DNA of 64,000 nt from assembly GCF_900240945.1 (NCBI RefSeq), contig NZ_OESG01000014.1, positions 2,696,734-2,760,733 on the forward strand. Reading direction: 5' to 3'. Made by a program: the position numbers and the translations under genes. Every line of letters begins with the position of its first letter. Position 1 is the first letter of the stretch. Of the stretch, positions 1 through 64,000 are shown piece after piece. Source of the DNA: Mycobacterium sp. 3519A (GTDB lineage Bacteria > Actinomycetota > Actinomycetes > Mycobacteriales > Mycobacteriaceae). A model generated the notes under the pieces. That model saw only the letters and a list, made by a program, of their open reading frames with translations, did no database searches and was not told the DNA's origin.

Positions 1-650
1 CCGTCGACGACGACGGCGCCCGCGGCCTCGGCATCGCTGATGTCGCCCACCAGCGCGGAGACGTCGGCACGCGACAACGGATCGGCGGCCGCCAGATACT
101 CCAACACCCGGCGAGCCGGTTCGGGCAGCGCCGCGACGAACTCCCCGACAAGTGCGGCTTGCCTGCTGTCGTCGTGGCCGGCCGGGTCGACGTCCACCCT
201 GGCCAGCAGGTCGTCCCGCCACAGTGCTGAGATCTCATCCGGCACAACGGTATTCGGGTCGACGGTGACCACCAGCTGCACCGCACCGCTGACCGCCAGT
301 TGATAAACCAGTGCGGCCGACAGTTTGTCGAGCAGATGCGCGTCGTCGACGATCAGCAGCCTGCCGTCGCTCAGCGACTCCCGCGCGGCGCTCAGCACCT
401 CGGCCGTCTTACCGGTGTCGGGCACCTCGACCAGGTGATCGAAGGCAAAGAACGGGACCGCGTCCGCCGTCCCGTAGACCCAGTCGACACGGTCGAACCG
501 TGCGGCCAACCGGTCGGCCGCCGTGCGCGCCAACCACGTCTTGCCCACGCCCGCGGACCCGATGAGCACTGTGCCCGCCTGTTCGCGCAGCCCCGCTTCG
601 ACCAACTCCAGTGCCGGTTCGGGCGGCGCGGTTACCCACTCAACTGGCAC
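1..650 (-). CDS. LuxR/LAL-type ATP-binding transcriptional regulator, N-terminal part (cut by window edge)
   Basis: The frame is open on the minus strand from a GTG at 648-650 to the window edge, giving about 216 residues. After a short lead (VPVEWVTAPPEP) it shows a Walker A motif, GSAGVGKT, near residue 30, then a Walker B-like LLIVDDAHLL near residue 100 and a helical winged-helix-like segment (DVSALVGDISDAEAAGAVVV) at the end. This order is that of the NACHT/AAA module of large LuxR-family (LAL) regulators, whose LuxR DNA-binding domain lies at the C-terminus and would be outside the window. Its start is 28 bp from the divergent log gene start. The target is unknown. The start codon is the least sure part. 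Confidence 0.75.
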   Translation of the reverse strand, partial: MPVEWVTAPPEPALELVEAGLREQAGTVLIGSAGVGKTWLARTAADRLAARFDRVDWVYGTADAVPFFAFDHLVEVPDTGKTAEVLSAARESLSDGRLLIVDDAHLLDKLSAALVYQLAVSGAVQLVVTVDPNTVVPDEISALWRDDLLARVDVDPAGHDDSRQAALVGEFVAALPEPARRVLEYLAAADPLSRADVSALVGDISDAEAAGAVVVD

Positions 651-678
651 CGCCGGAGACTATCGCTACCTTGTGCGT

Positions 679-1245
679 GTGTCCCCAGAACCCAAAGCGG
701 AATGGGCGGTCTGCGTGTACTGCGCGTCCGGCCCAACACATCCGGAGCTGTTGTCCCTGGCCGTCGACGTCGGCGAAGCGATCGCCGCGCGCGGTTGGAC
801 GCTGGTGTCCGGCGGCGGCAACGTGTCGGCGATGGGGGCGCTCGCCACCGCGGCCAGGGCGCGTGGCGGCCGAACCGTCGGCGTCATCCCCAAGGCGTTG
901 GTGCACCGGGAGGTGGCCGATACCGACGCCGACGAACTCGTCGTCACCGACACGATGCGTGAGCGCAAGCAGATCATGGAGGACCGCGCCGACGCGTTCA
1001 TCGCGTTGCCCGGCGGCATCGGCACCCTCGAGGAGTTCTTCGAAGCCTGGACAGCGGGCTATTTGGGTATGCACGACAAGCCGGTGGTCATGCTCGACCC
1101 GATCGGGCACTACGACGGCCTACTGGCCTGGCTGCACGGGTTGGTCGACAGCGGTTATGTCACCGAACGTGCGCTGGACCGGTTGGTCGTGGTCAGTGAC
1201 GTGGACGCGGCGATGGCGGTTTGCGCACCGGCATCGGGACCATGA
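679..1245 (+). CDS. LOG family protein (cytokinin riboside 5'-monophosphate phosphoribohydrolase), Rv1205-like
   Basis: The 188-residue protein has the Rossmann-like LOG fold, with VCVYCASGPTHPE near the N-terminus and the signature PGGIGTLEEFFE near residue 112, which binds the nucleotide phosphate and contributes the catalytic Glu. Family members cleave N6-modified AMP to the free base and ribose 5-phosphate, and the M. tuberculosis homologue is linked to cytokinin release. I chose the GTG at 679 because the family homology begins just after it; a GTG at 673 is equally possible. The open frame reaches further upstream, but that part overlaps the divergent LAL gene. It is followed 53 bp later by fadD6. 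Confidence 0.87.
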   Translation: MSPEPKAEWAVCVYCASGPTHPELLSLAVDVGEAIAARGWTLVSGGGNVSAMGALATAARARGGRTVGVIPKALVHREVADTDADELVVTDTMRERKQIMEDRADAFIALPGGIGTLEEFFEAWTAGYLGMHDKPVVMLDPIGHYDGLLAWLHGLVDSGYVTERALDRLVVVSDVDAAMAVCAPASGP

Positions 1246-1298
1246 CCACCCCTGGTTAGGGTGTGCCACAACAGAACAGTCGAGGGGAACGCATTTCA

Positions 1299-3080
1299 AT
1301 GAGCGACGAGAAGTCGGGGACTCGCAGCAGCGTCGGGCTGCTGGACATCGCCAGTCAAGTGCCGGGGCTCCTGATGGATCTGCCGACGATCTTGAACGGT
1401 GTGATCACCGGTTTCGGCGCGCGACCGTCGGCCAAGACGTCGATCGGCAAGGTGTTCCAGGACCGTGCCGCCCGCTACGGCGACAAGATCTTCATCAAGT
1501 TCGGTGACGAGCAGCTCAGCTACCGGGAGGCCAACGAGACGGTCAACCGCTACGCCGCCGTGTTGGCCGCCCGCGGCGTCGGGCACGGCGATGTCGTCGG
1601 CATCATGCTGCGCAACTCGCCGCAGTCGGTGCTGCTGATGCTGGCCACGGTCAAATGCGGTGCGATCGCCGGGATGCTCAACTACCACCAGCGTGGCGAT
1701 GTGCTCAAGCACAGCTTCGGTCTGCTCGGCGCCAAGGCCGTCGTCGCCGAAACCGACTTCATCGAGCCGATCACCGAAAGCGGCGCCGACACCGCCGGCC
1801 TGATGACCGTCGAGGAACTGCAGCGACTTGCCGCGACCGCGCCCACCAACAACCCGCCGACCACCGCTGCGGTGCTGGCCAAGGACAAGGCGTTCTACAT
1901 CTTCACCTCCGGCACCACCGGCATGCCGAAGGCCAGCGTGATGACGCACTACCGGTGGCTGCGCGCGCTGGCCGGCTTCGGCGGCCTTGGCATGCGGTTG
2001 ACCAGCAACGACACCCTGTACTGCTGCTTGCCGCTGTACCACAACAACGCGTTGACGGTCGCGTTGTCGTCGGTGCTGAACTCGGGTGCGACGCTGGCGC
2101 TTGGCAAGTCGTTCTCGGCGTCGAAGTTCTGGGACGAGGTCGTCCGCTACGACGCGACGGCGTTCGTCTACATCGGGGAGATCTGCGCGTATCTGCTCAA
2201 CCAGCCGCCGAAGGACACCGACCGCAACAACAAGGTGCGGGTGATCGCGGGCAACGGGTTGCGGCCCTCCATCTGGGACGACTTCACCCAGCGGTTCGGC
2301 ATCGAGCGGGTATGCGAGTTCTACGCCGCCTCGGAAGGCAACACCGCGTTCGTCAACGTGTTGAACCTCGACAAGACCACCGGCATCTGCCCGTCGCCGG
2401 TGGCCTTCGTGGAGTACGACGGTGACACCGGCGAACCGGTGCGCGACGAGAACGGCCGCGTCCGCAAGGTGAAGCCCGGCGAACCCGGACTGCTGTTGTC
2501 GAAGGTGAGCAGCTTCCAGCCGTTCGACGGCTACACCGATAAGGAAGAGTCCGAAAAGAAGTTGGTGCGCAACGCTTTTCGCGACGGCGACGTGTGGTTC
2601 AACACGGGCGACCTGATGCGCTCGCAGGGCTTCGGGCATGCGGCGTTCACCGACCGGCTCGGCGACACGTTCCGCTGGAAGGGTGAGAACGTGGCCACCA
2701 CCGAGGTCGAGGCCGCGTTGTCCACCGATCCGCAGGTCGAGGAATGCACGGTGTTCGGTGTCGAGGTGGAAGGCGCCGGCGGCCGCGCGGGCATGGCCGC
2801 GATCCAGCTCAAGGAGGGCGAGGAGTTCGACGGCAAGGCGCTGGCCAAGGCCGGCTACGAGCGGTTGCCCGGGTATGCGGTGCCGCTGTTCGTCCGCGTC
2901 GTCGGGGAGTTGGCGCACACCTCGACGTTCAAGAGCCAGAAGGTCGACCTCCGCAAGGAGGGCTACGACTCCGACGTCGAGGATCCGATCTACGTGCTGG
3001 CCGGCCGCGACGAGGGCTACGTGCCGTTCTACGACGAGTACCCGAAAGAGGTCGTCGACGGTAAGCGGCCGAAGAACTAG
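1299..3080 (+). CDS. fadD6: Long-chain fatty acyl-CoA synthetase FadD6
   Basis: The 593-residue adenylate-forming enzyme activates fatty acids to acyl-CoA through an acyl-AMP. The ATP-binding P-loop YIFTSGTTGMPKASVMTH lies near residues 198-215, and the second signature (GDLMRSQGFGHAAFTDRLGD) is near residue 436. The length and the VLACS/FATP-like C-terminus match mycobacterial FadD6. The ATG at 1299 follows a strong GAGGGGAA ribosome-binding site at 1283-1290. A long hairpin follows the stop. The acyl chain specificity cannot be read from the sequence. Confidence 0.93.
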   Translation: MSDEKSGTRSSVGLLDIASQVPGLLMDLPTILNGVITGFGARPSAKTSIGKVFQDRAARYGDKIFIKFGDEQLSYREANETVNRYAAVLAARGVGHGDVVGIMLRNSPQSVLLMLATVKCGAIAGMLNYHQRGDVLKHSFGLLGAKAVVAETDFIEPITESGADTAGLMTVEELQRLAATAPTNNPPTTAAVLAKDKAFYIFTSGTTGMPKASVMTHYRWLRALAGFGGLGMRLTSNDTLYCCLPLYHNNALTVALSSVLNSGATLALGKSFSASKFWDEVVRYDATAFVYIGEICAYLLNQPPKDTDRNNKVRVIAGNGLRPSIWDDFTQRFGIERVCEFYAASEGNTAFVNVLNLDKTTGICPSPVAFVEYDGDTGEPVRDENGRVRKVKPGEPGLLLSKVSSFQPFDGYTDKEESEKKLVRNAFRDGDVWFNTGDLMRSQGFGHAAFTDRLGDTFRWKGENVATTEVEAALSTDPQVEECTVFGVEVEGAGGRAGMAAIQLKEGEEFDGKALAKAGYERLPGYAVPLFVRVVGELAHTSTFKSQKVDLRKEGYDSDVEDPIYVLAGRDEGYVPFYDEYPKEVVDGKRPKN

Positions 3081-3081
3081 C

Positions 3082-3134
3082 GCGATTTCGGTGTGCTGGG
3101 TCGCGCTGCCCGCGACTGAACACACCCAAATCGC
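3082..3134. terminator. Long imperfect hairpin between fadD6 and folP2
   Basis: Two 24-nt arms (3082-3105 and 3111-3134) pair around a 5-nt loop with three mismatches and one G-U pair. No U-tract follows. The hairpin begins 2 bp after the fadD6 stop and ends 20 bp before folP2. It could act as a terminator-like or mRNA-stabilising element. I believe similar GCGATTT-GGTGTG hairpins recur between mycobacterial genes, but that is from memory. Confidence 0.6.
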
Positions 3135-3154
3135 AGGCCCGTAGCCTGGAAGGC

Positions 3155-4030
3155 GTGTTGTCCACCTTCTGCGGTCGTCCGGTGGCCGCCGATCGCGCCT
3201 TGATCATGGCGATCGTCAACCGCACACCGGACTCGTTCTACGACCGCGGCGCCACCTTCACCGACGAGGCCGCCAAGACGGCCGCGCACCGGGTGGTCGA
3301 AGAGGGCGCCGACGTGGTCGACGTGGGCGGTGTGAAAGCCGGCCCCGGCGAGACCGTCGGCATCGACGAGGAGATCGCCCGCGTCGTTCCGTTCATCGAG
3401 TGGCTGCGCGACACGTTTCCCGACCAGGTGATCAGCGTCGACACCTGGCGCGCCGAGGTGGCGAAGCAGGCCTGCGCGGCCGGTGCCGACCTGATCAACG
3501 ACACCTGGGGCGGCGCCGACCCCGCGCTGGCCGAGGTCGCGGCCGAATTCGGCGCCGGGTTGGTGTGCTCGCACACCGGGGGTGCCACGCCACGGACCCG
3601 GCCGTTTCGGGTCAACTACGGTATTTCCGAACGTGGTGTCGTCGACGACGTGATCGCGGAGGTGACCGCCGCAGCCGAGCGTGCGGTGGCCGTCGGCGTT
3701 GCCAGAGATGCGGTGTTGATCGACCCCACCCACGATTTCGGCAAGAACACTTACCACGGTCTTACTTTGTTGCGCCATGTGAAAGACCTTGTAAACACTG
3801 GATGGCCCGTCCTGATGGCGCTGAGCAACAAGGATTTCGTCGGGGAGACTCTGGGTGTGGGACTGACCGAGCGCCTGGAGGGCACCCTGGCCGCGACCGC
3901 TCTGGCCGCGGCGGAAGGGGCTGCCATGTTCCGCGTGCACGAAGTCGGCCCCACCCGGCGCGTGCTGGAAATGGTCGCGTCGATTCAGGGCGTGCGGCCG
4001 CCGGCGCGCACAGTGAGGGGACTGTCATGA
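3155..4030 (+). CDS. folP2: Dihydropteroate synthase-like protein FolP2
   Basis: The 291-residue TIM-barrel protein starts at a GTG and carries the pterin-binding signatures IMAIVNRTPDSFYDRG (near residue 18), DVVDVGGVKAGPGE and VISVDTWRAEVA. It belongs to the dihydropteroate synthase family. The M. tuberculosis orthologue (Rv1207) was reported not to be a functional DHPS, so its reaction is best treated as unknown. The stop overlaps the gpgS start by 4 bp (ATGA), so the two are translationally coupled. That coupling hints at a role near methylglucose lipopolysaccharide synthesis rather than folate. Confidence 0.88.
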   Translation: MLSTFCGRPVAADRALIMAIVNRTPDSFYDRGATFTDEAAKTAAHRVVEEGADVVDVGGVKAGPGETVGIDEEIARVVPFIEWLRDTFPDQVISVDTWRAEVAKQACAAGADLINDTWGGADPALAEVAAEFGAGLVCSHTGGATPRTRPFRVNYGISERGVVDDVIAEVTAAAERAVAVGVARDAVLIDPTHDFGKNTYHGLTLLRHVKDLVNTGWPVLMALSNKDFVGETLGVGLTERLEGTLAATALAAAEGAAMFRVHEVGPTRRVLEMVASIQGVRPPARTVRGLS

Positions 4031-4971
4031 CACTGACACCTGAATTGCCGGGGACGGACGTCGTCACCGGCAGATGGTTGGCCGACCACACCTGGAACCG
4101 GCCGTCCTGGACGGTCGACGAACTGGTCGCCGCCAAGGCCGGCCGGACCATCTCGGTGGTGCTGCCCGCCCTCAACGAGGAAGAAACCGTCGGCAGCGTC
4201 GTCGAGACCATCACACCGCTGCTCGGCGGGCTCGTCGACGAACTGATCGTGCTGGACTCCGGCTCCACCGACGAGACCGAGATCCGCGCGATCGCCGCCG
4301 GCGCCAGGGTGGTCAGCCGCGAGGTCGCGCTGCCCGAGGTGGAGCCGCAACCCGGCAAGGGCGAGGTGCTGTGGCGTTCGCTGGCCGCCACCACCGGCGA
4401 CATCATCGTGTTCGTCGACTCCGACCTGATCGACCCCGACCCGATGTTCGTGCCCAAGCTGGTCGGCCCGCTGCTGACCACCGACGGGGTGCACCTGGTC
4501 AAGGGCTTCTACCGGCGGCCCCTGAAGGTCAGCGGCAGCGAGGACGCCAACGGCGGCGGCCGCGTCACCGAACTGGTTGCGCGTCCGCTGCTGGCGTCGC
4601 TGCGACCCGAGCTGAGCTGCCTGCTGCAGCCGCTGGGCGGCGAGTACGCCGGCACCCGTGAGCTGCTCACCTCGGTGCCGTTCGCACCCGGCTACGGCGT
4701 CGAGATCGGGCTGCTGATCGACACCTACGACCGGCTCGGCCTCGACGCGATCGCCCAGGTCAACCTGGGGGTGCGCACGCACCGCAACCGGCCCCTGACC
4801 GAACTCGCGTCGATGAGCCGCCAGGTCATCGCGACCCTGCTGTCGCGCTGCGGCGTACCCGACTCCGGAGTGGCGCTGACCCAGTTCTTCGCCGACGGCG
4901 ACGACTACACCCCGCGCACCTCGGCGGTGTCGCTGGCGGACCGGCCGCCGATGAACACGTTGCGCAGTTAG
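4027..4971 (+). CDS. gpgS: Glucosyl-3-phosphoglycerate synthase GpgS
   Basis: This 314-residue GT81-family glycosyltransferase transfers glucose from NDP-glucose to 3-phosphoglycerate, the first step of methylglucose lipopolysaccharide synthesis. The GT-A features are visible: SVVLPALNEEETVGSVVE near residue 40, LIVLDSGSTDET near residue 74, and the metal-binding DSD in IIVFVDSDLIDPDP near residue 132. The ATG at 4027 sits inside the folP2 stop; the open frame upstream of it is only a shadow of folP2. It precedes a DivIVA-like gene by 33 bp. Confidence 0.93.
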   Translation: MTLTPELPGTDVVTGRWLADHTWNRPSWTVDELVAAKAGRTISVVLPALNEEETVGSVVETITPLLGGLVDELIVLDSGSTDETEIRAIAAGARVVSREVALPEVEPQPGKGEVLWRSLAATTGDIIVFVDSDLIDPDPMFVPKLVGPLLTTDGVHLVKGFYRRPLKVSGSEDANGGGRVTELVARPLLASLRPELSCLLQPLGGEYAGTRELLTSVPFAPGYGVEIGLLIDTYDRLGLDAIAQVNLGVRTHRNRPLTELASMSRQVIATLLSRCGVPDSGVALTQFFADGDDYTPRTSAVSLADRPPMNTLRS

Positions 4972-5004
4972 CGACCTGTCGGAGACATCCGGCAATATCG
5001 ACGT

Positions 5005-5388
5005 GTGACCCTGGTTCTGCTCTATCTGGTCGTGCTGATCCTGGTGGCCGTCGTGCTGTTCGGCCTCGGCAGCGTGCTGTTCGGCCGCGGTGAGTCGTTG
5101 CCGCCGCTGCCGCGCGCCACCACCGCGACGGTGCTGCCCGCCTCGGGCGTCACCAGCGCCGACGTCGACGCCGTCAAGTTCACCCAGACCGTGCGCGGCT
5201 ACAAGACCAGCGAGGTGGACTGGGTGCTCGACCGACTCGGTCAGGAACTCGACCTGCTTCGCGGTCAACTCGCCGCGGTGCGCGCGGCCAACGGCATCCA
5301 CGACGACATCGACGACATCGACGACATGGAAGACGTCGGCGAGCACGAGGGCGCCCACGCACTGCCCTCCGGCGAGGACGACGCGTGA
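5005..5388 (+). CDS. Small membrane protein with DivIVA-like domain (Rv1209-like)
   Basis: The 127-residue protein has one N-terminal membrane helix (residues 2-28, LVLLYLVVLILVAVVLFGLG) and then a DivIVA-type N-terminal signature (FTQTVRGYKTSEVDWVLDRLGQEL as two adjoining parts, about residues 57-80), which often mediates polar or septal protein contacts. The acidic tail is built from a 9-bp repeat (GACATCGAC) near 5305-5330 encoding DDIDDIDDM. The GTG start has no obvious strong ribosome-binding site. The last codons overlap tagA by 4 bp. The function is unknown; a scaffold role is inferred. Confidence 0.8.
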   Translation: MTLVLLYLVVLILVAVVLFGLGSVLFGRGESLPPLPRATTATVLPASGVTSADVDAVKFTQTVRGYKTSEVDWVLDRLGQELDLLRGQLAAVRAANGIHDDIDDIDDMEDVGEHEGAHALPSGEDDA

Positions 5389-5975
5389 CCGTCGCCGACG
5401 ACGGGCGCATCCGATGCGGCTGGATCGACCAATCACGTTTGGCGCCAGACGATTTCGTGCTGTACCGGGACTACCACGACACCGAGTGGGGCCGTCCGCT
5501 GCGCGATTCCGCCGCGCTGTTCGAACGGATCAGCCTCGAGGCGTTCCAGAGCGGGCTCTCGTGGTTGATCATCCTGCGCAAGCGGGAGAACTTCCGACGC
5601 GCGTTCCACGGGTTCGACGCCGAGCGCGTCGCCCGCTACACCAAACGCGACATCGACCGTCTGATGGCCGACACCGGGATCGTGCGCAACCGGATGAAGG
5701 TGGAAGCCACCATCGCCAACGCGCGCGCGCTGGCCGACCTGGACGTTGATCTCGGCGAGTTGCTGTGGTCGTTCGCGCCGCCGCCACGGCCGCGGCCCGC
5801 CGACCTGTCCCAGGTGCCCGCGGTGACGCCCGAATCGACCGCGATGGCCAAGGAGTTGAAGCGCCGAGGCTTCAAATTCGTCGGCCCGACGACGGCCTAC
5901 GCGTTGATGCAAGCCACCGGAATGGTCGACGACCACACCGCCGACTGCTGGGTCCCGGCCATCAAAGCCGCATGA
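5385..5975 (+). CDS. tagA: DNA-3-methyladenine glycosylase I
   Basis: The 196-residue base-excision enzyme removes 3-methyladenine from alkylated DNA. The family hallmarks are an N-terminal RCGWID, then YHDTEWGRPL, the helix-hairpin-helix-like core (AFQSGLSWLIILRKRENFRRAF split over residues 46-67), and a C-terminal DDHTADCW. The early Cys and His and the late His and Cys match the zinc-snap ligands of E. coli Tag. The GTG start overlaps the upstream stop (GTGA), so it is coupled to the DivIVA-like gene. Confidence 0.92.
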   Translation: MTVADDGRIRCGWIDQSRLAPDDFVLYRDYHDTEWGRPLRDSAALFERISLEAFQSGLSWLIILRKRENFRRAFHGFDAERVARYTKRDIDRLMADTGIVRNRMKVEATIANARALADLDVDLGELLWSFAPPPRPRPADLSQVPAVTPESTAMAKELKRRGFKFVGPTTAYALMQATGMVDDHTADCWVPAIKAA

Positions 5976-6081
5976 TATCGACGGTCATAGCCGGGTCTTT
6001 GCACACCGAACCCCGCGGATAGGGAACAATAGGAGAAGATCAACAGCCCGAGCGGGCCAGCTCATGTGGAGGGAGCACTCG

Positions 6082-6249
6082 ATGGCGGCGATGAAGCCCC
6101 GGACCGGCGACGGTCCACTGGAAGCAACCAAGGAGGGGCGCGGCATCGTGATGCGGGTACCACTGGAGGGCGGTGGGCGACTCGTCGTCGAACTGACCCC
6201 CGAAGAAGCGGCCGCCCTCGGCGACGAACTCAAGGGCGTCACCAGCTAG
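6082..6249 (+). CDS. DUF3117 family small protein (Rv1211-like)
   Basis: The 55-residue protein begins MAAMKPRTGDGPLEATKEGR and ends in an acidic LTPEEAAALGDELKGV helix, the pattern of DUF3117, a small actinobacterial family of unknown function. The ATG at 6082 follows a strong GGAGGGAG ribosome-binding site at 6068-6075, which favours it over an ATG at 6064. It stands alone, 106 bp after tagA, and converges on glgM with 13 bp between the stops. Confidence 0.88.
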   Translation: MAAMKPRTGDGPLEATKEGRGIVMRVPLEGGGRLVVELTPEEAAALGDELKGVTS

Positions 6250-6262
6250 GCGCGCCTACCGC

Positions 6263-7426
6263 CTACGAAGACACTTTTCGGTAGATCTCCAAAGTCTGTT
6301 CGGCGATGTGCGCCCAGGAGAATTCCTGGATGCAGCGCTGGCGGCCGGCTTGGCCGTACTGGCGGGCCCGCTGCGGGTCGGCCACCAACGAGTTGACCGC
6401 CTCGGCGAGTTGCCGCTCGAACAGCGCCGGGTCGTCCGGCGAGTAGTGCACCAGCAGACCCGTCTGCCGGTCCGCGACCACCTCGGGAATGCCGCCGACA
6501 TCGGAGGCGACCACCGCCGTCGCGCAGGCCATCGCCTCCAGGTTCACGATGCCCAACGGTTCATACACCGAGGGGCAGACGAAAACGGTGGCCGCCGAGA
6601 GTATTTCGCGAATCTTGCCGATGGGAAGCATCTCGCGGACCCAGTAGACGCCGCTGCGGGCGCGCGCCAACTCCTGCACCGCCGACGTCACCTCGGCAGC
6701 GATCTCTGGGGTGTCAGGGGCGCCCGCACACAGCACCAACTGGATCTCGGGGGCGAAGTGATGCGTCGCCGCGATCAGGTGTGCGACGCCCTTCTGTCGG
6801 GTGATCCGCCCGACGAACGCCACGATCGGGCGGGTCATGTCGACGCCGAGCTGCTCGAGCACCGAGTCGCCCGGCTCCGGGGCGGCCGGATACCAGACAT
6901 CGGTGTCGATCCCGTTGCGCACCACGTGCACCCGGTTGGGATCGAGCGCCGGATATGTCTTGAGCACGTCGTCGCGCATGCCAGAGCTGACCGCGATCAC
7001 GGCGTCGGCGGCCTCCACCGCGGTCTTCTCCACCCACGACGACACCCGGTAGCCGCCGCCGAGCTGTTCGGCCTTCCACGGCCGCATCGGCTCGAGCGAA
7101 TGCGCGGTCAGCACGTGCGGGATGCCGTACAGCAGCGCGGCCAGGTGGCCGGCCAGCCCGGTGTACCAGGTGTGCGAATGCACGACGGTGGCGTTGGACG
7201 CCCCGTTGACCATGTCGAGGTCCGCCGACAGCGTCGACAACGCCGGATTGGCGCCCTTGAGCGCCGGATCGGGTTGGTGCACGAACGCCCCCGGCCGGGG
7301 CGCCCCCATGCAGTGCACGTCGACCTGACACAGGTGGCGCAGTTGCGCGACGAGTTCGGTGACGTGGACGCCTGCCCCGCCGTAGACCTCGGGTGGATAC
7401 TCCCGAGTCATCATCGCCACCCGCAT
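6263..7426 (-). CDS. glgM: GlgM (annotated GlgA): alpha-maltose-1-phosphate synthase, GT4 family
   Basis: The 387-residue GT4 glycosyltransferase uses ADP-glucose and glucose 1-phosphate to make alpha-maltose 1-phosphate for the GlgE pathway of alpha-glucan synthesis; this is established for the mycobacterial orthologue Rv1212c. The start [20 protein letters not shown] carries the glycine-rich N-terminal loop, and the donor-site signature [19 protein letters not shown] with the EX7E glutamates lies near residue 298. The ATG at 7424-7426 is the natural start; in-frame sequence further upstream only reads antisense through glgC. It is divergent from glgC, which supplies its ADP-glucose. Confidence 0.92.
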
Positions 7427-7552
7427 AGTGACGACCGTAGTAGCTGCCGGAGGTTTATTCGACCGCCAATACGCCAAATACCTTGACTGACAAAACCGAT
7501 CAATAGCACGCAATGGCTGGCAGCCACGTGCACCTGCGGATAGGTTTGATTC
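7427..7552. promoter_or_regulatory. Divergent glgM/glgC promoter region
   Basis: This 126-bp spacer is noticeably more AT-rich than its surroundings and separates the two divergent starts. Reading toward glgM there is TTGATC, 17 bp, then TATTTG. Reading toward glgC there is a TTGACT near 7482 without a clear partner. Neither gene has a strong ribosome-binding site. A shared regulator is plausible because both genes serve alpha-glucan synthesis, but no clear operator palindrome was found. Confidence 0.35.
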
Positions 7553-8767
7553 ATGAGGGAGTTGCCACACGTGCTTGGCATCGTCCTGGCCGGCGGGGAA
7601 GGCAAGCGGCTGTACCCGCTGACGGCCGACCGCGCCAAGCCGGCGGTTCCTTTCGGCGGCGCGTACCGGCTGATTGATTTTGTGCTGTCGAATCTGGTGA
7701 ACGCGCGATACCTGCGTATCTGCGTGCTGACCCAATACAAATCGCATTCGCTGGACCGCCACATCTCGCAGAACTGGCGGCTGTCCGGGTTGGCCGGTGA
7801 GTACATCACCCCGGTGCCCGCCCAGCAGCGGCTCGGCCCGCGCTGGTACACCGGTTCGGCCGACGCGATCTATCAGTCGCTGAATCTGATCTACGACGAG
7901 GATCCCGATTACATCGTCGTGTTCGGCGCCGATCACGTGTACCGGATGGACCCCGAGCAGATGGTCCAATTCCACATCGAGAGCGGCGCGGGAGCCACGG
8001 TCGCGGGCATCCGGGTGCCGCGGGCGGAGGCCAGCGCGTTCGGCTGCATCGACGCCGACGAGTCCGGACGCATCCGCGAGTTCGTCGAGAAGCCTGCCGA
8101 CCCGCCGGGCACCCCCGACGACCCGGAGTCGACGTTCGTGTCGATGGGCAACTACATCTTCACCACCAAGGTGCTGATCGACGCGATCCGCGCCGACGCC
8201 GACGACGACCACTCCGACCACGACATGGGTGGTGACATCATCCCGCGGCTGGTCACCGACGGCATGGCCGCGGTGTACGACTTCCACAACAACGAGGTGC
8301 CCGGCGCCACCGAACGCGACCACGGCTACTGGCGCGACGTCGGGACGTTGGACGCGTTCTACGACGCCCACATGGACCTGGTGTCGGTGCATCCGGTGTT
8401 CAATCTCTACAACAAGCGGTGGCCGATCCGCGGCGAGTCGGAAATGCTCGCGCCCGCCAAGTTCGTCAACGGCGGTTCGGCGCAGGAGTCGGTCGTCGGC
8501 GCGGGCAGCATCATTTCGGCTGCGTCCGTTCGCAATTCGGTGCTGTCGTCCAACGTTGTCGTCGACGACGGGGCGATCGTCGAGGGCAGCGTGATCATGC
8601 CGGGCACCCGGATAGGCCGCGGCGCGGTGGTGCGCCACGCGATCCTCGACAAGAACGTCGTCGTGGGGCCCGGCGAGATGGTCGGTGTCGACTTGGAGAA
8701 GGACCGCGAGCGGTTCGCGATCAGCGCGGGCGGCGTGGTCGCGGTCGGTAAGGGCGTCTGGATCTAG
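7553..8767 (+). CDS. glgC: Glucose-1-phosphate adenylyltransferase (ADP-glucose pyrophosphorylase)
   Basis: The 404-residue enzyme makes ADP-glucose from ATP and glucose 1-phosphate and commits carbon to alpha-glucan. The N-terminal nucleotidyltransferase domain begins [20 protein letters not shown], followed by [26 protein letters not shown] and the sugar-phosphate site are central, and a left-handed beta-helix of hexapeptide repeats ([20 protein letters not shown] and following) makes up the C-terminal third. The length equals that of Rv1213. The stop overlaps the convergent DUF4126 stop by 4 bp. Confidence 0.95.
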
Positions 8768-9351
8768 GTAGCTTCGGCTTTGCGTCGTCGTCGACGACGC
8801 ACGATCCGTACCACCGCCCATATCAGCGCGACGACGGCGATCAACACCAGCACGGGTACCAGGATCGCCAGGAAGACCAGACCCACGCTGGCGACGTCCT
8901 CGATCGTGGACAGCACCGGCGCGGCCACGCCCGCGGTGGCGACGTTGGCGGCGGGCCGCACCGTCGATTTCGTCAGCGACACCACCAACGCGGTGACCAC
9001 CCCGATCGCGACCGGGACCCATTGACCCGACTGCGCGAACGCGCCGGGATCGGTCACCGCGGGCGTTTGTGCGGCGGTGCCGGAACCGAACACGATGCCG
9101 CCCGCTGTCGGCCGGACGAACGTCTGGATCGCATCGTTGACGCTGTCGAGGGCGGGAATCTTGTCCGCGACGACCTCGACGGCGAGCAGCACCGCGACGA
9201 TCGTCATCACCCAGCCGTTCTCCAGCCAGGCCCAGCCGTGCGGCAAGGTGACCAGGTCGGTGAACCGCGACAGCAGGCCGAGCGCCAGCAGCGGGATGTA
9301 GGCGTTCAGCCCCGCCGCGGTGGCCAGCCCGAAGCCGGTCAGCAGTTCCAT
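8764..9351 (-). CDS. DUF4126 family membrane protein
   Basis: The 195-residue protein starts [20 protein letters not shown], typical of DUF4126. Hydrophobic segments appear near residues 5-28, 47-65, 110-135 and 155-185, and an Arg-rich tail ([12 protein letters not shown]) would face the cytoplasm. The function is unknown. It shares its last 4 bp with the convergent glgC stop (the sequence CTAG serves both). M. tuberculosis has other genes at this point. Confidence 0.8.
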
Positions 9352-9379
9352 TTAGTCAGTATGGGTGTGTAGAGGTCAG

Positions 9380-10663
9380 TCAGGCGGCGTTGCGCCAGGC
9401 GATCTCGTCGGCGAACGCGATTTCGATGCTGCTCACTGGGGATCGCAGCCTGCCCGGCAATGGTGGTGCCTTCGATTTGTGGCGGGCTCCGGTGGGCGTG
9501 GTGACCTCGGAGATGTGTGTGCCGTCCCGATCGCGCTTCGTGGTGATCCGCCAACCGGGAGCCTCTTTCGCGTAGTTACAGGCCTCGCAGGCGCCCCGTC
9601 CGTTGAGGTCGTTTGTCTCGCCACCTGTGGCGTGCGAATTCGCATGGTCGGTGTGGCGGATCGGCGCGTCGCAGTAGGGAGTTCGGCAAGTGTCGTCCCT
9701 GAATGCGATGAACTGCGCGAGTCCTTTGGGGAACAAGCGAGCCCGCGACTCCATAGCCACCAGCGCACCCGAGGCAGGATGGCGGTAGAGCCGACGCAGA
9801 GTGGCCTTGGAGCGTTCGTCGGCGATAGCTCTGCTCGCCAGGTGGCAGGCGATGGCAGCGGGGATCGGCCCGTGCCCCTGGACCCGAGCCGGAGAGGTGT
9901 CGCCGCCGAGCAGCGTCTCATCAGAGATCACCAGGTCTATCGCGACGGGGACGGGGACGTCCGCGGGGCGACCAGTGATCCTCTCGTAAGCCGTGTCGGC
10001 CATGACCTGACCACGGGATCGGTCGTCGAAGGTGGTGTCGGCGGCGCGCTTGAGCGAGGCATAGATCCCGACCCCCTGCGCCATCGGTAGCAGCACTGTC
10101 ACAGAGGACATGTTGTTCGGTGCCGGACGCACGGTCACACTGCGCTCTGACTCCGCGCGCACAGCGCGGTCGACAACAGCCTGCGGGTCGAGTTCGTAGG
10201 CAATGGATTTGGCGTCGGCCTCAATTGTCTTGTCGCCCTTGCCCTCGAGCTCAGACTGATCTGCGCACATCCGCACGTCGAGCTTTCCGCGATCCTCGAT
10301 GCTCAGGCACGCGGACTCCTTCACGATCAGGGTGGCCCGCCATTCGGAGAGCGCGCCGGCCTCCAATGCTGCCAGGGTGTGGGGCATCTCGTGAACCAGA
10401 GCCTTGGCGAAGCCGAGATGGCGATTGCCGCGGTTAGGGGAGTCGTGGCGAGCCAGTGCGATCTCGCTGGCCAGACCCTTGCCGCGGTTGGCCGCGGGTA
10501 TGCCCTCGACCTCTTCGCGGGCCCGACGCTTCAGGTCGAGTGCTGCAGTCAGCCGCGCCTGGCCGGCAGCAGCGACAGCCTTGATGTGTTCGAGCTCAGC
10601 GATGCCCACGACCAGGGCCGCCTCATCGGCGTCCGGGTCGACGTTCGCAAATAGTTCGAACAC
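9380..10663 (-). CDS. DUF222 / HNH endonuclease family protein (13E12-type)
   Basis: The 427-residue protein has an N-terminal helical DUF222 region and a C-terminal HNH motif: CRTPYCDAPIRHTDH, then a central Asn and the closing CEACNYAKEAPGW, so the metal-binding cysteines and HNH residues look intact. Such 13E12 proteins are repeated through mycobacterial genomes and one group carries phage attachment sites; their cellular role is unsettled. The GTG start is 7 nt after a good -10 element, pointing to a leaderless mRNA. It interrupts the backbone between glgC and the efflux operon, which suggests insertion. No flanking target duplication was found by eye. Confidence 0.85.
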   Translation of the reverse strand: MFELFANVDPDADEAALVVGIAELEHIKAVAAAGQARLTAALDLKRRAREEVEGIPAANRGKGLASEIALARHDSPNRGNRHLGFAKALVHEMPHTLAALEAGALSEWRATLIVKESACLSIEDRGKLDVRMCADQSELEGKGDKTIEADAKSIAYELDPQAVVDRAVRAESERSVTVRPAPNNMSSVTVLLPMAQGVGIYASLKRAADTTFDDRSRGQVMADTAYERITGRPADVPVPVAIDLVISDETLLGGDTSPARVQGHGPIPAAIACHLASRAIADERSKATLRRLYRHPASGALVAMESRARLFPKGLAQFIAFRDDTCRTPYCDAPIRHTDHANSHATGGETNDLNGRGACEACNYAKEAPGWRITTKRDRDGTHISEVTTPTGARHKSKAPPLPGRLRSPVSSIEIAFADEIAWRNAA

Positions 10664-10670
10664 ATGTTCG

Positions 10671-10698
10671 AGTATAGCTGATTCCGCTGGCCCGTCAA
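10671..10698 (-). promoter_or_regulatory. Sigma-A-type promoter of the DUF222/HNH gene, leaderless
   Basis: On the minus strand TTGACG (10698-10693) and TATACT (10676-10671) are separated by 16 bp, and the GTG start codon lies 7 nt beyond the -10 element. This spacing places the transcription start at or next to the start codon, and there is no room for a ribosome-binding site. Confidence 0.65.
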
Positions 10699-10703
10699 GG
10701 CTT

Positions 10704-10728
10704 ATGTCTCAGGACATCGGTGACACAT
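10704..10728. repeat. Short palindrome block upstream of the HNH gene, possible operator or IS-end remnant
   Basis: A perfect 5-4-5 palindrome (ATGTC, TCAG, GACAT) at 10704-10717 runs into CGGTGACACAT, so TGTC and TGACA also face each other over 21 bp. It sits 5 bp upstream of the -35 element of the HNH gene. I recall similar sequences at ends of IS481-type elements but cannot confirm this; an operator is the other option. Confidence 0.35.
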
Positions 10729-10751
10729 CGCCTGGGTTCGCGTCCCGGCGA

Positions 10752-11600
10752 TCAGTCGAGCACAGCGAAACGGAACCGGCCAAGGCGCTGCGGGTCCGCG
10801 GCGATGTCGATCTCGGTGATCCGCTCGCAGACGACGGTGAAGCACAGCACCAACGCCAACTTGCCCTTCGGGGCGACGACGATGCCGACGGCGTCATCCA
10901 CCAACGCCGGTTGGGCGAACCGCGCGTTGGCCGAGAACGCCTGTGCATTCGCTGCGACGGTGCGGGCCCCGCGCAACGTCGTCGGGGTGCCCGCCGCGGC
11001 GGCGTCGACGCGCAGCACCACGTCGCTGTCGAGCACGCCGAGCAGCGCGTCGAAGTCACCGTCGCGGGCGGCCGCGTAGAACGCGTGGACGAGTCGCCGT
11101 TGACTCGCCAAATCCGTTGCGTCGCCGTGAGATTTACCGCGCACGCGGCGACGGGCCCGCGACGCGAGCTGCGCGGCGGAGCTTTCGGTCCGGCCGACGA
11201 TCGGTGCGATCTCCGCGAACGGCAGGTCGAACATGTCGTGCAGCACGAACGCCAGCCGTTCGGCGGGATTCAGGGTCTGCAGGATGACAAGCAACGCCAC
11301 TCCGATCGAGTCGGCAAGCACCGCTTCGGTTTCCGGGTCGACGGACTCGTCTGCGACGGGCGGCGCCTCGTCGAGCGGTTCCTCGGACCGCGCGCTGCGT
11401 GCCCTCAACATGTCCAGACAGATGTGCGCGACGACGGTGGTCAACCAGCCACGCAGATTGCGCACGTCACTGACGTCGGTGCGGTCGAAGCGCAGCCACG
11501 CCTCCTGGACGGCGTCGTCGGCCTCGGTCAGCGAACCCAGCATCCGGTAGGCGACGGCGCGCAGATGTGGACGGTGCTCCTCGAACAGCTTCTCGGACAT
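10752..11600 (-). CDS. ECF sigma factor with SnoaL-like C-terminal extension
   Basis: The 282-residue protein contains sigma region 2 (RAVAYRMLGSLTEADDAVQE and the LRGWLTTVVAHICLDMLR that follows, residues 14-62), region 4 (LNPAERLAFVLHDMFDLPFA and SAAQLASRARRRVRG, about residues 109-153), and a C-terminal NTF2/SnoaL-like part (AFYAAARDGDFDALLGVLDS) typical of SigJ/ECF41-like groups, where the extension takes the place of an anti-sigma factor. It is the last gene of the raaS-type operon, 9 bp after the second methyltransferase-like gene. No anti-sigma gene is adjacent. M. tuberculosis lacks a sigma gene here as far as I recall. Confidence 0.85.
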   Translation of the reverse strand: MSEKLFEEHRPHLRAVAYRMLGSLTEADDAVQEAWLRFDRTDVSDVRNLRGWLTTVVAHICLDMLRARSARSEEPLDEAPPVADESVDPETEAVLADSIGVALLVILQTLNPAERLAFVLHDMFDLPFAEIAPIVGRTESSAAQLASRARRRVRGKSHGDATDLASQRRLVHAFYAAARDGDFDALLGVLDSDVVLRVDAAAAGTPTTLRGARTVAANAQAFSANARFAQPALVDDAVGIVVAPKGKLALVLCFTVVCERITEIDIAADPQRLGRFRFAVLD

Positions 11601-11609
11601 GTCCCGTCG

Positions 11610-12284
11610 TCACCAGACGCCGGGCACCAGCCGGTAGTGCACCTTTCGGGTGTACTCGTCGTAGCCGGCGAGTTCCTGCCGGAGCATTTTCTCCTCGTCC
11701 TCGATGCGGGCCGCGAGCACCGGCAGCGCCAGGGCGATCGCGAGCAGACCCCAGTACGAGTCCAACGCCAGCGGAGTGCCGATCATCATGATCAGCGTCC
11801 CGACGTACATCGGGTGGCGGACAACGCCGTAAAGGCCTGTGTCGACGACCTTCTGGTCCGCCTCCACCGCGATGGTCGCCGCCGCGTAGCTGTTCTGGAT
11901 CACCACCAGCTGCGCCATGACCAGCCCGACGGCGACCAGAACGTCGCCGAGGATCACGACCGGGGTCGGCACAGTCGACCAGCCGAACCGGTGGTCGAGG
12001 GCGCTGACGACGAGCGTCGCGACGACCGCCACGATCGTTGCGGTGATGATGAGCTTCTGCACGGCCCTGCCCTCGGCCAGCGGGCCTGCCTTCATCCGCC
12101 GCTGCAACGCGGCCGGGTTCTTCACCGCCAGATAGACACTCGGCACGATCGTCGACACGATGAAGACGGCGATGAAAACCCATGCCTGCCAATAATCAAG
12201 CGTGCCGGCGGGCCAGAACAGCAGCACGGCGAAGAAGGCGACGCCGAACAACGCCGATGCCACTGTTTGCACTGCGATCTTCAT
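11610..12284 (-). CDS. Isoprenylcysteine carboxyl methyltransferase-like membrane protein (second of a tandem pair)
   Basis: The 224-residue integral membrane protein has hydrophobic helices at residues 5-25, 32-52, 75-97 and 103-125 and the ICMT/PEMT-type AdoMet motif GLYGVVRHPMYVGTLIMMIG, followed by EEKMLRQELAGYDEYTRKVH. It closely resembles the next gene upstream (same length; shared FWPAGT.DYWQAW and ALDHRFGWS). It matches Rv1216c in size and position. The ATG follows a GAGGAGAAG ribosome-binding site. The substrate is unknown; a lipid or small molecule modified in the membrane is likely. Confidence 0.83.
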   Translation of the reverse strand: MKIAVQTVASALFGVAFFAVLLFWPAGTLDYWQAWVFIAVFIVSTIVPSVYLAVKNPAALQRRMKAGPLAEGRAVQKLIITATIVAVVATLVVSALDHRFGWSTVPTPVVILGDVLVAVGLVMAQLVVIQNSYAAATIAVEADQKVVDTGLYGVVRHPMYVGTLIMMIGTPLALDSYWGLLAIALALPVLAARIEDEEKMLRQELAGYDEYTRKVHYRLVPGVW

Positions 12285-12293
12285 GACTTCTCC

Positions 12294-12968
12294 TCACCAG
12301 ACGTAGGGCACCAAGCGGGAATGCACGTTTCGGGTGTACTCGCGGTAGCCGGTCAGTTCCGCCGTCAACGCCGTCTCCTCGTCGAGGATGCGGACTACGA
12401 ACAAGAGCAGATCGAGCGCGACGACGAGCAGTGCCCAGTACGAGCCGAGCGCCAGGGCGACACCGACGAGCATGACCAGCGCGCCGAAGTACATCGGATG
12501 CCGGACCAGGCCGTACAGCCCGGTGGACACCACCGCCTGATCGGCCTCGACGGTGATATTCGCTGCGGCATAGCTGTTTTGGATGACGACCAGCATGGTG
12601 ATACCAAGTCCGACCACCACCAGCACGTTGCCGATGAGGACCAGCGGCGTCGGCACGTTCGACCAGCCGAATCGATGATCGAGCGCCGAAACGACCAGCA
12701 GGGCAAAGTACGCCAGCACCACGCCGGCGCTGACGACCTTCTGGACCGGCCTGGATTCGTGCCGCGGGCCGGCGTTCATCCGGCGACGCAACACCGCCGG
12801 GTTCGTCAGGGCGACATACACCGTGTAGACCACCGACAGCGCGGTGAAGACGCCGAGGAACAACCACGCCTGCCAGTAGTCGAATGTTCCCGCGGGCCAG
12901 AACAACGCCAGCGCGAACAGCGCAAGGCTCAGCACGGATGTCGTCGTGACCTGCGATGCAGTTCTCAT
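12294..12968 (-). CDS. Isoprenylcysteine carboxyl methyltransferase-like membrane protein (first of a tandem pair)
   Basis: The 224-residue paralogue of the following gene has the same four or five hydrophobic helices and the conserved C-terminal motif GLYGLVRHPMYFGALVMLVG with EETALTAELTGYREYTRNVH. Its ATG overlaps the stop of the ABC permease by 4 bp, so it is coupled to the transporter. A tandem duplication of the Rv1216c-type gene is the simplest explanation. Whether one copy has a changed substrate cannot be read from the sequence; both keep the RHPMY motif. Confidence 0.83.
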   Translation of the reverse strand: MRTASQVTTTSVLSLALFALALFWPAGTFDYWQAWLFLGVFTALSVVYTVYVALTNPAVLRRRMNAGPRHESRPVQKVVSAGVVLAYFALLVVSALDHRFGWSNVPTPLVLIGNVLVVVGLGITMLVVIQNSYAAANITVEADQAVVSTGLYGLVRHPMYFGALVMLVGVALALGSYWALLVVALDLLLFVVRILDEETALTAELTGYREYTRNVHSRLVPYVW

Positions 12969-14578
12969 AATGCATCCCGGTTGCGGTAGATCCAGCAGGC
13001 ACTCATTGTCAGCGCTGCGGCGACGACGACCATGACCGCCAGCGCCACGACGGGATAGTGCGACGGCGCGGTGGTGCGGCCCACCGGCGACAGGTCGATC
13101 AGCCAGCGCGGCAGCCGCAGCAGCGCGCCAAGATACAGCGACACGACGACGAATGTGACTGCCAGCCAACCGATCCAGGCCTGCCGAAGGGCCACGGCGA
13201 CAGCCGCGACGCCTGCGATGACCGCCATCGCGGGGACAAAGGCCAGACCGGCCAGCGTCAACTTCACGATGGTGGCGGGTTCGCCGAGCGTCAGCCCCGC
13301 ACCCAGCCCGTTGCCGAGGCCGGCGAAAAACATCAACACCACCGACCCGATCAGCGCGGCGGCCACCGCGGTCAGCAGCCACCGCCACCGCGATACGGCA
13401 CCGGCCAACACCGCCTCCCCGAGCCCGGACTGCTCGTCGGTGTACACCCGGAGCACGGCGGTGACGACGTACGCGGTCGCGGCGGCCGCCAGGAACTGCG
13501 TCATCGTCGTGTACACACCATCGTTGCCCTGCGCGGCCAGCACCCTGGCAAACAGCTCGTTGTCCTCGGCGGCGTCGAGCAACGACTTCGTCATCGAGCC
13601 GAAAGCCAAACCCGCCAAGAACAATCCGACCGTCCAGCCGATCGTCTGGCCGCGCTGCAGGGTGAGATGCAACGCCAGTACGCCTGTGACCGGGCGCGCG
13701 TTGGGCTTCTCGCCGGTGGACGGGATCACGCCGTCGTCGTACTGCCTGCCGCCCTCCAGCCAGGCCGCCAGCGCCATCAGCGCCAGCGCGAGCCCCACCA
13801 GCAGTGCGAACGGCCACCAGCGCAGGTCCACGAACGGACGCATCTGCTGTGCCCAGGCGATCGGGGAGAACCAGCTCAACGCCGAACCGGAATTGTCGAT
13901 GACGTCCCCGATGCCGCGCACCAAAGCGGCAACCGCCAACGCGCCCATCGCCGCTCCGGTTGCGGTGCGGGCCTGGCGCCACAGCTGCGCCGTCACGGCG
14001 GCCACCGCGCCGAACACCATGGCCACCCCGGTGATTCCGAGACACATCGCTGCGGTGTCGACGACGCGGAAGCCCGTCGACGCCATCGCCAGCGTCATGG
14101 TGACCGCGAGCACGGCGTTCACGCCGCCGACCAGGATCAGCGCGGCGTAGGTGCGGGCGTAGCGGCCCACCACCGACGACAGCACCAGTTCCGCGATGCC
14201 GTTCTCTTCCTCCGCACGGGTGTGCCGAATGACCGTGGTGATCGACAGAATCGATGCCGCGACGATCAGCGTGAGCATCAGTTCGTTGGCCATCATCGCG
14301 CCGAGGTCCGTCTCGTTGCCGCCGAACATCGGCCCGCCCAACATCATTCCCGCGGGCGTCTTGAGCAGGTTGACCCGCGCCAGTCGTTGCGCCTCTTCCG
14401 GATAGGCCAGTTTGATCGTGTTCGGGGCGTACACCATCATCAGCGTGAGCGCCGCGATCCACACCGAAAGCCGAATCCGGTCGCGGCGCAGGGCCAGTCG
14501 CAGCAGGCCTGCGACTCCGGTGAACGGTGACCCGGGCCGGAAGGCCTCGTGCCGGCCCGCGACGGTTGCGGTCGTCAT
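12965..14578 (-). CDS. ABC transporter permease, multidrug efflux (Rv1217c-like)
   Basis: The 537-residue protein has about twelve hydrophobic segments in two halves of six, as in the tetronasin-type (TnrB3-like) ABC-2 permeases. It begins after a cytoplasmic N-terminus containing [20 protein letters not shown] and ends in a helix near residues 505-528. It is the membrane partner of the ATPase encoded just upstream, whose stop overlaps its ATG by 4 bp. The M. tuberculosis pair Rv1217c-Rv1218c exports several antimicrobials, so drug efflux is the likely role. Confidence 0.88.
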
Positions 14579-15507
14579 CGTGTCACTCCCTGATACTCAC
14601 GCAGGAAGAGGTCCTCGAGCGACGCAGGCGTCACCGTGAGTTCCTCGATGCCGAGTTCGGTCAGGTGCTCCATGACGAAATCCAGGTCGGTGCGGTCCAC
14701 CGAGAAGCGGACGGCGGCGTCCTGGACGGTGAAGTCGTGCACGTACGGAAGCTGGTGCAGCCCACGGGCATCACCGCGGGTGCGCACGGTGATGGTGGTC
14801 CGCATCAGGTGCCGCAACTCCGCGAGCGTGCCGGACTTCACCGCGCGGCCCGACCGGATGATCGTGACGTTGTCGCAGAGCTTCTCCACCTCGGCCAGGA
14901 TGTGGCTGGAGAGCAGCACGGCAGCGCCGCGGCCGGCGACCTCCTCGACGCAGGTCTGAAAAGCCTTTTCCATCAACGGGTCCAGGCCTGACGTCGGCTC
15001 GTCGAGAATGTACAGCTCGGCGTTGGTGGAAAACGCGGCGACGATCGCCACCTTCTGCCGGTTGCCCTTCGAATAGGTGCGAGCCTTCTTGTGCGGGTCG
15101 AGTTCGAACCGCTCGATCAGCTGGTCGCGGCGCCGGGTGTCGACGCCGTTGCCGCGCAGACCGGCAAGGAAATCGATGGCCTGCAGCCCGGTCAGATTCG
15201 GCCACAACGTCACATCGCCTGGCACGTAAGCGATGCGTCGGTGCAATGCAACCGCGTCACGCCAGGGGTCGCCGCCGAGCAACCGAACCGTTCCGGTGTC
15301 GGCGCGCAGCAGGCCGAGCAGGACCCGGATCGTGGTGGACTTGCCGGCGCCGTTGGGGCCGAGGAAGCCGGTGATGTCACCCGGTGCCACCGTCAGGTCG
15401 AGACCGTCGAGAGCCTTGGTGTGGCCGAAAGACTTTGACAGTCCCCGGATTTCGACAGCGGGCTGCGACCGCGCGATGTCAGCCCGTTGCAGGGATGCCG
15501 TCGTCAT
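14575..15507 (-). CDS. ABC transporter ATP-binding protein, multidrug efflux (Rv1218c-like)
   Basis: The 310-residue ATPase shows Walker [10 protein letters not shown] near residue 53, a degenerate ABC signature YSKGNRQKV, Walker [15 protein letters not shown], and a C-terminal DUF4162-like part usual for drug and antibiotic exporters. I placed the start at ATG 15505-15507 ([20 protein letters not shown]), which has a purine-rich ribosome-binding site and matches the length of Rv1218c. A longer frame from 15549 lies inside the upstream regulator. It overlaps the TetR gene by 29 bp. Confidence 0.9.
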
Positions 15508-16165
15508 TCTGCTCTCCTTCGTTGGATGTGAACGGAATACCTTTTTCACGTGCCGCGAGGAATGCGTCGTACATGGTGGAGTCGGTCATCAGGCCCTCGG
15601 TGTAGATCTCGAGGGCAGGCAGGATCATCTGTTCGCCGTAGTCACGCAGCACGGCGCGCAGATCGGTTGGGGTGGGGTGCATCTGGATGAAAAGGAAGAA
15701 TCCGCCGCCACTGGTCAGGCCGAGGAACTTGGCGCGGGCCTGCGGGTCCCGGCTGGGCTTGAGCAGGCCGTTCTGCACACCCTCCTCGAGGTACCCCTCA
15801 GCGTTGTCGATCATCCGCTGCCACATCATCTTCGCCAGGTCGCTGCCGGACTGCATGCTGCGCACCAGGTAGGCCATCATCGGCGCGTACGACTCGATCT
15901 CGGACATCTGCCTGAACCACTCGGCGGGATCGCTGGCCTGCATGGAGGCCGACTTCCCGGTGCGGATCTCCTCGGCGATGTAGTCGTCGCACGCCTTGCG
16001 CAGTCCGTCCTTGGAGCCGAAGTGATGGATCACCAGCGCGGCGGATACGCCCGCGGATTCGGCGATGCTGCGAAGCCCCACGTTGAACCCGTGCTCACCC
16101 CACTGCTCGATCGCCGCATCGCGAATCCTCGCGACGGCCGTGCGATCGTCCGGTGCTGAACGCAT
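15479..16165 (-). CDS. raaS: TetR-family regulator of the efflux operon (RaaS / Rv1219c-like)
   Basis: The 228-residue repressor has an N-terminal helix-turn-helix ([20 protein letters not shown] and [20 protein letters not shown], residues 14-54) and a C-terminal ligand-binding domain with [20 protein letters not shown]. The M. tuberculosis orthologue RaaS represses the Rv1217c-Rv1218c exporter and affects survival under drugs. Its ATG is 7 nt downstream of a -10 element, so the mRNA is probably leaderless. Two palindromes lie over the promoter and start codon, consistent with autoregulation of the whole operon. Confidence 0.88.
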
Positions 16166-16191
16166 GTTCAGTACGCTAAACGCGCGTTCAG
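16153..16191. promoter_or_regulatory. Tandem palindromic operators over the raaS promoter and start codon
   Basis: The first palindrome is GTGCTGAAC-GCAT-GTTCAGTAC at 16153-16174, one mismatch in 9-bp arms; the ATG of raaS lies inside it. The second is CTAAAC-GCGC-GTTCAG at 16176-16191, one mismatch, with the same 4-bp spacer. The cores CTGAAC and CTAAAC start exactly 20 bp apart, about two helical turns. On the minus strand the second site fills the spacer between -35 and -10 and the first covers the transcription start. Confidence 0.75.
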
Positions 16192-16202
16192 TGCCTCGTC
16201 AA
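16173..16202 (-). promoter_or_regulatory. Promoter of the raaS-ABC operon, leaderless
   Basis: On the minus strand TTGACG (16202-16197), 18 bp, and TAGCGT (16178-16173) form a sigma-A-like promoter. The ATG lies 7 nt after the -10 element, so transcription probably begins at the start codon. Confidence 0.6.
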
Positions 16203-16310
16203 GGACCAGGGCCGTAAAAGATCCGTAAAGACGTGTCGCGCCGCCTCCGGCCGGTTTTGCTGGGTACTTTCTCCACGTCACAGGTGGCAACACGGGAGGG
16301 CGGCGACCAA

Positions 16311-16991
16311 GTGGGTAGAGCGATCGGGGAAATCCTGCCGTTGGCGGTGGCACTGGCGGCGGGACCGCTGCCGGTCATCGCGATCATGCTCATCCTGGTT
16401 TCCGACGACGCGAAGGCCAAAGGCATCGGGTTCGTCGTCGGCCGCATCGTCGGTCTGGCCGCGATCGTGGCCGTCGGCCTGGTGATCTTCTCGTTGCTCG
16501 ACGATCCGGCGCTGGCGAACCACCAGCACCCGCGTCCCGCGATGTCGGTGGCCCGGATCGTGATCGGCGCGGTGCTGATGGTGCTCGCCTACCGGATGTG
16601 GCGACAGCGCAACGAGCCCGCCAAGCCGAGCCCGTTGACACGCCGGGTCGACGCGCTGACTCCGAGCGGCTCGGTGGGGCTGGGACTCCTGGTGAGCGTC
16701 ATCGACCCGGCGAGCGTCTCGGTGGGATTCCTGTCCGGGGTGGACATCGCCGCCGCGCGGTTGCCCGTCTCCACGGCTGTCCTGGTGGCCTGCGCGTTCG
16801 TCGTCCTGTCGACCCTGACGATCACGGTTCCGGTGGCGGGTTACCTGGTGGGCGGGCAGGCGGTCCGCGACCGCCTCGTCGGCATCAAGGGCTGGCTGCA
16901 GACCAACGAGAAAGCCGTGATGATGGTGTTGTTCCTGCTCATCGGCGCGATGCTGATCGGCCGCGGAATCCGCGACCTGGCCGGCGCGTGA
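16311..16991 (+). CDS. GAP family (SfLAP-like) membrane protein
   Basis: The 226-residue protein begins VGRAIGEILPLAVALAAGPL and has six hydrophobic segments, with the pattern LPVIAIMLIL, GFVVGRIVGLAAIVAVGLVI and MVLFLLIGAMLIGRGI of the GAP/SfLAP (Sap) family, which in mycobacteria is linked to export of cell-wall glycolipids. I chose the GTG at 16311 because GGGAGGG at 16294-16300 precedes it and the membrane domain starts there; an open frame extends back to 16233. It converges with the O-methyltransferase gene. The substrate is unknown. Confidence 0.78.
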   Translation: MGRAIGEILPLAVALAAGPLPVIAIMLILVSDDAKAKGIGFVVGRIVGLAAIVAVGLVIFSLLDDPALANHQHPRPAMSVARIVIGAVLMVLAYRMWRQRNEPAKPSPLTRRVDALTPSGSVGLGLLVSVIDPASVSVGFLSGVDIAAARLPVSTAVLVACAFVVLSTLTITVPVAGYLVGGQAVRDRLVGIKGWLQTNEKAVMMVLFLLIGAMLIGRGIRDLAGA

Positions 16992-16994
16992 GTC

Positions 16995-17660
16995 TCAGTC
17001 GCGGGCGGCGGCCAGCAGACCGTCGCCAAGCGGGATGAGCACGGGCGTCAACCGCTCGTCCTCGGCGATCAGGCGCGCCGCCTCACGCACCGCGACGACT
17101 TCGGCGTCCTTGGCGTTCGCGTCGCCCGCTCGTCCACCAAGGGCCGCCCGATGCACGACGATCGCACCGCCAGGCCGCAGCAACCGAACGCCCTCTTCCA
17201 CGAACTGCGGCTGATCGATCGGATCGGCGTCGACGAACACCAGGTCGTAGGACTCGTCGGCCAGCCGGGTCAGCACTTCCTGCGCACGGCCGACGATCAA
17301 CCGGGTGCGTCCGGGGCCGACACCCGCCTCGCTGAACGCCTGCTTGGCCAATCGTTGGTGCTCGGGTTCGACGTCGATGGTGGTGAGCACGCCGTCGTCG
17401 CGCATACCTGAGAGCAACCACAGGCCGCTGACGCCGGCGCCGGTGCCGACCTCGACCACCGCCTTGGCGCCGGTCAGCTTGGCCAGCACGCAGATCAGCG
17501 CGCCGACCGCGGGGGTGACCGCACCGGCGCCGATGTCGACGGCCCGCTCCCGGGCCGCGGCGACGATGGCGTCCTCGGAGATCGAGCCCTCGGCGTGGCT
17601 GACGATGGAATCGGGCCGGCTTTGCGGTCCGCCCCCGATGACGTCGTCGATGCCGGCCAT
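16995..17660 (-). CDS. Class I SAM-dependent O-methyltransferase (Rv1220c-like)
   Basis: The 221-residue protein contains motif [21 protein letters not shown] near residue 62, then [18 protein letters not shown] and the acidic [20 protein letters not shown], the pattern of catechol/caffeoyl-CoA-type O-methyltransferases that bind a divalent metal. The ATG at 17658-17660 gives the family length; the frame is open for about 50 codons more into the sigE promoter region. It is divergent from sigE. The substrate is unknown. Confidence 0.87.
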
Positions 17661-17803
17661 GCCCGCAGCGTAGAGCGAAGCCAGGTGGCCCGCAGCAGCG
17701 ACACGCCCGGGCCCGTCCGGCAGAATCACAGCCTGCGAAAACTCGTTTGCGCTGGTGGGAAAATGGGTAGCTGAGGTTCTCAGGAAAAGTTCAGTTTGCT
17801 CAT
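17661..17803 (+). promoter_or_regulatory. sigE upstream region with palindrome and repeat
   Basis: This 143-bp divergent spacer holds a perfect CTGAG-GTT-CTCAG palindrome at 17771-17783. Two related 8-mers, TTCTCAGG (17777-17784) and GTTCAGTT (17789-17796), lie in direct order 20 bp before the first ATG. In M. tuberculosis the sigE promoter is driven by the MprAB two-component system and by other sigma factors; calling these repeats an MprA box is inference. Confidence 0.4.
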
Positions 17804-18601
17804 ATGCCAGCCACACCCCGGTCGGAGACGGTAACTCGCATGGAAGACGGCGGACGCTGGCGTTATGGGAATAAGAACAGCGATGAGCGCGTTCCCGTGC
17901 ACATCGAGCCGTCGATGACCGGTGACGGCTGTGAACAGGAGGATCTGACGACCACCGTTTCGAACGCCCCCGCGGCTCCGGTGTCCATGGCGCACCTCGA
18001 GCAGTACACGGACGGCGATTGGGTAGAGCCGTCCGACGAGTTGACCGGTACCGCTGTCTTCGACGCCACCGGCGACAAGACCACGATGCCGTCCTGGGAC
18101 GAGCTCGTGCGTCAGCACGCCGACCGGGTATACCGGCTGGCCTACCGGTTGTCGGGCAATCAGCACGACGCCGAGGACCTGACCCAGGAGACCTTCATCC
18201 GGGTGTTCCGGTCGGTGCAGAACTATCAGCCGGGCACGTTCGAAGGCTGGTTGCACCGCATCACGACCAACCTGTTCCTGGACATGGTCCGCAGGCGCGG
18301 CCGCATCCGCATGGAGGCGCTGCCCGAGGACTACGACCGGGTGCCCGCCGACGAGCCCAACCCCGAGCAGATCTACCACGATTCGCGGCTGGGCCCCGAC
18401 CTGCAGGCCGCACTCGATTCCCTGCCGCCGGAGTTCCGCGCCGCGGTGGTGTTGTGCGACATCGAAGGTCTGTCCTACGAGGAAATCGGCGCCACGTTGG
18501 GCGTCAAGCTCGGTACCGTGCGCAGCCGGATCCACCGCGGTCGTCAGGCGCTGCGCGACTATCTGGCCAGTCACTCCGCCGACACGGCCAAGACGGCCTG
18601 A
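17804..18601 (+). CDS. sigE: ECF RNA polymerase sigma factor SigE
   Basis: The 265-residue sigma factor directs the response to surface stress, heat and detergents. Region 2 ([20 protein letters not shown] through [13 protein letters not shown], about residues 103-140) and region 4 ([20 protein letters not shown] and [18 protein letters not shown], about residues 206-250) are nearly identical to Rv1221. The N-terminus is variable in the family and several translation starts are known in M. tuberculosis. Here ATG at 17804 and ATG at 17840 (253 residues) are both possible. It is followed by its anti-sigma gene. Confidence 0.93.
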
Positions 18602-18689
18602 CCGTTGGCACGTGTGGCCCACAGGCTGCCGCGCTACATTCAAATCAGGTCCGTTGATGCGGCATGACCATATGAGAGGAGCTGGGGCG

Positions 18690-19085
18690 ATGGTCGACCC
18701 GGGACACGTGTTCCGCAGAGCATTCTCCTGGCTGCCCTCCCAGTTCGCGTCGCAGAGCGACGCGCCGGTCGGGCCGCGCCAGTTCGGGTCGACCGAACAC
18801 CTGTCGATCGAGGCCGTCGCGGCGTTCGTCGACGGCGAGCTTCGGATGACCGCCCATCTGCGCGCGGCGCACCACCTGTCGCTGTGTCAGCAGTGCGCAG
18901 CCGAGGTCGAGGCGCAGCGGCAGGCCCGCGCGGCGTTGCGTGACTCGGGGTCGATCGTCGTGCCGAGCTCTCTTCTCGGCATGTTGTCCCAGATCCCGCA
19001 CCACGCTCCGGTCGAGCCGCCGGAGGAGCCAGACCAGCCTCAGTTCGCTGACGGCACCCCGCGGTATCGGCGTAAACGCCGGTAG
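18690..19085 (+). CDS. rseA: Anti-sigma-E factor RseA
   Basis: The 131-residue protein contains FRRAFSWLPSQFASQSDAPV, the helix EHLSIEAVAAFVDGELRM and the zinc anti-sigma motif HHLSLCQQCAAEVEAQ (His-x3-Cys-x2-Cys) near residue 65-75. It binds SigE; in mycobacteria it is released by PknB phosphorylation and ClpC1P2 proteolysis or by thiol oxidation. I chose the ATG at 18690 because AGAGGAG at 18675-18681 precedes it and the family begins with M-DPG. It lacks a membrane helix, so it is cytoplasmic. Confidence 0.9.
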   Translation: MVDPGHVFRRAFSWLPSQFASQSDAPVGPRQFGSTEHLSIEAVAAFVDGELRMTAHLRAAHHLSLCQQCAAEVEAQRQARAALRDSGSIVVPSSLLGMLSQIPHHAPVEPPEEPDQPQFADGTPRYRRKRR

Positions 19086-19102
19086 GGTGATTTGCAAAAT
19101 GA

Positions 19103-20649
<1,547 letters not shown>

Positions 20650-20650
<1 letters not shown>

Positions 20651-21048
20651 TGTTCGCGAACATCGGCTGGGGCGAGATGCTGGTCCTGGTGATCGCCGGG
20701 CTGGTGATCCTGGGACCCGAGCGGCTACCCGGTGCCATCCGCTGGACGACGGGCGCGCTGCGGCAGGCCCGCGACTACATCAGCGGTGCCACCAGCCAAC
20801 TGCGCGACGACCTCGGCCCTGAGTTCGAGGATCTGCGCGAACCGCTCAGCGAGCTTTCCAAGCTGCGGGGCATGACACCGCGGGCCGCGCTGACGAAACA
20901 CCTTCTCGACGGCGATGATTCGATCTTCACGGGTAAGTTCGACGCATCCGAGCCACCGGCGGAGAAGCCGCTGTCGGCGCCCGCGCCTCAGCCGGTCGCG
21001 AAGCCCGAGCCGCCTGCCACGACACCGTTCGACGCCGACGCCACTTAA
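20650..21048 (+). CDS. tatB: Sec-independent protein translocase subunit TatB
   Basis: The 132-residue protein starts [20 protein letters not shown], one membrane helix followed by the [19 protein letters not shown] amphipathic helix typical of TatB; the C-terminal third is Pro/Ala-rich and disordered. It works with TatA and TatC in export of folded twin-arginine proteins such as the phosphoesterase at 55.5 kb. The ATG overlaps the htrA stop (TGATG), so translation is coupled. It converges on mrp with 10 bp between. Confidence 0.93.
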
Positions 21049-21058
21049 GTTCGAGGCG

Positions 21059-22204
21059 CTACCGCCCTGCGGGGTCCAGCCCCAGCGACATGCCTGCCAG
21101 CCCACGCTTGCGGCTGGACAGCGCGTCAGCGATCTTGCGAAGCTCCTTGCCCGCCGCCGAATCCGGCGCCGACAACACCAGCGGCACCCCGGCATCACCG
21201 GCGGAAACCAGCGCCGGGTCGAGCGGAACCTGGCCCAGCAGAGGCACATCCGCGCCGACCGACCGGGACAGACTCTCGGCCACCTGCTTGCCGCCGCCCT
21301 CGCCGAAGATCTGCATGGTCGTGCCGTCGGGCATCAGCAGTCCGGACATGTTCTCGACCACGCCGGCGATCCGTTGTTTGGTCTGCAGCGCGATCGCGCC
21401 CGCCCGTTCGGCCACCTCGGCGGCCGCCAACTGCGGGGTCGTCACGACCAGGATGTCGGCGCCCGGGATCAGCTGCGCCACCGAGATCGCGATGTCACCG
21501 GTACCGGGCGGCAAGTCGAGCAGCAGCACGTCGAGGTCGCCCCAGTACACGTCGGCCAGGAACTGCTGCAGCGCGCGGTGCAGCATCGGCCCGCGCCACA
21601 CCACCGGGGTGTTGCCCTGGGTGAACATCGCGATCGAGATGACCCGCACATCGTGGGCGACCGGCGGGAGGATCATCGACTCGACCTGTGTCGGCCGGTC
21701 GGTGGTGCCCATCATCCGCGGCACCGAATGCCCGTAGATGTCGGCGTCCAGCACGCCGACGGACAATCCGCGCGCGGCCATCGCGGCGGCCAGGTTGACC
21801 GTGACGCTGGACTTGCCGACACCGCCCTTGCCCGACGCCACGGCGTACACCCGGGTCAGTGAGCCCGGTTGCGCGAACGGGATCACCGGTTCGCGGGCGT
21901 CGCCGCGCAACTGCTTGCGCAGTTCGGTGCGCTGCTCGTCGTTCATCACGTCGAGGCTGACCTTGACGGCGCCGGTGCCAGGCACGTCGGCGACCGCCCG
22001 GCTGACCCGCTCGGAGATCTCCGTCTTCTTCGGGCAGGCCGCGGTGGTCAGGTAGACCTCGACATGAACCGCTCCGTCGGGCTCGACGGTGACGCTCTTG
22101 ACCATGCCGAGTTCGGTGATCGGCCGACGCAGTTCCGGGTCGATCACCTTGGTCAGTGCGGCGCGGATCGCCGCTTCAAGCTCTGGGGGAGATGCAGACA
22201 TCAC
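21059..22204 (-). CDS. mrp: Mrp/NBP35-family ATP-binding protein, iron-sulfur carrier (ApbC-like)
   Basis: The 381-residue protein joins an N-terminal MIP18/DUF59 domain (AIRAALTKVIDPELRRPITE) to a P-loop ATPase with the deviant Walker A SGKGGVGKSSV near residue 125 and DVLLLDLPPGTGD. Family members carry and transfer Fe-S clusters. The CxxC found after the NMS motif in E. coli Mrp is absent: the segment reads VENMSGLLMPDGTTMQIFGE. The M. tuberculosis protein also lacks it as I recall, so cluster binding must differ. It lies 8 bp after the transglycosylase gene. Confidence 0.9.
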   Translation of the reverse strand: MMSASPPELEAAIRAALTKVIDPELRRPITELGMVKSVTVEPDGAVHVEVYLTTAACPKKTEISERVSRAVADVPGTGAVKVSLDVMNDEQRTELRKQLRGDAREPVIPFAQPGSLTRVYAVASGKGGVGKSSVTVNLAAAMAARGLSVGVLDADIYGHSVPRMMGTTDRPTQVESMILPPVAHDVRVISIAMFTQGNTPVVWRGPMLHRALQQFLADVYWGDLDVLLLDLPPGTGDIAISVAQLIPGADILVVTTPQLAAAEVAERAGAIALQTKQRIAGVVENMSGLLMPDGTTMQIFGEGGGKQVAESLSRSVGADVPLLGQVPLDPALVSAGDAGVPLVLSAPDSAAGKELRKIADALSSRKRGLAGMSLGLDPAGR

Positions 22205-22212
22205 CGTCGAGT

Positions 22213-23568
22213 CTAGGCCGACTGGAGGGCGTCCCTAACCAACCGGTCCCGGCACGGGTCCGGGCGCGGGCCCCGGTGCCTGCGGTAGTACCGGGGCCTC
22301 GGCAGGCGGCGGCCCCGGCGCAGGACCGGGCGCGGGGCCGGGGGCGGGCGGGCCTGCGGTAGCAGCATCTGAGCGTCACCCGGTGCCGGTGCGACGCTGG
22401 GCGCCGGTGCCGCCGGGGTGATGCAGAAGACCGCGCATTCGGCGGGCCGCTGCTGTTCCTGCGGCGCAGCCGGCTGCTGCATCCAGGGCGGCAGCCACGG
22501 CGGCGGGGCGGGCTGCTGCGGCTCCGGCTGGTGCGGCGCCACCAGCGGCGCAGGCCCCGGCAGCGGGCCAAGCACCTGACCCGGGAACAGTTGGCTAGCG
22601 ACGTCGCCGCGGCCCATCATCGGGATCAGCGCCAGCGGGTCGTTGGCGGGCAGGCCCAGCGCGTTGGCTGGCAGCCCGGGGCCGAGGCCCTCGTAGTTGT
22701 CCAGGTGGGCGTCGCCGAGCGGCGGCACCGGCCCGGTGATCGGCGGCAGATCCACCGGCACCACACCGGTCGCGTAGGCCGCGGCCCAGCCCAGCACGTT
22801 GCGGGCATAGGCGATCGAGTTGTTGTAGCGAAGGATCGCCGACATCACCTGGCTGGGGTCGCGCAGATTCAGCCCGCCGCTGCACAGGTAACGGGCCGCC
22901 GCCAGCGAGGCGTCGTAGACGTTCTGCACGTCGGCCTTGCCGTCACCGTCGCCGTCGCTGGCGTAGCGCGACCACGTGCCGGGCAGGAACTGCATCGGGC
23001 CCATCGCCCGCGCGTAGGTGACCCGGTTGGCGGTGCGGCTCTGCACGATGACTTCGTTGCCGGGCAGCGTGCCGTCCAGCGTGGGTCCGTAGATGGGCTG
23101 CACGGCGGTGCCGCGCGAATCGGTGGCCCCGCCGTTGGCGTGCAGCGACTCGATGCGTCCGATGCCCGCCAACAGGTTCCAGCTCACGCCACACCTGGGG
23201 TCGGCGGCCGCCATCATCCGCTCCGCGTTGCGGTACGCCGACAGCGCGACCGCCGGAATGCGAAGTGCCCCAGGAGAATTCACCACCGCCGACGGCGGGG
23301 GAGCGGAGATCGTGGTCGCCGCGATGTGAAACGCCGTCGGACTCTTCTTGACCGCGACGACGGACGCACCATCGTGGTGGGTCGCCGAAGACGAGACGGC
23401 GGCCAGTGGTGTCACCGCGGAGTCGCGGATCGGTGTCGGTGCGGACGCGCCGACGGCGCCGGCGAGGATCAGCGGGGCGAGGATGACAACACCGAAGGCA
23501 GGTTTGCCCACGAGTCGCCGTGCTCGGCGCCGCGCTGCGTCAACGGCGGCTCGACCCCCTATGTGCAC
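22213..23568 (-). CDS. Secreted lytic transglycosylase-like protein (Rv1230c-like), probable C-terminal frameshift
   Basis: The 451-residue frame has an N-terminal hydrophobic signal (FGVVILAPLILAGAVGASAP) and a transglycosylase domain from about residue 110. The domain carries the catalytic Glu in LLAGIGRIESLHANGG and then RAMGPMQFLPGTWSRYASDG and DASLAAARYLCSGG. The C-terminus is Pro-rich and disordered. Near 22335-22353 the frame turns from Pro/Ala repeats to an Arg-rich stretch, while the neighbouring frame continues with PAPGPAPGPAPGPP-type repeats to a stop at 22235-22237. A one-base loss in the C-rich run would explain this. The domain itself is unaffected. The GTG start is tentative. 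Confidence 0.82.
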   Translation of the reverse strand: MHIGGRAAVDAARRRARRLVGKPAFGVVILAPLILAGAVGASAPTPIRDSAVTPLAAVSSSATHHDGASVVAVKKSPTAFHIAATTISAPPPSAVVNSPGALRIPAVALSAYRNAERMMAAADPRCGVSWNLLAGIGRIESLHANGGATDSRGTAVQPIYGPTLDGTLPGNEVIVQSRTANRVTYARAMGPMQFLPGTWSRYASDGDGDGKADVQNVYDASLAAARYLCSGGLNLRDPSQVMSAILRYNNSIAYARNVLGWAAAYATGVVPVDLPPITGPVPPLGDAHLDNYEGLGPGLPANALGLPANDPLALIPMMGRGDVASQLFPGQVLGPLPGPAPLVAPHQPEPQQPAPPPWLPPWMQQPAAPQEQQRPAECAVFCITPAAPAPSVAPAPGDAQMLLPQARPPPAPRPVLRRGRRLPRPRYYRRHRGPRPDPCRDRLVRDALQSA

Positions 23569-23655
23569 TCAACCGTCCTAAGTGTGCGGTGAATGGTGAA
23601 CCAAGTCACCATACCTACTCTGGTTTCGGCCGTTGCAGCAATGGCGATACCCGGC

Positions 23656-24207
23656 TCAGCCAGGTCGTTTGGCCCGCCGATCCGAGCCGTCCGATTCGGT
23701 CGTCGCTGCCCCGTCCGAAGGCGGGTGCGGGGAGTGTAGATCGGCCAGCAATTCGCGCAATTCTTCGAGTTCGCGGCGCAGGTAGTCGCGGGTCGCCACC
23801 TCGCCGACGGCCAGGCGCAGTGCGGCCAGTTCGCGGGCCAGATATTCGGTGTCGGCCTTGGTTTGTTCGGCGCGCCGCCGGTCTTCTTCCAACGCCACCC
23901 GGTCGCGGTTCTCCTGGCGGTTCTGCGCCAGCAGGATCAACGGCGCCGCGTATGCCGCCTGCGTGGAAAACGCGAGGTTGAGCAGGATGAACGGATACGG
24001 GTCCCATCGCAGGCTGACGGCGAACAGGTTCAGACTGATCCAGATCACCACGATGATGGTCTGCCAGGCCAGGAAGCGCCCGGTGCCGAGGAAACGGGCG
24101 ATCGATTCGCTGAATTGGCCGACGGCTTCGGCGTCGACGCTGAGCGAGAAGCTGCGACGCGACGTGCGCGGCGTGTCCAGCCGCTGACGCGCCGAGGGCT
24201 CGCTCAT
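23656..24207 (-). CDS. DUF1003 family membrane protein (Rv1231c-like)
   Basis: The 183-residue protein has two membrane helices (about residues 43-62 and 73-95) with the DUF1003 signature FLGTGRFLAWQTIIVVIWIS, WDPYPFILLNLAFSTQAAYA and PLILLAQNRQENRDR. A charged coiled-coil-like tail follows (residues 105-165). The function is unknown. Its ATG overlaps the stop of the upstream MgtE-like gene by 4 bp, so the two proteins probably work together, perhaps in divalent cation handling. Confidence 0.85.
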   Translation of the reverse strand: MSEPSARQRLDTPRTSRRSFSLSVDAEAVGQFSESIARFLGTGRFLAWQTIIVVIWISLNLFAVSLRWDPYPFILLNLAFSTQAAYAAPLILLAQNRQENRDRVALEEDRRRAEQTKADTEYLARELAALRLAVGEVATRDYLRRELEELRELLADLHSPHPPSDGAATTESDGSDRRAKRPG

Positions 24208-25526
24208 GAGGATCCTTCCGGAGCCGCTCGGCCGGCGACATCGGAACCGGCGCTGGATAGTTCAGGTTCTTCGCGTTCCCGCCAGTCGTCGGGCAGCAGA
24301 TGGTCGAGGACGTCGTCGACGGACACCGCGCCCAGCAGGTGGTTCTCCTCGTCGACAACCGGACCGCAGACCAGATTGTAGGCAGCGAAATACCGGGTCA
24401 CCGCTGCGAGCGGGTCTGCAGGGCTCAAGCTCGGCAGATCGGTGTCGACGATGCCGCTGACCAGCACCGCAGGCGGCTCACGCAATAACCGCTGCAGGTG
24501 CACGCAGCCCAGATAGTGTCCGGTCGGCGTAGCCGTCGGCGGGCGGGTGACGAACACCAGCGACGCCACCGCGGGGGTCAGATCGGGATCGCGGACCCGG
24601 GCCAGCGCCTCGGCCACCGTGGTGTCGGGTGCGAGCACCACCGGCTCGGACGTCATCAGGCCGCCCGCGGTGTCGGGCGAGTGGCTGAGCAGCCGTCGCA
24701 CGTCCTCGGAGTCCTCGGGATCCATCCGGCGCAGGAACTGTTCGGCGTCGGCAGGCGTCATCGTGCCGAGCAGGTCGGCGGCGTCGTCGGGATCCATCGC
24801 CTCGAGCACGTCGGCGGCGCGCTCGGCCTCCAGCTTGCGCAGCACGTCGGCCTGCTCGTCCTCGGGCAACTCCTGCAGCACGTCGGCCAGCCGCTCGTCG
24901 TCGAGCGCCTTGACCACCTCCAACCGGCGCTTGGCGGGCAGCTCGCGCAGCGCTTCGGCAACCTCGATGGGGCGCTGGCCCTCGAACTGTTCGAGCAGCT
25001 GTCCGACGCCCTGGTCGGGCATCGCGAGCCCGGACGGCGTCAGCCCGTGCACCCGGTTCCAATCGACGATGGAAACGTTGCTACGGCGGCCGAGCCTGCG
25101 TTGCGGGCGCACCGCGACTCTGGTCACCACCCAGTCCCTGGTGCGGGTCTGCTCGATGCCGAGATCGACCACCACGACGTCGATTCCGCTCAGCTCGGGT
25201 AGATCGGGGTCGTCGACGCGGACCCGGGTCTCGATCACCTCGCCGAGCACGAGCACCTCGTTGGGGCGTTTGGAGAACCGGCGCAGCGAGACATTGCCCG
25301 TCGCGAGGGTGACGGCGCTGGGCTCGATGGCCGTCACGCGCAGTATCGGAACGAAAATCCTTCGGCGAGTGAGCAATTCGACGACAAGACCGAGCACCCG
25401 CGGCTGATGACCCGCGACACCGATGCTGATCACCAGGTCGCGCACGCGGCCGATGGACTCGCCGTCCGGGCCGAGCACCACCATCCCCGCGAGCCGTGCC
25501 GCGTACACCCTGTTGACCGCCGCCAT
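24204..25526 (-). CDS. PRC-barrel / MgtE N-domain / CBS-domain protein without membrane part (Rv1232c-like)
   Basis: The 440-residue protein has a PRC-barrel-like start (LAGMVVLGPDGESIGRVRDL), an MgtE N-terminal superhelix with repeated ALRELPAKRRLEVVKALDDE-type helices (residues 175-280), and two CBS motifs (MTSEPVVLAPDTTVAEALAR; LLGAVSVDDVLDHLLPDDW). The transmembrane magnesium channel of true MgtE is missing, so it looks like a soluble sensor or partner. The ATG at 25524-25526 lies 8 nt after TACTCT on the minus strand, a leaderless arrangement. The following DUF1003 gene is coupled. Confidence 0.83.
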   Translation of the reverse strand: MAAVNRVYAARLAGMVVLGPDGESIGRVRDLVISIGVAGHQPRVLGLVVELLTRRRIFVPILRVTAIEPSAVTLATGNVSLRRFSKRPNEVLVLGEVIETRVRVDDPDLPELSGIDVVVVDLGIEQTRTRDWVVTRVAVRPQRRLGRRSNVSIVDWNRVHGLTPSGLAMPDQGVGQLLEQFEGQRPIEVAEALRELPAKRRLEVVKALDDERLADVLQELPEDEQADVLRKLEAERAADVLEAMDPDDAADLLGTMTPADAEQFLRRMDPEDSEDVRRLLSHSPDTAGGLMTSEPVVLAPDTTVAEALARVRDPDLTPAVASLVFVTRPPTATPTGHYLGCVHLQRLLREPPAVLVSGIVDTDLPSLSPADPLAAVTRYFAAYNLVCGPVVDEENHLLGAVSVDDVLDHLLPDDWREREEPELSSAGSDVAGRAAPEGSS

Positions 25527-25552
25527 GTCTGTAGAGAGTAGAGAGTGTCCTT

Positions 25553-26509
25553 GTGGAAAACGCGTATCGACCCCGTCGAACCTGTCTTTCGGTGCCGGGC
25601 AGCAACCCCAAGATGATCGACAAGGCAAAGACCCTGCCCGCCGATGAGGTGTTCCTCGATCTGGAAGACGCCGTCGCACCCGACGCGAAGGCGCAGGCGC
25701 GCACCCAGGTGGCCGTCGCCCTCGCCGAACCGGGATGGGCGGGCCAACTGCGCGGCGTGCGGGTCAACGACTGGACCACGCCGTGGACCTACGCCGACAT
25801 CATCGAGGTGGTTTCGACCGCGGGCGCGTCACTCGACATCGTCGTGCTGCCCAAGGTGACCGACGTTTCACACATCCACGCCCTCGACCTCCTGCTGACC
25901 CAACTCGAGACCACTCACGGACTTCCGTTGGGCCGCATTGGAATTGAGGCACAGATCGAAAACGCGCAGGGGCTGACCAACATTGACCCCATCGCGGCGG
26001 GTCCCCGCATGCAGGCGCTGATCCTCGGGCCCGCCGACATGGCGGCCAGCCTCAACATGCGCACGCTGGAAGTCGGTGAGCAGCCGGAAGGTTACGACGT
26101 CGGCGACGCACATCACCATGTGCTGATGCGGATTCTGATCGCGGCCCGCACCCATGGTGTGCTCGCGATCGACGGCCCGTATCTGAAGCTGCGCGACGTC
26201 GGCGGTTTCCGTCGGGTCGCGGGGCGGTCGGCGGCATTGGGCTACGACGGCAAGTGGGTGCTGCACCCGGATCAGATCGCGGCGGGCAACGAGGTTTTCA
26301 GCCCGCGGCAGAAGGACTACGACCACGCCGAGTTGATCCTCGAGGCCTACGAATGGCACACGTCACGTGCGGGCGGGGCCCGCGGAGCGGCGATGCTCGG
26401 CGACGAGATGATCGACGAGGCCAGCCGCAAGATGGCGTTGGTGATCGCGGGCAAGGGCCGCGCCGCGGGTATGCAGCGCACCACCGAACCATTCCGGCCG
26501 CCGAGCTAG
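25553..26509 (+). CDS. CitE-like HpcH/HpaI aldolase family CoA-ester lyase
   Basis: The 318-residue TIM-barrel protein carries RRTCLSVPGSNPKMIDKAKT, the acidic VFLDLEDAVAPDAK that positions the metal, IGIEAQIENAQGL, and the C-terminal GYDGKWVLHPDQIAAGN. Relatives cleave malyl-, methylmalyl- or citramalyl-CoA, or hydrolyse malyl-CoA; the exact substrate cannot be told. The GTG start is only 26 bp from the divergent MgtE-like start, so the promoters must overlap. It has no counterpart that I recall at this place in M. tuberculosis. Confidence 0.85.
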   Translation: MENAYRPRRTCLSVPGSNPKMIDKAKTLPADEVFLDLEDAVAPDAKAQARTQVAVALAEPGWAGQLRGVRVNDWTTPWTYADIIEVVSTAGASLDIVVLPKVTDVSHIHALDLLLTQLETTHGLPLGRIGIEAQIENAQGLTNIDPIAAGPRMQALILGPADMAASLNMRTLEVGEQPEGYDVGDAHHHVLMRILIAARTHGVLAIDGPYLKLRDVGGFRRVAGRSAALGYDGKWVLHPDQIAAGNEVFSPRQKDYDHAELILEAYEWHTSRAGGARGAAMLGDEMIDEASRKMALVIAGKGRAAGMQRTTEPFRPPS

Positions 26510-26513
26510 CGCG

Positions 26514-26891
26514 TCACGGCGCCCACTGCCAGCCGCTGGCGTAGATGCTGATCGACAACAGCACGTAGAGCAGCCAGCCCGCGACGGCTAAGCCGCCGAT
26601 GATCGTGCCCACCAACGCCAGCACGTAGCCGTCCTGGCCGGTGCGTTTGGTTTCGCGCATGGCCACCACGCCCAGCACCAGGCCGACGATCGACGGCAGC
26701 CCGCAGCAGAACAGCCCGGCCAGCGACGTCACCAGCGAGCCGATCGCCTTGCTGTTGATGCCCGGCGGCCTGATCGGTCGATACGGGTCGTAGTAACCCG
26801 GATAACCCGGCGGCGGGTACACCGGCGGCGGCAACCCGTAATCCGCCGGATAGTCGACGGGCGGATTGGGATCCGGGTCGCTGGCCGTCAT
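26514..26891 (-). CDS. DUF4190-type small membrane protein with Pro/Tyr-rich N-terminus
   Basis: The 125-residue protein has a Pro/Tyr-rich cytoplasmic stretch (YPPPGYPGYYDPYRPIRPPG) and then two membrane helices (about residues 50-72 and 90-115) around VVAMRETKRTGQDG, the DUF4190 pattern. It lies 2 bp downstream of a second protein of the same type, so the pair probably arose by duplication and is co-transcribed. The function is unknown. Confidence 0.8.
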   Translation of the reverse strand: MTASDPDPNPPVDYPADYGLPPPVYPPPGYPGYYDPYRPIRPPGINSKAIGSLVTSLAGLFCCGLPSIVGLVLGVVAMRETKRTGQDGYVLALVGTIIGGLAVAGWLLYVLLSISIYASGWQWAP

Positions 26892-26893
26892 CG

Positions 26894-27592
26894 TCAGCTA
26901 CTGAACGCCACCACGAAGAAGATGAGGCCGACGACCAGCGACAGCGCTCCGATCGCGATACCGGCGACCGCGAAGCCGTGGCCCTGTTCGCCTGTCCGCT
27001 TGATCTGGTTCATCGCGACGATGCCCAGTGCGATGCCCGCGATGGAGCCGAGCCAGCACAGGAACCCGACCAGCGAGGCCACCAGCGACGCGATCGCCAG
27101 CGAGTTGGTTTTCGGCTGCGGAGGGCCGTAGGGCGAGTACTCGGGTGCCGGATAGCCCATCGGCGGCGGCCCGTAGCCAGGGGGCGGTGGGGGATAGCCG
27201 GGCACCTGGCCGCCGAACTGCGGTGCGCCGTACTGCGGCGGCGGGTATGACGGTGCGCCATAGCGGGCGGGGCCGGGGTAGGGCGGCGGCGGGTAGCCGG
27301 GTTGGGCGGCGTCGGGCGCCGGGTATGACGGAGGTTGTGGCGGTTCGGGCGGCGGGAAACCCGGGTAGCCGGGCTGCTGCGGATAGCTGGGCGTCTCGTA
27401 GACCGGGGGCGGGCTGTACGCGGGCGGCGGGGTGTAGCCGGATTGTTCGCTGGACTGCTCGCCGGATTGTGCGGTGTTCTCTCCGGACTGCTCGATCGAG
27501 GGCGCCTCGTAGCCGCCGGACGCCGGCTCCGACGCCTCGCCGCTGGAGTCGGATGATGCCGTTTGGCCTGCGTCCTCGCCCGGATTTGTCAT
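26894..27592 (-). CDS. DUF4190-type membrane protein with long Pro/Gly/Tyr-rich N-terminus
   Basis: The 232-residue protein has about 150 residues of low-complexity sequence (repeats of YPPP, GYPG and PPSYP) before two C-terminal helices with AIASLVASLVGFLCWLGSIA and MNQIKRTGEQGHGFAVAG, the DUF4190 motif. The ATG at 27590-27592 begins MTNPGEDAGQTASSDSSG; upstream in-frame sequence does not look coding. It is divergent from the Rv1234-like gene and followed by the shorter paralogue. The function is unknown. Confidence 0.78.
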   Translation of the reverse strand: MTNPGEDAGQTASSDSSGEASEPASGGYEAPSIEQSGENTAQSGEQSSEQSGYTPPPAYSPPPVYETPSYPQQPGYPGFPPPEPPQPPSYPAPDAAQPGYPPPPYPGPARYGAPSYPPPQYGAPQFGGQVPGYPPPPPGYGPPPMGYPAPEYSPYGPPQPKTNSLAIASLVASLVGFLCWLGSIAGIALGIVAMNQIKRTGEQGHGFAVAGIAIGALSLVVGLIFFVVAFSS

Positions 27593-27699
27593 GCTGATCA
27601 ACCTAGCGCAAGTACTGGGCACCAATGCGGCCGTCGTAGCGTTGATCCGGATGAGAAACGATACGCAAAACAGGCGCGCACAGAGGAGATGGAGCAGCG

Positions 27700-28227
27700 A
27701 TGACCAGCCCGTTTCAGCCAGGACAAGCCCCGGGCGCAACACCGGGCAGCGCAACTGCGGGGCGCGGTGGCCCGGCCCCTCTGCCCACCCCGCCGAAGGG
27801 GTGGCCCATCGGTTCGTACCCGACCTACGCCGAGGCTCAGCGCGCGGTCGACTACCTGTCCGACCAACAGTTCCCGGTGCAGCAGGTGACCATCGTCGGC
27901 GTCGACCTGATGCAGGTGGAACGTGTCACCGGCAGGCTGACCTGGCCGAAGGTGCTCGGCGGCGGTGTGCTCACCGGCGCGTGGCTGGGCCTGTTCATCG
28001 GCCTGATCCTCGGCTTCTTCAGCCCCAGCCCGTGGGGCGCGCTGGCCACCGGGCTCGTCGCCGGCGTGTTCTTCGGCCTGATCACCTCCGCCATCCCCTA
28101 TGCGATGGCGCGCGGCACAAGAGATTTCAGCTCGACCATGCAGCTGGTCGCCGGTCGCTACGACGTGCTCTGCGATCCGCAGAACGCCGAGCGTGGCCGG
28201 GATCTGCTGGCGCGCTTGACGATCTGA
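27700..28227 (+). CDS. General-stress-protein-17M-like membrane protein (Rv1234-like)
   Basis: The 175-residue protein has a Pro-rich start, a domain GWPIGSYPTYAEAQRAVDYL with FPVQQVTIVGVDLMQVERVT (GSP17M-like), and a glycine-rich double helix (GGGVLTGAWLGLFIGLILGF; GLVAGVFFGLITSAIPYAMA) at residues 88-130. The ATG has a strong AGAGGAGATGG ribosome-binding site. The function is unknown; a stress-related membrane role is inferred from the domain name only. Confidence 0.83.
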   Translation: MTSPFQPGQAPGATPGSATAGRGGPAPLPTPPKGWPIGSYPTYAEAQRAVDYLSDQQFPVQQVTIVGVDLMQVERVTGRLTWPKVLGGGVLTGAWLGLFIGLILGFFSPSPWGALATGLVAGVFFGLITSAIPYAMARGTRDFSSTMQLVAGRYDVLCDPQNAERGRDLLARLTI

Positions 28228-28244
28228 CCACCTTTAGCCGCGAG

Positions 28245-28295
28245 CGACCGCGTCTGCACGTCGACACGCCGGTGGCAGCTGGCAGTTTGCGGTCG
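28245..28295. terminator. Inverted repeat after the Rv1234-like gene
   Basis: Perfect 7-nt arms CGACCGC (28245-28251) and GCGGTCG (28289-28295) enclose a 37-nt loop containing further short pairing. It sits 17 bp after the stop codon and 130 bp before lpqY. The position fits a terminator-like structure; there is no U-tract. Confidence 0.4.
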
Positions 28296-28332
28296 TCCCC
28301 AGCTTGCGCGTGGGTCCACAGCAATTGCGTAA

Positions 28333-30748
<2,416 letters not shown>

Positions 30749-30749
<1 letters not shown>

Positions 30750-31591
30750 TGTCGACGTCTGAACGGGTCGGCGCGGGACGGGCGACGGGCTGGACCGTCG
30801 TCAACATCCTGGTTGTGGTGTACGCGCTGTTTCCGGTGCTGTGGATCCTCAGCCTGTCGCTCAAGCCGACGTCAACCGTCAAAGACGGCAAGCTGATTCC
30901 CACCCAGATCACCTTCGACAACTACAAGGGCATCTTCCAAGGCGACATCTTCACCTCGGCGCTGATCAATTCCATCGGGATCGGGTTGATCACCACGGTG
31001 ATCGCGGTGACGGTGGGCGGCATGGCAGCCTATGCCGTTGCGCGGCTGTCGTTTCCGGGTAAGCGGCTACTGGTCGGGGTGGCGCTGCTGATCGCGATGT
31101 TCCCGCAGATCTCGTTGGTCACGCCGATATTCAACATGTGGCGCAGCATCGGGCTGTTCGACACGTGGCCGGGCCTGATCATCCCGTACATCACCTTCGC
31201 GCTGCCGCTGGCCATCTACACGCTGTCGGCGTTCTTCCGCGAGATCCCGTGGGATCTGGAGAAGGCCGCGAAGATGGACGGCGCCACACCGGCCCAGGCA
31301 TTCCGGAAAGTGATTGCGCCACTTGCCGCGCCGGGCATCGTCACCGCCGCGATCCTGGTGTTCATCTTCGCGTGGAACGACCTGCTGCTGGCGTTGTCGC
31401 TGACGGCGACGCAGCGGGCGATCACCGCGCCGGTGGCGATCGCCAACTTCACCGGCAGTTCGCAATTCGAGGAGCCGACCGGTTCGATTGCCGCCGGGGC
31501 GATGGTGATCACCATCCCGATCGTTATCTTTGTCCTGATTTTCCAACGACGGATCGTCGCCGGCCTGACGTCCGGTGCGGTGAAGGGATAG
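30749..31591 (+). CDS. sugB: Trehalose ABC transporter permease SugB
   Basis: The 280-residue MalG-type permease has six helices, with the first at [20 protein letters not shown], and the EAA loop [20 protein letters not shown] near residue 172. It pairs with SugA to form the trehalose channel. The ATG overlaps the sugA stop (TGATG) and the stop lies 4 bp before sugC. Confidence 0.94.
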
Positions 31592-31595
31592 CTCC

Positions 31596-32795
31596 ATGGC
31601 CGAAATTGTGTTGGACCGGGTGACCAAGAGTTACCCCAACGGCGCGACGGCGGTGAAAGAGTTGTCGATCACCATCGTCGACGGGGAGTTCATCATTCTG
31701 GTGGGCCCGTCCGGATGCGGAAAGTCCACGACGCTGAACATGATCGCCGGCCTCGAGGACATCACGTCGGGTGAATTGCGCATCGGCGGCGAGCGGGTCA
31801 ACGAGAAGGCGCCGAAGGACCGCGACATCGCGATGGTGTTCCAGTCCTACGCGCTGTATCCGCACATGACGGTCCGGCAGAACATCGCCTTCCCGCTGAC
31901 CCTGGCGAAGATGAGCAAGGATGAGATCGCCGGCAAGGTCGACGAGGCCGCGAAAATCCTTGACCTGACCGAGCTTCTGGACCGCAAACCCGCCCAGCTG
32001 TCCGGCGGGCAGCGGCAGCGGGTGGCGATGGGCCGCGCGATCGTGCGCAATCCCAAGGCCTTCCTGATGGACGAGCCGCTGTCGAACCTCGACGCCAAGC
32101 TGCGGGTGCAGATGCGCGCCGAGATCGCGCGGCTGCAGAACAGGTTGGGCACCACCACCGTCTACGTCACCCACGATCAGACCGAGGCGATGACACTGGG
32201 GGACCGGGTGGTCGTCATGCTCGCGGGCGTCGCACAGCAGATCGGCACGCCGGAGGAGCTGTACAACCACCCGGCCAACCTGTTCGTCGCGGGCTTCATC
32301 GGCTCACCGGCCATGAACTTCTTCCCGGCCAGCCTCACCGACATCGGTGTGCGATTGCCATTCGGCGAGGTCACGCTCACCCAGGAAGTGCACGACCGGA
32401 TCGCCAAACACCCGAAGCCCAACAACGTGATCGTCGGGATCCGGCCCGAACACCTCGAGGACGCCGCACTGATCGACACCTACGCGCGGATCCGCGCGCT
32501 GACCTTCGGCGTGAAGGTCGACTTCGTCGAGTCGCTGGGTGCCGACAAGTACGTCCACTTCAAGACCGAAGGCGAAGGCGCGCAGGCCGCTCAGCTGGCC
32601 GAGTTGGCGGCCGACTCCGGCGTCGCTGAAAACGAGTTCGTCGCACGGGTTTCCACTGAATCGAAGGTGACACCCGGCCAGCCGATGGAGTTGGCGTTCG
32701 ACACCTCCAAGATCGTGGTCTTCGACGCCGACACCGGCGCGAACCTGATGCTCGAGCCCGAGGGCGGGCAGGAGCAACCCGCACCCGCCGAGTGA
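31596..32795 (+). CDS. sugC: Trehalose ABC transporter ATPase SugC
   Basis: The 399-residue MalK/UgpC-type ATPase has Walker [10 protein letters not shown] near residue 37, signature [15 protein letters not shown] near residue 134, Walker [15 protein letters not shown] and H-loop [15 protein letters not shown]. The C-terminal TOBE/OB regulatory domain (residues 240-370) includes [10 protein letters not shown]. It powers trehalose uptake. Its last 4 bp overlap the SUFU-domain gene. Confidence 0.95.
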
Positions 32796-33382
32796 TCGAC
32801 GTCATCGCGAAGGTCCGCTCGCACCTCGGCGAGCACTTCGCCCGCGCCGGCTTCACCGCGGAACCCGACGAGGCGAGCGTGACCTTCCTCGGCACCGAGC
32901 GCATCGACGTGCTGCGCTTCGGTCCCGACGACGACGTGAGTCACTATGTGTCGGTTGGCTGTTCGCGCAACCCGATGTTCGATCCGACGGAGATGGTGAC
33001 CGACGCGCTGCACGGTCCGCGAGCCGAGATCGTTGTCGCGTTGCGGGGCCCGTCACCCACGGGACTGGCCCGCTCGATCGCGATCGTGGCCGCCGCGCCC
33101 GCCGTCGAAGGGTTGATCCTGGAGCCCGACGCGTTGATCGACCTGGAGACGCCGCTGTGGGATGCGGCACCGTTCACCGCATTCTTGTTGAGCCCCAGCG
33201 ACATCGACGATGTGCCGCTGGCCGACCCGTTGCCGCCGGTGAAGCTGCTGGCGGCCACGCCGATCACCGCCACCGAAGCCGCCTGGGTGCGGCTGAAAGG
33301 TGCCGACGCGATGCGCGAAGCGTGGACGCAGGACGGCGTCGACGTGCTGGACCCCACCAGGCGGGCCGCGCAGCCGAGCTAG
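32792..33382 (+). CDS. Suppressor-of-fused (SUFU) domain protein
   Basis: The 196-residue protein matches the bacterial SUFU-like family: [35 protein letters not shown], and a late [20 protein letters not shown]. Bacterial members are of unknown function, sometimes linked to toxin immunity. The GTG start is inside the sugC stop (GTGA overlap), so it is translated with the trehalose importer although nothing in the domain explains a sugar link. A long hairpin follows. Confidence 0.75.
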
Positions 33383-33389
33383 TTTTCAG

Positions 33390-33452
33390 CGCCGAAACGG
33401 CATTCCAGCACGGAAAGTTCGAGAAGAAGCGTGCCGCAATGCAGTTTCGGCG
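33390..33452. terminator. 63-nt hairpin between convergent SUFU-domain gene and corA
   Basis: Outer arms CGCCGAAAC (33390-33398) and GTTTCGGCG (33444-33452) pair perfectly. Inner GCATT (33400-33404) pairs with AATGC (33438-33442), and GCACG (33408-33412) with CGTGC (33430-33434), around a 17-nt loop. It lies exactly between two convergent stops and is positioned to serve both strands. The base sequence differs from the hairpin at 3082-3134. Confidence 0.7.
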
Positions 33453-33456
33453 AAAC

Positions 33457-34560
33457 TTAGAGCCAGTGGTTGTGCCGGAACGTCCGGTACAACAGCGAGC
33501 AGACGATCACCATCGTGAGCAGCACCGCGGGATAGCCCCAAACCCAATGCAGTTCGGGCATGTGGTCGAAGTTCATGCCGTAGATGCCCGCGATCGCCGT
33601 CGGCACGGCGGCGATCGCCACCCACGCGGAGATCTTGCGCATGTCGACGTTCTGCTGCATCGCCACCTTGCCGAGCGCGGCCTGCACCAGCGAACTCAAC
33701 AGCTCGTCGTAGCTGGTGATCCGGTCGGAGGCCTGCGTGTTGTGGTCCAGCACGTCGCGCAGATAGCGGCGCACCTCGATCGAGATCAGGTCGTTGTGGT
33801 CGGTGCCCATTCGCTGCAGCGCCAGCGTCAGCGGCGCGACCGCCCTGCGCAGTTCGACGACCTCGCGCTTGAGCAGATAGATGCACTCGATGTTGGTCTG
33901 CGTCAGCGGCGAGAAGATGTCTTCTTCCATCGCGTCGATGTCGGTCTCGATGAGGTCGGTGATGTCGAGATAGTTGTCGACGACGTGGTCGGCGATCGCG
34001 TGCATGACGGCGTAGGGGCCGAGCTTCAACGTCGCCGGTGATGCGTCGAGTTGCTTGCGCAGCCCGGCCAGCCCGCCGTGCTCGCCGTGGCGCACGGTCA
34101 CCACGAAGTCGGGGCCGACGAAGATCATGATCTCGCCCGTCTCGACGATCTCCCGCGCGATCGACACCGAGGCGTGCTCGACGTATTTGACCGTCTTCAG
34201 CACCAGGAACAACGTGTTGTCGTAGCGCTCCAGCTTGGGCCGCTGATGCGCGTGCACCGCATCCTCGACCGCCAACTCGTGCAGGCCGAACACGTCGGCG
34301 ACCGCCTGCATCTGGTGTTCGTCGGGTTCATGCAGCCCGATCCAGACGAACGCGGTGCTGCCTTCGCTCTCCAGTTCGCGGACCTTGGTCAGCGCGGCCG
34401 CGTGGGTGTGCTTGCCCGGCGCCCGCTGGCCGTCGACATAGATGCCGCAATCGACCATCGCGCGGGCCACCGGCACATGAATCGACTTCGGATCGGGGTG
34501 GGTGTGTTTGGTCTTGGCCACTGGCCGAAGGGATGACGGCAATGCGCGAAACGATGGCAT
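33457..34560 (-). CDS. corA: Magnesium/cobalt channel CorA
   Basis: The 367-residue protein has the long cytoplasmic CorA domain and two C-terminal helices with the signature [20 protein letters not shown] (YGMNF loop) near residue 325, and ends RTFRHNHWL. It forms a pentameric Mg2+/Co2+ channel in the membrane. The ATG has a GGGAG ribosome-binding site, and TAGCAT lies further upstream as a possible -10 element. The length equals that of Rv1239c. It is divergent from mdh. Confidence 0.93.
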
Positions 34561-34618
34561 CTCACATCTCCCTGTCTGATCAGCGGATTAATGCTACGCG
34601 CCTCGATGTACCCACACA

Positions 34619-34646
34619 TTGCCAGCAGAATCGAGTGCGCTAGTTT
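34619..34646 (+). promoter_or_regulatory. Probable mdh promoter
   Basis: TTGCCA (34619-34624) and TAGTTT (34641-34646) are separated by 16 bp and lie about 60 bp before the mdh start, in the 147-bp divergent spacer with corA. The match to sigma-A elements is good (TANNNT -10). Confidence 0.5.
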
Positions 34647-34707
34647 CGTCCCGGACAGACCTTCGCCCGCGGTGCGGGCATCGAACTTCGCCCAAGGAGC
34701 ATTCGAC

Positions 34708-35697
34708 GTGAGCACAACTCCCCTCAAGGTCGCCGTCACCGGTGCCGCAGGCCAGATCGGCTACAGCTTGTTGTTCCGCCTCGCGAGCGGGTCGCTGCTG
34801 GGCCCCGACCGTCCGATCGAGTTGCGGCTGCTGGAGATCGAGCCGGCGCTCAAGGCGCTCGAGGGTGTCGTGATGGAACTCGACGACTGCGCGTTCCCGC
34901 TGCTGGCAGGCGTCGAGATCGGTTCGGATGCCAACAAGATCTTCGACGGCGCGAACCTGGCCCTGCTGGTCGGCGCCCGGCCGCGCGGTCCTGGCATGGA
35001 GCGCAGCGATCTGCTCGAGGCCAACGGCGCGATCTTCACCGCCCAGGGCAAGGCGCTCAACGAGGTGGCTGCCGACGACATCCGTATCGGCGTGACGGGT
35101 AACCCGGCCAACACCAACGCCCTGATCGCGATGAGCAACGCACCGGACATCCCCAAGGAGCGGTTCTCGGCGCTGACCCGCCTCGACCACAATCGCGCGA
35201 TCAGCCAGTTGGCCAAGAAGACCGGCGCCAAGGTCACCGACATCAAGAAGGTGACGATCTGGGGCAACCACTCGGCCACCCAGTACCCGGACATCTTCCA
35301 CGCCGAGGTCGGCGGCAAGAACGCCGCCGAGGTGGTCAACGACCAGGCCTGGATCGAGAACGACTTCATCCCCACCGTCGCCAAGCGCGGCGCGGCGATC
35401 ATCGACGCGCGGGGCGCCTCGTCGGCTGCCTCCGCCGCCTCGGCGACCACCGACGCGGCCCGGGACTGGCTGCTCGGCAGTGCCGAGGGCGACTGGGTGT
35501 CGATGGCGGTCATCTCCGACGGCAGCTACGGCGTGCCCGAGGGCCTGATCTCCTCGTTCCCGGTGACCACCAAGGACGGCAACTGGAGCATCGTGCAGGG
35601 GCTGGAGATCGACGAGTTCTCCCGCGGCCGGATCGACAAGTCCACCGCCGAACTCGCCGACGAGCGCAAGGCCGTTACCGAGCTGGGACTGATCTGA
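34708..35697 (+). CDS. mdh: Malate dehydrogenase
   Basis: The 329-residue NAD-dependent enzyme interconverts malate and oxaloacetate. It begins [20 protein letters not shown] with the dinucleotide-binding glycine motif, has [20 protein letters not shown] and the catalytic [12 protein letters not shown] (His of the active site). The GTG at 34708 follows AAGGAGC at 34694-34700 and gives the Rv1240 length; an earlier in-frame ATG at 34594 is not supported. The malic enzyme gene follows after 6 bp. Confidence 0.95.
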
Positions 35698-35703
35698 GTC
35701 CCC

Positions 35704-36888
35704 GTGACCGAAACGCTGCCGTCGAACCTGCAGAGCGGGCAGATCGTCATCACTGATGAGGAGATCTTCGAAGCTCACGTGGGCGGCAAGCTGTCTGCGG
35801 AACTGAAGACGCCGCTGGACACCCAGCGCGCCCTGTCCATCGCGTACACCCCCGGGGTAGCCCAGGTCAGCCGCGCGATCGCCGCCGACCGCAGCCTGGC
35901 GGCCCGCTACACCTGGGCCAACAGGTTGGTGGCCGTGGTCAGCGACGGTACGGCGGTGCTGGGCCTCGGCGACATCGGCCCTTCGGCCGCGCTGCCGGTG
36001 ATGGAAGGCAAGTGCGCGCTGTTCAAGGAGTTCGGCGGGCTGGACTCGATCCCGATCGTGCTGGACACCAAGGACCCCGACGAGATCGTCGAGACCCTGG
36101 TGCGGCTTCGACCGTCGTTCGGGGCGGTGAACCTGGAGGACATCTCCGCGCCGCGGTGCTTCGAGATCGAGCGCCGCGTCATCGAAGCGCTCGACTGCCC
36201 CGTGATGCACGACGACCAGCACGGCACTGCGATCGTCGTGTTGGCGGCACTGATGGGCGCCGTCAAGGCGCTCGACCGTGACATCGCCTCGCTGCGCGTG
36301 GTGGTCTCCGGTGTCGGCGCGGCGGGCGTCGCGTGCACGAATATCCTTATGGCCGCCGGTGTTTCGGACATCACCGTGGTGGACACCCGCGGCATCCTGC
36401 ACTCCGGCCGCGACGGGCTGACCCCGGTCAAGGCCGAACTCGCGGGCCGGACGAATCCCGACGGACTCACCGGCGGCATCGCCGACGCGCTGCAGGGCGC
36501 CGATGTGTTCCTCGGCGTGTCCGGCGGTGTGGTGGATGAGGAGGTCGTCGCGACGATGGCACCCGGTGGCATCGTGTTCGCGTTGTCCAATCCGGATCCG
36601 GAGATCCATCCCGAGGTCGCCGCCAGGTACGCGTCAGTGGTGGCGACGGGTCGCAGCGACTTCCCCAACCAGATCAACAACGTGCTGGCATTCCCCGGTG
36701 TGTTCCGCGGCGCGTTGGATGCGGGCGCCAAGCGGATCACCGAGCGGATGAAGGTGGCTGCCGCCGAGGCGATCTTCGCGGTGGCGTGCGAGGACCTCGC
36801 GCCGGACCGGATCGTGCCGAGCCCGCTGGATCCGCGCGTCGGCCCGGAGGTCGCGGCGGCGGTGGCCGCGGCGGCCGCCGAATCCTGA
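35704..36888 (+). CDS. NAD(P)-dependent malic enzyme
   Basis: The 394-residue short-form malic enzyme converts malate to pyruvate and CO2. Landmarks are AYTPGVAQVSRAIAADRSLA, the metal site NLEDISAPRCFEIERR and VMHDDQHGTAIVVLAALMGA, and the nucleotide fold VVSGVGAAGVACTNILMAAG. It starts with GTG 6 bp after mdh and is followed 8 bp later by lpqZ, so malate is handled by two enzymes of one operon. I recall no such gene at this position in M. tuberculosis. Confidence 0.92.
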   Translation: MTETLPSNLQSGQIVITDEEIFEAHVGGKLSAELKTPLDTQRALSIAYTPGVAQVSRAIAADRSLAARYTWANRLVAVVSDGTAVLGLGDIGPSAALPVMEGKCALFKEFGGLDSIPIVLDTKDPDEIVETLVRLRPSFGAVNLEDISAPRCFEIERRVIEALDCPVMHDDQHGTAIVVLAALMGAVKALDRDIASLRVVVSGVGAAGVACTNILMAAGVSDITVVDTRGILHSGRDGLTPVKAELAGRTNPDGLTGGIADALQGADVFLGVSGGVVDEEVVATMAPGGIVFALSNPDPEIHPEVAARYASVVATGRSDFPNQINNVLAFPGVFRGALDAGAKRITERMKVAAAEAIFAVACEDLAPDRIVPSPLDPRVGPEVAAAVAAAAAES

Positions 36889-36896
36889 TCGGCCCG

Positions 36897-37727
36897 ATGC
36901 GCCGACTGGCGGTGGCGCTGCTGGCGCTGATCGTCGTCGGCTGCGGGACGCAGGCGGGGCCGCCGTCGATCGCCGTCGGCGCCACCTCGGACCCGGAGTC
37001 GAAATTGGTGGCGCACATCTACGCGGCGGCGCTGCGGTTCTACGGCAGTCCCGCGCACGTGAAATCCGTGCCCGATCCGGTGGGTGAACTCGATTCGGGT
37101 GGTGTTCGGGTCGCACCGGGGTTCACCGGTCAACTGCTGCACAGGTTCGACCCCGATGCGACCGCGCGCTCGGATGCACAGGTGTACCGGACGCTGCTGT
37201 CCGTGTTACCGGAAGGTGTTGCGGCCAGCGACTATACGACCTCCGCGGAGGACAAGCCTGCGATCGCGGTGACGGAGCAGACCGCTGCGGCGTGGGGCGG
37301 GCGCGACGTCACCGCCGTCGCCCGCAACTGTGCGAAAGTGGCCGCAGGTGTGCTCCAGAACGCGTCGTCACCCGCACGGCTCGGGCAGTGCACACTGCCC
37401 AAACCCCGCCAATTCCCGGACCACACAACGCTGTTCGCGGCGCTGCAGGCCGGTCAGATCAACGCCGCATGGACGTCGGACGCGACGCCGGACATCCCGA
37501 CGGAACTGGTGGTGTTGTCCGACAAGACAGCACTGATTCCTGCCGAGAATCTCGTTGCGTTGTATCGGCGTAACGAACTCGACGAACGACAGGTGCTGGC
37601 GCTCAACGAGGTGGCGGGTGTGCTGGACACCGGGGCGTTCACCGATATGCGTCGACAGGTCGCAGCGGGCAAGGACCCGGGTCAGGTGGCCGACGCGTGG
37701 CTGGACGCCCACCCCTTGGGTCGCTAG
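36897..37727 (+). CDS. lpqZ: Glycine-betaine/osmoprotectant-binding-like lipoprotein LpqZ
   Basis: The 276-residue protein starts MRRLAVALLALIVVGCGTQA with a lipobox (VVGC, Cys near residue 16), and has the OpuAC-like fold with IAVGATSDPESKLVAHIYAA, FTGQLLHRFDPDATAR and a C-terminal AAGKDPGQVADAWLDAHPLG. It resembles ProX/OsmF-type binding proteins for quaternary amines. No osmoprotectant permease is adjacent; the next ABC genes belong to another family. The position and length match Rv1244. Confidence 0.85.
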   Translation: MRRLAVALLALIVVGCGTQAGPPSIAVGATSDPESKLVAHIYAAALRFYGSPAHVKSVPDPVGELDSGGVRVAPGFTGQLLHRFDPDATARSDAQVYRTLLSVLPEGVAASDYTTSAEDKPAIAVTEQTAAAWGGRDVTAVARNCAKVAAGVLQNASSPARLGQCTLPKPRQFPDHTTLFAALQAGQINAAWTSDATPDIPTELVVLSDKTALIPAENLVALYRRNELDERQVLALNEVAGVLDTGAFTDMRRQVAAGKDPGQVADAWLDAHPLGR

Positions 37728-37761
37728 CACAATCCTGACAGTTTCTTGACAGCGAATCGGG

Positions 37762-37790
37762 TTGACGGCGACAGATTCTCGGCCTTTACT
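37762..37790 (+). promoter_or_regulatory. Probable promoter of the NitT/TauT-type transporter operon
   Basis: TTGACG (37762-37767), 17 bp, and TTTACT (37785-37790) make a good sigma-A-type promoter. Transcription would begin near 37797 and leave a leader of about 198 nt before the permease ATG. A perfect TTGACA at 37746-37751 lacks a -10 partner at the right distance. Confidence 0.55.
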
Positions 37791-37796
37791 GGACGA

Positions 37797-37994
37797 CGCG
37801 TCGGGCCGTCCGGCGCATTGATCATGTTGAGAGTGAGGTGAGCGGCACATGCCGGACGACAGTATCGCGCGGAAAATGGCCTCTCCCTTGCGGATCGGTT
37901 CCCAGGCCTAGCGCCATTCCCGCTGGCGGTCAGTGCGACCGCTTGATCTGTCTGGTTTGTGCACGCGTCATCCCAACCGGGATGGGAGTGTGGC
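37797..37994 (+). promoter_or_regulatory. Structured 5' leader of the transporter operon, candidate riboswitch or attenuator
   Basis: This leader contains CGGCA-CA-TGCCG (37844-37855), GGCCT...AGGCC across 37879-37908, and two mutually exclusive hairpins: CGCCA/TGGCG (37912-37916 with 37924-37928) and GCGGTC/GACCGC (37926-37931 with 37937-37942). CATCCC-AACC-GGGATG (37969-37984) then ends on the GGGAG ribosome-binding site (37984-37988). It also holds a 20-codon upstream ORF. After that ORF the same frame reopens at a GTG (37933) and runs to a stop at 38038-38040 inside the permease gene, with three Cys codons. I do not recognise a known riboswitch class. Confidence 0.5.
37849..37911 (+). CDS. 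Upstream ORF / leader peptide, 20 residues
   Basis: An ATG at 37849 opens 20 codons (MPDDSIARKMASPLRIGSQA) closed by TAG. Exactly 7 nt before it lies GAGGTGA (37835-37841), a perfect match to seven bases of the anti-Shine-Dalgarno complement and better than the site of the permease gene itself. The peptide resembles nothing I know. Being short, well initiated and within a folded leader, it may act in cis on the downstream transporter. Chance cannot be excluded without conservation data. Confidence 0.45.
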   Translation: MPDDSIARKMASPLRIGSQA

Positions 37995-39743
37995 ATGCCG
38001 TCAATTGCCATGCGAGCGTTTCCTGCTCAGGGTGCGGTGATCCGACCCGCCAGGAACTGGCTCGCCGACGTCGCCGTGTTCATCGGCGCGGCCGTGCTGC
38101 TGTGGCTGGTCGTGCGCCTGCTTGGCAGTGCGGACGTGCCGTGGACGGTCGAGCATGCGCCGTCGACGGTGTCCACCGATCCGGCGGATCTGCCGTATTA
38201 CGCCGCGCGGTCGTTGCTGCGCATGTTCGCGGCGTTGGCGCTGTCGGTGGTCTTCACCTTCGTGTACGCGACCGCGGCCGCCAGGTTGCGTCGGGCGGGG
38301 AAGGTGCTGGTTCCGCTGCTGGACATCCTGCAGTCGGTCCCGATTCTGGGCTTTCTGTCGATCACGATCACCGGGTTCATCGCGCTGTTCCCGGGTTCTG
38401 CACTGGGTTTGGAGTGCGCATCGATCTTCGCGATCTTCACGTCGCAGGCCTGGAACATGACGTTCGCGTTCTACTACTCGCTGAAATCGCAACCGCGGGA
38501 ACTGGACGAGGCGTCGAGGTTGTTGCGGCTGTCGAGGTGGCAGCGGTTCTGGCGGATCGACGCGCCCAGCGGAATGATTCCGCTGGTCTGGAACGGCATG
38601 ATGAGCTTCGGCGGTGGCTGGTTCTTCTTGACGGCCTCGGAGGCGTTGAGCGTCAACAACCATCGGTTCGCGCTGCCCGGCATCGGCGCCTATGTCGCGG
38701 CCGCGAGCGACGCGGGCCAACTCGGCAAGGTGCTGCTGGCGATCGCCGTGATGGTCGTGATGGTCGTCGGGGTCAACGTGCTGTTCTGGCGGCCGCTCAC
38801 GGCGTGGGCGGAACGGTTTCGCATCGAGGACACGGAGGGCGCCGAGGCGCCTCGCAGTCTCACGCTGGACCTGTTGCGTCGCTCACGGATTCCGCGCACC
38901 GTCGGCGGTGTGCTCGGCAAGCTGGTGTATCCCGTCGACCGCGCGTTTCGCCCGTTGGGCGTGGCGGAACAGCCACTGCGCACGTCGGCGCTGCGACGCC
39001 GCACGGGCGACTGGGCGTTCGCTGCGTTGGTCGGCGTCGTCGTCGGCTACGGCGGGTACCGAACGACTGAATTCATCGCTTCCACAGTTGGTTTCGGCGA
39101 GGTGGGCCACGCGCTGCTGCTCGGGCTGGCGACCTTCGGCCGGGTCGTCGTGGTCCTCGTCGTCGCCACGCTGATCTGGGTCCCGGTCGGGGTGTGGATC
39201 GGGATGAATCCCAGGATCTCTCGCCTCGCGCAACCGGTCGTGCAGGTGCTCGCGTCGTTTCCGGCGAACTTTCTGTTCCCGATGTTCGCCGCACTGCTGG
39301 TGGCGACGGGCGTCAGCCTGAACGTTGGCGGAATCGTGCTGATGGCGCTGGGCTCGCAGTGGTACATCCTGTTCAACGTGATCGCGGGGGCCAGCGCGAT
39401 TCCCAACGACCTGCGCGAAGCGGCGGCGAATCTGCGGTTACCACGAATGTTGCTGTGGCGCAGTCTGATTCTGCCCGGAGTCTTCCCGAGCTATGTCACC
39501 GGCGGTATCACCGCCGCCGGTGGCGCGTGGAACGCCTCGATCGTCGCGGAGGTGGTGAGCTATCACGGCGCCACGTTAACCTCGACCGGCCTAGGCGCCT
39601 ACATCAGCAACGCCACCGCCGACGGTGATTCGGGCCGCATCCTCGTCGGGGTGATCGTGATGAGTTGCTACGTGGTCGCGATGAACCGGTTCTTCTGGCG
39701 TCGGCTCTACGCATTGGCCGAACGCCGTTTCTCCTTGACATGA
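37995..39743 (+). CDS. ABC transporter permease, fused double domain (NitT/TauT-like)
   Basis: The 582-residue protein holds two homologous six-helix BPD_transp domains. The first EAA-type loop reads RELDEASRLLRLSRWQRFWR (near residue 170) and the second NDLREAAANLRLPRMLLWRS (near residue 475). One polypeptide therefore forms the whole membrane channel. The family is the duplicated anion-type permease related to nitrate, sulfonate and taurine systems. The ATG at 37995 has GGGAG 6 nt upstream; a GTG at 37959 would lengthen it by 12 residues. No binding-protein gene of this family is adjacent. Confidence 0.85.
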   Translation: MPSIAMRAFPAQGAVIRPARNWLADVAVFIGAAVLLWLVVRLLGSADVPWTVEHAPSTVSTDPADLPYYAARSLLRMFAALALSVVFTFVYATAAARLRRAGKVLVPLLDILQSVPILGFLSITITGFIALFPGSALGLECASIFAIFTSQAWNMTFAFYYSLKSQPRELDEASRLLRLSRWQRFWRIDAPSGMIPLVWNGMMSFGGGWFFLTASEALSVNNHRFALPGIGAYVAAASDAGQLGKVLLAIAVMVVMVVGVNVLFWRPLTAWAERFRIEDTEGAEAPRSLTLDLLRRSRIPRTVGGVLGKLVYPVDRAFRPLGVAEQPLRTSALRRRTGDWAFAALVGVVVGYGGYRTTEFIASTVGFGEVGHALLLGLATFGRVVVVLVVATLIWVPVGVWIGMNPRISRLAQPVVQVLASFPANFLFPMFAALLVATGVSLNVGGIVLMALGSQWYILFNVIAGASAIPNDLREAAANLRLPRMLLWRSLILPGVFPSYVTGGITAAGGAWNASIVAEVVSYHGATLTSTGLGAYISNATADGDSGRILVGVIVMSCYVVAMNRFFWRRLYALAERRFSLT

Positions 39744-39756
39744 TGGAGGTTTCACC

Positions 39757-41052
39757 ATGACGTTTGTCGACAACGTGTTGGTCAAAGTCGAGCACGTCAG
39801 CAAGAGCTTCACCGGCGCGGCGGGCGACACCCTGCAGGTGCTCGACGACATCAGCCTCGACTTGCGCGACGGCGAGGTGGTGGCGCTGCTCGGCAGGTCC
39901 GGCTCAGGAAAATCGACGCTGCTGCGCAGCATCGCCGGCCTGATCACACCGACCAGTGGCAGCGTGCGTTATCGCGGCGCGGAGTTGAACGGCGCGAACC
40001 CGGGTACCGCGATGGTGTTCCAGACGTTCGCGCTGATGCCGTGGCTGACGGTGCAGGACAACGTCGAGTTGGGTCTCGCGGCGCGTGGGGTAGCACCGGC
40101 GGAGCGCCGACGCCGCGCTGTGCGGGCCATCGACCTGATCGGCCTCGACGGATTCGAATCCGCGTATCCCAAGGAGCTTTCGGGTGGTATGCGGCAACGG
40201 GTCGGGTTTGCGCGCGCGCTGGTGCTCGAACCCGACGTGCTGCTGATGGACGAACCGTTCTCCGCGCTCGACGTCCTCACCGCGGAGAACCTGCGCACCG
40301 AACTGATGGCGCTGTGGACAGGGCAGAGCTTTCCGACGCAGGCGATCTGCCTGGTCACGCACAACATCGAGGAGGCGGTGCTGCTCGCTGACCGGGTGGT
40401 CGTGTTGGGCGCCAATCCCGGCCACATCCGTGCAGAGGTTCCCATAGGGCTCGAGCGGCCCCGCGACCGCCGGTCGACGGCATTCTCCGGGCTCGTCGAC
40501 AAGATCTACGAACTGCTCACCGGATTGGAACCCGCCGCCGCCGACGCGCACCCCGCGGACGCGACGCCGATGACCCGACCGCTGCCGAAGGCGACGGTCG
40601 GCGGCCTGGCGGGCTTGGTCGAAATCGTCTACGCGAGAGGCGGATGCGCTGACATTCCGGAGATCGCCAACGAACTCAACTTCGAGATCGATGTGCTGTT
40701 CCCTCTTGTCGACGCCGCAGCGATGCTCGACCTGTTGCACGTTCGCAGCAATGATCTCGAGCTGACGTCTGTCGGAACGGAATTCACCACGGCCGACATT
40801 CAGGCCAGCAAGCAGATCTTCGCCAGACAGGCCCGCAGCCGCGCGCCGCTGGTCCGCACGGTCTGCAAAGCCCTCGGCGCCAGCGCAGACGGCAGCATGC
40901 GCGCGGAGTTCTTCCTCGACCTGCTCGGCCGCGGGTTCGGCGCCGACGACGCCCGTAGGCAGCTCGACATCGCGATCGACTGGGGCCGCTACGGCGAACT
41001 GTTCGACTACGACACCGATACCGACCGGATCACCGTCGACGCCGGGGCTTAG
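39757..41052 (+). CDS. ABC transporter ATPase with C-terminal AAA-associated regulatory domain (NitT/TauT-like)
   Basis: The 431-residue protein has a normal ATPase: Walker A GRSGSGKST near residue 49, signature LSGGMRQRVGFARAL, Walker B VLLMDEPFSALDVLTAENLR and CLVTHNIEEAVLLAD. About 150 extra residues follow (from GGLAGLVEIVYARGGCADIP) forming the AAA-associated C-terminal domain seen with duplicated permeases, probably a sensor. It is 13 bp downstream of the permease, with a GGAGG ribosome-binding site. The substrate is unknown. Confidence 0.87.
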   Translation: MTFVDNVLVKVEHVSKSFTGAAGDTLQVLDDISLDLRDGEVVALLGRSGSGKSTLLRSIAGLITPTSGSVRYRGAELNGANPGTAMVFQTFALMPWLTVQDNVELGLAARGVAPAERRRRAVRAIDLIGLDGFESAYPKELSGGMRQRVGFARALVLEPDVLLMDEPFSALDVLTAENLRTELMALWTGQSFPTQAICLVTHNIEEAVLLADRVVVLGANPGHIRAEVPIGLERPRDRRSTAFSGLVDKIYELLTGLEPAAADAHPADATPMTRPLPKATVGGLAGLVEIVYARGGCADIPEIANELNFEIDVLFPLVDAAAMLDLLHVRSNDLELTSVGTEFTTADIQASKQIFARQARSRAPLVRTVCKALGASADGSMRAEFFLDLLGRGFGADDARRQLDIAIDWGRYGELFDYDTDTDRITVDAGA

Positions 41053-41061
41053 CGGGCTGGC

Positions 41062-41892
41062 TTAGCGGGCTTCGGGCACCATCCGCGCCATCACCGTGGA
41101 GAACAGGCGCTGATAGCCCGACCCGGTGAGCCGGACGATGAGGTCCAGCGCGGTGGCGTCCGGGCCGACCAGCACGCGGGCCTTGTTCTTACGGACGCCG
41201 TCGAGAATGATTCGCGCCGCCTTCTCCGGTGTGGTGTTGGCCAGCCTCTTGTCGAACGTCTCGGTCAGTTGCGTCTTGTCGACACTGTCGACGGCGGTCA
41301 TGTTGCGCACGATGTTGGTCTTGATGCCGCCGGGATGCACGGTCGTCACCTTGACCGGATGGCCGGCCAGTTGCATCTCCTGACGCAACGCTTCGGTGAA
41401 GCCGCGGACCGCGAACTTCGCCGCGTTGTAGGCGCCCTGTCCCGGCACCGAGAAGATGCCGAAGATGCTGGACACGTTGACGACGTGGCCGTCGCCCGAT
41501 GCGATCAGGTGGGGGAGGAACACCTTGGTGCCGTTGACGACGCCCCAGAAGTCGACGTCCATCACCTTCTCGATGTCCTTGAACTGGCTGACCTCGATGT
41601 CGCCCGCGAACGCGATGCCCGCGTTGTTGTAGATCTGGTTGACCTTGCCGAAGTGCTCGTTGACCGCGTCGGCATATACCGCAAACGCCTCGCGCTCGGT
41701 GACGTCGAGGCGATCGGCTTTGACCGGCGCGCCGATCGCCTTGAGCCGCTCCTCGGTAGTCGCCAGACCTTCGGTGTCGATGTCGCTGATCGCCACGCTG
41801 GCGCCCGAACGGGCCAATTCGACGGCCAGCGCCTGCCCGATGCCGGACCCGGCGCCCGTGACCACCGCGACTTTCCCGGCGAAGCCCTGCAT
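41062..41892 (-). CDS. Short-chain dehydrogenase/reductase (Rv1245c-like)
   Basis: The 276-residue SDR has the TGxxxGxG cofactor motif VVTGAGSGIGQALAVELARS, NNAGIAFAGDIE, the catalytic Ser in VNVSSIFGIFSVPGQ and the YxxxK in GAYNAAKFAVRGFTEAL. SDR members reduce or oxidise alcohols with NAD(P)H; the substrate is unknown. It converges on the ATPase gene with 9 bp between and marks the backbone border of the catabolic insertion that begins at 42.0 kb. It has a GAGGGAG ribosome-binding site. Confidence 0.88.
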   Translation of the reverse strand: MQGFAGKVAVVTGAGSGIGQALAVELARSGASVAISDIDTEGLATTEERLKAIGAPVKADRLDVTEREAFAVYADAVNEHFGKVNQIYNNAGIAFAGDIEVSQFKDIEKVMDVDFWGVVNGTKVFLPHLIASGDGHVVNVSSIFGIFSVPGQGAYNAAKFAVRGFTEALRQEMQLAGHPVKVTTVHPGGIKTNIVRNMTAVDSVDKTQLTETFDKRLANTTPEKAARIILDGVRKNKARVLVGPDATALDLIVRLTGSGYQRLFSTVMARMVPEAR

Positions 41893-42027
41893 AACGCACT
41901 CCCTCGTGTCGGTTGACTCGGCGTCGAGGCTAGTCGGTACCGCCGGTCCCGTGTACGGGGGCCTGGCAGTGGCCCGGCGTCGCGGCGAGTGGCCAGTTGT
42001 GACACGGTTCGGCGCGATTGGCGTCCA

Positions 42028-43521
42028 TCAAGTGGCCACTGGGCGGCGAATCGGCATGCTGATCAGTTTGTAGTCGAGGAACTCGTCGATGCCGACCCGG
42101 CCACCTTCGCGGCCCAGCCCGGATTCCTTCACACCGCCGAACGGCGTGGCGGGGTCGGACACGATGCCTGCGTTCAGGCCGACCATTCCGACGGCGAGAT
42201 CCTCGCTGACGTTCAAGCCGCGGTCCAGATCCTGCGTGAAGACGTAACCGACCAGACCCCACGGCGTGTCGTTCGCACGCGCCACGACGTCGTCGCTGTC
42301 GGTGAACGTTTGGATCGCGGCGACGGGCCCGAAGATCTCCGTGCTGCACATGTCGCTGCCGGGATCGACGCTCGTCAGCACGGTCGGTGGATAGAAGTAG
42401 CCGCCACCGGACGGGACCATGGCGCCGGTGACGACGTTCGCGCCGCGACCGATCGCGTCTTGCACCAGTCGGTCGACCTTGTTGCGACTGGTGGCGTCGA
42501 TCAACGGGCCCACCTCTGTCCCGTCGGTCCACCCTTCGCCCACACGCAGCGCACCCATGCGTTGCGCGAGTCGCTGCGAGAATTCGTCGACCACCTTCTC
42601 GTGAACATAGAACCGGTTGGCGCCGGTGCAGGCTTCGCCCATGTTGCGCATCTTGGCCTGCATCGCCGCGTCGACCGCGACGTCGAGGTCAGCGTCGTCG
42701 AACACGATGAACGGTGCGTTTCCGCCGAGTTCCATCGACGTCCGCACGACAGCCGAACCGCACTGCGCCAGCAGGATTTTGCCGACACCGGTGGAACCGG
42801 TGAACGACAGCTTGCGGACATCGCCGCTGCGCAGCAGCGGCTCGGTCAGTTCACCTGCCGCTGAGGTGGTGACCACGTTGAGCACCCCTGGCGGCAGGCC
42901 GGCCTCTGTCAAGATCGCGCAGAGCGCCAGCGACGACAGCGGTGTCTGTGGTGCGGGTTTGAGGACCATCGTGCAGCCGGCCGCGATCGCAGGCCCGATC
43001 TTGCGGGCCCCCATGGCCAGCGGGAAGTTCCATGGCGTGATCAACAAGCACGGCCCGACCGGACTGGCGACCACCATCGCGCGTTTTGCTCCGTCCGGCG
43101 TCCTCGCATAGCCACCATCGATGCGCACCGCCTCCTCCGAGAACCATCGCAGGAACTCGGCCGCATACCGCACTTCACCGCGTGCCTCGGCGAGCGGCTT
43201 TCCCATCTCGAGCGTCATGAGCAGCGCGAGGTCGTCCTCGCGGGCCAACACCAAATCAAAAGCGCGACGGAGGATTTCACTGCGTCGCCGCGGCGCCGTC
43301 TTCCCCCAGCCGGGTTGCGCACGCACGGCGGCGTCCAGGGCGCGTCGACCGTCGAGTGGCGACGCGTCGGCGACCGTGGTCAGTACCTCGCCCGTCGCTG
43401 GATTGTCCACCAGCATCGTCGCGCCGCCGGTCGCGTCGACCCAACTGCCGTCGATGAACAACTTCCGTGGAAACGACGCCGCGAACTCCGTGAAGCCCCC
43501 GGTCGGGATGGTGGCGGTCAT
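42028..43521 (-). CDS. Aldehyde dehydrogenase, succinate-semialdehyde dehydrogenase (GabD) type
   Basis: The 497-residue NAD(P)-dependent enzyme oxidises an aldehyde to the acid. It has PWNFPLAMGARKIGPAIAAG, the general base Glu in MELGGNAPFIVFDDADLDVA and the nucleophile Cys in MGEACTGANRFYVHEKV, and the GabD-like end PFGGVKESGLGREGGRVGID. The ATG at 43519-43521 follows AAGGAG and overlaps the flavoprotein stop by 4 bp. A semialdehyde from the island pathway is the likely substrate, but the exact one is not visible. Confidence 0.88.
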   Translation of the reverse strand: MTATIPTGGFTEFAASFPRKLFIDGSWVDATGGATMLVDNPATGEVLTTVADASPLDGRRALDAAVRAQPGWGKTAPRRRSEILRRAFDLVLAREDDLALLMTLEMGKPLAEARGEVRYAAEFLRWFSEEAVRIDGGYARTPDGAKRAMVVASPVGPCLLITPWNFPLAMGARKIGPAIAAGCTMVLKPAPQTPLSSLALCAILTEAGLPPGVLNVVTTSAAGELTEPLLRSGDVRKLSFTGSTGVGKILLAQCGSAVVRTSMELGGNAPFIVFDDADLDVAVDAAMQAKMRNMGEACTGANRFYVHEKVVDEFSQRLAQRMGALRVGEGWTDGTEVGPLIDATSRNKVDRLVQDAIGRGANVVTGAMVPSGGGYFYPPTVLTSVDPGSDMCSTEIFGPVAAIQTFTDSDDVVARANDTPWGLVGYVFTQDLDRGLNVSEDLAVGMVGLNAGIVSDPATPFGGVKESGLGREGGRVGIDEFLDYKLISMPIRRPVAT

Positions 43522-46397
43522 GGCCGAACTCCTTTGTGGTTTCGTAGCGCCCGCGCCAGCAGTTGTGCCACGTGCTGAGGTGGCGGATTGCCGTCCGGGT
43601 TGATGTGTGAGATCTGCGTCTGGCAACTGAAACCGTCGGCCGCGATCGCGACGCGGGCTGCCTCGTGTCCCAGTGCCGGCCGCAGTGCGAGATCGGCGAC
43701 GCGCATTGACACGTCGTAGTGTTCGCGCTCGAACCCGAAGTTGCCCGCCAACCCGCAGCAGCCCGTCGCTTCCTGCACCGCACGCACTCCCAGGCGGTCG
43801 AGCAACCGGCGCTGGGCGGTCGCGCCGAACACCGCGTACTCGTGGCAATGCGGTTGCAGGACCAGCTGTTCGGGAAGACGGGGCGGCCGCCAACCCTGAC
43901 CCAGACGGTCTTCGACCGCCGCTGGAAATGTCGTGACGCGGGCAGCGACCCGACGGGCGGCATCGCCGGGCACCAGTTCGGGCAGATCCTTGTGAAGCGC
44001 TGCCGCGCAACTGGGTTCGAGCACCACGATCTGCGACGGCCCTGTCGCATCGAGGATCTGCACGGTGCGCTTCAACACTCGTTTGGCGATCGACAGCTGC
44101 CCGGTGGTGATCCACGTCAGCCCGCAGCAGGCCCCGTGAACGCTGGTCAACTCGGCGCCGGCGTCGGAGAGCACGGCAGCCGCATCGGCCAGCAGCTCGG
44201 GGCGGAACGCGGAGGTGAACGTGTCGGAGAACAACACCGTGTCGTGGTGCCCGCCCCCGGCCAGGTATGGCCGCACCGCGCGCTTCGCCGCTCGCGCGCG
44301 GGAGAACTCGGGAACTGATCGTTGCGGGGTGACCCCGCCCGCCGCGGCAACGGCTTTGTGCAGCAGTTTGATCCGCGCGCCGCGGTTGATTACCGACGGC
44401 ATCAGGCCGGCGAGACGCGCCAACACCGGAAGCCACCCCAGCGAGTAGTGGCTGCGGGGCCGAATCCGACCCCGGTAGTGCTGGTACAGGAATTCGGATT
44501 TGTACGTGGCCATGTCGACGCCGACGGGGCAGTCGCTGGAACACGCCTTGCACGACAGGCACAGATCGAGCGCGTCGTGTACATCGGATGACCGCCAGCC
44601 GTCGGTGATCACCTCGCCGCGCAGCATCTCCTGTAGCGCCCTGGCCCTGCCTCGGGTGGAGTGGTTTTCGTCGTGAGTGGCGCGGTAACTCGGGCACATC
44701 ACGCCGCCGACATCGCTGCGGCAGCGCGCGATTCCCACGCATCGCTCGACGGCATCGGCGAAGCCGCCACGGTCATGGGGATAGGTGAATCCGCGCAAAG
44801 GCCCGGTGGTTTCGGCGAGCGGCAGCGGCGCCAAGTTCCCGGTGACCGGTTCCGGATCGACGATGATGCCCGGGTTGAGCAGACCGGCCGGGTCGAAGGT
44901 TTTCTTCACCGCCCCGAACAGGTCGACCATCTGCGTGCTGTACATGATCGCAAGCAGTTCGCTGCGCGATCGCCCGTCGCCGTGCTCGCCGGAAAGGGTG
45001 CCGCCATAGCGGGTGACCAACTCCGCGGCAGCGCAAGCGAATCGGCCCATCGCCGCGATGCCGGTGGGCGTGCGGAGGTCGAAGTCGATACGTACGTGGA
45101 TGCAGCCGGCACCGAAATGTCCGTACAACACCCCGGTGAGGCCGTGTTCGGCGAGCAGCTTGCGAAAGTCGCGTAGATAGCCCGGCAGTTCGGTGGCCGC
45201 GACCGCGGCGTCCTCCCAACCTGTCCACGTCTGCGTGCCGTCGGCGCGTCGGGCGGCGAGTCCCGCGCCGTCCTCGCGGACCCGCCACAGCGATGCACGG
45301 TCAGCGGCATCGGGGACGATCCGTGCGTCGGACAGCTTGCCGTTGCGTTGCAGTCGCAGGACCAATTCGTCGGCCCGCGCGGCGACCTCGCCCGCGTCCG
45401 CGCCGTCGAGATCGATGAAGAGCCAAGCGCTGCCGTCGGGCAGGCCGGTCACGGAGTCCTCACCGCGTCGTGACCGCATCGTCGCGACGATGCTCTCATC
45501 GACACCCTCCACGGCGGCAGGCGAGAACTCCAAGACGGTCGGCACGTCGTCGGCGGCGGCCACGACGTCCGGATAGCCGACAGTGACGAGTAGCGCGGCC
45601 GGGGCGGTCGGAACCAGGGCGAGGGTGGCGCCGACCACGACGGCGCACGTCCCCTCGGTACCGACCAGCATGCGGGCGACGTCGAAACCGTTCTCCGGCA
45701 ACAAATGCTGTAGTTGATAACCCGACACCTGCCGAGCGATGCGACCGAGTTCCGTTCTGATCGGTGCGAGGTTTTCGGCCGCGAGTGAGCGCAGATCGGC
45801 GTTCAGCGCCGCCGCACGCGCCAACGCCGCCGGGTCATCGGACCGCGCGGGGCGCACCCCGCCGCGGCCGGCGATCACATGACTGCCGTCGGCGAGCACC
45901 AACTCCAATTCCACGACGTGATCGACCGTGCGGCCGTGGCGCACTGAGTGATTGCCACAGGCGTCGTTGCCGATCATGCCGCCCAGCGTCGCGCGGCTGT
46001 GCGAGGACGGATCGGGACCGAATTGGAGCCCGTGCGGTCGTAGCGCGCGCTGCAGGTCGTCGAGCACCACTCCCGGTTGCACCGTCGCAGTGCGGTTGTC
46101 GACGTCGATGTGCAGCACGGCGTTCATGTGGCGCGAGAAGTCGAGCACCAGACCGCGTCCGACGGCGTTGCCGGCCATGCTGGTGCCGCCGCCGCGGGGG
46201 ACCACCGGCACGCCGTGTTCCCGGCATGCCGACAACAGCGCGATCACGTCGACTGTCCGGCGCGGATAGGCCACGCCCACCGGGGCGACCCGGTAGTGCG
46301 AGGCGTCATAGCCGTATTGCGCGCGGGCCCCCTGCCCGAAGTCGGCGGCGACGTCGAGGCGTTCGACCGCCTCACGGAGGGTGTTTCCTAATGGCAT
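43518..46397 (-). CDS. FAD-linked oxidase with 4Fe-4S and CCG domains (D-lactate / D-2-hydroxyglutarate dehydrogenase-like, YdiJ type)
   Basis: The 959-residue protein joins a PCMH-type FAD domain (VPRGGGTSMAGNAVGRGLVL near residue 68), an FAD-oxidase C domain (YGGTLSGEHGDGRSRSELL), an Fe-S part with CVGIARCRSDVGGVMCPSYR and the ferredoxin motif CLSCKACSSDCPVGVDM, and cysteine-rich CCG repeats (ACCGLTWITTGQL; GCCGLAGNFGFEREH). This is the YdiJ/GlcD-GlpC fusion layout; YdiJ members oxidise D-2-hydroxyglutarate to 2-oxoglutarate, others D-lactate. The ATG has no ribosome-binding site and lies 9 nt after TACTGT, so it is probably leaderless. Confidence 0.87.
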   Translation of the reverse strand: MPLGNTLREAVERLDVAADFGQGARAQYGYDASHYRVAPVGVAYPRRTVDVIALLSACREHGVPVVPRGGGTSMAGNAVGRGLVLDFSRHMNAVLHIDVDNRTATVQPGVVLDDLQRALRPHGLQFGPDPSSHSRATLGGMIGNDACGNHSVRHGRTVDHVVELELVLADGSHVIAGRGGVRPARSDDPAALARAAALNADLRSLAAENLAPIRTELGRIARQVSGYQLQHLLPENGFDVARMLVGTEGTCAVVVGATLALVPTAPAALLVTVGYPDVVAAADDVPTVLEFSPAAVEGVDESIVATMRSRRGEDSVTGLPDGSAWLFIDLDGADAGEVAARADELVLRLQRNGKLSDARIVPDAADRASLWRVREDGAGLAARRADGTQTWTGWEDAAVAATELPGYLRDFRKLLAEHGLTGVLYGHFGAGCIHVRIDFDLRTPTGIAAMGRFACAAAELVTRYGGTLSGEHGDGRSRSELLAIMYSTQMVDLFGAVKKTFDPAGLLNPGIIVDPEPVTGNLAPLPLAETTGPLRGFTYPHDRGGFADAVERCVGIARCRSDVGGVMCPSYRATHDENHSTRGRARALQEMLRGEVITDGWRSSDVHDALDLCLSCKACSSDCPVGVDMATYKSEFLYQHYRGRIRPRSHYSLGWLPVLARLAGLMPSVINRGARIKLLHKAVAAAGGVTPQRSVPEFSRARAAKRAVRPYLAGGGHHDTVLFSDTFTSAFRPELLADAAAVLSDAGAELTSVHGACCGLTWITTGQLSIAKRVLKRTVQILDATGPSQIVVLEPSCAAALHKDLPELVPGDAARRVAARVTTFPAAVEDRLGQGWRPPRLPEQLVLQPHCHEYAVFGATAQRRLLDRLGVRAVQEATGCCGLAGNFGFEREHYDVSMRVADLALRPALGHEAARVAIAADGFSCQTQISHINPDGNPPPQHVAQLLARALRNHKGVRP

Positions 46398-46399
46398 GA

Positions 46400-46440
46400 T
46401 TGTTCAACAGTAGAGCAGTACTGCGATTGAGCGCAATCGC
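46400..46440. promoter_or_regulatory. Divergent promoter/operator region of the GntR gene and the flavoprotein operon
   Basis: TTGTTCAACAG at 46400-46410 resembles the TNGTNNNACNA consensus of FadR/FCD-type GntR repressors and overlaps the flavoprotein -10 element (TACTGT, minus strand, 46412-46407). A perfect palindrome GCGATTG-AGCG-CAATCGC occupies 46423-46440, directly before the -10 element TATAGT (46442-46447) of the GntR gene. Both genes could be repressed from this 56-bp spacer. Confidence 0.6.
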
Positions 46441-46453
46441 CTATAGTTGGGCT

Positions 46454-47128
46454 ATGAACCCGGTCGAGAACCTCACTCTGCGTCGCACGAGCACCGCCCA
46501 GCAGGTCGCAGACGGCCTCGCTGATGCCATCATGCGCGGGGAGATGGCGCCGGGGGCCCCGATCCGTGAGAGTGCGATCGCCGCGTCGTTGGGGATCTCG
46601 CGCAACACGGTGCGTGAAGCGGTGCGCATGCTCGAGGCCAGCGGGCTGGTGCGGCACACGATGCACCACGGCGCGGCGGTGCTGGATCCGTCCCAGGAGG
46701 ATCTGACCGAGCTGTACCGCGCCCGGATGACGCTCGAACTGGCTGCCGCCGGGGTACCGCGCACCGCCGACGAACTCGCTCCGGTACGCGCGGCGCTTCA
46801 AGACCTGATGACGGCCTACGAGACGCGCGATCCGGCCGTGATCGCCGAGAAGGACATGGCGTTTCACGCCGCGATCGTCTCGATGTTGGGCAGCAAGCGA
46901 ATCGACGACTTCTACGCTCAGCTGGCGCGCGAACTGCGATTCTTTCTGCAGGTGCTTTCGCTGGAGGACCGCGAGTTCGAATCGCAGGAGGGCGTGATCG
47001 ACGAACACACGTCCATCATGGCAGCGCTGGAGTCCGGCAATCCCGAACGGGCGCAGGCGGTGCTCGAGGAGATCCTGACGGAAAGCGGCAGGCGGGTGGC
47101 GGCCATCTTCGCCGAACGGGCCTCCTGA
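46454..47128 (+). CDS. GntR-family (FCD/FadR-type) transcriptional regulator
   Basis: The 224-residue regulator has the winged helix STAQQVADGLADAIMRGEMA with IAASLGISRNTVREAVRMLE at residues 11-65, and an all-helical FCD ligand domain (RARMTLELAAAGVPRTADEL; EKDMAFHAAIVSMLGSKRID; DEHTSIMAALESGNPERAQA). TATAGT ends 6 nt before the ATG at 46454, a leaderless start. It is divergent from the flavoprotein operon and convergent with the long operon that starts at 55.3 kb, so it is placed to control both. FCD domains bind small carboxylates, often pathway intermediates. Confidence 0.9.
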   Translation: MNPVENLTLRRTSTAQQVADGLADAIMRGEMAPGAPIRESAIAASLGISRNTVREAVRMLEASGLVRHTMHHGAAVLDPSQEDLTELYRARMTLELAAAGVPRTADELAPVRAALQDLMTAYETRDPAVIAEKDMAFHAAIVSMLGSKRIDDFYAQLARELRFFLQVLSLEDREFESQEGVIDEHTSIMAALESGNPERAQAVLEEILTESGRRVAAIFAERAS

Positions 47129-47148
47129 ACGAGTCGCCGGGGTCGGGT

Positions 47149-50148
47149 TCATCGCAGCCGGTGCAGTACCCGATCCAGCGCGTCGCAGTAGATGTCGACG
47201 TGCTCTTTGCCAAAGATCATGGGCGGCTTGATCTTCAGCACGTTGTCGTGGACACCGTTGGGAAACACGATGACGCCTTCGTCCTTCATCAGCTCGGTGA
47301 CTTGGAAGGCCTCGGCCTTGGCGGGCTCCTTGGTGAAGCGGTCGCGGACGAGTTCGATTCCGAGGTAGAGCCCCTGGGCGCGCACGTCGCCGATCACCTC
47401 GTGACGCTGCTGAACCTGGGTCAGGCTGTCGCGGAAGTACGCGCCAACTTCGGCCGCGTGCTGTTGCAGGCCATCGCCGATGATGATGTCGAGCACCGTG
47501 CTGCCGATCGCGCATGACACCGGATTGCCGCCGAAGGTGTTGAAGTACTTCATTCCGGTGTCGAACGCGTCGGCGATCTCACGCGTCGTGACGACCGCGG
47601 CCAACGGGTGGCCGTTGCCCAACGGCTTGCCCATGGTCACGATGTCGGGAACAACGCCGGACAGCTCGAATCCCCAGAAGGTGTCGCCCATCCGCCCGAC
47701 ACCGACCTGCACTTCGTCGGAGATGGTCAGGGCACCGGCATCGCGCGCGGCGGTGAACACGGTGGACAGGTAGTTATCGGGCAGAACGATGTTTCCCGCT
47801 GTGCCCATGAGGGATTCGGCGATGAACGCGGCAGGCGGTCTGCCGTCGGCCACCATCGATTCGATCACCCGTGCCGCGTCTGCGCCGTATTTCCAGCCGG
47901 CGTCCGGGTCGTCGTAACCGTAGCGGCCGCGGTAGCGGTCGGGGACCGGGGTTTCATGTGTCGTCGGCGGAGCCCCCGCGCCTCCGGGGCCCTTGTAGCG
48001 GTTGGGCGAAATCCCCGTCACCACACCGGTGTTGCCATGATAGGCGCCGTCGATGATCGCGATGTCCTCGCGCCCGGTGACTTGGCGGGCGATGCGCAGA
48101 GCCAGATCGTTCGCCTCACTGCCCGTGCAGACGAGGAAGACGACCTCCAGCGGCCGTGGCAGGGTGGCGACCAGCTTCTCGGCGTAGGTCGCGATGCCCT
48201 CGTAGATGAACCGCGAGTTGGTGTTGAGTTTGTTCATCTGTCGACGCGACGCCTCGGCTACCCGCGGATCGGCGTGACCGACATGGGTGACGTTGTTGAG
48301 CGAGTCGAGGTAGGCGAATCCGTCTTCGTCGTACAACCAGACACCGCGGCCGCGTTGCAGATTCATGGGTGCGCGGTAGTAGGCCCGCTGCGAGCTGGCA
48401 AGTCGGTTGCGGCGGATGCTCAGTACATCCGCGACCCGCAACGCCGGTGGCTGCGCACCGGGGAGGCCCAGCAGCGTCGAGGGATCGGGTGACAACTCGG
48501 CGTACACATCGGCCTCACTGGGCCTGATTCGCGTCGGCCAGCCGGTGCCGTTGCGGTGCCGCCGCGGCAACGAGATGTTGACGGCGACAGCGGTTCCCAT
48601 ACCGTCGACGGCTGCCCCGGCCGCACTCCCGAGCGAATGGCCGGCGGCGATGTATCCCGCGTCGGTGTATCCCGAGAGGCCGTGCCAGTGCACGAAGAAG
48701 TCAAGCGGGCCGTCCGAGTCGGTCACGGCGTGGTGCACGGTGAGGCAGGGTTGCGTGGACACCACCCTGCCGTCCAGCGGGTTGGCGAAGGTCTCGTCCT
48801 TGCCTACCAGCAGCTGGACCCCGAGGGTCGTGGTGGCTGGTTCGGCAGCGCCGACACCGCGCCGCGCCGACCACAGCAGATTCGGCCTCAGATGCCTGAT
48901 CACGCCGACGGTTTGGCTTCTGTCACCGAGGATCGACGCCACCGCGCTGCCGACAGCGGCTGGGTCATGCCAATCGATGACGTCGAAGAGGTCGCTCGCG
49001 GTCGACGTGTCGATCACCTGCAGTTGCCGCGACTGGGTGGACCAGCGCGCCGGTGTCATTGATTCCAACACCCGCTCGAGGCGTGCGCTGTCCGGGTGGG
49101 CGGGTCGTCCGCACGCGCACCGCAGGGCCGCCTCGGCGTAGTCTGGATCGATGCGCGCCACTTTGGCCAGCGCCGGCCAGGTGTGACGCATCCGCTTGGC
49201 GCCGTGCGAGTTGTGGGAGACAGCGGCGCGCTGGGTCCACGTCACGGCGTTCATCGCCAGCCGCGCAGCGGCCAACGGGAACACCGCTGCCAGCTCGTCG
49301 TCGGTCAACGGCGTTATCGAGTTGAAGCCGGCCACAACGAGTTTCGCGACGTGCAGCGGATCGTCCTTGCGGATCAGGGCGTAGCCGGTGGCCACCGCTA
49401 GTTCGGCAACGCGCACCGTGTAAAGCGCATCGCCGAGGTCCAATACGCCGCTGATGCTCTGCCTGCCAGACGGATCGCGATCAACCAGCACGTTGGAATC
49501 GTTGAGGTCCTGGTGGGCCACGCCGCGCGGCAGCCGATCCAGCAGTGTTGAGATGGTGTCGAACCAGGACATGACCACGTCGACATCGGCGCGGTGTTGC
49601 GGGTCGGCCACCGCGTCGATGCCGGCGTCGATCATCTCGCGGGCCCGGCGCATGTCCCAGTCGTGGGTGATGTGTTCGTCGGGTGCGGGCATCGAGGCCA
49701 GCGCGGCGGAGATGCGGGCAGCGACCTCGCCGAGTTCGGTCAGCAGTTCGTCGGAGTGTTGTTCCGCCTCGGCCAGCGGCGCACCGGCCAGCCAGGACAT
49801 CACGCGAATCATTCTCTCGCCCTGGCTGGTTGGTGTGATCACGTGCAGACAGCCATCGGTTGCCGGGATCAGCCGCGGCAGCGGAACGTCGGGGGCGGTG
49901 TCGCCGAGGTGTAGCAGGATTCGCTCGTGCCAGGCGGCGGTCGCGGCATCGGTGTCGAACAGTGCGGAGATCTTGACCAGATAGTGGCGGCCCGCGTTGT
50001 CGGTCACGCGCAGGTTCTGGTCGAACTCACCACCCAGTGACAGCGGGTCGGTGACCGTGAGCCCGAATTCGGCGTGCACCAAGCGGAGCACCTCATTGTG
50101 GTCGAGTGGTCGCGCCTCTCGTACGTCGACGACGCCGTCGGCTGACAT
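47149..50148 (-). CDS. Three-part fusion: APH-type kinase, central domain, class III aminotransferase/phospho-lyase
   Basis: The 999-residue protein begins with an aminoglycoside-phosphotransferase-like kinase (catalytic HQDLNDSN at residues 212-219, DLGD at 237-240). Then comes a middle region (about 370-560) that resembles the M23-peptidase-like domain annotated in such fusions. It ends with a class III PLP enzyme (about 570-999; EVVFLVCTGSEANDLALRIA, AIIDGAYHGNTGVV and TMGKPLGNGHP with PLP Lys near residue 841). Relatives are hydroxylysine kinase plus phosphohydroxylysine or phosphoethanolamine phospho-lyase (AGXT2L), so one protein may phosphorylate an amino alcohol and then eliminate phosphate and ammonia to give an aldehyde. 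The substrate is inferred only. It is the last gene of its operon. Confidence 0.86.
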   Translation of the reverse strand: MSADGVVDVREARPLDHNEVLRLVHAEFGLTVTDPLSLGGEFDQNLRVTDNAGRHYLVKISALFDTDAATAAWHERILLHLGDTAPDVPLPRLIPATDGCLHVITPTSQGERMIRVMSWLAGAPLAEAEQHSDELLTELGEVAARISAALASMPAPDEHITHDWDMRRAREMIDAGIDAVADPQHRADVDVVMSWFDTISTLLDRLPRGVAHQDLNDSNVLVDRDPSGRQSISGVLDLGDALYTVRVAELAVATGYALIRKDDPLHVAKLVVAGFNSITPLTDDELAAVFPLAAARLAMNAVTWTQRAAVSHNSHGAKRMRHTWPALAKVARIDPDYAEAALRCACGRPAHPDSARLERVLESMTPARWSTQSRQLQVIDTSTASDLFDVIDWHDPAAVGSAVASILGDRSQTVGVIRHLRPNLLWSARRGVGAAEPATTTLGVQLLVGKDETFANPLDGRVVSTQPCLTVHHAVTDSDGPLDFFVHWHGLSGYTDAGYIAAGHSLGSAAGAAVDGMGTAVAVNISLPRRHRNGTGWPTRIRPSEADVYAELSPDPSTLLGLPGAQPPALRVADVLSIRRNRLASSQRAYYRAPMNLQRGRGVWLYDEDGFAYLDSLNNVTHVGHADPRVAEASRRQMNKLNTNSRFIYEGIATYAEKLVATLPRPLEVVFLVCTGSEANDLALRIARQVTGREDIAIIDGAYHGNTGVVTGISPNRYKGPGGAGAPPTTHETPVPDRYRGRYGYDDPDAGWKYGADAARVIESMVADGRPPAAFIAESLMGTAGNIVLPDNYLSTVFTAARDAGALTISDEVQVGVGRMGDTFWGFELSGVVPDIVTMGKPLGNGHPLAAVVTTREIADAFDTGMKYFNTFGGNPVSCAIGSTVLDIIIGDGLQQHAAEVGAYFRDSLTQVQQRHEVIGDVRAQGLYLGIELVRDRFTKEPAKAEAFQVTELMKDEGVIVFPNGVHDNVLKIKPPMIFGKEHVDIYCDALDRVLHRLR

Positions 50149-50192
50149 GTATGTGTTTTCCCTTCGAGTTCAATGCTTTGGGCCGCAGTTCG

Positions 50193-51680
50193 TCAGGCGA
50201 CGCGGTCGCCCAACGTCGATCCCAGCTGTGCATAGCGTTGCGGCGAGCGAGCTTTGATGATGTAGGCACCGACGATGCCGATGGCCAGCGACGCGAACAG
50301 CATGGCGGTGAACGTGACCTGCAACCAGCCGCCCGCGCCGAGTAACACATCCATCCCGGTCAGCGCGTAGTACAGGAACGGCAGCAGGCCCGCGATTCCG
50401 AGTAGGGGCGCGATGAAGGTGTTCCACGGCCGTTTGTCGACATTCGACCGGCGGAAGAACACGAAGATCGCGATGCTCGCGATGGTCTGCAGCATGATGA
50501 TGGCCGCGGCCCCGACGCCGGTCCACCAGGTGAACAGCGTCGCATAGGGGTCCAGGTTCAAGACGGCGAAGATCACGACAACGATCGCAACCATGGCGGT
50601 CTGCACGTAGCAGGCGGTCACCGGCGACTTGCGCGTCGGATGGGTGTGACCCAGCCGCGACCACAGCAGGCCTTGGCGGCCAAGGGAGTACAGATAGCGC
50701 GCCACGTTGTTGTGGAAGGTCAGGATCGCGGCGAACAGGCTGGTGATGATCAGCAGTTGGAACGCTTCGGTGCCTGCGCGGCCGAGCACGTCGTCGCTGA
50801 CCTTGAAGACCAGGTCGCCGGATTCGGTTTGGGCCACGTTGACGGCGTTGTCGACACCGACGGCGTTGATGATCAGCCAGGCCGTGATCGCGTAGAAGAC
50901 ACCCATGAAGATGACCGCTGTGTAGGTGGCGCGCGGCACGGTGCGTTTGGGGTCCTTGGCTTCCTCGCCGTAGATCGCTGTCCCTTCGAAACCGATGAAC
51001 GAGGCGTGGGCGAACATCAGTGCCACGCCGATCGCGCCGGCGAAGACGGCGGAAGGAGCGAAGGGCTCAAAGGAATAGTGGCTCACCGGCGTCGGCCCCG
51101 CGATCAAGATGCCGATGTCGAGGATCAGGATGATCGACGTCTCCAGGGTCAGCAGCACGGCGAGCACCTGCGCCCCGGCGTGGATCTGTCGGACTCCGAG
51201 GAACAACGCCGCTGCCATCGCGAACGCGCTGAAGACCCACCAGGGCACGGCGGCACCGAAGTGTGAGTGCACGAACTCTGCCGAGTAGAACCCGAATCCG
51301 CCGATGACGCCGAGCTGGATGGCGTTGTAGCCGAAGATTGCCAGCGATGCAGAGCCCAGGCCCAATGGTCTGCCGAGCCCTTTGGTGACATACGCGTAGA
51401 ACGCGCCGGTGTTGGTGATGTGCTTGCTCATCGCGACGTAACCGACGGCGAACACGGTGAGCACCAAGGCGACCAGAATGAAGGTTCCGGCGATGCCGAT
51501 ACCGTTGCCTGACCCGATGATCACCGGATACAGCGCGACGACGACGGTCAGCGGGGCGGCCGCAGCCACCACGAAGAACACGATGCCGAGGACGCCAACC
51601 TGGTTGCGCGCCAATGACTCATGGCCGTCGGGAGAGACTTTTGCAGCTGCCAACTTCTGCGGATCTTCCTGGTGGAGCAT
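50193..51680 (-). CDS. APC-family amino acid/amine permease
   Basis: The 495-residue membrane protein has about twelve helices and the APC start NQVGVLGIVFFVVAAAAPLT with the unwound substrate loop of helix 1, then GAFYAYVTKGLGRPLGLGSA and FIGFEGTAIYGEEAKDPKRT in helix 6. It should import an amine or amino acid in symport. It lies between the PYROXD2-like and the kinase-aminotransferase genes (45 bp before the latter), so it probably brings in the substrate of that enzyme. Confidence 0.87.
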   Translation of the reverse strand: MLHQEDPQKLAAAKVSPDGHESLARNQVGVLGIVFFVVAAAAPLTVVVALYPVIIGSGNGIGIAGTFILVALVLTVFAVGYVAMSKHITNTGAFYAYVTKGLGRPLGLGSASLAIFGYNAIQLGVIGGFGFYSAEFVHSHFGAAVPWWVFSAFAMAAALFLGVRQIHAGAQVLAVLLTLETSIILILDIGILIAGPTPVSHYSFEPFAPSAVFAGAIGVALMFAHASFIGFEGTAIYGEEAKDPKRTVPRATYTAVIFMGVFYAITAWLIINAVGVDNAVNVAQTESGDLVFKVSDDVLGRAGTEAFQLLIITSLFAAILTFHNNVARYLYSLGRQGLLWSRLGHTHPTRKSPVTACYVQTAMVAIVVVIFAVLNLDPYATLFTWWTGVGAAAIIMLQTIASIAIFVFFRRSNVDKRPWNTFIAPLLGIAGLLPFLYYALTGMDVLLGAGGWLQVTFTAMLFASLAIGIVGAYIIKARSPQRYAQLGSTLGDRVA

Positions 51681-51733
51681 GGTGGTCCTTTCAGCAACGC
51701 CGGAGTGATGGGTGGTTGTGGGTTGTCGCGGCG

Positions 51734-53479
51734 TCAGTGCGCGCGGCCGTTCTTGGCGCTCTCGCTGCGCGCGGCGAACTTGACGATCTTTCGGAAGGCG
51801 GGCTTTGTCGCGACGGTGTAGCCGAGTTTCTTGCCCGCCTTGGTGTCCATCACGGTGTCCAACACCCGATCGATCACCCCGGACCGCGGGGAGCCTGTCA
51901 CGCTGCGTAGCGGCGTCGGCGCGGCGGTGCCGTTGAGGTCGGCGATCACCACCTTGGCGGCATTGTGCCCACTGGCGCCCATCACCCCTCCGCCGGGATG
52001 CGTGCCGGAACCACAGAGGTAGTAGCCTGTGACCGGGGTGCGGTAATCGGCGAGTTCCGGAGTTGGCCTACTGGAGAACAATTGGTCGAAGAACATCGCG
52101 CCGTGGAAGATGTTGCCTCCGGTCAGGCCGTAGTCGCGTTCGAGGTCCTTGGGCGTGATGATGACGCGTTCCAGGATGTGCTCACGCAGGTTGGGTGCGT
52201 AGCGGAAGAGCACCTCCAGCACGCGATCGGCCCATTCATCGCGGATGGTGTCCCAGTCCGTTCCGGCCAGCTCGAATGGAAGTTGTTGCACGCCAAGTGT
52301 CATGGTGTGCTTCCCTGGTGGCGCGAGCGTTTCGTCGTGAGTGGATTGGATGACGGCCTCGATGACGAAGTCGTCGGGGATCTGACCGCGCCGCTCGGCT
52401 TCCCAAGCCTTCTCGAAGTTTTCGATCGATGCCCCGAGGATTGCCTGCGCCTGGTGTTGCGGTCCGGCGACACCGGCCGGGAAGCCGATGTAGTCGGGGA
52501 GTTCGTCGATGAGCAGATGGATGCGGGCCATCGAACCGCGCGCGTCGTAGTTCTGCAGTTTGGTGGTGAGCTTTTCGTCGAGCGTGCCTGCGGGCAGCAG
52601 CGTCAGCATCGAGCGTTGCGGGTCAGCGTTGGAGATCACCGTGCGCGCGGAGATCGTCTCGCCGCTCTCCAGCACCACGCCGGTGGCTTTCCCCCCGCGG
52701 ATCACTACCTCTCGCACCGGGGCGTTGAGACGGATCTCGGCGCCGTGGGCCTCGGCGCTGCGGGCCAGCGCCTGAGTGATACCGCCCATCCCACCCTTGA
52801 CGAATCCCCACTGGCCAAGTGTGCCTTTGAATTCGCCCACCGAGTGATGGCCGTAGACGTAACCGGTGCCGGGCGTCGACGGCCCACCCCAAATCGAGAT
52901 CATCCCGAAGAAGGTGAACAAACCCTTGATGTGTTCGGAATCGAAGTAGCGGTCGAGAAGATCCTTGGTGGACAGCAGGACCAGCTCGTTGAACAGGTCC
53001 TCGGCCCCGGCGGCTTCGAATGCCGCCACCACTTCCGAACGGCTGGGAGCGGGCGACAGCAGGAAGGGCGTCAGGATGGACGCGAATTTCTTCAGCCGCA
53101 GCCCGAATTCGAGGAATGCCTCCGCGTCGGTTTTGGAGAACTTCGCGATCTCCTTCAGGGTGCGGTCCATGTCCTTCCACATGAACAGGTGGCTGCCGTC
53201 GGGGAAGATGCTGACCTCGTTGGCCTCGGTCTGATACATCTGCAGCCCGTACCGTTCCAATTCGAGCTCGGCGATGATTTCCGGGCGCAGCAGGCTTGCG
53301 ATGAACGCACAGGACGACCACGTGGAGTCGGGGATCAACTGCTCGCTGGTGCAGGCGCCTCCGACGACGTCGCGGGCTTCGACGACCAACACTTTCTTGC
53401 CTGCCCTGGCGAGATAGCCTGCGGTGATCAAACCGTTGTGGCCGGCTCCGATGATGACGGCGTCGAAGGTGGTGGTCAT
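51734..53479 (-). CDS. PYROXD2 / phytoene-dehydrogenase-like FAD oxidoreductase
   Basis: The 581-residue flavoprotein opens with FDAVIIGAGHNGLITAGYLA and KVLVVEARDVVGGACTSEQL, the FAD-binding motif of the CrtI/PYROXD2 group, and closes with GYYLCGSGTHPGGGVMGASG, the second FAD contact. The substrate is unknown; a carotenoid role is not supported because no other carotenoid genes are near. The ATG at 53477-53479 overlaps the HapK-like stop by 4 bp. It may oxidise an amine or intermediate in the island pathway. Confidence 0.85.
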   Translation of the reverse strand: MTTTFDAVIIGAGHNGLITAGYLARAGKKVLVVEARDVVGGACTSEQLIPDSTWSSCAFIASLLRPEIIAELELERYGLQMYQTEANEVSIFPDGSHLFMWKDMDRTLKEIAKFSKTDAEAFLEFGLRLKKFASILTPFLLSPAPSRSEVVAAFEAAGAEDLFNELVLLSTKDLLDRYFDSEHIKGLFTFFGMISIWGGPSTPGTGYVYGHHSVGEFKGTLGQWGFVKGGMGGITQALARSAEAHGAEIRLNAPVREVVIRGGKATGVVLESGETISARTVISNADPQRSMLTLLPAGTLDEKLTTKLQNYDARGSMARIHLLIDELPDYIGFPAGVAGPQHQAQAILGASIENFEKAWEAERRGQIPDDFVIEAVIQSTHDETLAPPGKHTMTLGVQQLPFELAGTDWDTIRDEWADRVLEVLFRYAPNLREHILERVIITPKDLERDYGLTGGNIFHGAMFFDQLFSSRPTPELADYRTPVTGYYLCGSGTHPGGGVMGASGHNAAKVVIADLNGTAAPTPLRSVTGSPRSGVIDRVLDTVMDTKAGKKLGYTVATKPAFRKIVKFAARSESAKNGRAH

Positions 53480-53820
53480 TGCGGGTCTCCAGTGATCGGG
53501 CGGGCGAAATAGGTGCGAACCGAGGCCGGGTCGACGAGCTTGTTGAAACCCTCCATCACCGGCTCCATTGACGGGTGGTTGTCGCGGATTTTTACCCAGG
53601 CGGACCAGTCGGTGACGTGCATGACTTCGAGGATGTCGGCCGGTGCATCGTCGGGTGCCTCGGCCACGCGGTAGGCGTCGAATCCGGTGACCACGTCGCT
53701 GTGGCCCAGGCAGGTCGGGCGATCGACGGTGTTGGAGAAGTGCTCGAACTCGGCGGGGTCGACACCGGGTCGCATCGAGAACAGGTTGATCGCGAACACC
53801 GATCGGTCCGGCGGTGGCAT
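53476..53820 (-). CDS. RedY/HapK-like small protein (dimeric alpha-beta barrel type)
   Basis: The 114-residue protein reads SVFAINLFSMRPGVDPAEFE, then DVVTGFDAYRVAEAP and ADILEVMHVTDWSAWVKIRD, the pattern of REDY-like HapK proteins, related to ferredoxin-fold alpha-beta barrels. In prodigiosin-type clusters RedY/HapK helps a redox or condensation step; here it may assist the adjacent flavoprotein, to which it is translationally coupled. It is 51 bp after the aldehyde dehydrogenase. Confidence 0.65.
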   Translation of the reverse strand: MPPPDRSVFAINLFSMRPGVDPAEFEHFSNTVDRPTCLGHSDVVTGFDAYRVAEAPDDAPADILEVMHVTDWSAWVKIRDNHPSMEPVMEGFNKLVDPASVRTYFARPITGDPQ

Positions 53821-53871
53821 GTGTTGGTCTCCAGAGTGTCCGAAGTTGTTGCGAAGAAAAGTTTTTCGGTG

Positions 53872-55305
53872 TCAGCCGACCAGGTTGATCATCACGTGTT
53901 TGATCTCGGTGTATTCCTCGAGTGAGTAGATCGACATGTCGTTGCCGTGGCCGGACTGCTTGAAGCCGCCGTGCGGCATCTCGGCGACGATCGGGAGATG
54001 ATCGTTGATCCACACCGTGCCGAACTGCAGCTTGCGGGCCGCTCTCATGGCTCGCGACACGTCTTTGGTGAAAACCGAAGCGGCAAGGCCGTATTCGACA
54101 TCGTTGGCCCAACCGAAGGCCTGCTCTTCGGTGCTGAATCGGGTCGTGGTCACCACGGGACCGAACACCTCTTTCTGCACGATCTCGGAATCTTGCGGCG
54201 CGTCGACCACAAGCGACGGCTTGTACCAGAAGCCGGGGCCGGACGCTGGTCCGCCGACGGTCAGCGACGCCGGTCCCGATGCGGTGGCGCGTTCGACGAA
54301 TCCGGTGACCCGCTGCAGGTGCTTCTCCGATATGACCGGGCCCATTTCCGTTGATTCATTCGCCGGCTGGCCCATCGCGACCTTGGACACCGCGCGGGTG
54401 AGCTCCGTGACGAACTCGTCGTAGATGCCGTCGGCGACGTACACGCGGGATGCGGCCATGCAGTCTTGTCCCGAGTTCCCGTAACCGCCCTCGCAGATCT
54501 TGCTGATCGCCAGTTCGGCGTCGCAGTCGTCGAACACCAGCACCGGGGCCTTACCGCCCAACTCGAGGTGCAGGCGCTTGAGGTTCTCGGCGCCGGCGCG
54601 CGCGACGACCTTGCCGGTGATGGTGTCACCGGTCAAGGAGGACATCCGCACCCGCGGGTGGGAGACCAGCGCCTGCCCGACGGTGTCGCCGTGCCCAGTC
54701 ACCACGTTGAACACGCCCGGCGGGAACAGGTCGGCTGCGAGTTCGGCGAGCCGCAGGGTGGTCAGCGGGGTCTGCTCGCTGGGTTTGAGCACCAGGGTGT
54801 TGCCGGTCATCAGCGCCGGACAGATCTTCCAGATCGCCATCAGCAGTGGGAAATTCCACGGCGCGACACTGCCGATGACGCCGAGAGGGTCTCGACGAAT
54901 GATGCTCGTGTGGGTGGGGGAGTACTCACCGGCGGCACGGCCCTCGAGCACGCGCGCCGCACCGGCGAAGAAACGCATGTTGTCGACGCCGAATGGAATC
55001 TCCTCGCGGGCCACCGTGATCGGCTTTCCGACGTTGGCCGATTCCAGCTGGGCGAATTCCTCGGCGTGGTCGGCGAGCCGGTCGGCCAGCTTCAGTAGCA
55101 GCTCGGCTCGCTGCGCAGGGGTGGTTTCCGACCAGCTGTCGAACGCCTTCTCCGCAGCGTCGACGGCGCGCTGGACGTCGGCCGCGCCTCCGAGCGGCAC
55201 AGTGGCGATTTGCGCCGCGGTGGCCGGATCGATCACAGGCTCCGTCGCCCCGTCGGCAGCACCGATGTGCTCCCCGTCGACGTACATCAACTGCGTATCG
55301 GCCAT
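53872..55305 (-). CDS. Aldehyde dehydrogenase, aminobutyraldehyde/betaine-aldehyde dehydrogenase type
   Basis: The 477-residue enzyme carries PWNFPLLMAIWKICPALMTG, the Glu of LELGGKAPVLVFDDCDAELA and the nucleophile in GNSGQDCMAASRVYVADGIY, and the end EMPHGGFKQSGHGNDMSIYS typical of gamma-aminobutyraldehyde (PatD/YdcW-like) dehydrogenases. The ATG at 55303-55305 has a GGGAG ribosome-binding site; 19 further in-frame codons upstream are promoter sequence. It is the first gene of the operon running to 47149 and has the TTGTTSAACAG motif 40 bp upstream. Confidence 0.87.
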   Translation of the reverse strand: MADTQLMYVDGEHIGAADGATEPVIDPATAAQIATVPLGGAADVQRAVDAAEKAFDSWSETTPAQRAELLLKLADRLADHAEEFAQLESANVGKPITVAREEIPFGVDNMRFFAGAARVLEGRAAGEYSPTHTSIIRRDPLGVIGSVAPWNFPLLMAIWKICPALMTGNTLVLKPSEQTPLTTLRLAELAADLFPPGVFNVVTGHGDTVGQALVSHPRVRMSSLTGDTITGKVVARAGAENLKRLHLELGGKAPVLVFDDCDAELAISKICEGGYGNSGQDCMAASRVYVADGIYDEFVTELTRAVSKVAMGQPANESTEMGPVISEKHLQRVTGFVERATASGPASLTVGGPASGPGFWYKPSLVVDAPQDSEIVQKEVFGPVVTTTRFSTEEQAFGWANDVEYGLAASVFTKDVSRAMRAARKLQFGTVWINDHLPIVAEMPHGGFKQSGHGNDMSIYSLEEYTEIKHVMINLVG

Positions 55306-55338
55306 TCGGCACTCCCTGGTCGGTTCGGTAGTCGAGGT

Positions 55339-55355
55339 GTTCAATTGTTGAACAG
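55339..55355. promoter_or_regulatory. Probable GntR operator upstream of the aldehyde dehydrogenase operon
   Basis: TTGTTGAACAG at 55345-55355 matches the site at 46400-46410 in ten of eleven positions and differs only in the central base, which strand choice inverts. It overlaps a perfect palindrome GTTCAA-TTG-TTGAAC at 55339-55353. It lies between the divergent aldehyde dehydrogenase and phosphoesterase genes and could control both. Confidence 0.55.
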
Positions 55356-55502
55356 TTGACATGAAGAGCTAAACACAGAGCGGTCCGGGCCGCAACAGGA
55401 AGATGTCAGCCAATGTTTCCCAGCGGTTTGACTGCGCGGACGGGGATTCCCAGGGCGGTGCGGCAGCATCCACGGGTGCCCAGAAACGCAGTGCCAGGAG
55501 AC

Positions 55503-57173
55503 GTGCCCGACACCGGCATTCCCGCGGCCATCGCCGCACGCATGACGATGGCCGAGCAGTACGAGTGGCATCAGGCCTACCTGCGCCGGCATCGGGTGTC
55601 CCGGCGGAACTTCTTGCGTGGATCGGCGGCCGTCGCGGCGGTCGCCGCACTCGGCGGGTCGCCGTTCGGTCGTCGCGCGTATGCGCAGGACGCACCGCTG
55701 ACCGTGGCGAACCGCCGGGTGGGCTATGGCCCCGACGCGGCCAGCCAACTGCGGATGTCGGCTCAATTGCCCCGAAACCCCGGCAACGCCAAGGTGTTTC
55801 TCGATCACGGCCCGACCCCGGGACTCGGCGCGACGGTGCAGGCCGAGGTGCGCAACCTGGTCACGCAGATCCCCGACAGCCGCGGGGGCGTCCTGGCCGC
55901 CGAGCAGTTCTACGTGCACGCGCCGGTCGACGGCCTAGCCGGCCGGGTGCCGCTGTACTACCAGTGGCGTACCGACGACGGGTTCGTCAGCGACGTTCTC
56001 TCCGTCGCAACCGCGATGCCCAACGCCCGAAATGCGTTGGCTCCGTTCCGGTTCACGATGATGGGTGATCAGGGCACCGATGACACCCCCGTGCTTCCGC
56101 AGGGTCTTGCTCGCGGCGACTACGACGACATGTACTACAAACCGGACAACGATCCGACCGTTGCGCACGCCACGAATGTGCTGAACCAGATCGTCGCGGA
56201 CCGGCCCGACTTTCACGTGCTGGCAGGCGATATCGCCTACGCGGACCCCTCCGGTGAGGGAAGGAAGCCGACGTTCGTGGCGTCGGGTGGCAAGGCGCCC
56301 AACGGCTTCGACAAGTTCAACCCGTTCGTCTGGGACGTGTACTTCGGATCCATCGAGGCGACCGCGGCGACGACGCCCTGGATGTTCGCCACCGGCAACC
56401 ACGACATGGAAGCCGCCTACCCGGGGCACGGCTACGGCGGCCATCTCGCACGCCTGGACTTTCCCGGCAACGGACCCGCGCACTGCCCGTCGGTGTACTC
56501 CTTCGTCTATGGCAACGTCGCCGTGCTCTCGCTGGACGCCAACGACGTCAGCTACGAGATCACCGCGAACACCGGCTACTCGGGCGGGGCCCAAAACCGT
56601 TGGGTGGACCAGACATTGGCCAAGCACCGGGCCAACCCGAACATCGACTTCATCGTGTGCTTCTTCCACCATTGCGCATACTCGACCACCGGGACCCACG
56701 CCAGCGACGGGGGAGTCCGCGCTGCCTGGTGTCACCTGTTCGATCGCTATCAGGTCGACTTGGTCCTGCAGGGTCACAACCACGTCTACGAACGGTCGGA
56801 CCCCATCCGGGCGGGCAAGCCGACCTCGGTCGCAGGCGACAACGCGACCGTCTACCCCGAAACCGACGGCACGGTGTACTACACCGTCGGGTCTGGCGGG
56901 CGGCCACGGTATCCCTTCCAGCCGGGTGAGGAGGACAGCTACCGCGGGCACGAACTACCCGACACCGCCGTACCCAACAGCTACGTCTGGACACCCGACG
57001 GCAAGAAGCAACACGAATCCGTCGACTGGTCGAGGGTGCGGTTCGCCAACTACGCCTATATCCGCGTCGACGTCCGCCCAGGCGCGCTGATGAGTGAGAT
57101 GGACGTTGTCGCCGTCGACGAATACGGCAGGGAATTCGACAAAGTCACGTTCCGCCGCCAAGTCCGCACCTGA
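55503..57173 (+). CDS. Tat-exported metallophosphoesterase, purple acid phosphatase-like
   Basis: The 556-residue protein has a twin-arginine signal SRRNFLRGSAAVAAVAALGG (near residues 36-56 from this start) and a calcineurin-type phosphatase domain with GDQG, VLAGDIAYADPSGEG, the GNHDMEAAYPG motif, FFHHCAYSTTG and LQGHNHVYERSDP, which supply the two-metal site. It should act outside the membrane on phosphate esters. The GTG at 55503 is preferred by similarity of the N-terminus to homologues; starts at 55413 or ATG 55542 are possible. It faces kgd, stop to stop, 17 bp apart. Confidence 0.83.
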   Translation: MPDTGIPAAIAARMTMAEQYEWHQAYLRRHRVSRRNFLRGSAAVAAVAALGGSPFGRRAYAQDAPLTVANRRVGYGPDAASQLRMSAQLPRNPGNAKVFLDHGPTPGLGATVQAEVRNLVTQIPDSRGGVLAAEQFYVHAPVDGLAGRVPLYYQWRTDDGFVSDVLSVATAMPNARNALAPFRFTMMGDQGTDDTPVLPQGLARGDYDDMYYKPDNDPTVAHATNVLNQIVADRPDFHVLAGDIAYADPSGEGRKPTFVASGGKAPNGFDKFNPFVWDVYFGSIEATAATTPWMFATGNHDMEAAYPGHGYGGHLARLDFPGNGPAHCPSVYSFVYGNVAVLSLDANDVSYEITANTGYSGGAQNRWVDQTLAKHRANPNIDFIVCFFHHCAYSTTGTHASDGGVRAAWCHLFDRYQVDLVLQGHNHVYERSDPIRAGKPTSVAGDNATVYPETDGTVYYTVGSGGRPRYPFQPGEEDSYRGHELPDTAVPNSYVWTPDGKKQHESVDWSRVRFANYAYIRVDVRPGALMSEMDVVAVDEYGREFDKVTFRRQVRT

Positions 57174-57190
57174 CTCGCGAACACGAGCTA

Positions 57191-60100
57191 TCAGGCGAAC
57201 GCCTCGTCGATTATCTCCTGCTGCTCGACCGCGTGCACCTTCGACGAACCTGACGACGGCGCCGACATCGCCCGACGCGAAATCCGTTTGATGCCCGACA
57301 ACCGGTCCGAGCACACCTCGGGAAGCGTCAGCCCGAACGTCGGCCACGCACCCTGGTTCGCAGGCTCCTCCTGCACCCAGAAGTACTGCTCGACGTTCGG
57401 ATACCGATCCAGCGTCTCCTTCAGCCGCCGCCGCGGCAGCGGGGCCAACTGCTCGATGCGGACGATCGCCACGTCGTCGCGGTTGTCCTTGGCCTTGCGG
57501 GCCACCAACTCGTAGTAGAGCTTGCCGCTGGTCAGCAGCAGACGCTTGACCGCGTCGCGGTCGCCGGTGCCCTCCTCGTACGTCGGCTCCTCGAGCACCG
57601 AGCGGAACTTGCCCTCGGTGAACTCCTTGAGGTCGCTGACCGCAGCCTTGTTGCGCAGCATGGACTTTGGCGTCGCCACGATCAGTGGCCGGTGAATACC
57701 GTCCAAGCCGTGCCTGCGCAACAGGTGGAAGTAGTTCGCCGGTGTCGACGGCATCGCGATGGTCATCGAGCCCTCGGCCCACAGCAGCAGGAACCGCTCG
57801 ATGCGGGCCGACGTGTGGTCCGGACCCTGGCCCTCATGTCCGTGCGGCAGCAGCAGCACCACATCGGAGAGCTGACCCCACTTGGCCTCACCGGAGCTGA
57901 TGAACTCGTCGATGATCGACTGCGCCCCGTTGACGAAGTCGCCGAACTGCGCCTCCCACAACACAAGTGCGTCGGGGTTGCCCACCGAGTACCCGTATTC
58001 GAAGCCCACCGCCGCGTACTCCGAGAGCGCGGAGTCGTACACCATGAACTTGCCGCCAGTGGGCGTGCCGTCGGTGTTGGTGGTCAGCAACTGCAGCGGC
58101 GTGAACTCCCGCCCGGTCTTACGGTCGATGATCACCGAATGCCGTTGGGTGAACGTGCCGCGCCGGGTGTCCTGGCCCGACAGCCGAATTGTCTTGCCCT
58201 CGGCCAGGAATGAGCCCAGCGCCAGCAACTCGGCGAACGCCCAGTCGACCTTGCCCTCGTAGGCCATCTCGCGACGCTTCTCGAGCACCGGTTTGACGCG
58301 CGGATGCACGTTGAAGTCGTCCGGGTACGCCAGATGAGCGTCACCGATGCGGGCCAGCAGCGACTTGTCCACCGCGGTCTTCATTCCCGCGGGCACCATC
58401 TGGTCGGACTCGACGGAAGAACTCGGCGCGATCGGATGCTTCTCGAGGTCGCGGACCTCGTTGAAGACCCTCTCCAGTTGGCCCTGGTAGTCGCGCAGCG
58501 CGTCCTCGGCTTCCTTCATCGAGATGTCGCCGCGGCCGATCAGTGCTTCGGTGTACGTCTTACGCGATCCGCGCTTCGTGTCGATCACGTCGTACATGTA
58601 GGGCTGCGTCATCGACGGGTCGTCGCCCTCGTTGTGACCGCGACGGCGGTAGCACAACATGTCGATGACGACGTCCTTCTTGAACTTCTGCCGGAAGTCC
58701 ACCGCCAGCCGGGCCACCCAGACGCACGCCTCCGGGTCGTCGCCGTTGACGTGGAAGATCGGCGCGCCAATCATTTTCGCGACGTCGGTGCAGTACTCCG
58801 ACGACCGCGAGTCGTTCGGCGACGTGGTGAACCCGATCTGGTTGTTGACGATGATGTGGATCGTGCCGCCGGTGCGGTACCCGCGCAGCAGCGCCAGGTT
58901 CAGCGTCTCGGCGACCACACCCTGGCCGGCGAACGCCGCGTCGCCGTGCAGCATCATCGGCACGACCGAGAACTTCTCGGAAGCGTCGGCCTCCTCGCCG
59001 ACGTCCAGCAGGTCCTGCTTGGCGCGAACCAGGCCTTCCAGCACGGGGTCGACGGCCTCCAGGTGCGACGGGTTGGCCACCAGCGACACCTGAATGTCGT
59101 TGTCGCCGAACATCTGGATGTAGTTGCCTGTGGCGCCCAAGTGGTACTTGACGTCGCCGGAACCGTGCGCCTGCGACGGGTTCAGGTTGCCCTCGAACTC
59201 GCTGAAGATCTGCGAGTAGGGCTTGCCGACGATGTTGGCCAGCACGTTGAGCCGGCCCCGGTGCGGCATGCCGATCACGACCTCGTCGAGCGCATGCTCG
59301 GCGGCCTGGTCGATGGCCGCATCCATCATCGGGATGACGGTTTCCGCGCCTTCCAGCGAGAACCGTTTTTGCCCAACGTATTTGGTCTGCAGGAAGGTCT
59401 CGAAGGCCTCGGCGGCATTCAGCTTGCTCAGGATGTACTTCTGCTGCGCGACGGTCGGCTTGTCGTGTTTGACCTCGATGCGCTCCTGCAGCCACTTCTG
59501 TTGCTCGGGCTCCAAGATGTGCGTGTACTCGACGCCGACGTGGCGGCAGTACGCATCGCGCAACAGGCCAAGCACGTCGCGCAGCTTCTTGTAGTCCTTG
59601 CCCGCGAAGCCGTCGACCTTGAACTCGCGATCGAGGTCCCACAGCGTCAGGCCGTGGGTGGCGACGTCGAGGTCGGGGTGGCTGCGGAACCTGCTCTTGT
59701 CCAGGCGCAGCGGGTCGATGTCGGCCATCAGGTGGCCGCGGTTGCGGTACGCCGCGATCAGTTCGATGACGCGCGCGTTCTTGTCGGCGATCGAGTCCGG
59801 GTTGTCCGTGCGCCACCGCACCGGCTCGTACGGGATGCCGAGCTCGCGGAAGATCTCGTCGAAGAAGTCGTCGGACAGCAGCAGTTCGTGGATGGTGCGC
59901 AGGAAGTCGCCCGACTCCGCACCCTGGATGATGCGGTGGTCGTAGGTCGACGTGAACGTGACCAGCTTGCCGACAGCGAGTTCGGCGATGCGTTCCTCGC
60001 TGGCGCCCTGGAATTCCGCGGGGTACTCCATCGCGCCGACGCCGATGATGGCACCCTGGCCGCGCATCAACCGCGGCACCGAGTGCACCGTGCCGATGGT

Positions 60101-60913
60101 GCCAGGGTTGGTCAGCGAGATCGTCACGCCGGAGAAGTCCTCGGCGGTCAGCTTGCCGTCGCGGGCACGCCGGACAATGTCCTCGTAGCCGGCAATGAAC
60201 TGGCCGAATTGCATCGTCTCGCAGCCCTTTATGGCAGCGACGACGAGTTGCCGGTTGCCGTCCTTGCCCTGCAGGTCGATCGCGAGGCCGAGGTTGACGT
60301 GCTCGGGCGTTACCGCATTCGGTTTGCCGTCCACCTCGGCGAAGTGGCGGTTCATGTTCGGGAACTTCTTGACCGCCTGCACCAGCGCGTAACCGATCAG
60401 GTGGGTGAACGAGATCTTGCCGCCGCGGGTGCGCTTGAGGTGGTTGTTGATGACGATCCGGTTGTCGATCATCAGCTTGGCCGGGATGGCCCGCACGCTG
60501 GTGGCGGTCGGCACCTCGAGCGACGCCGACATGTTCTTCACTACCGCGGCGGCGGCGCCGCGCAGCACCTGCGTCTCCTCGCCTTCGGCGGGCGCAGGGG
60601 CGGGGGCCTTCGGTTTCGCCGCGGGCTTCGCGGGCTCCGGTGCCTTGGCGGGCGCGGCGGCCACGCCATTGCTGGTGTCTGCTTTGGGCGGAGGCGCGGG
60701 GGCGGGCTCCGGCGGCGCGACCGGTGCGGCGGCGGACACCTGGGCCGGTTGGCCGTTCCCGGTCGGCGGTTTCGGTTCGGTAGTTGGCTCGGGCGAGTAG
60801 TCGACTAGAAATTCATGCCAACTCGGGTCTACCGACGAGGGATCCTCGCGAAACTTGCGATACATCTCCTCGACCAACCACTCGTTCTGTCCGAATGGTG
60901 ATGGTGAGCTCAC
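57191..60913 (-). CDS. kgd: Multifunctional 2-oxoglutarate metabolism enzyme (alpha-ketoglutarate decarboxylase / dehydrogenase E1-E2)
   Basis: The 1240-residue protein starts with [20 protein letters not shown], a Pro/Ala linker, an E2-like acyltransferase domain with HxxxD ([16 protein letters not shown], His near residue 323), and a ThDP-dependent E1 domain ([60 protein letters not shown]). It joins 2-oxoglutarate decarboxylation to succinyl-CoA formation in the TCA cycle and is inhibited by GarA in mycobacteria. I chose GTG 60911-60913 from similarity to the M. tuberculosis start; an ATG at 60967 adds 18 residues. Confidence 0.95.
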
Positions 60914-61071
60914 GGCAGCTACTCGCCTCGATTCCTTCGCCTCAGGCAAGCGGTTCACGCTCGCCACCGATATTCGCGCGGTCGACGGGGATTACCCGTG
61001 TGACCGCCGCCTAAAGGCTAACGCTTCCCGATTATCCCCAGCAGGCCAAACCACCCGAACGGCAGTTCTCC

Positions 61072-61818
61072 TCATCGCTCGCTTGGGGCAGGCAACACAT
61101 GCAGCGACGACGGCCAGCGCGACGGCGCGTTGCCGAACGCCTTCCTGGCGTTGGCGATGATCTTCTTCGCCATCAGTCGGTTTCCCACTCCGCCGACCAC
61201 CGCGCCGATGCCGACCGGCAACAACTTGCCGAAGGCGATCGCGCCGCGCTTGAGGGTGTAGCGCTTGACGAAGTACCGCAGCAGTCGCGAATTGAGTTGG
61301 GACACCGCCGGTAGCGGCAACGTCGCCGCGCCGTCGGACAGCCAGGCGCCGCTGGTGCGGCCGGGACCGAGCAAGTCGGTGACCGCCTGTTTGCTCTCAT
61401 CGCCGACGAGCACGGCAAGCACCAACGCGCGGCGGCGTTCGCGATGCTCGGCCGGGATCCCGTACACCTCCGCAAGGGCGAGCACGTAGACGGCGGTGGC
61501 CTCGAGGAACACCACGGTCTCACCGGCCACCGCGGACAGCGCGGCGAGTGTGCCGATGCCGGGGAACGCGGCCGCAGAACCCACCGCTGCGCCGCTGGCC
61601 ATCACCGCGGCCGTGTAGTGCTTCTCGAGTTTGGTGGCCACCTCGGCGGGCGTCGCATCAGGGTTGTGCTGGCGCAGTCGGTCGACGTAGGCCTTGATGG
61701 CAGGCCCTTGCACCCGAGAGCCGCGCTCGATGATCTGAGAGAGCACCTTGGCCGCGGCGCCGGGATTCTCGTCGGGAACGGCCGGCAACTGGCTTTTGGC
61801 TTTCGACCGAGCGCTCAT
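61072..61818 (-). CDS. Conserved membrane-associated protein (Rv1249c-like)
   Basis: The 248-residue protein has an Ala/Gly-rich hydrophobic stretch (AAVMASGAAVGSAAAFPGIG; TLAALSAVAGETVVFLEATA; VYVLALAEVYGIP, about residues 70-125) and a second glycine-rich one (LLPVGIGAVVGGVGNRLMAK), with basic flanks. I recognise no catalytic motif. It follows the kgd start region by 158 bp on the same strand. The position and size fit Rv1249c. The function is unknown. Confidence 0.8.
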   Translation of the reverse strand: MSARSKAKSQLPAVPDENPGAAAKVLSQIIERGSRVQGPAIKAYVDRLRQHNPDATPAEVATKLEKHYTAAVMASGAAVGSAAAFPGIGTLAALSAVAGETVVFLEATAVYVLALAEVYGIPAEHRERRRALVLAVLVGDESKQAVTDLLGPGRTSGAWLSDGAATLPLPAVSQLNSRLLRYFVKRYTLKRGAIAFGKLLPVGIGAVVGGVGNRLMAKKIIANARKAFGNAPSRWPSSLHVLPAPSER

Positions 61819-61968
61819 ATCGGCTCCCCCTTGCTCCGAAGCGGCTGCTTTCAGGCTAACGGTTGCTCAACGAATGGCAGCCACGGTGAGTGCCCTGGCA
61901 AGGAACCGTTGCGGTGACGCGATGAACCCCCGCCCCCGCGGCTGCGGGGCGGGGGCTCACCGAGGGAA

Positions 61969-62256
61969 CTAGACGCCCGGGTTGGTGCCGCGAGCGGTCG
62001 TGGTGCCCGTGCCGACCCGACGGTCGACGTCGTTGCGGCGCTTCAATCCGAGTAGGCCAAGCAGGCCGAGCAGCCCCGCGAGGCCCCACAGGCCGTTGTC
62101 GCCGCTGTCGTCGTCGGCGTCCTGGGCGGCAAGGGTGCTGGTCGACGTGACCGCGGGGCCGGTCTGCAGCGCCGGGGTCGGTGTGGCGTTCGCCACTGGC
62201 GCACCTGCCAGCGACACGGCGCCGACAGCGATGAGCGTTGCTAATAGGTTTCGCAT
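61969..62256 (-). CDS. Small secreted WGxxGxxG family protein
   Basis: The 95-residue protein has a signal peptide (LLATLIAVGAVSLAGAPVAN, cleavage near ANA), a short Thr/Ala/Asp-rich middle, and the motif WGLAGLLGLLGLLGLKRR near residues 57-74, the WGxxGxxG membrane-sorting pattern. Unlike most such proteins it goes on for about 20 residues after the basic patch. The ATG has an excellent AAGGAGA site. The motif suggests attachment to the envelope. The function is unknown. Confidence 0.78.
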   Translation of the reverse strand: MRNLLATLIAVGAVSLAGAPVANATPTPALQTGPAVTSTSTLAAQDADDDSGDNGLWGLAGLLGLLGLLGLKRRNDVDRRVGTGTTTARGTNPGV

Positions 62257-62479
62257 TCGATCTCCTTGATCTGGGGGCGCGAATGCCCCGAAGACGCGAG
62301 CCAACGGGCTGTAGCTCGCCTATCTGCGGCAAAGAGAAGGGTCCCCCCATGCCGGGCTCCGAAATACCCGACGACGATCCAGGTAAACTTCTTTGAACTG
62401 CTAACGACTCGGCTTCGCTGACGGCACCGGTCGGCCCTCACGGGGAACAAATAATCGGGAAGCGGCGCTAACCACTTCC

Positions 62480-63742
62480 GTGGCAACATCGAGCGACGTG
62501 AACGTGACCAGCACAGAGTCGCCTCCGAGCCGCATCCGGATGATCGCGGTGCTCGGCGCGTTGGTCGCGCTTGGTCCGTTGACCATCGACATGTATTTGC
62601 CCGCGCTGCCGAAGATTGCCGATGACCTGTCGGTGTCCGAGTCGGTCGCGCAGCTCACGTTGACCGGGCCGCTCGCGGGTTTGGCGCTCGGCCAGCTCAT
62701 CGTCGGTCCGCTGTCGGACTCACTCGGCCGTCGCAAGCCGATGATGGCGGGCATCGTGCTGCACATGCTCGCGTCGTTGCTGTGTCTGTTCGCGCCGGAC
62801 GTCGTCCTCCTCGGCGTGGCGCGGGGACTGCAGGGTGTCGGTGCCGCCGCGGCCATGGTGGTGGCCATCGCGGTGGTCGGCGACCTGTACGCCGATTCGG
62901 TCGCGGCGACGGTGATGTCGCGGCTGATGCTGGTGCTCGGCGTCGCCCCGGTGATCGCGCCGTCGTTGGGCGCTGCGGTGCTGTTGACGGCGTCATGGCA
63001 CTGGGTCTTCGCGGTGCTGGTCGTGCTTGCGGGCGGCCTGCTGCTGCTGGCGGCGCTGTCGCTGCCGGAAACGCTGCCGGTCTCGCACCGGCGCCCGCTG
63101 AAGGTCCGCGGCATCGCGGCGACGTACGTCGAACTGCTGCGCGACGCCCGGTTCATCATCCTGGTGTTGGTCGCCGCGCTCGGGATGTCCGGACTGTTCG
63201 CCTACATCGCGGGCGCACCGTTCGTGCTGCAGACCCATTACGGCCTCGACCAGCAGGCGTTCGCGTTGGTGTTCGGCGCGGGCGCGGTCGCGCTGATCGG
63301 CGCGACGCAGTTCAACGTTGTGCTGCTGCGGCGGTTCGCGCCGCAGACCATCGCGTTGTGGGCCCTGACCGCGGCGGTGGTGGCCGGCGTGGTCCTCGTC
63401 GGGCTCTCCTACGGACACATCGGCGGCCTTGTCGGTTTCGTGGTGCCGGTGTGGGCGGTGCTGGCCGCGATGGGCCTGGTGCTCCCGAACGCGCCCGCGG
63501 TGGCGTTGTCGCGACACCCGGATGCGGCGGGCACCGCGGCGGCCTTGCTTGGTGCGGCCCAGTTCGGTGTCGGCGCCGCGGTGGCGCCCTTGGTGGGCGT
63601 GCTCGGCAACAACGAGATCGCGTTAGCCTTGGTGATGACGGCCGGCATGGTGATCGCATTGCTGGCCCTAGTGGCGGTCGGCGTGCCGGCCACCGAAGCC
63701 AAGGACGACGTCAGCGGCGACGCCGTCGCCGAAGCAGCCTGA
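62480..63742 (+). CDS. MFS drug exporter, Bcr/CflA type
   Basis: The 420-residue permease has twelve membrane helices. The first reads AVLGALVALGPLTIDMYLPA, which with LPKIADDL is the Bcr/CflA hallmark, and motif A follows helix 2 as GPLSDSLGRRKPMMAGIVLH. Motif C-like glycines lie in helix 5 (LMLVLGVAPVIAPSLGAAVL), typical of 12-helix drug/proton antiporters. The GTG at 62480 starts MATSSDVNVT; later GTG codons are possible. It is monocistronic, with 166 bp before the next MFS gene. Candidate substrates are drugs such as bicyclomycin-like compounds; this is not proven. Confidence 0.85.
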   Translation: MATSSDVNVTSTESPPSRIRMIAVLGALVALGPLTIDMYLPALPKIADDLSVSESVAQLTLTGPLAGLALGQLIVGPLSDSLGRRKPMMAGIVLHMLASLLCLFAPDVVLLGVARGLQGVGAAAAMVVAIAVVGDLYADSVAATVMSRLMLVLGVAPVIAPSLGAAVLLTASWHWVFAVLVVLAGGLLLLAALSLPETLPVSHRRPLKVRGIAATYVELLRDARFIILVLVAALGMSGLFAYIAGAPFVLQTHYGLDQQAFALVFGAGAVALIGATQFNVVLLRRFAPQTIALWALTAAVVAGVVLVGLSYGHIGGLVGFVVPVWAVLAAMGLVLPNAPAVALSRHPDAAGTAAALLGAAQFGVGAAVAPLVGVLGNNEIALALVMTAGMVIALLALVAVGVPATEAKDDVSGDAVAEAA

Positions 63743-63908
63743 CCTCGTACTGGTCCACCCCGGGGTTGTCGGGGCATAACCCGGTACGTACCGTCGGCTG
63801 AATCGTTCTTTATCTGGTCGACCCGAGATGTACCCAACGCTGACTAACCGGCAAGACGACCGCGCTCGAGGGGGAGTGCGGTTACCAGCCGACGGCGGAG
63901 AAACCGCG
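63743..63908 (+). promoter_or_regulatory. Intergenic region between two MFS genes, with 12-bp palindrome
   Basis: CGGTACGTACCG at 63782-63793 is a perfect palindrome 116 bp before the next gene, a plausible operator for a TetR- or MarR-type regulator of the exporter. Upstream, ACCCCGGGG with a later TCGGGG near 63754-63776 can fold and may end transcription of the Bcr-like gene. Confidence 0.4.
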
Positions 63909-64000
63909 GTGGAGAATCCGTGGAACGCGTTGTGGGCCATGCTGGTCGGGTTCTTCATGATCCTGGTCGACGCGACCATCGTCGCGGTCGCCAACCCGTC
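63909..64000 (+). CDS. MFS transporter, DHA2-type (Rv1250-like), 5' end only
   Basis: Only about 30 residues are in the window: [20 protein letters not shown], then [10 protein letters not shown]. The LVDxTIVxVAxP motif in helix 1 is the hallmark of 14-helix DHA2 drug exporters and matches Rv1250, which lies at this place in M. tuberculosis. The GTG at 63909 follows GGCGGAG (63894-63900) by 8 nt; in-frame starts at 63828 (ATG) and 63876 (GTG) exist. The rest is beyond the window. Confidence 0.8.

Follow-up and report, generated by a model that had tools for sequence, protein, structure and literature searches.

A putative GntR-regulated catabolic island next to kgd in Mycobacterium sp. 3519A, with a proposed role in the breakdown of a beta-hydroxylated amine

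Examination of a 64-kb stretch of the Mycobacterium sp. 3519A genome (hereafter, the window) reveals an inserted island between kgd and a gene encoding an Rv1245c-like SDR. We propose, with a probability of roughly 55%, that it forms a self-contained catabolic module, regulated by GntR, that would process a beta-hydroxylated amine, likely a C4 compound, in the order of steps outlined below. The gene content and domain families of the island, the conservation of its operators, and the conserved grouping of its genes were observed directly.

The inserted genes and their genomic site

42028-43521, minus strand: GabD-like semialdehyde dehydrogenase (GabD), 497 aa (PF00171)
43518-46397, minus strand: GlcD-GlcF-type fused FAD/Fe-S 2-hydroxyacid dehydrogenase (GlcDF), 959 aa (PF01565, PF02913, PF13183, PF02754)
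46399-46411, no strand: putative operator 1, ATTGTTCAACAGT, between the GntR gene and the GlcDF start; exact match
46442-46447, plus strand: TATAGT, possible -10 box, read from the sequence
46454-47128, plus strand: GntR/FCD-family regulator (PF00392, PF07729); the ATG at 46454 is our choice of start
47149-50148, minus strand: kinase/beta-domain/phospholyase fusion, 999 aa (PF01636 and PF00202)
47161-48432, minus strand: predicted PLP phospholyase domain of the fusion, residues 573-996 (by PDB sequence matches)
48559-48831, minus strand: middle beta domain of the fusion, residues 440-530 (no Pfam match)
49102-50112, minus strand: kinase domain of the fusion, residues 13-349
50193-51680, minus strand: APC-family amine/amino acid permease (PF13520)
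51734-53479, minus strand: PYROXD2-like FAD oxidoreductase (PYROXD2), 581 aa (PF01593)
53476-53820, minus strand: HapK/RedY-like small protein (HapK; candidate PF11639 domain), with a 4-bp overlap with the PYROXD2 start
53872-55305, minus strand: aldehyde dehydrogenase ALDH1, gamma-aminobutyraldehyde-dehydrogenase subfamily (NF010000; PDB 4dal, 1wnb, 6c43)
55344-55356, no strand: putative operator 2, ATTGTTGAACAGT, in the ALDH1 promoter
55413-57173, plus strand: TAT-signal metallophosphoesterase (PF00149, PF10518)

Nine genes lie between the two flanking genes. A previous reading of this DNA from the sequence alone had counted eight; those eight and their strands are borne out, but the ninth, the metallophosphoesterase gene, is also located between the SDR gene and kgd, so that the insert extends over approximately 41893-57190. 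This gene has no match adjoining kgd in 20 genomes; it shares the insert and is not assigned to the pathway. The insertion itself is shown by the kgd-side site, which is empty in all 20 genus genomes for which it was fetched, in agreement with the earlier statement that the island has no counterpart there; the one exception, a sister genome found separately from these 20 (G066), contains a decayed remnant of the island. The corresponding place in M. tuberculosis is presumably occupied by a small toxin-antitoxin pair. No tRNA was found in the window, and scanning of the nine island proteins revealed no BMC domain.

The gene set of the island is also carried by Mycolicibacterium sp. P9-64, and seven mycobacteria possess a variant set with the kinase and the phospholyase encoded by separate genes. 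Neither the 23 kb retrieved from P9-64 nor any of the seven variant loci (13-20 kb each) contains kgd. Given these stretches and the 20 empty sites, a functional tie between the island and kgd was rejected as unsupported, and with it the previous suggestion that a YdiJ-type enzyme of the island feeds the neighboring Kgd.

Operators and conserved grouping

There are exactly two copies of the motif ATTGTTSAACAGT in the 7.3-Mb genome, one at each operon promoter, and it recurs at both promoters in P9-64. Operator 1 is also retained in P9-64, the variant loci and G066, and a matrix built from these sites matches the ALDH1 promoter in all seven mycobacteria with the variant set. Altogether, both promoters carry one operator type in eight of the nine mycobacterial loci; a contig end truncates the remaining one. 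The assignment of both operons to a single GntR regulon, put forward in the sequence-only reading, is thus well supported by a shared, conserved predicted operator, to which GntR would bind; with TATAGT as a -10 box, the GntR transcript starting with the ATG at 46454 could be leaderless. Two kinds of candidate operators were rejected: four genomic sites with one mismatch, all of which a simple gene caller places within reading frames, and a third matrix match that recurs inside the PYROXD2 gene and was taken to be coding sequence. In Pseudonocardia, S. iranensis and the distant trio loci described below, no comparable motif stands out; Pseudonocardia has a PucR-type gene in its place.

Outside the mycobacteria, Pseudonocardia encodes the whole set in one co-directional cluster, which favors the earlier view of the two operons as one unit, and rhizobial plasmids carry the same core paired with SSADH and tartrate dehydrogenase, in a tartrate dehydrogenase-gabD-LysR-ALDH-kinase-lyase-PYROXD2 block. 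Each of these two pairs of loci counts as a single observation, since the two rhizobial blocks are 84% identical at the DNA level and the two Pseudonocardia loci do not differ at all. Separate occurrence of the operons, which the sequence-only reading had considered damaging to its model, is seen in part: the first set of S. iranensis comes without GlcDF and GabD, and GlcDF is the sole intact gene of the decayed G066 copy (dN/dS ~0.16); the G084 locus lacks GlcDF.

Arguably, such cases could reflect at least two unrelated cassettes with different substrates, PYROXD2/HapK/ALDH1/APC and kinase/lyase/GlcDF/GabD, which would have a regulator in common only through joint insertion. This is improbable: each cassette does occur elsewhere without the other, and GlcDF alone survives in G066, but the two are found together in actinobacteria and rhizobia with differing gene orders, transporters and regulators, and eight of the nine mycobacterial loci share one operator type at both promoters. 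That similar gene sets exist in other actinobacteria and on plasmids of rhizobia suggests that the island is a real functional unit.

The distribution of the parts is uneven. The PYROXD2/HapK/ALDH1 set is absent beside the fusion or PLP-domain relative in 34 of 38 loci (at our threshold, with several contigs ending early), and no kinase or lyase accompanies the more distant ALDH/HapK/PYROXD2 trio (62%) of three loci within the 20 kb fetched; this separability weighs against the module interpretation. Full-length fusion relatives in other genus genomes show 35-39% identity. Only the window genome was matched by the HapK probe among 396 phylum genomes (E<=1e-8), and the three class genomes, among 394, in which PYROXD2 was detected (E<=1e-150) all belong to the same genus; sampling was sparse in both cases and missed known carriers. 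Among the open-licence papers returned by literature searches, titles and opening parts of abstracts contain no description of this gene set.

Enzymes, proposed pathway and substrate

The class III domain of the fusion belongs with the phospholyases (ETNPPL/A1RDF1 clade), and its activity is predicted accordingly from sequence. The best PDB match of this domain is human ethanolamine-phosphate phospho-lyase (6tor, 411 bits, 47% identity), followed by phospholyase 5g4i (323 bits) and dialkylglycine decarboxylase (201 bits); one type B and one rhizobial PLP enzyme are likewise closer to phospholyases than to transaminases, and Lys841 and 'GKPLGNGHP' are invariant in eight fusions. The kinase domain displays both the fold and the catalytic HxD..N motif of APH-fold amino alcohol kinases; structure comparison over residues 10-347 relates it to aminopropanol kinase, and PDB sequences yielded no match for it at E<=0.001. 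The fusion scores under the cut-off of the NF004799 subfamily. In its structure model (mean pLDDT 62.5, with the PLP region modelled poorly), the middle beta domain comprises eight strands (block means 68-88); a Pfam search of residues 430-545 produced nothing at E<=1, and in our reading this may be a degenerate M23/LytM-like domain. Hence the kinase part of the former 'kinase/aminotransferase' label stands, with the aminotransferase replaced by a phospholyase on the strength of the PDB matches, and phosphorylation followed by a split to aldehyde, ammonia and phosphate gains support from the sequence and the kinase fold.

ALDH1 exceeds the NF010000 cut-off (702.6 bits against 615) and falls short of that of the equivalog TIGR03374 (599 against 909). 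HapK scores 24.5 bits against PF11639 (gathering score 25), a domain precomputed in 15 of the 51 protein clusters listed as its relatives. The PYROXD2 family is large (of 8,000 candidates scored, 6,748 proteins reach E<=1e-100), and phytoene desaturase or dehydrogenase is the name given to many of the 120 relatives listed. Its human member has a genetic link to methylated amines (PMC13355647).

GabD is most similar in the PDB to E. coli GabD (3jz4, 490 bits), and by alignment it contains Cys298 and the triad Arg173/Arg292/Ser455, that is, the Arg/Arg/Ser substrate carboxylate triad featured by succinate- and malic-semialdehyde dehydrogenases (PMC11353897). Its scores are nevertheless under both NCBIfam SSADH cut-offs (566.5 and 531.6 bits against 646 and 828), which counts against our scheme. 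GlcDF is related to D-2-hydroxyglutarate dehydrogenases and best matches D-lactate dehydrogenase 8jdc in the PDB; the earlier designation 'YdiJ-type' agrees with its best NCBIfam match, NF049975 YdiJ, but the score (463.9 bits against a cut-off of 1350) shows that it is not a YdiJ equivalog. A PADLOC scan of GlcDF returned nothing.

From these assignments we infer the order of steps, the enzyme activities and the substrate. The APC permease would import the amine; PYROXD2, with HapK, would turn an amine carbon into an omega-amino-aldehyde, and ALDH1 would oxidize it to an omega-amino-beta-hydroxy acid. After phosphorylation of the beta-hydroxyl by the kinase domain, the phospholyase domain would remove ammonia and phosphate to leave a dicarboxylic semialdehyde, which GabD would oxidize to the dicarboxylate; GlcDF would form the keto acid from a 2-hydroxy product. 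We propose that the substrate is a beta-hydroxylated C4 amine whose degradation ends in succinic or malic semialdehyde, via either 4-amino-3-hydroxybutyrate, succinic semialdehyde and succinate, or 4-amino-2,3-dihydroxybutyrate, malic semialdehyde, D-malate and oxaloacetate. Overall, a hydroxylated amine would be taken up, its nitrogen removed by kinase and phospholyase, and its carbon delivered to central metabolism. Several further points weigh against this scheme, namely, the absence of GlcDF and GabD in S. iranensis and of GlcDF at the G084 locus, the extra gamma-glutamyltranspeptidase gene of Pseudonocardia and S. iranensis, for which the scheme has no use, and the counting of the rhizobial and Pseudonocardia pairs as single observations.

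In a rival scheme, in which the substrate is a simple amino alcohol as in the main case of the sequence-only reading, the kinase and phospholyase would convert ethanolamine or 1-amino-2-propanol to acetaldehyde or propanal for oxidation by ALDH1, with the other genes accessory. The phospholyase domain is nearest to the human ethanolamine-phosphate enzyme, the kinase fold resembles aminopropanol kinase, and the island looks like a mycobacterial RMM locus minus the shell, GntR, permease, phosphotransferase and aminotransferase being RMM genes as well (PMC4207490, PMC6620236). We nonetheless consider this unlikely: elsewhere in this genome, an RMM2-like locus encodes shell proteins together with a kinase, class III enzymes and a permease of its own. 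Ethanolamine, a candidate of the sequence-only reading, is further weakened because it leaves the aminobutyraldehyde-type ALDH1, PYROXD2 and the SSADH-type triad of the last dehydrogenase unexplained, because the rhizobial core is paired with SSADH and tartrate dehydrogenase, and because the permease matches the ethanolamine permease model only weakly (37.7 bits, cut-off 381.75).

Hydroxylysine is a poor candidate too. 5-Hydroxylysine would be phosphorylated, cleaved to 2-aminoadipate semialdehyde and oxidized, with the C5/C6 acids passing through D-2-hydroxyglutarate, which GlcDF would convert to 2-oxoglutarate. Hydroxylysine kinase and phosphohydroxylysine phospholyase follow this logic, and the kinship of GlcDF fits, but ALDH1 and GabD are of the aminobutyraldehyde and SSADH types, the set lacks an alpha-aminotransferase, PYROXD2 has no role, and the rhizobial version ends in tartrate dehydrogenase.

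Returning to the C4 amine module, a more specific and tentative version is a pathway, so far undescribed, that would degrade hydroxylated C4 amines or else small iminosugars (e.g., 3,4-dihydroxypyrrolidine or 2-hydroxyputrescine) and would have been assembled separately in mycobacteria and rhizobia. PYROXD2-HapK would produce the amino-aldehyde, the fused kinase-phospholyase would strip the nitrogen to give malic or succinic semialdehyde, and the last enzymes would be unrelated, FAD/Fe-S GlcDF in mycobacteria and NAD-dependent tartrate/D-malate dehydrogenase in rhizobia. If true, the PYROXD2 family, often labelled phytoene dehydrogenase, would gain a bacterial role in amine oxidation.

Comparison with known systems

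The presence of PYROXD2 in the island suggests that its large FAD family is involved in amine chemistry, and the kinase-phospholyase step appears to be joined with differing upstream chemistry among bacteria. With a complete pathway and an operator predicted, the search for the substrate shrinks to a few growth and induction tests.

The RMM/Aut microcompartment locus of Mycobacterium and Rhodococcus (1-amino-2-propanol) shares with the island a GntR regulator, an amino acid permease, an APH-fold phosphotransferase, a class III enzyme and an aldehyde dehydrogenase. The island, however, lacks shell proteins and the short-chain dehydrogenase, fuses kinase and lyase, and adds PYROXD2, HapK, GabD and GlcDF; the RMM2-like locus of this genome has a UTRA-type GntR as opposed to the FCD-type of the island, and the PF00936 matches of the genome map elsewhere on C14, outside the island. 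The animal ethanolamine-phosphate and phosphohydroxylysine phospho-lyases, reportedly described by Veiga-da-Cunha in 2012, together with hydroxylysine kinase, employ the same kinase-plus-lyase logic; the island differs in its fused chain, extra beta domain and partner genes. The APH-aminotransferase fusions of NCBIfam PRK06148 and PRK06149 have the same domain order over the full length, although the island protein scores below their cut-offs (844 and 759 bits against 1128 and 973).

L-Carnitine degradation in A. baumannii (MSA-DH, D-malate dehydrogenase) likewise places an Arg/Arg/Ser-triad semialdehyde dehydrogenase before a 2-hydroxyacid dehydrogenase, a likeness extended by the rhizobial pairing of SSADH with tartrate dehydrogenase. 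The island has no Rieske carnitine monooxygenase, its mycobacterial 2-hydroxyacid enzyme is of the FAD/Fe-S type, and nitrogen would exit via kinase and phospholyase. Finally, Puu-type putrescine catabolism employs an APC permease, FAD-dependent amine oxidation, an aminoaldehyde dehydrogenase and a semialdehyde dehydrogenase, four components that it has in common with the island, where the gamma-glutamyl ligase is missing and a kinase and phospholyase take the place of the transaminase.

Borders and gene content of the island

The island lies between kgd and an SDR gene that, judged by its position, we take to be Rv1245c-like. The eight genes listed for it in the sequence-only reading are all present, but the count itself was short by one: nine genes lie between the borders, the metallophosphoesterase gene having been omitted.

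Borders and additional features of the island (window positions)
41062-41892, SDR gene, island border
48559-48831, beta-rich middle domain of the kinase-lyase fusion, no Pfam match
55413-57173, TAT-signal metallophosphoesterase (domain scan)
57191-60967, kgd, other border

Domain scans place ALDH1 above the cut-off for the aminobutyraldehyde dehydrogenase subfamily and the small HapK-like protein slightly below the gathering score; the other products are an FAD enzyme resembling PYROXD2/CrtI, an APC permease, a fusion protein in which a beta-rich middle part joins an APH-type kinase to a class III PLP domain, a GntR/FCD-type regulator, a 2-hydroxyacid dehydrogenase with fused FAD and Fe-S parts (GlcDF), and a GabD-like dehydrogenase. 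The gene for the HapK-like protein shares 4 bp with the PYROXD2 gene. To our eye, the middle domain of the fusion resembles a degenerate LytM/M23 or biotinyl-like domain; it might retain the phosphorylated intermediate or control its passage. The region is not set apart by composition (G+C of 65.9% versus 66.0% and 66.6% in the flanks).

The insertion site was surveyed in 20 of 40 other genomes of the genus searched with the Kgd C-terminus (39 matched), from which 1.1-6.7 kb adjoining kgd were fetched. The SDR gene (76-84% identical) lies about 0.1-2.6 kb from kgd in all 20, and neither the island proteins nor the metallophosphoesterase produced a match in these stretches at E<=1e-8; relative to these genomes, the island is therefore an insertion. 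Relatives of the metallophosphoesterase, which is inserted with the island, were found at 79% identity about 0.5 Mb from kgd in 2 of 20 other genomes searched.

A protein search across 146 genomes identified a 94% copy of GlcDF in another genome of the genus, G066, at a locus (L148 7238-15189) with the same borders (SDR 96%, Kgd 99%). There, the GlcDF frame is intact, GabD survives only in fragments, and the tail of the metallophosphoesterase remains; window bases 46426-57070 and 42174-43270 (over ten kilobases), along with two further stretches of about 80 bases, have no counterpart in this locus. These sequences are most simply read as an island already carried by a common ancestor and now undergoing loss in G066; the values for the G066 GlcDF (dN 0.035, dS 0.219) may reflect only the time preceding the deletion.

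Related loci in actinobacteria and rhizobia

A search for the fusion over 84,980 species genomes yielded 38 loci, among which the complete mycobacterial set, with its gene order unchanged, is confined to Mycolicibacterium sp. P9-64 (73%); kgd is absent from the 23 kb fetched from that genome. In Pseudonocardia (two records, identical across 22.9 kb), APC, fusion, ALDH1, HapK, PYROXD2, GlcDF and GabD all point the same way in a single cluster, interrupted by a divergent PucR-type gene, and Streptomyces iranensis has the first five of these, GlcDF and GabD being missing. Directly downstream of the module, both carry a gamma-glutamyltranspeptidase gene (L055 20804-22717, L066 16600-18387), which may point to an amide precursor. 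At the remaining 34 of the 38 loci, the fusion (or its PLP domain alone) has a relative, and the ALDH1/HapK/PYROXD2 trio is missing at the threshold used, in some cases owing to the end of the contig.

No close copy of the fusion was detected among 147 other genomes of the genus, where full-length relatives are 35-39% identical and the C-terminal part alone reaches 48%; in many of these genomes, the class III relatives are weaker still. Seven of the 147 encode a PYROXD2 that is 85-87% identical, in variant loci with ALDH1, HapK, PYROXD2 and APC at 65-88% and GntR at 45-52%. In place of the fusion, these loci encode the kinase and the PLP enzyme as two separate proteins (kinase 26-30% identical in six; PLP enzyme 38-40% in six and 41% in genome G135), so that the set of functions is retained and the genes for two steps are exchanged. 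GabD is present in all seven genomes and GlcDF in six; in G135, the parts are split over two contigs and the GlcDF frame is interrupted by a stop. A more diverged trio (PYROXD2 62%) accompanies an APC permease in three further loci of the genus (L090, L091, L092). Neither a kinase nor a lyase appears in the 20 kb retrieved at each; an IlvD-type dehydratase is found in all three and a P450 in both loci whose candidate gene was put through a domain scan. Judged by their starts, nearby genes resemble meta-cleavage lower-pathway enzymes.

Among plasmids, 27 records match PYROXD2, all under 60%, and the 53-55% relatives led to records of Rhizobium sp. CIAT894 and Agrobacterium tumefaciens. Both encode a LysR regulator, an ALDH (51%), a kinase (29-30%), a PLP enzyme (39% identical, and 55-57% to the separate enzyme of the variant loci), PYROXD2, a sugar-type ABC transporter and a 144-residue protein, with tartrate dehydrogenase and gabD divergent to the rest. 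The two records share the ends of the block and differ in the genes beyond; the blocks, 84% identical in DNA, count as one case. On the Rhizobium plasmid (L136 22792-25680, L155 3920-10301), the block lies among genes for dimethylamine monooxygenase, GlnT, a glutamate synthase-like protein and sarcosine oxidase; no methylamine-type genes surround it in the Agrobacterium stretches examined. In Fuscovulum and Shinella, a 39% PYROXD2 relative adjoins an aminomethyltransferase gene, with Rieske-type genes nearby, and in Mesorhizobium, a 52% PYROXD2 is located among sugar-type genes.

A predicted operator shared by both promoters

GntR-FCD operators are often of the form GT-N3-AC. A near-palindrome that fits this form is common to both promoters of the island: ATTGTTCAACAGT (46399-46411, between GntR and GlcDF) and ATTGTTGAACAGT (55344-55356, upstream of ALDH1). 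With S at its centre, it matches the 7.3-Mb genome at these two sites and nowhere else, a count that is partly circular, the pattern being derived from the counted sites, so that other species provide the independent test. If one mismatch is allowed, the total rises to six sites, versus three when the pattern is reversed; all four additional ones lie inside predicted frames. The identical string is found at both positions in P9-64, and G066 retains the exact operator inside 34 identical bases.

A matrix built from the window and P9-64 sites only was applied to the seven variant loci, with their 45-52% identical GntR. The 150 bases upstream of ALDH1 contain a site of at least 20.7 bits in 7 of 7 loci, which are from kindred genomes and do not represent seven independent events; of 791 control windows taken from these loci, one does so. 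Among 1000 approximate dinucleotide shuffles, 0 to 2 scored as high. In the region separating GntR from the kinase gene, the best sites score 16.1-20.7 bits in all six readable loci; 0 to 4 shuffles in 500 scored as high, and 16.1 bits is attained in 5 of 791 control windows. The earlier proposal of one GntR regulon is thus supported by a predicted operator at both promoters, conserved in P9-64 and the variant loci. The site at 46399 starts two bases before the GlcDF start codon. A TATAGT within 46442-46456 is placed such that the GntR message may begin at the ATG, that is, be leaderless.

Proposed pathway and comparison with the RMM/Aut locus

Gene content suggests a pathway in which the substrate would be taken up by the APC permease, PYROXD2, partnered by HapK, would oxidise an amine carbon, and ALDH1 would oxidise the amino-aldehyde; the hydroxyl adjoining the amine carbon would be phosphorylated, the lyase would expel ammonia and phosphate to leave a semialdehyde carrying a carboxylate at the opposite end, and GabD would oxidise this semialdehyde and GlcDF a 2-hydroxyacid. 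With four carbons and one hydroxyl, the route would run from 4-amino-3-hydroxybutyrate to succinate; with two hydroxyls, it would run from 4-amino-2,3-dihydroxybutyrate to D-malate, which would leave a task for GlcDF as well as for the tartrate dehydrogenase of the rhizobia. The succession of PYROXD2 and an aminobutyraldehyde-type enzyme would suit a cyclic precursor (a hydroxypyrrolidine, for example), and the sugar-type transporter in rhizobia would suit one that is polyhydroxylated. The amine role of PYROXD2 is suggested by a Pfam amine-oxidoreductase match, gene context and human genetics, which links PYROXD2 to methylated amines (PMC13355647). A different substrate class is possible, given that the cassettes occur apart, gamma-glutamyltranspeptidase is added in some loci, and the Mesorhizobium PYROXD2 lies among sugar-type genes.

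Full-text searches among open-licence papers yielded no account of this gene set. The island is not itself an RMM microcompartment locus: none of nine scanned island proteins contains a shell domain, and a separate RMM2-like locus (L160 849-16254) lies 1.3 Mb away in the same genome, with shell proteins, a UTRA-type GntR, SDR, APH kinase, class III enzymes, permease and diol dehydratase; the operator core is absent from it. A further class III gene at that locus is 54% identical to the phospholyase of the variant loci. The RMM/Aut locus is nevertheless the nearest known system, and the island appears similar to it in principle: in mycobacteria and rhodococci, that locus likewise comprises GntR, an amino acid permease, a phosphotransferase, an aminotransferase and an aldehyde dehydrogenase, and its reported inducer is 1-amino-2-propanol (PMC4207490, PMC6620236).
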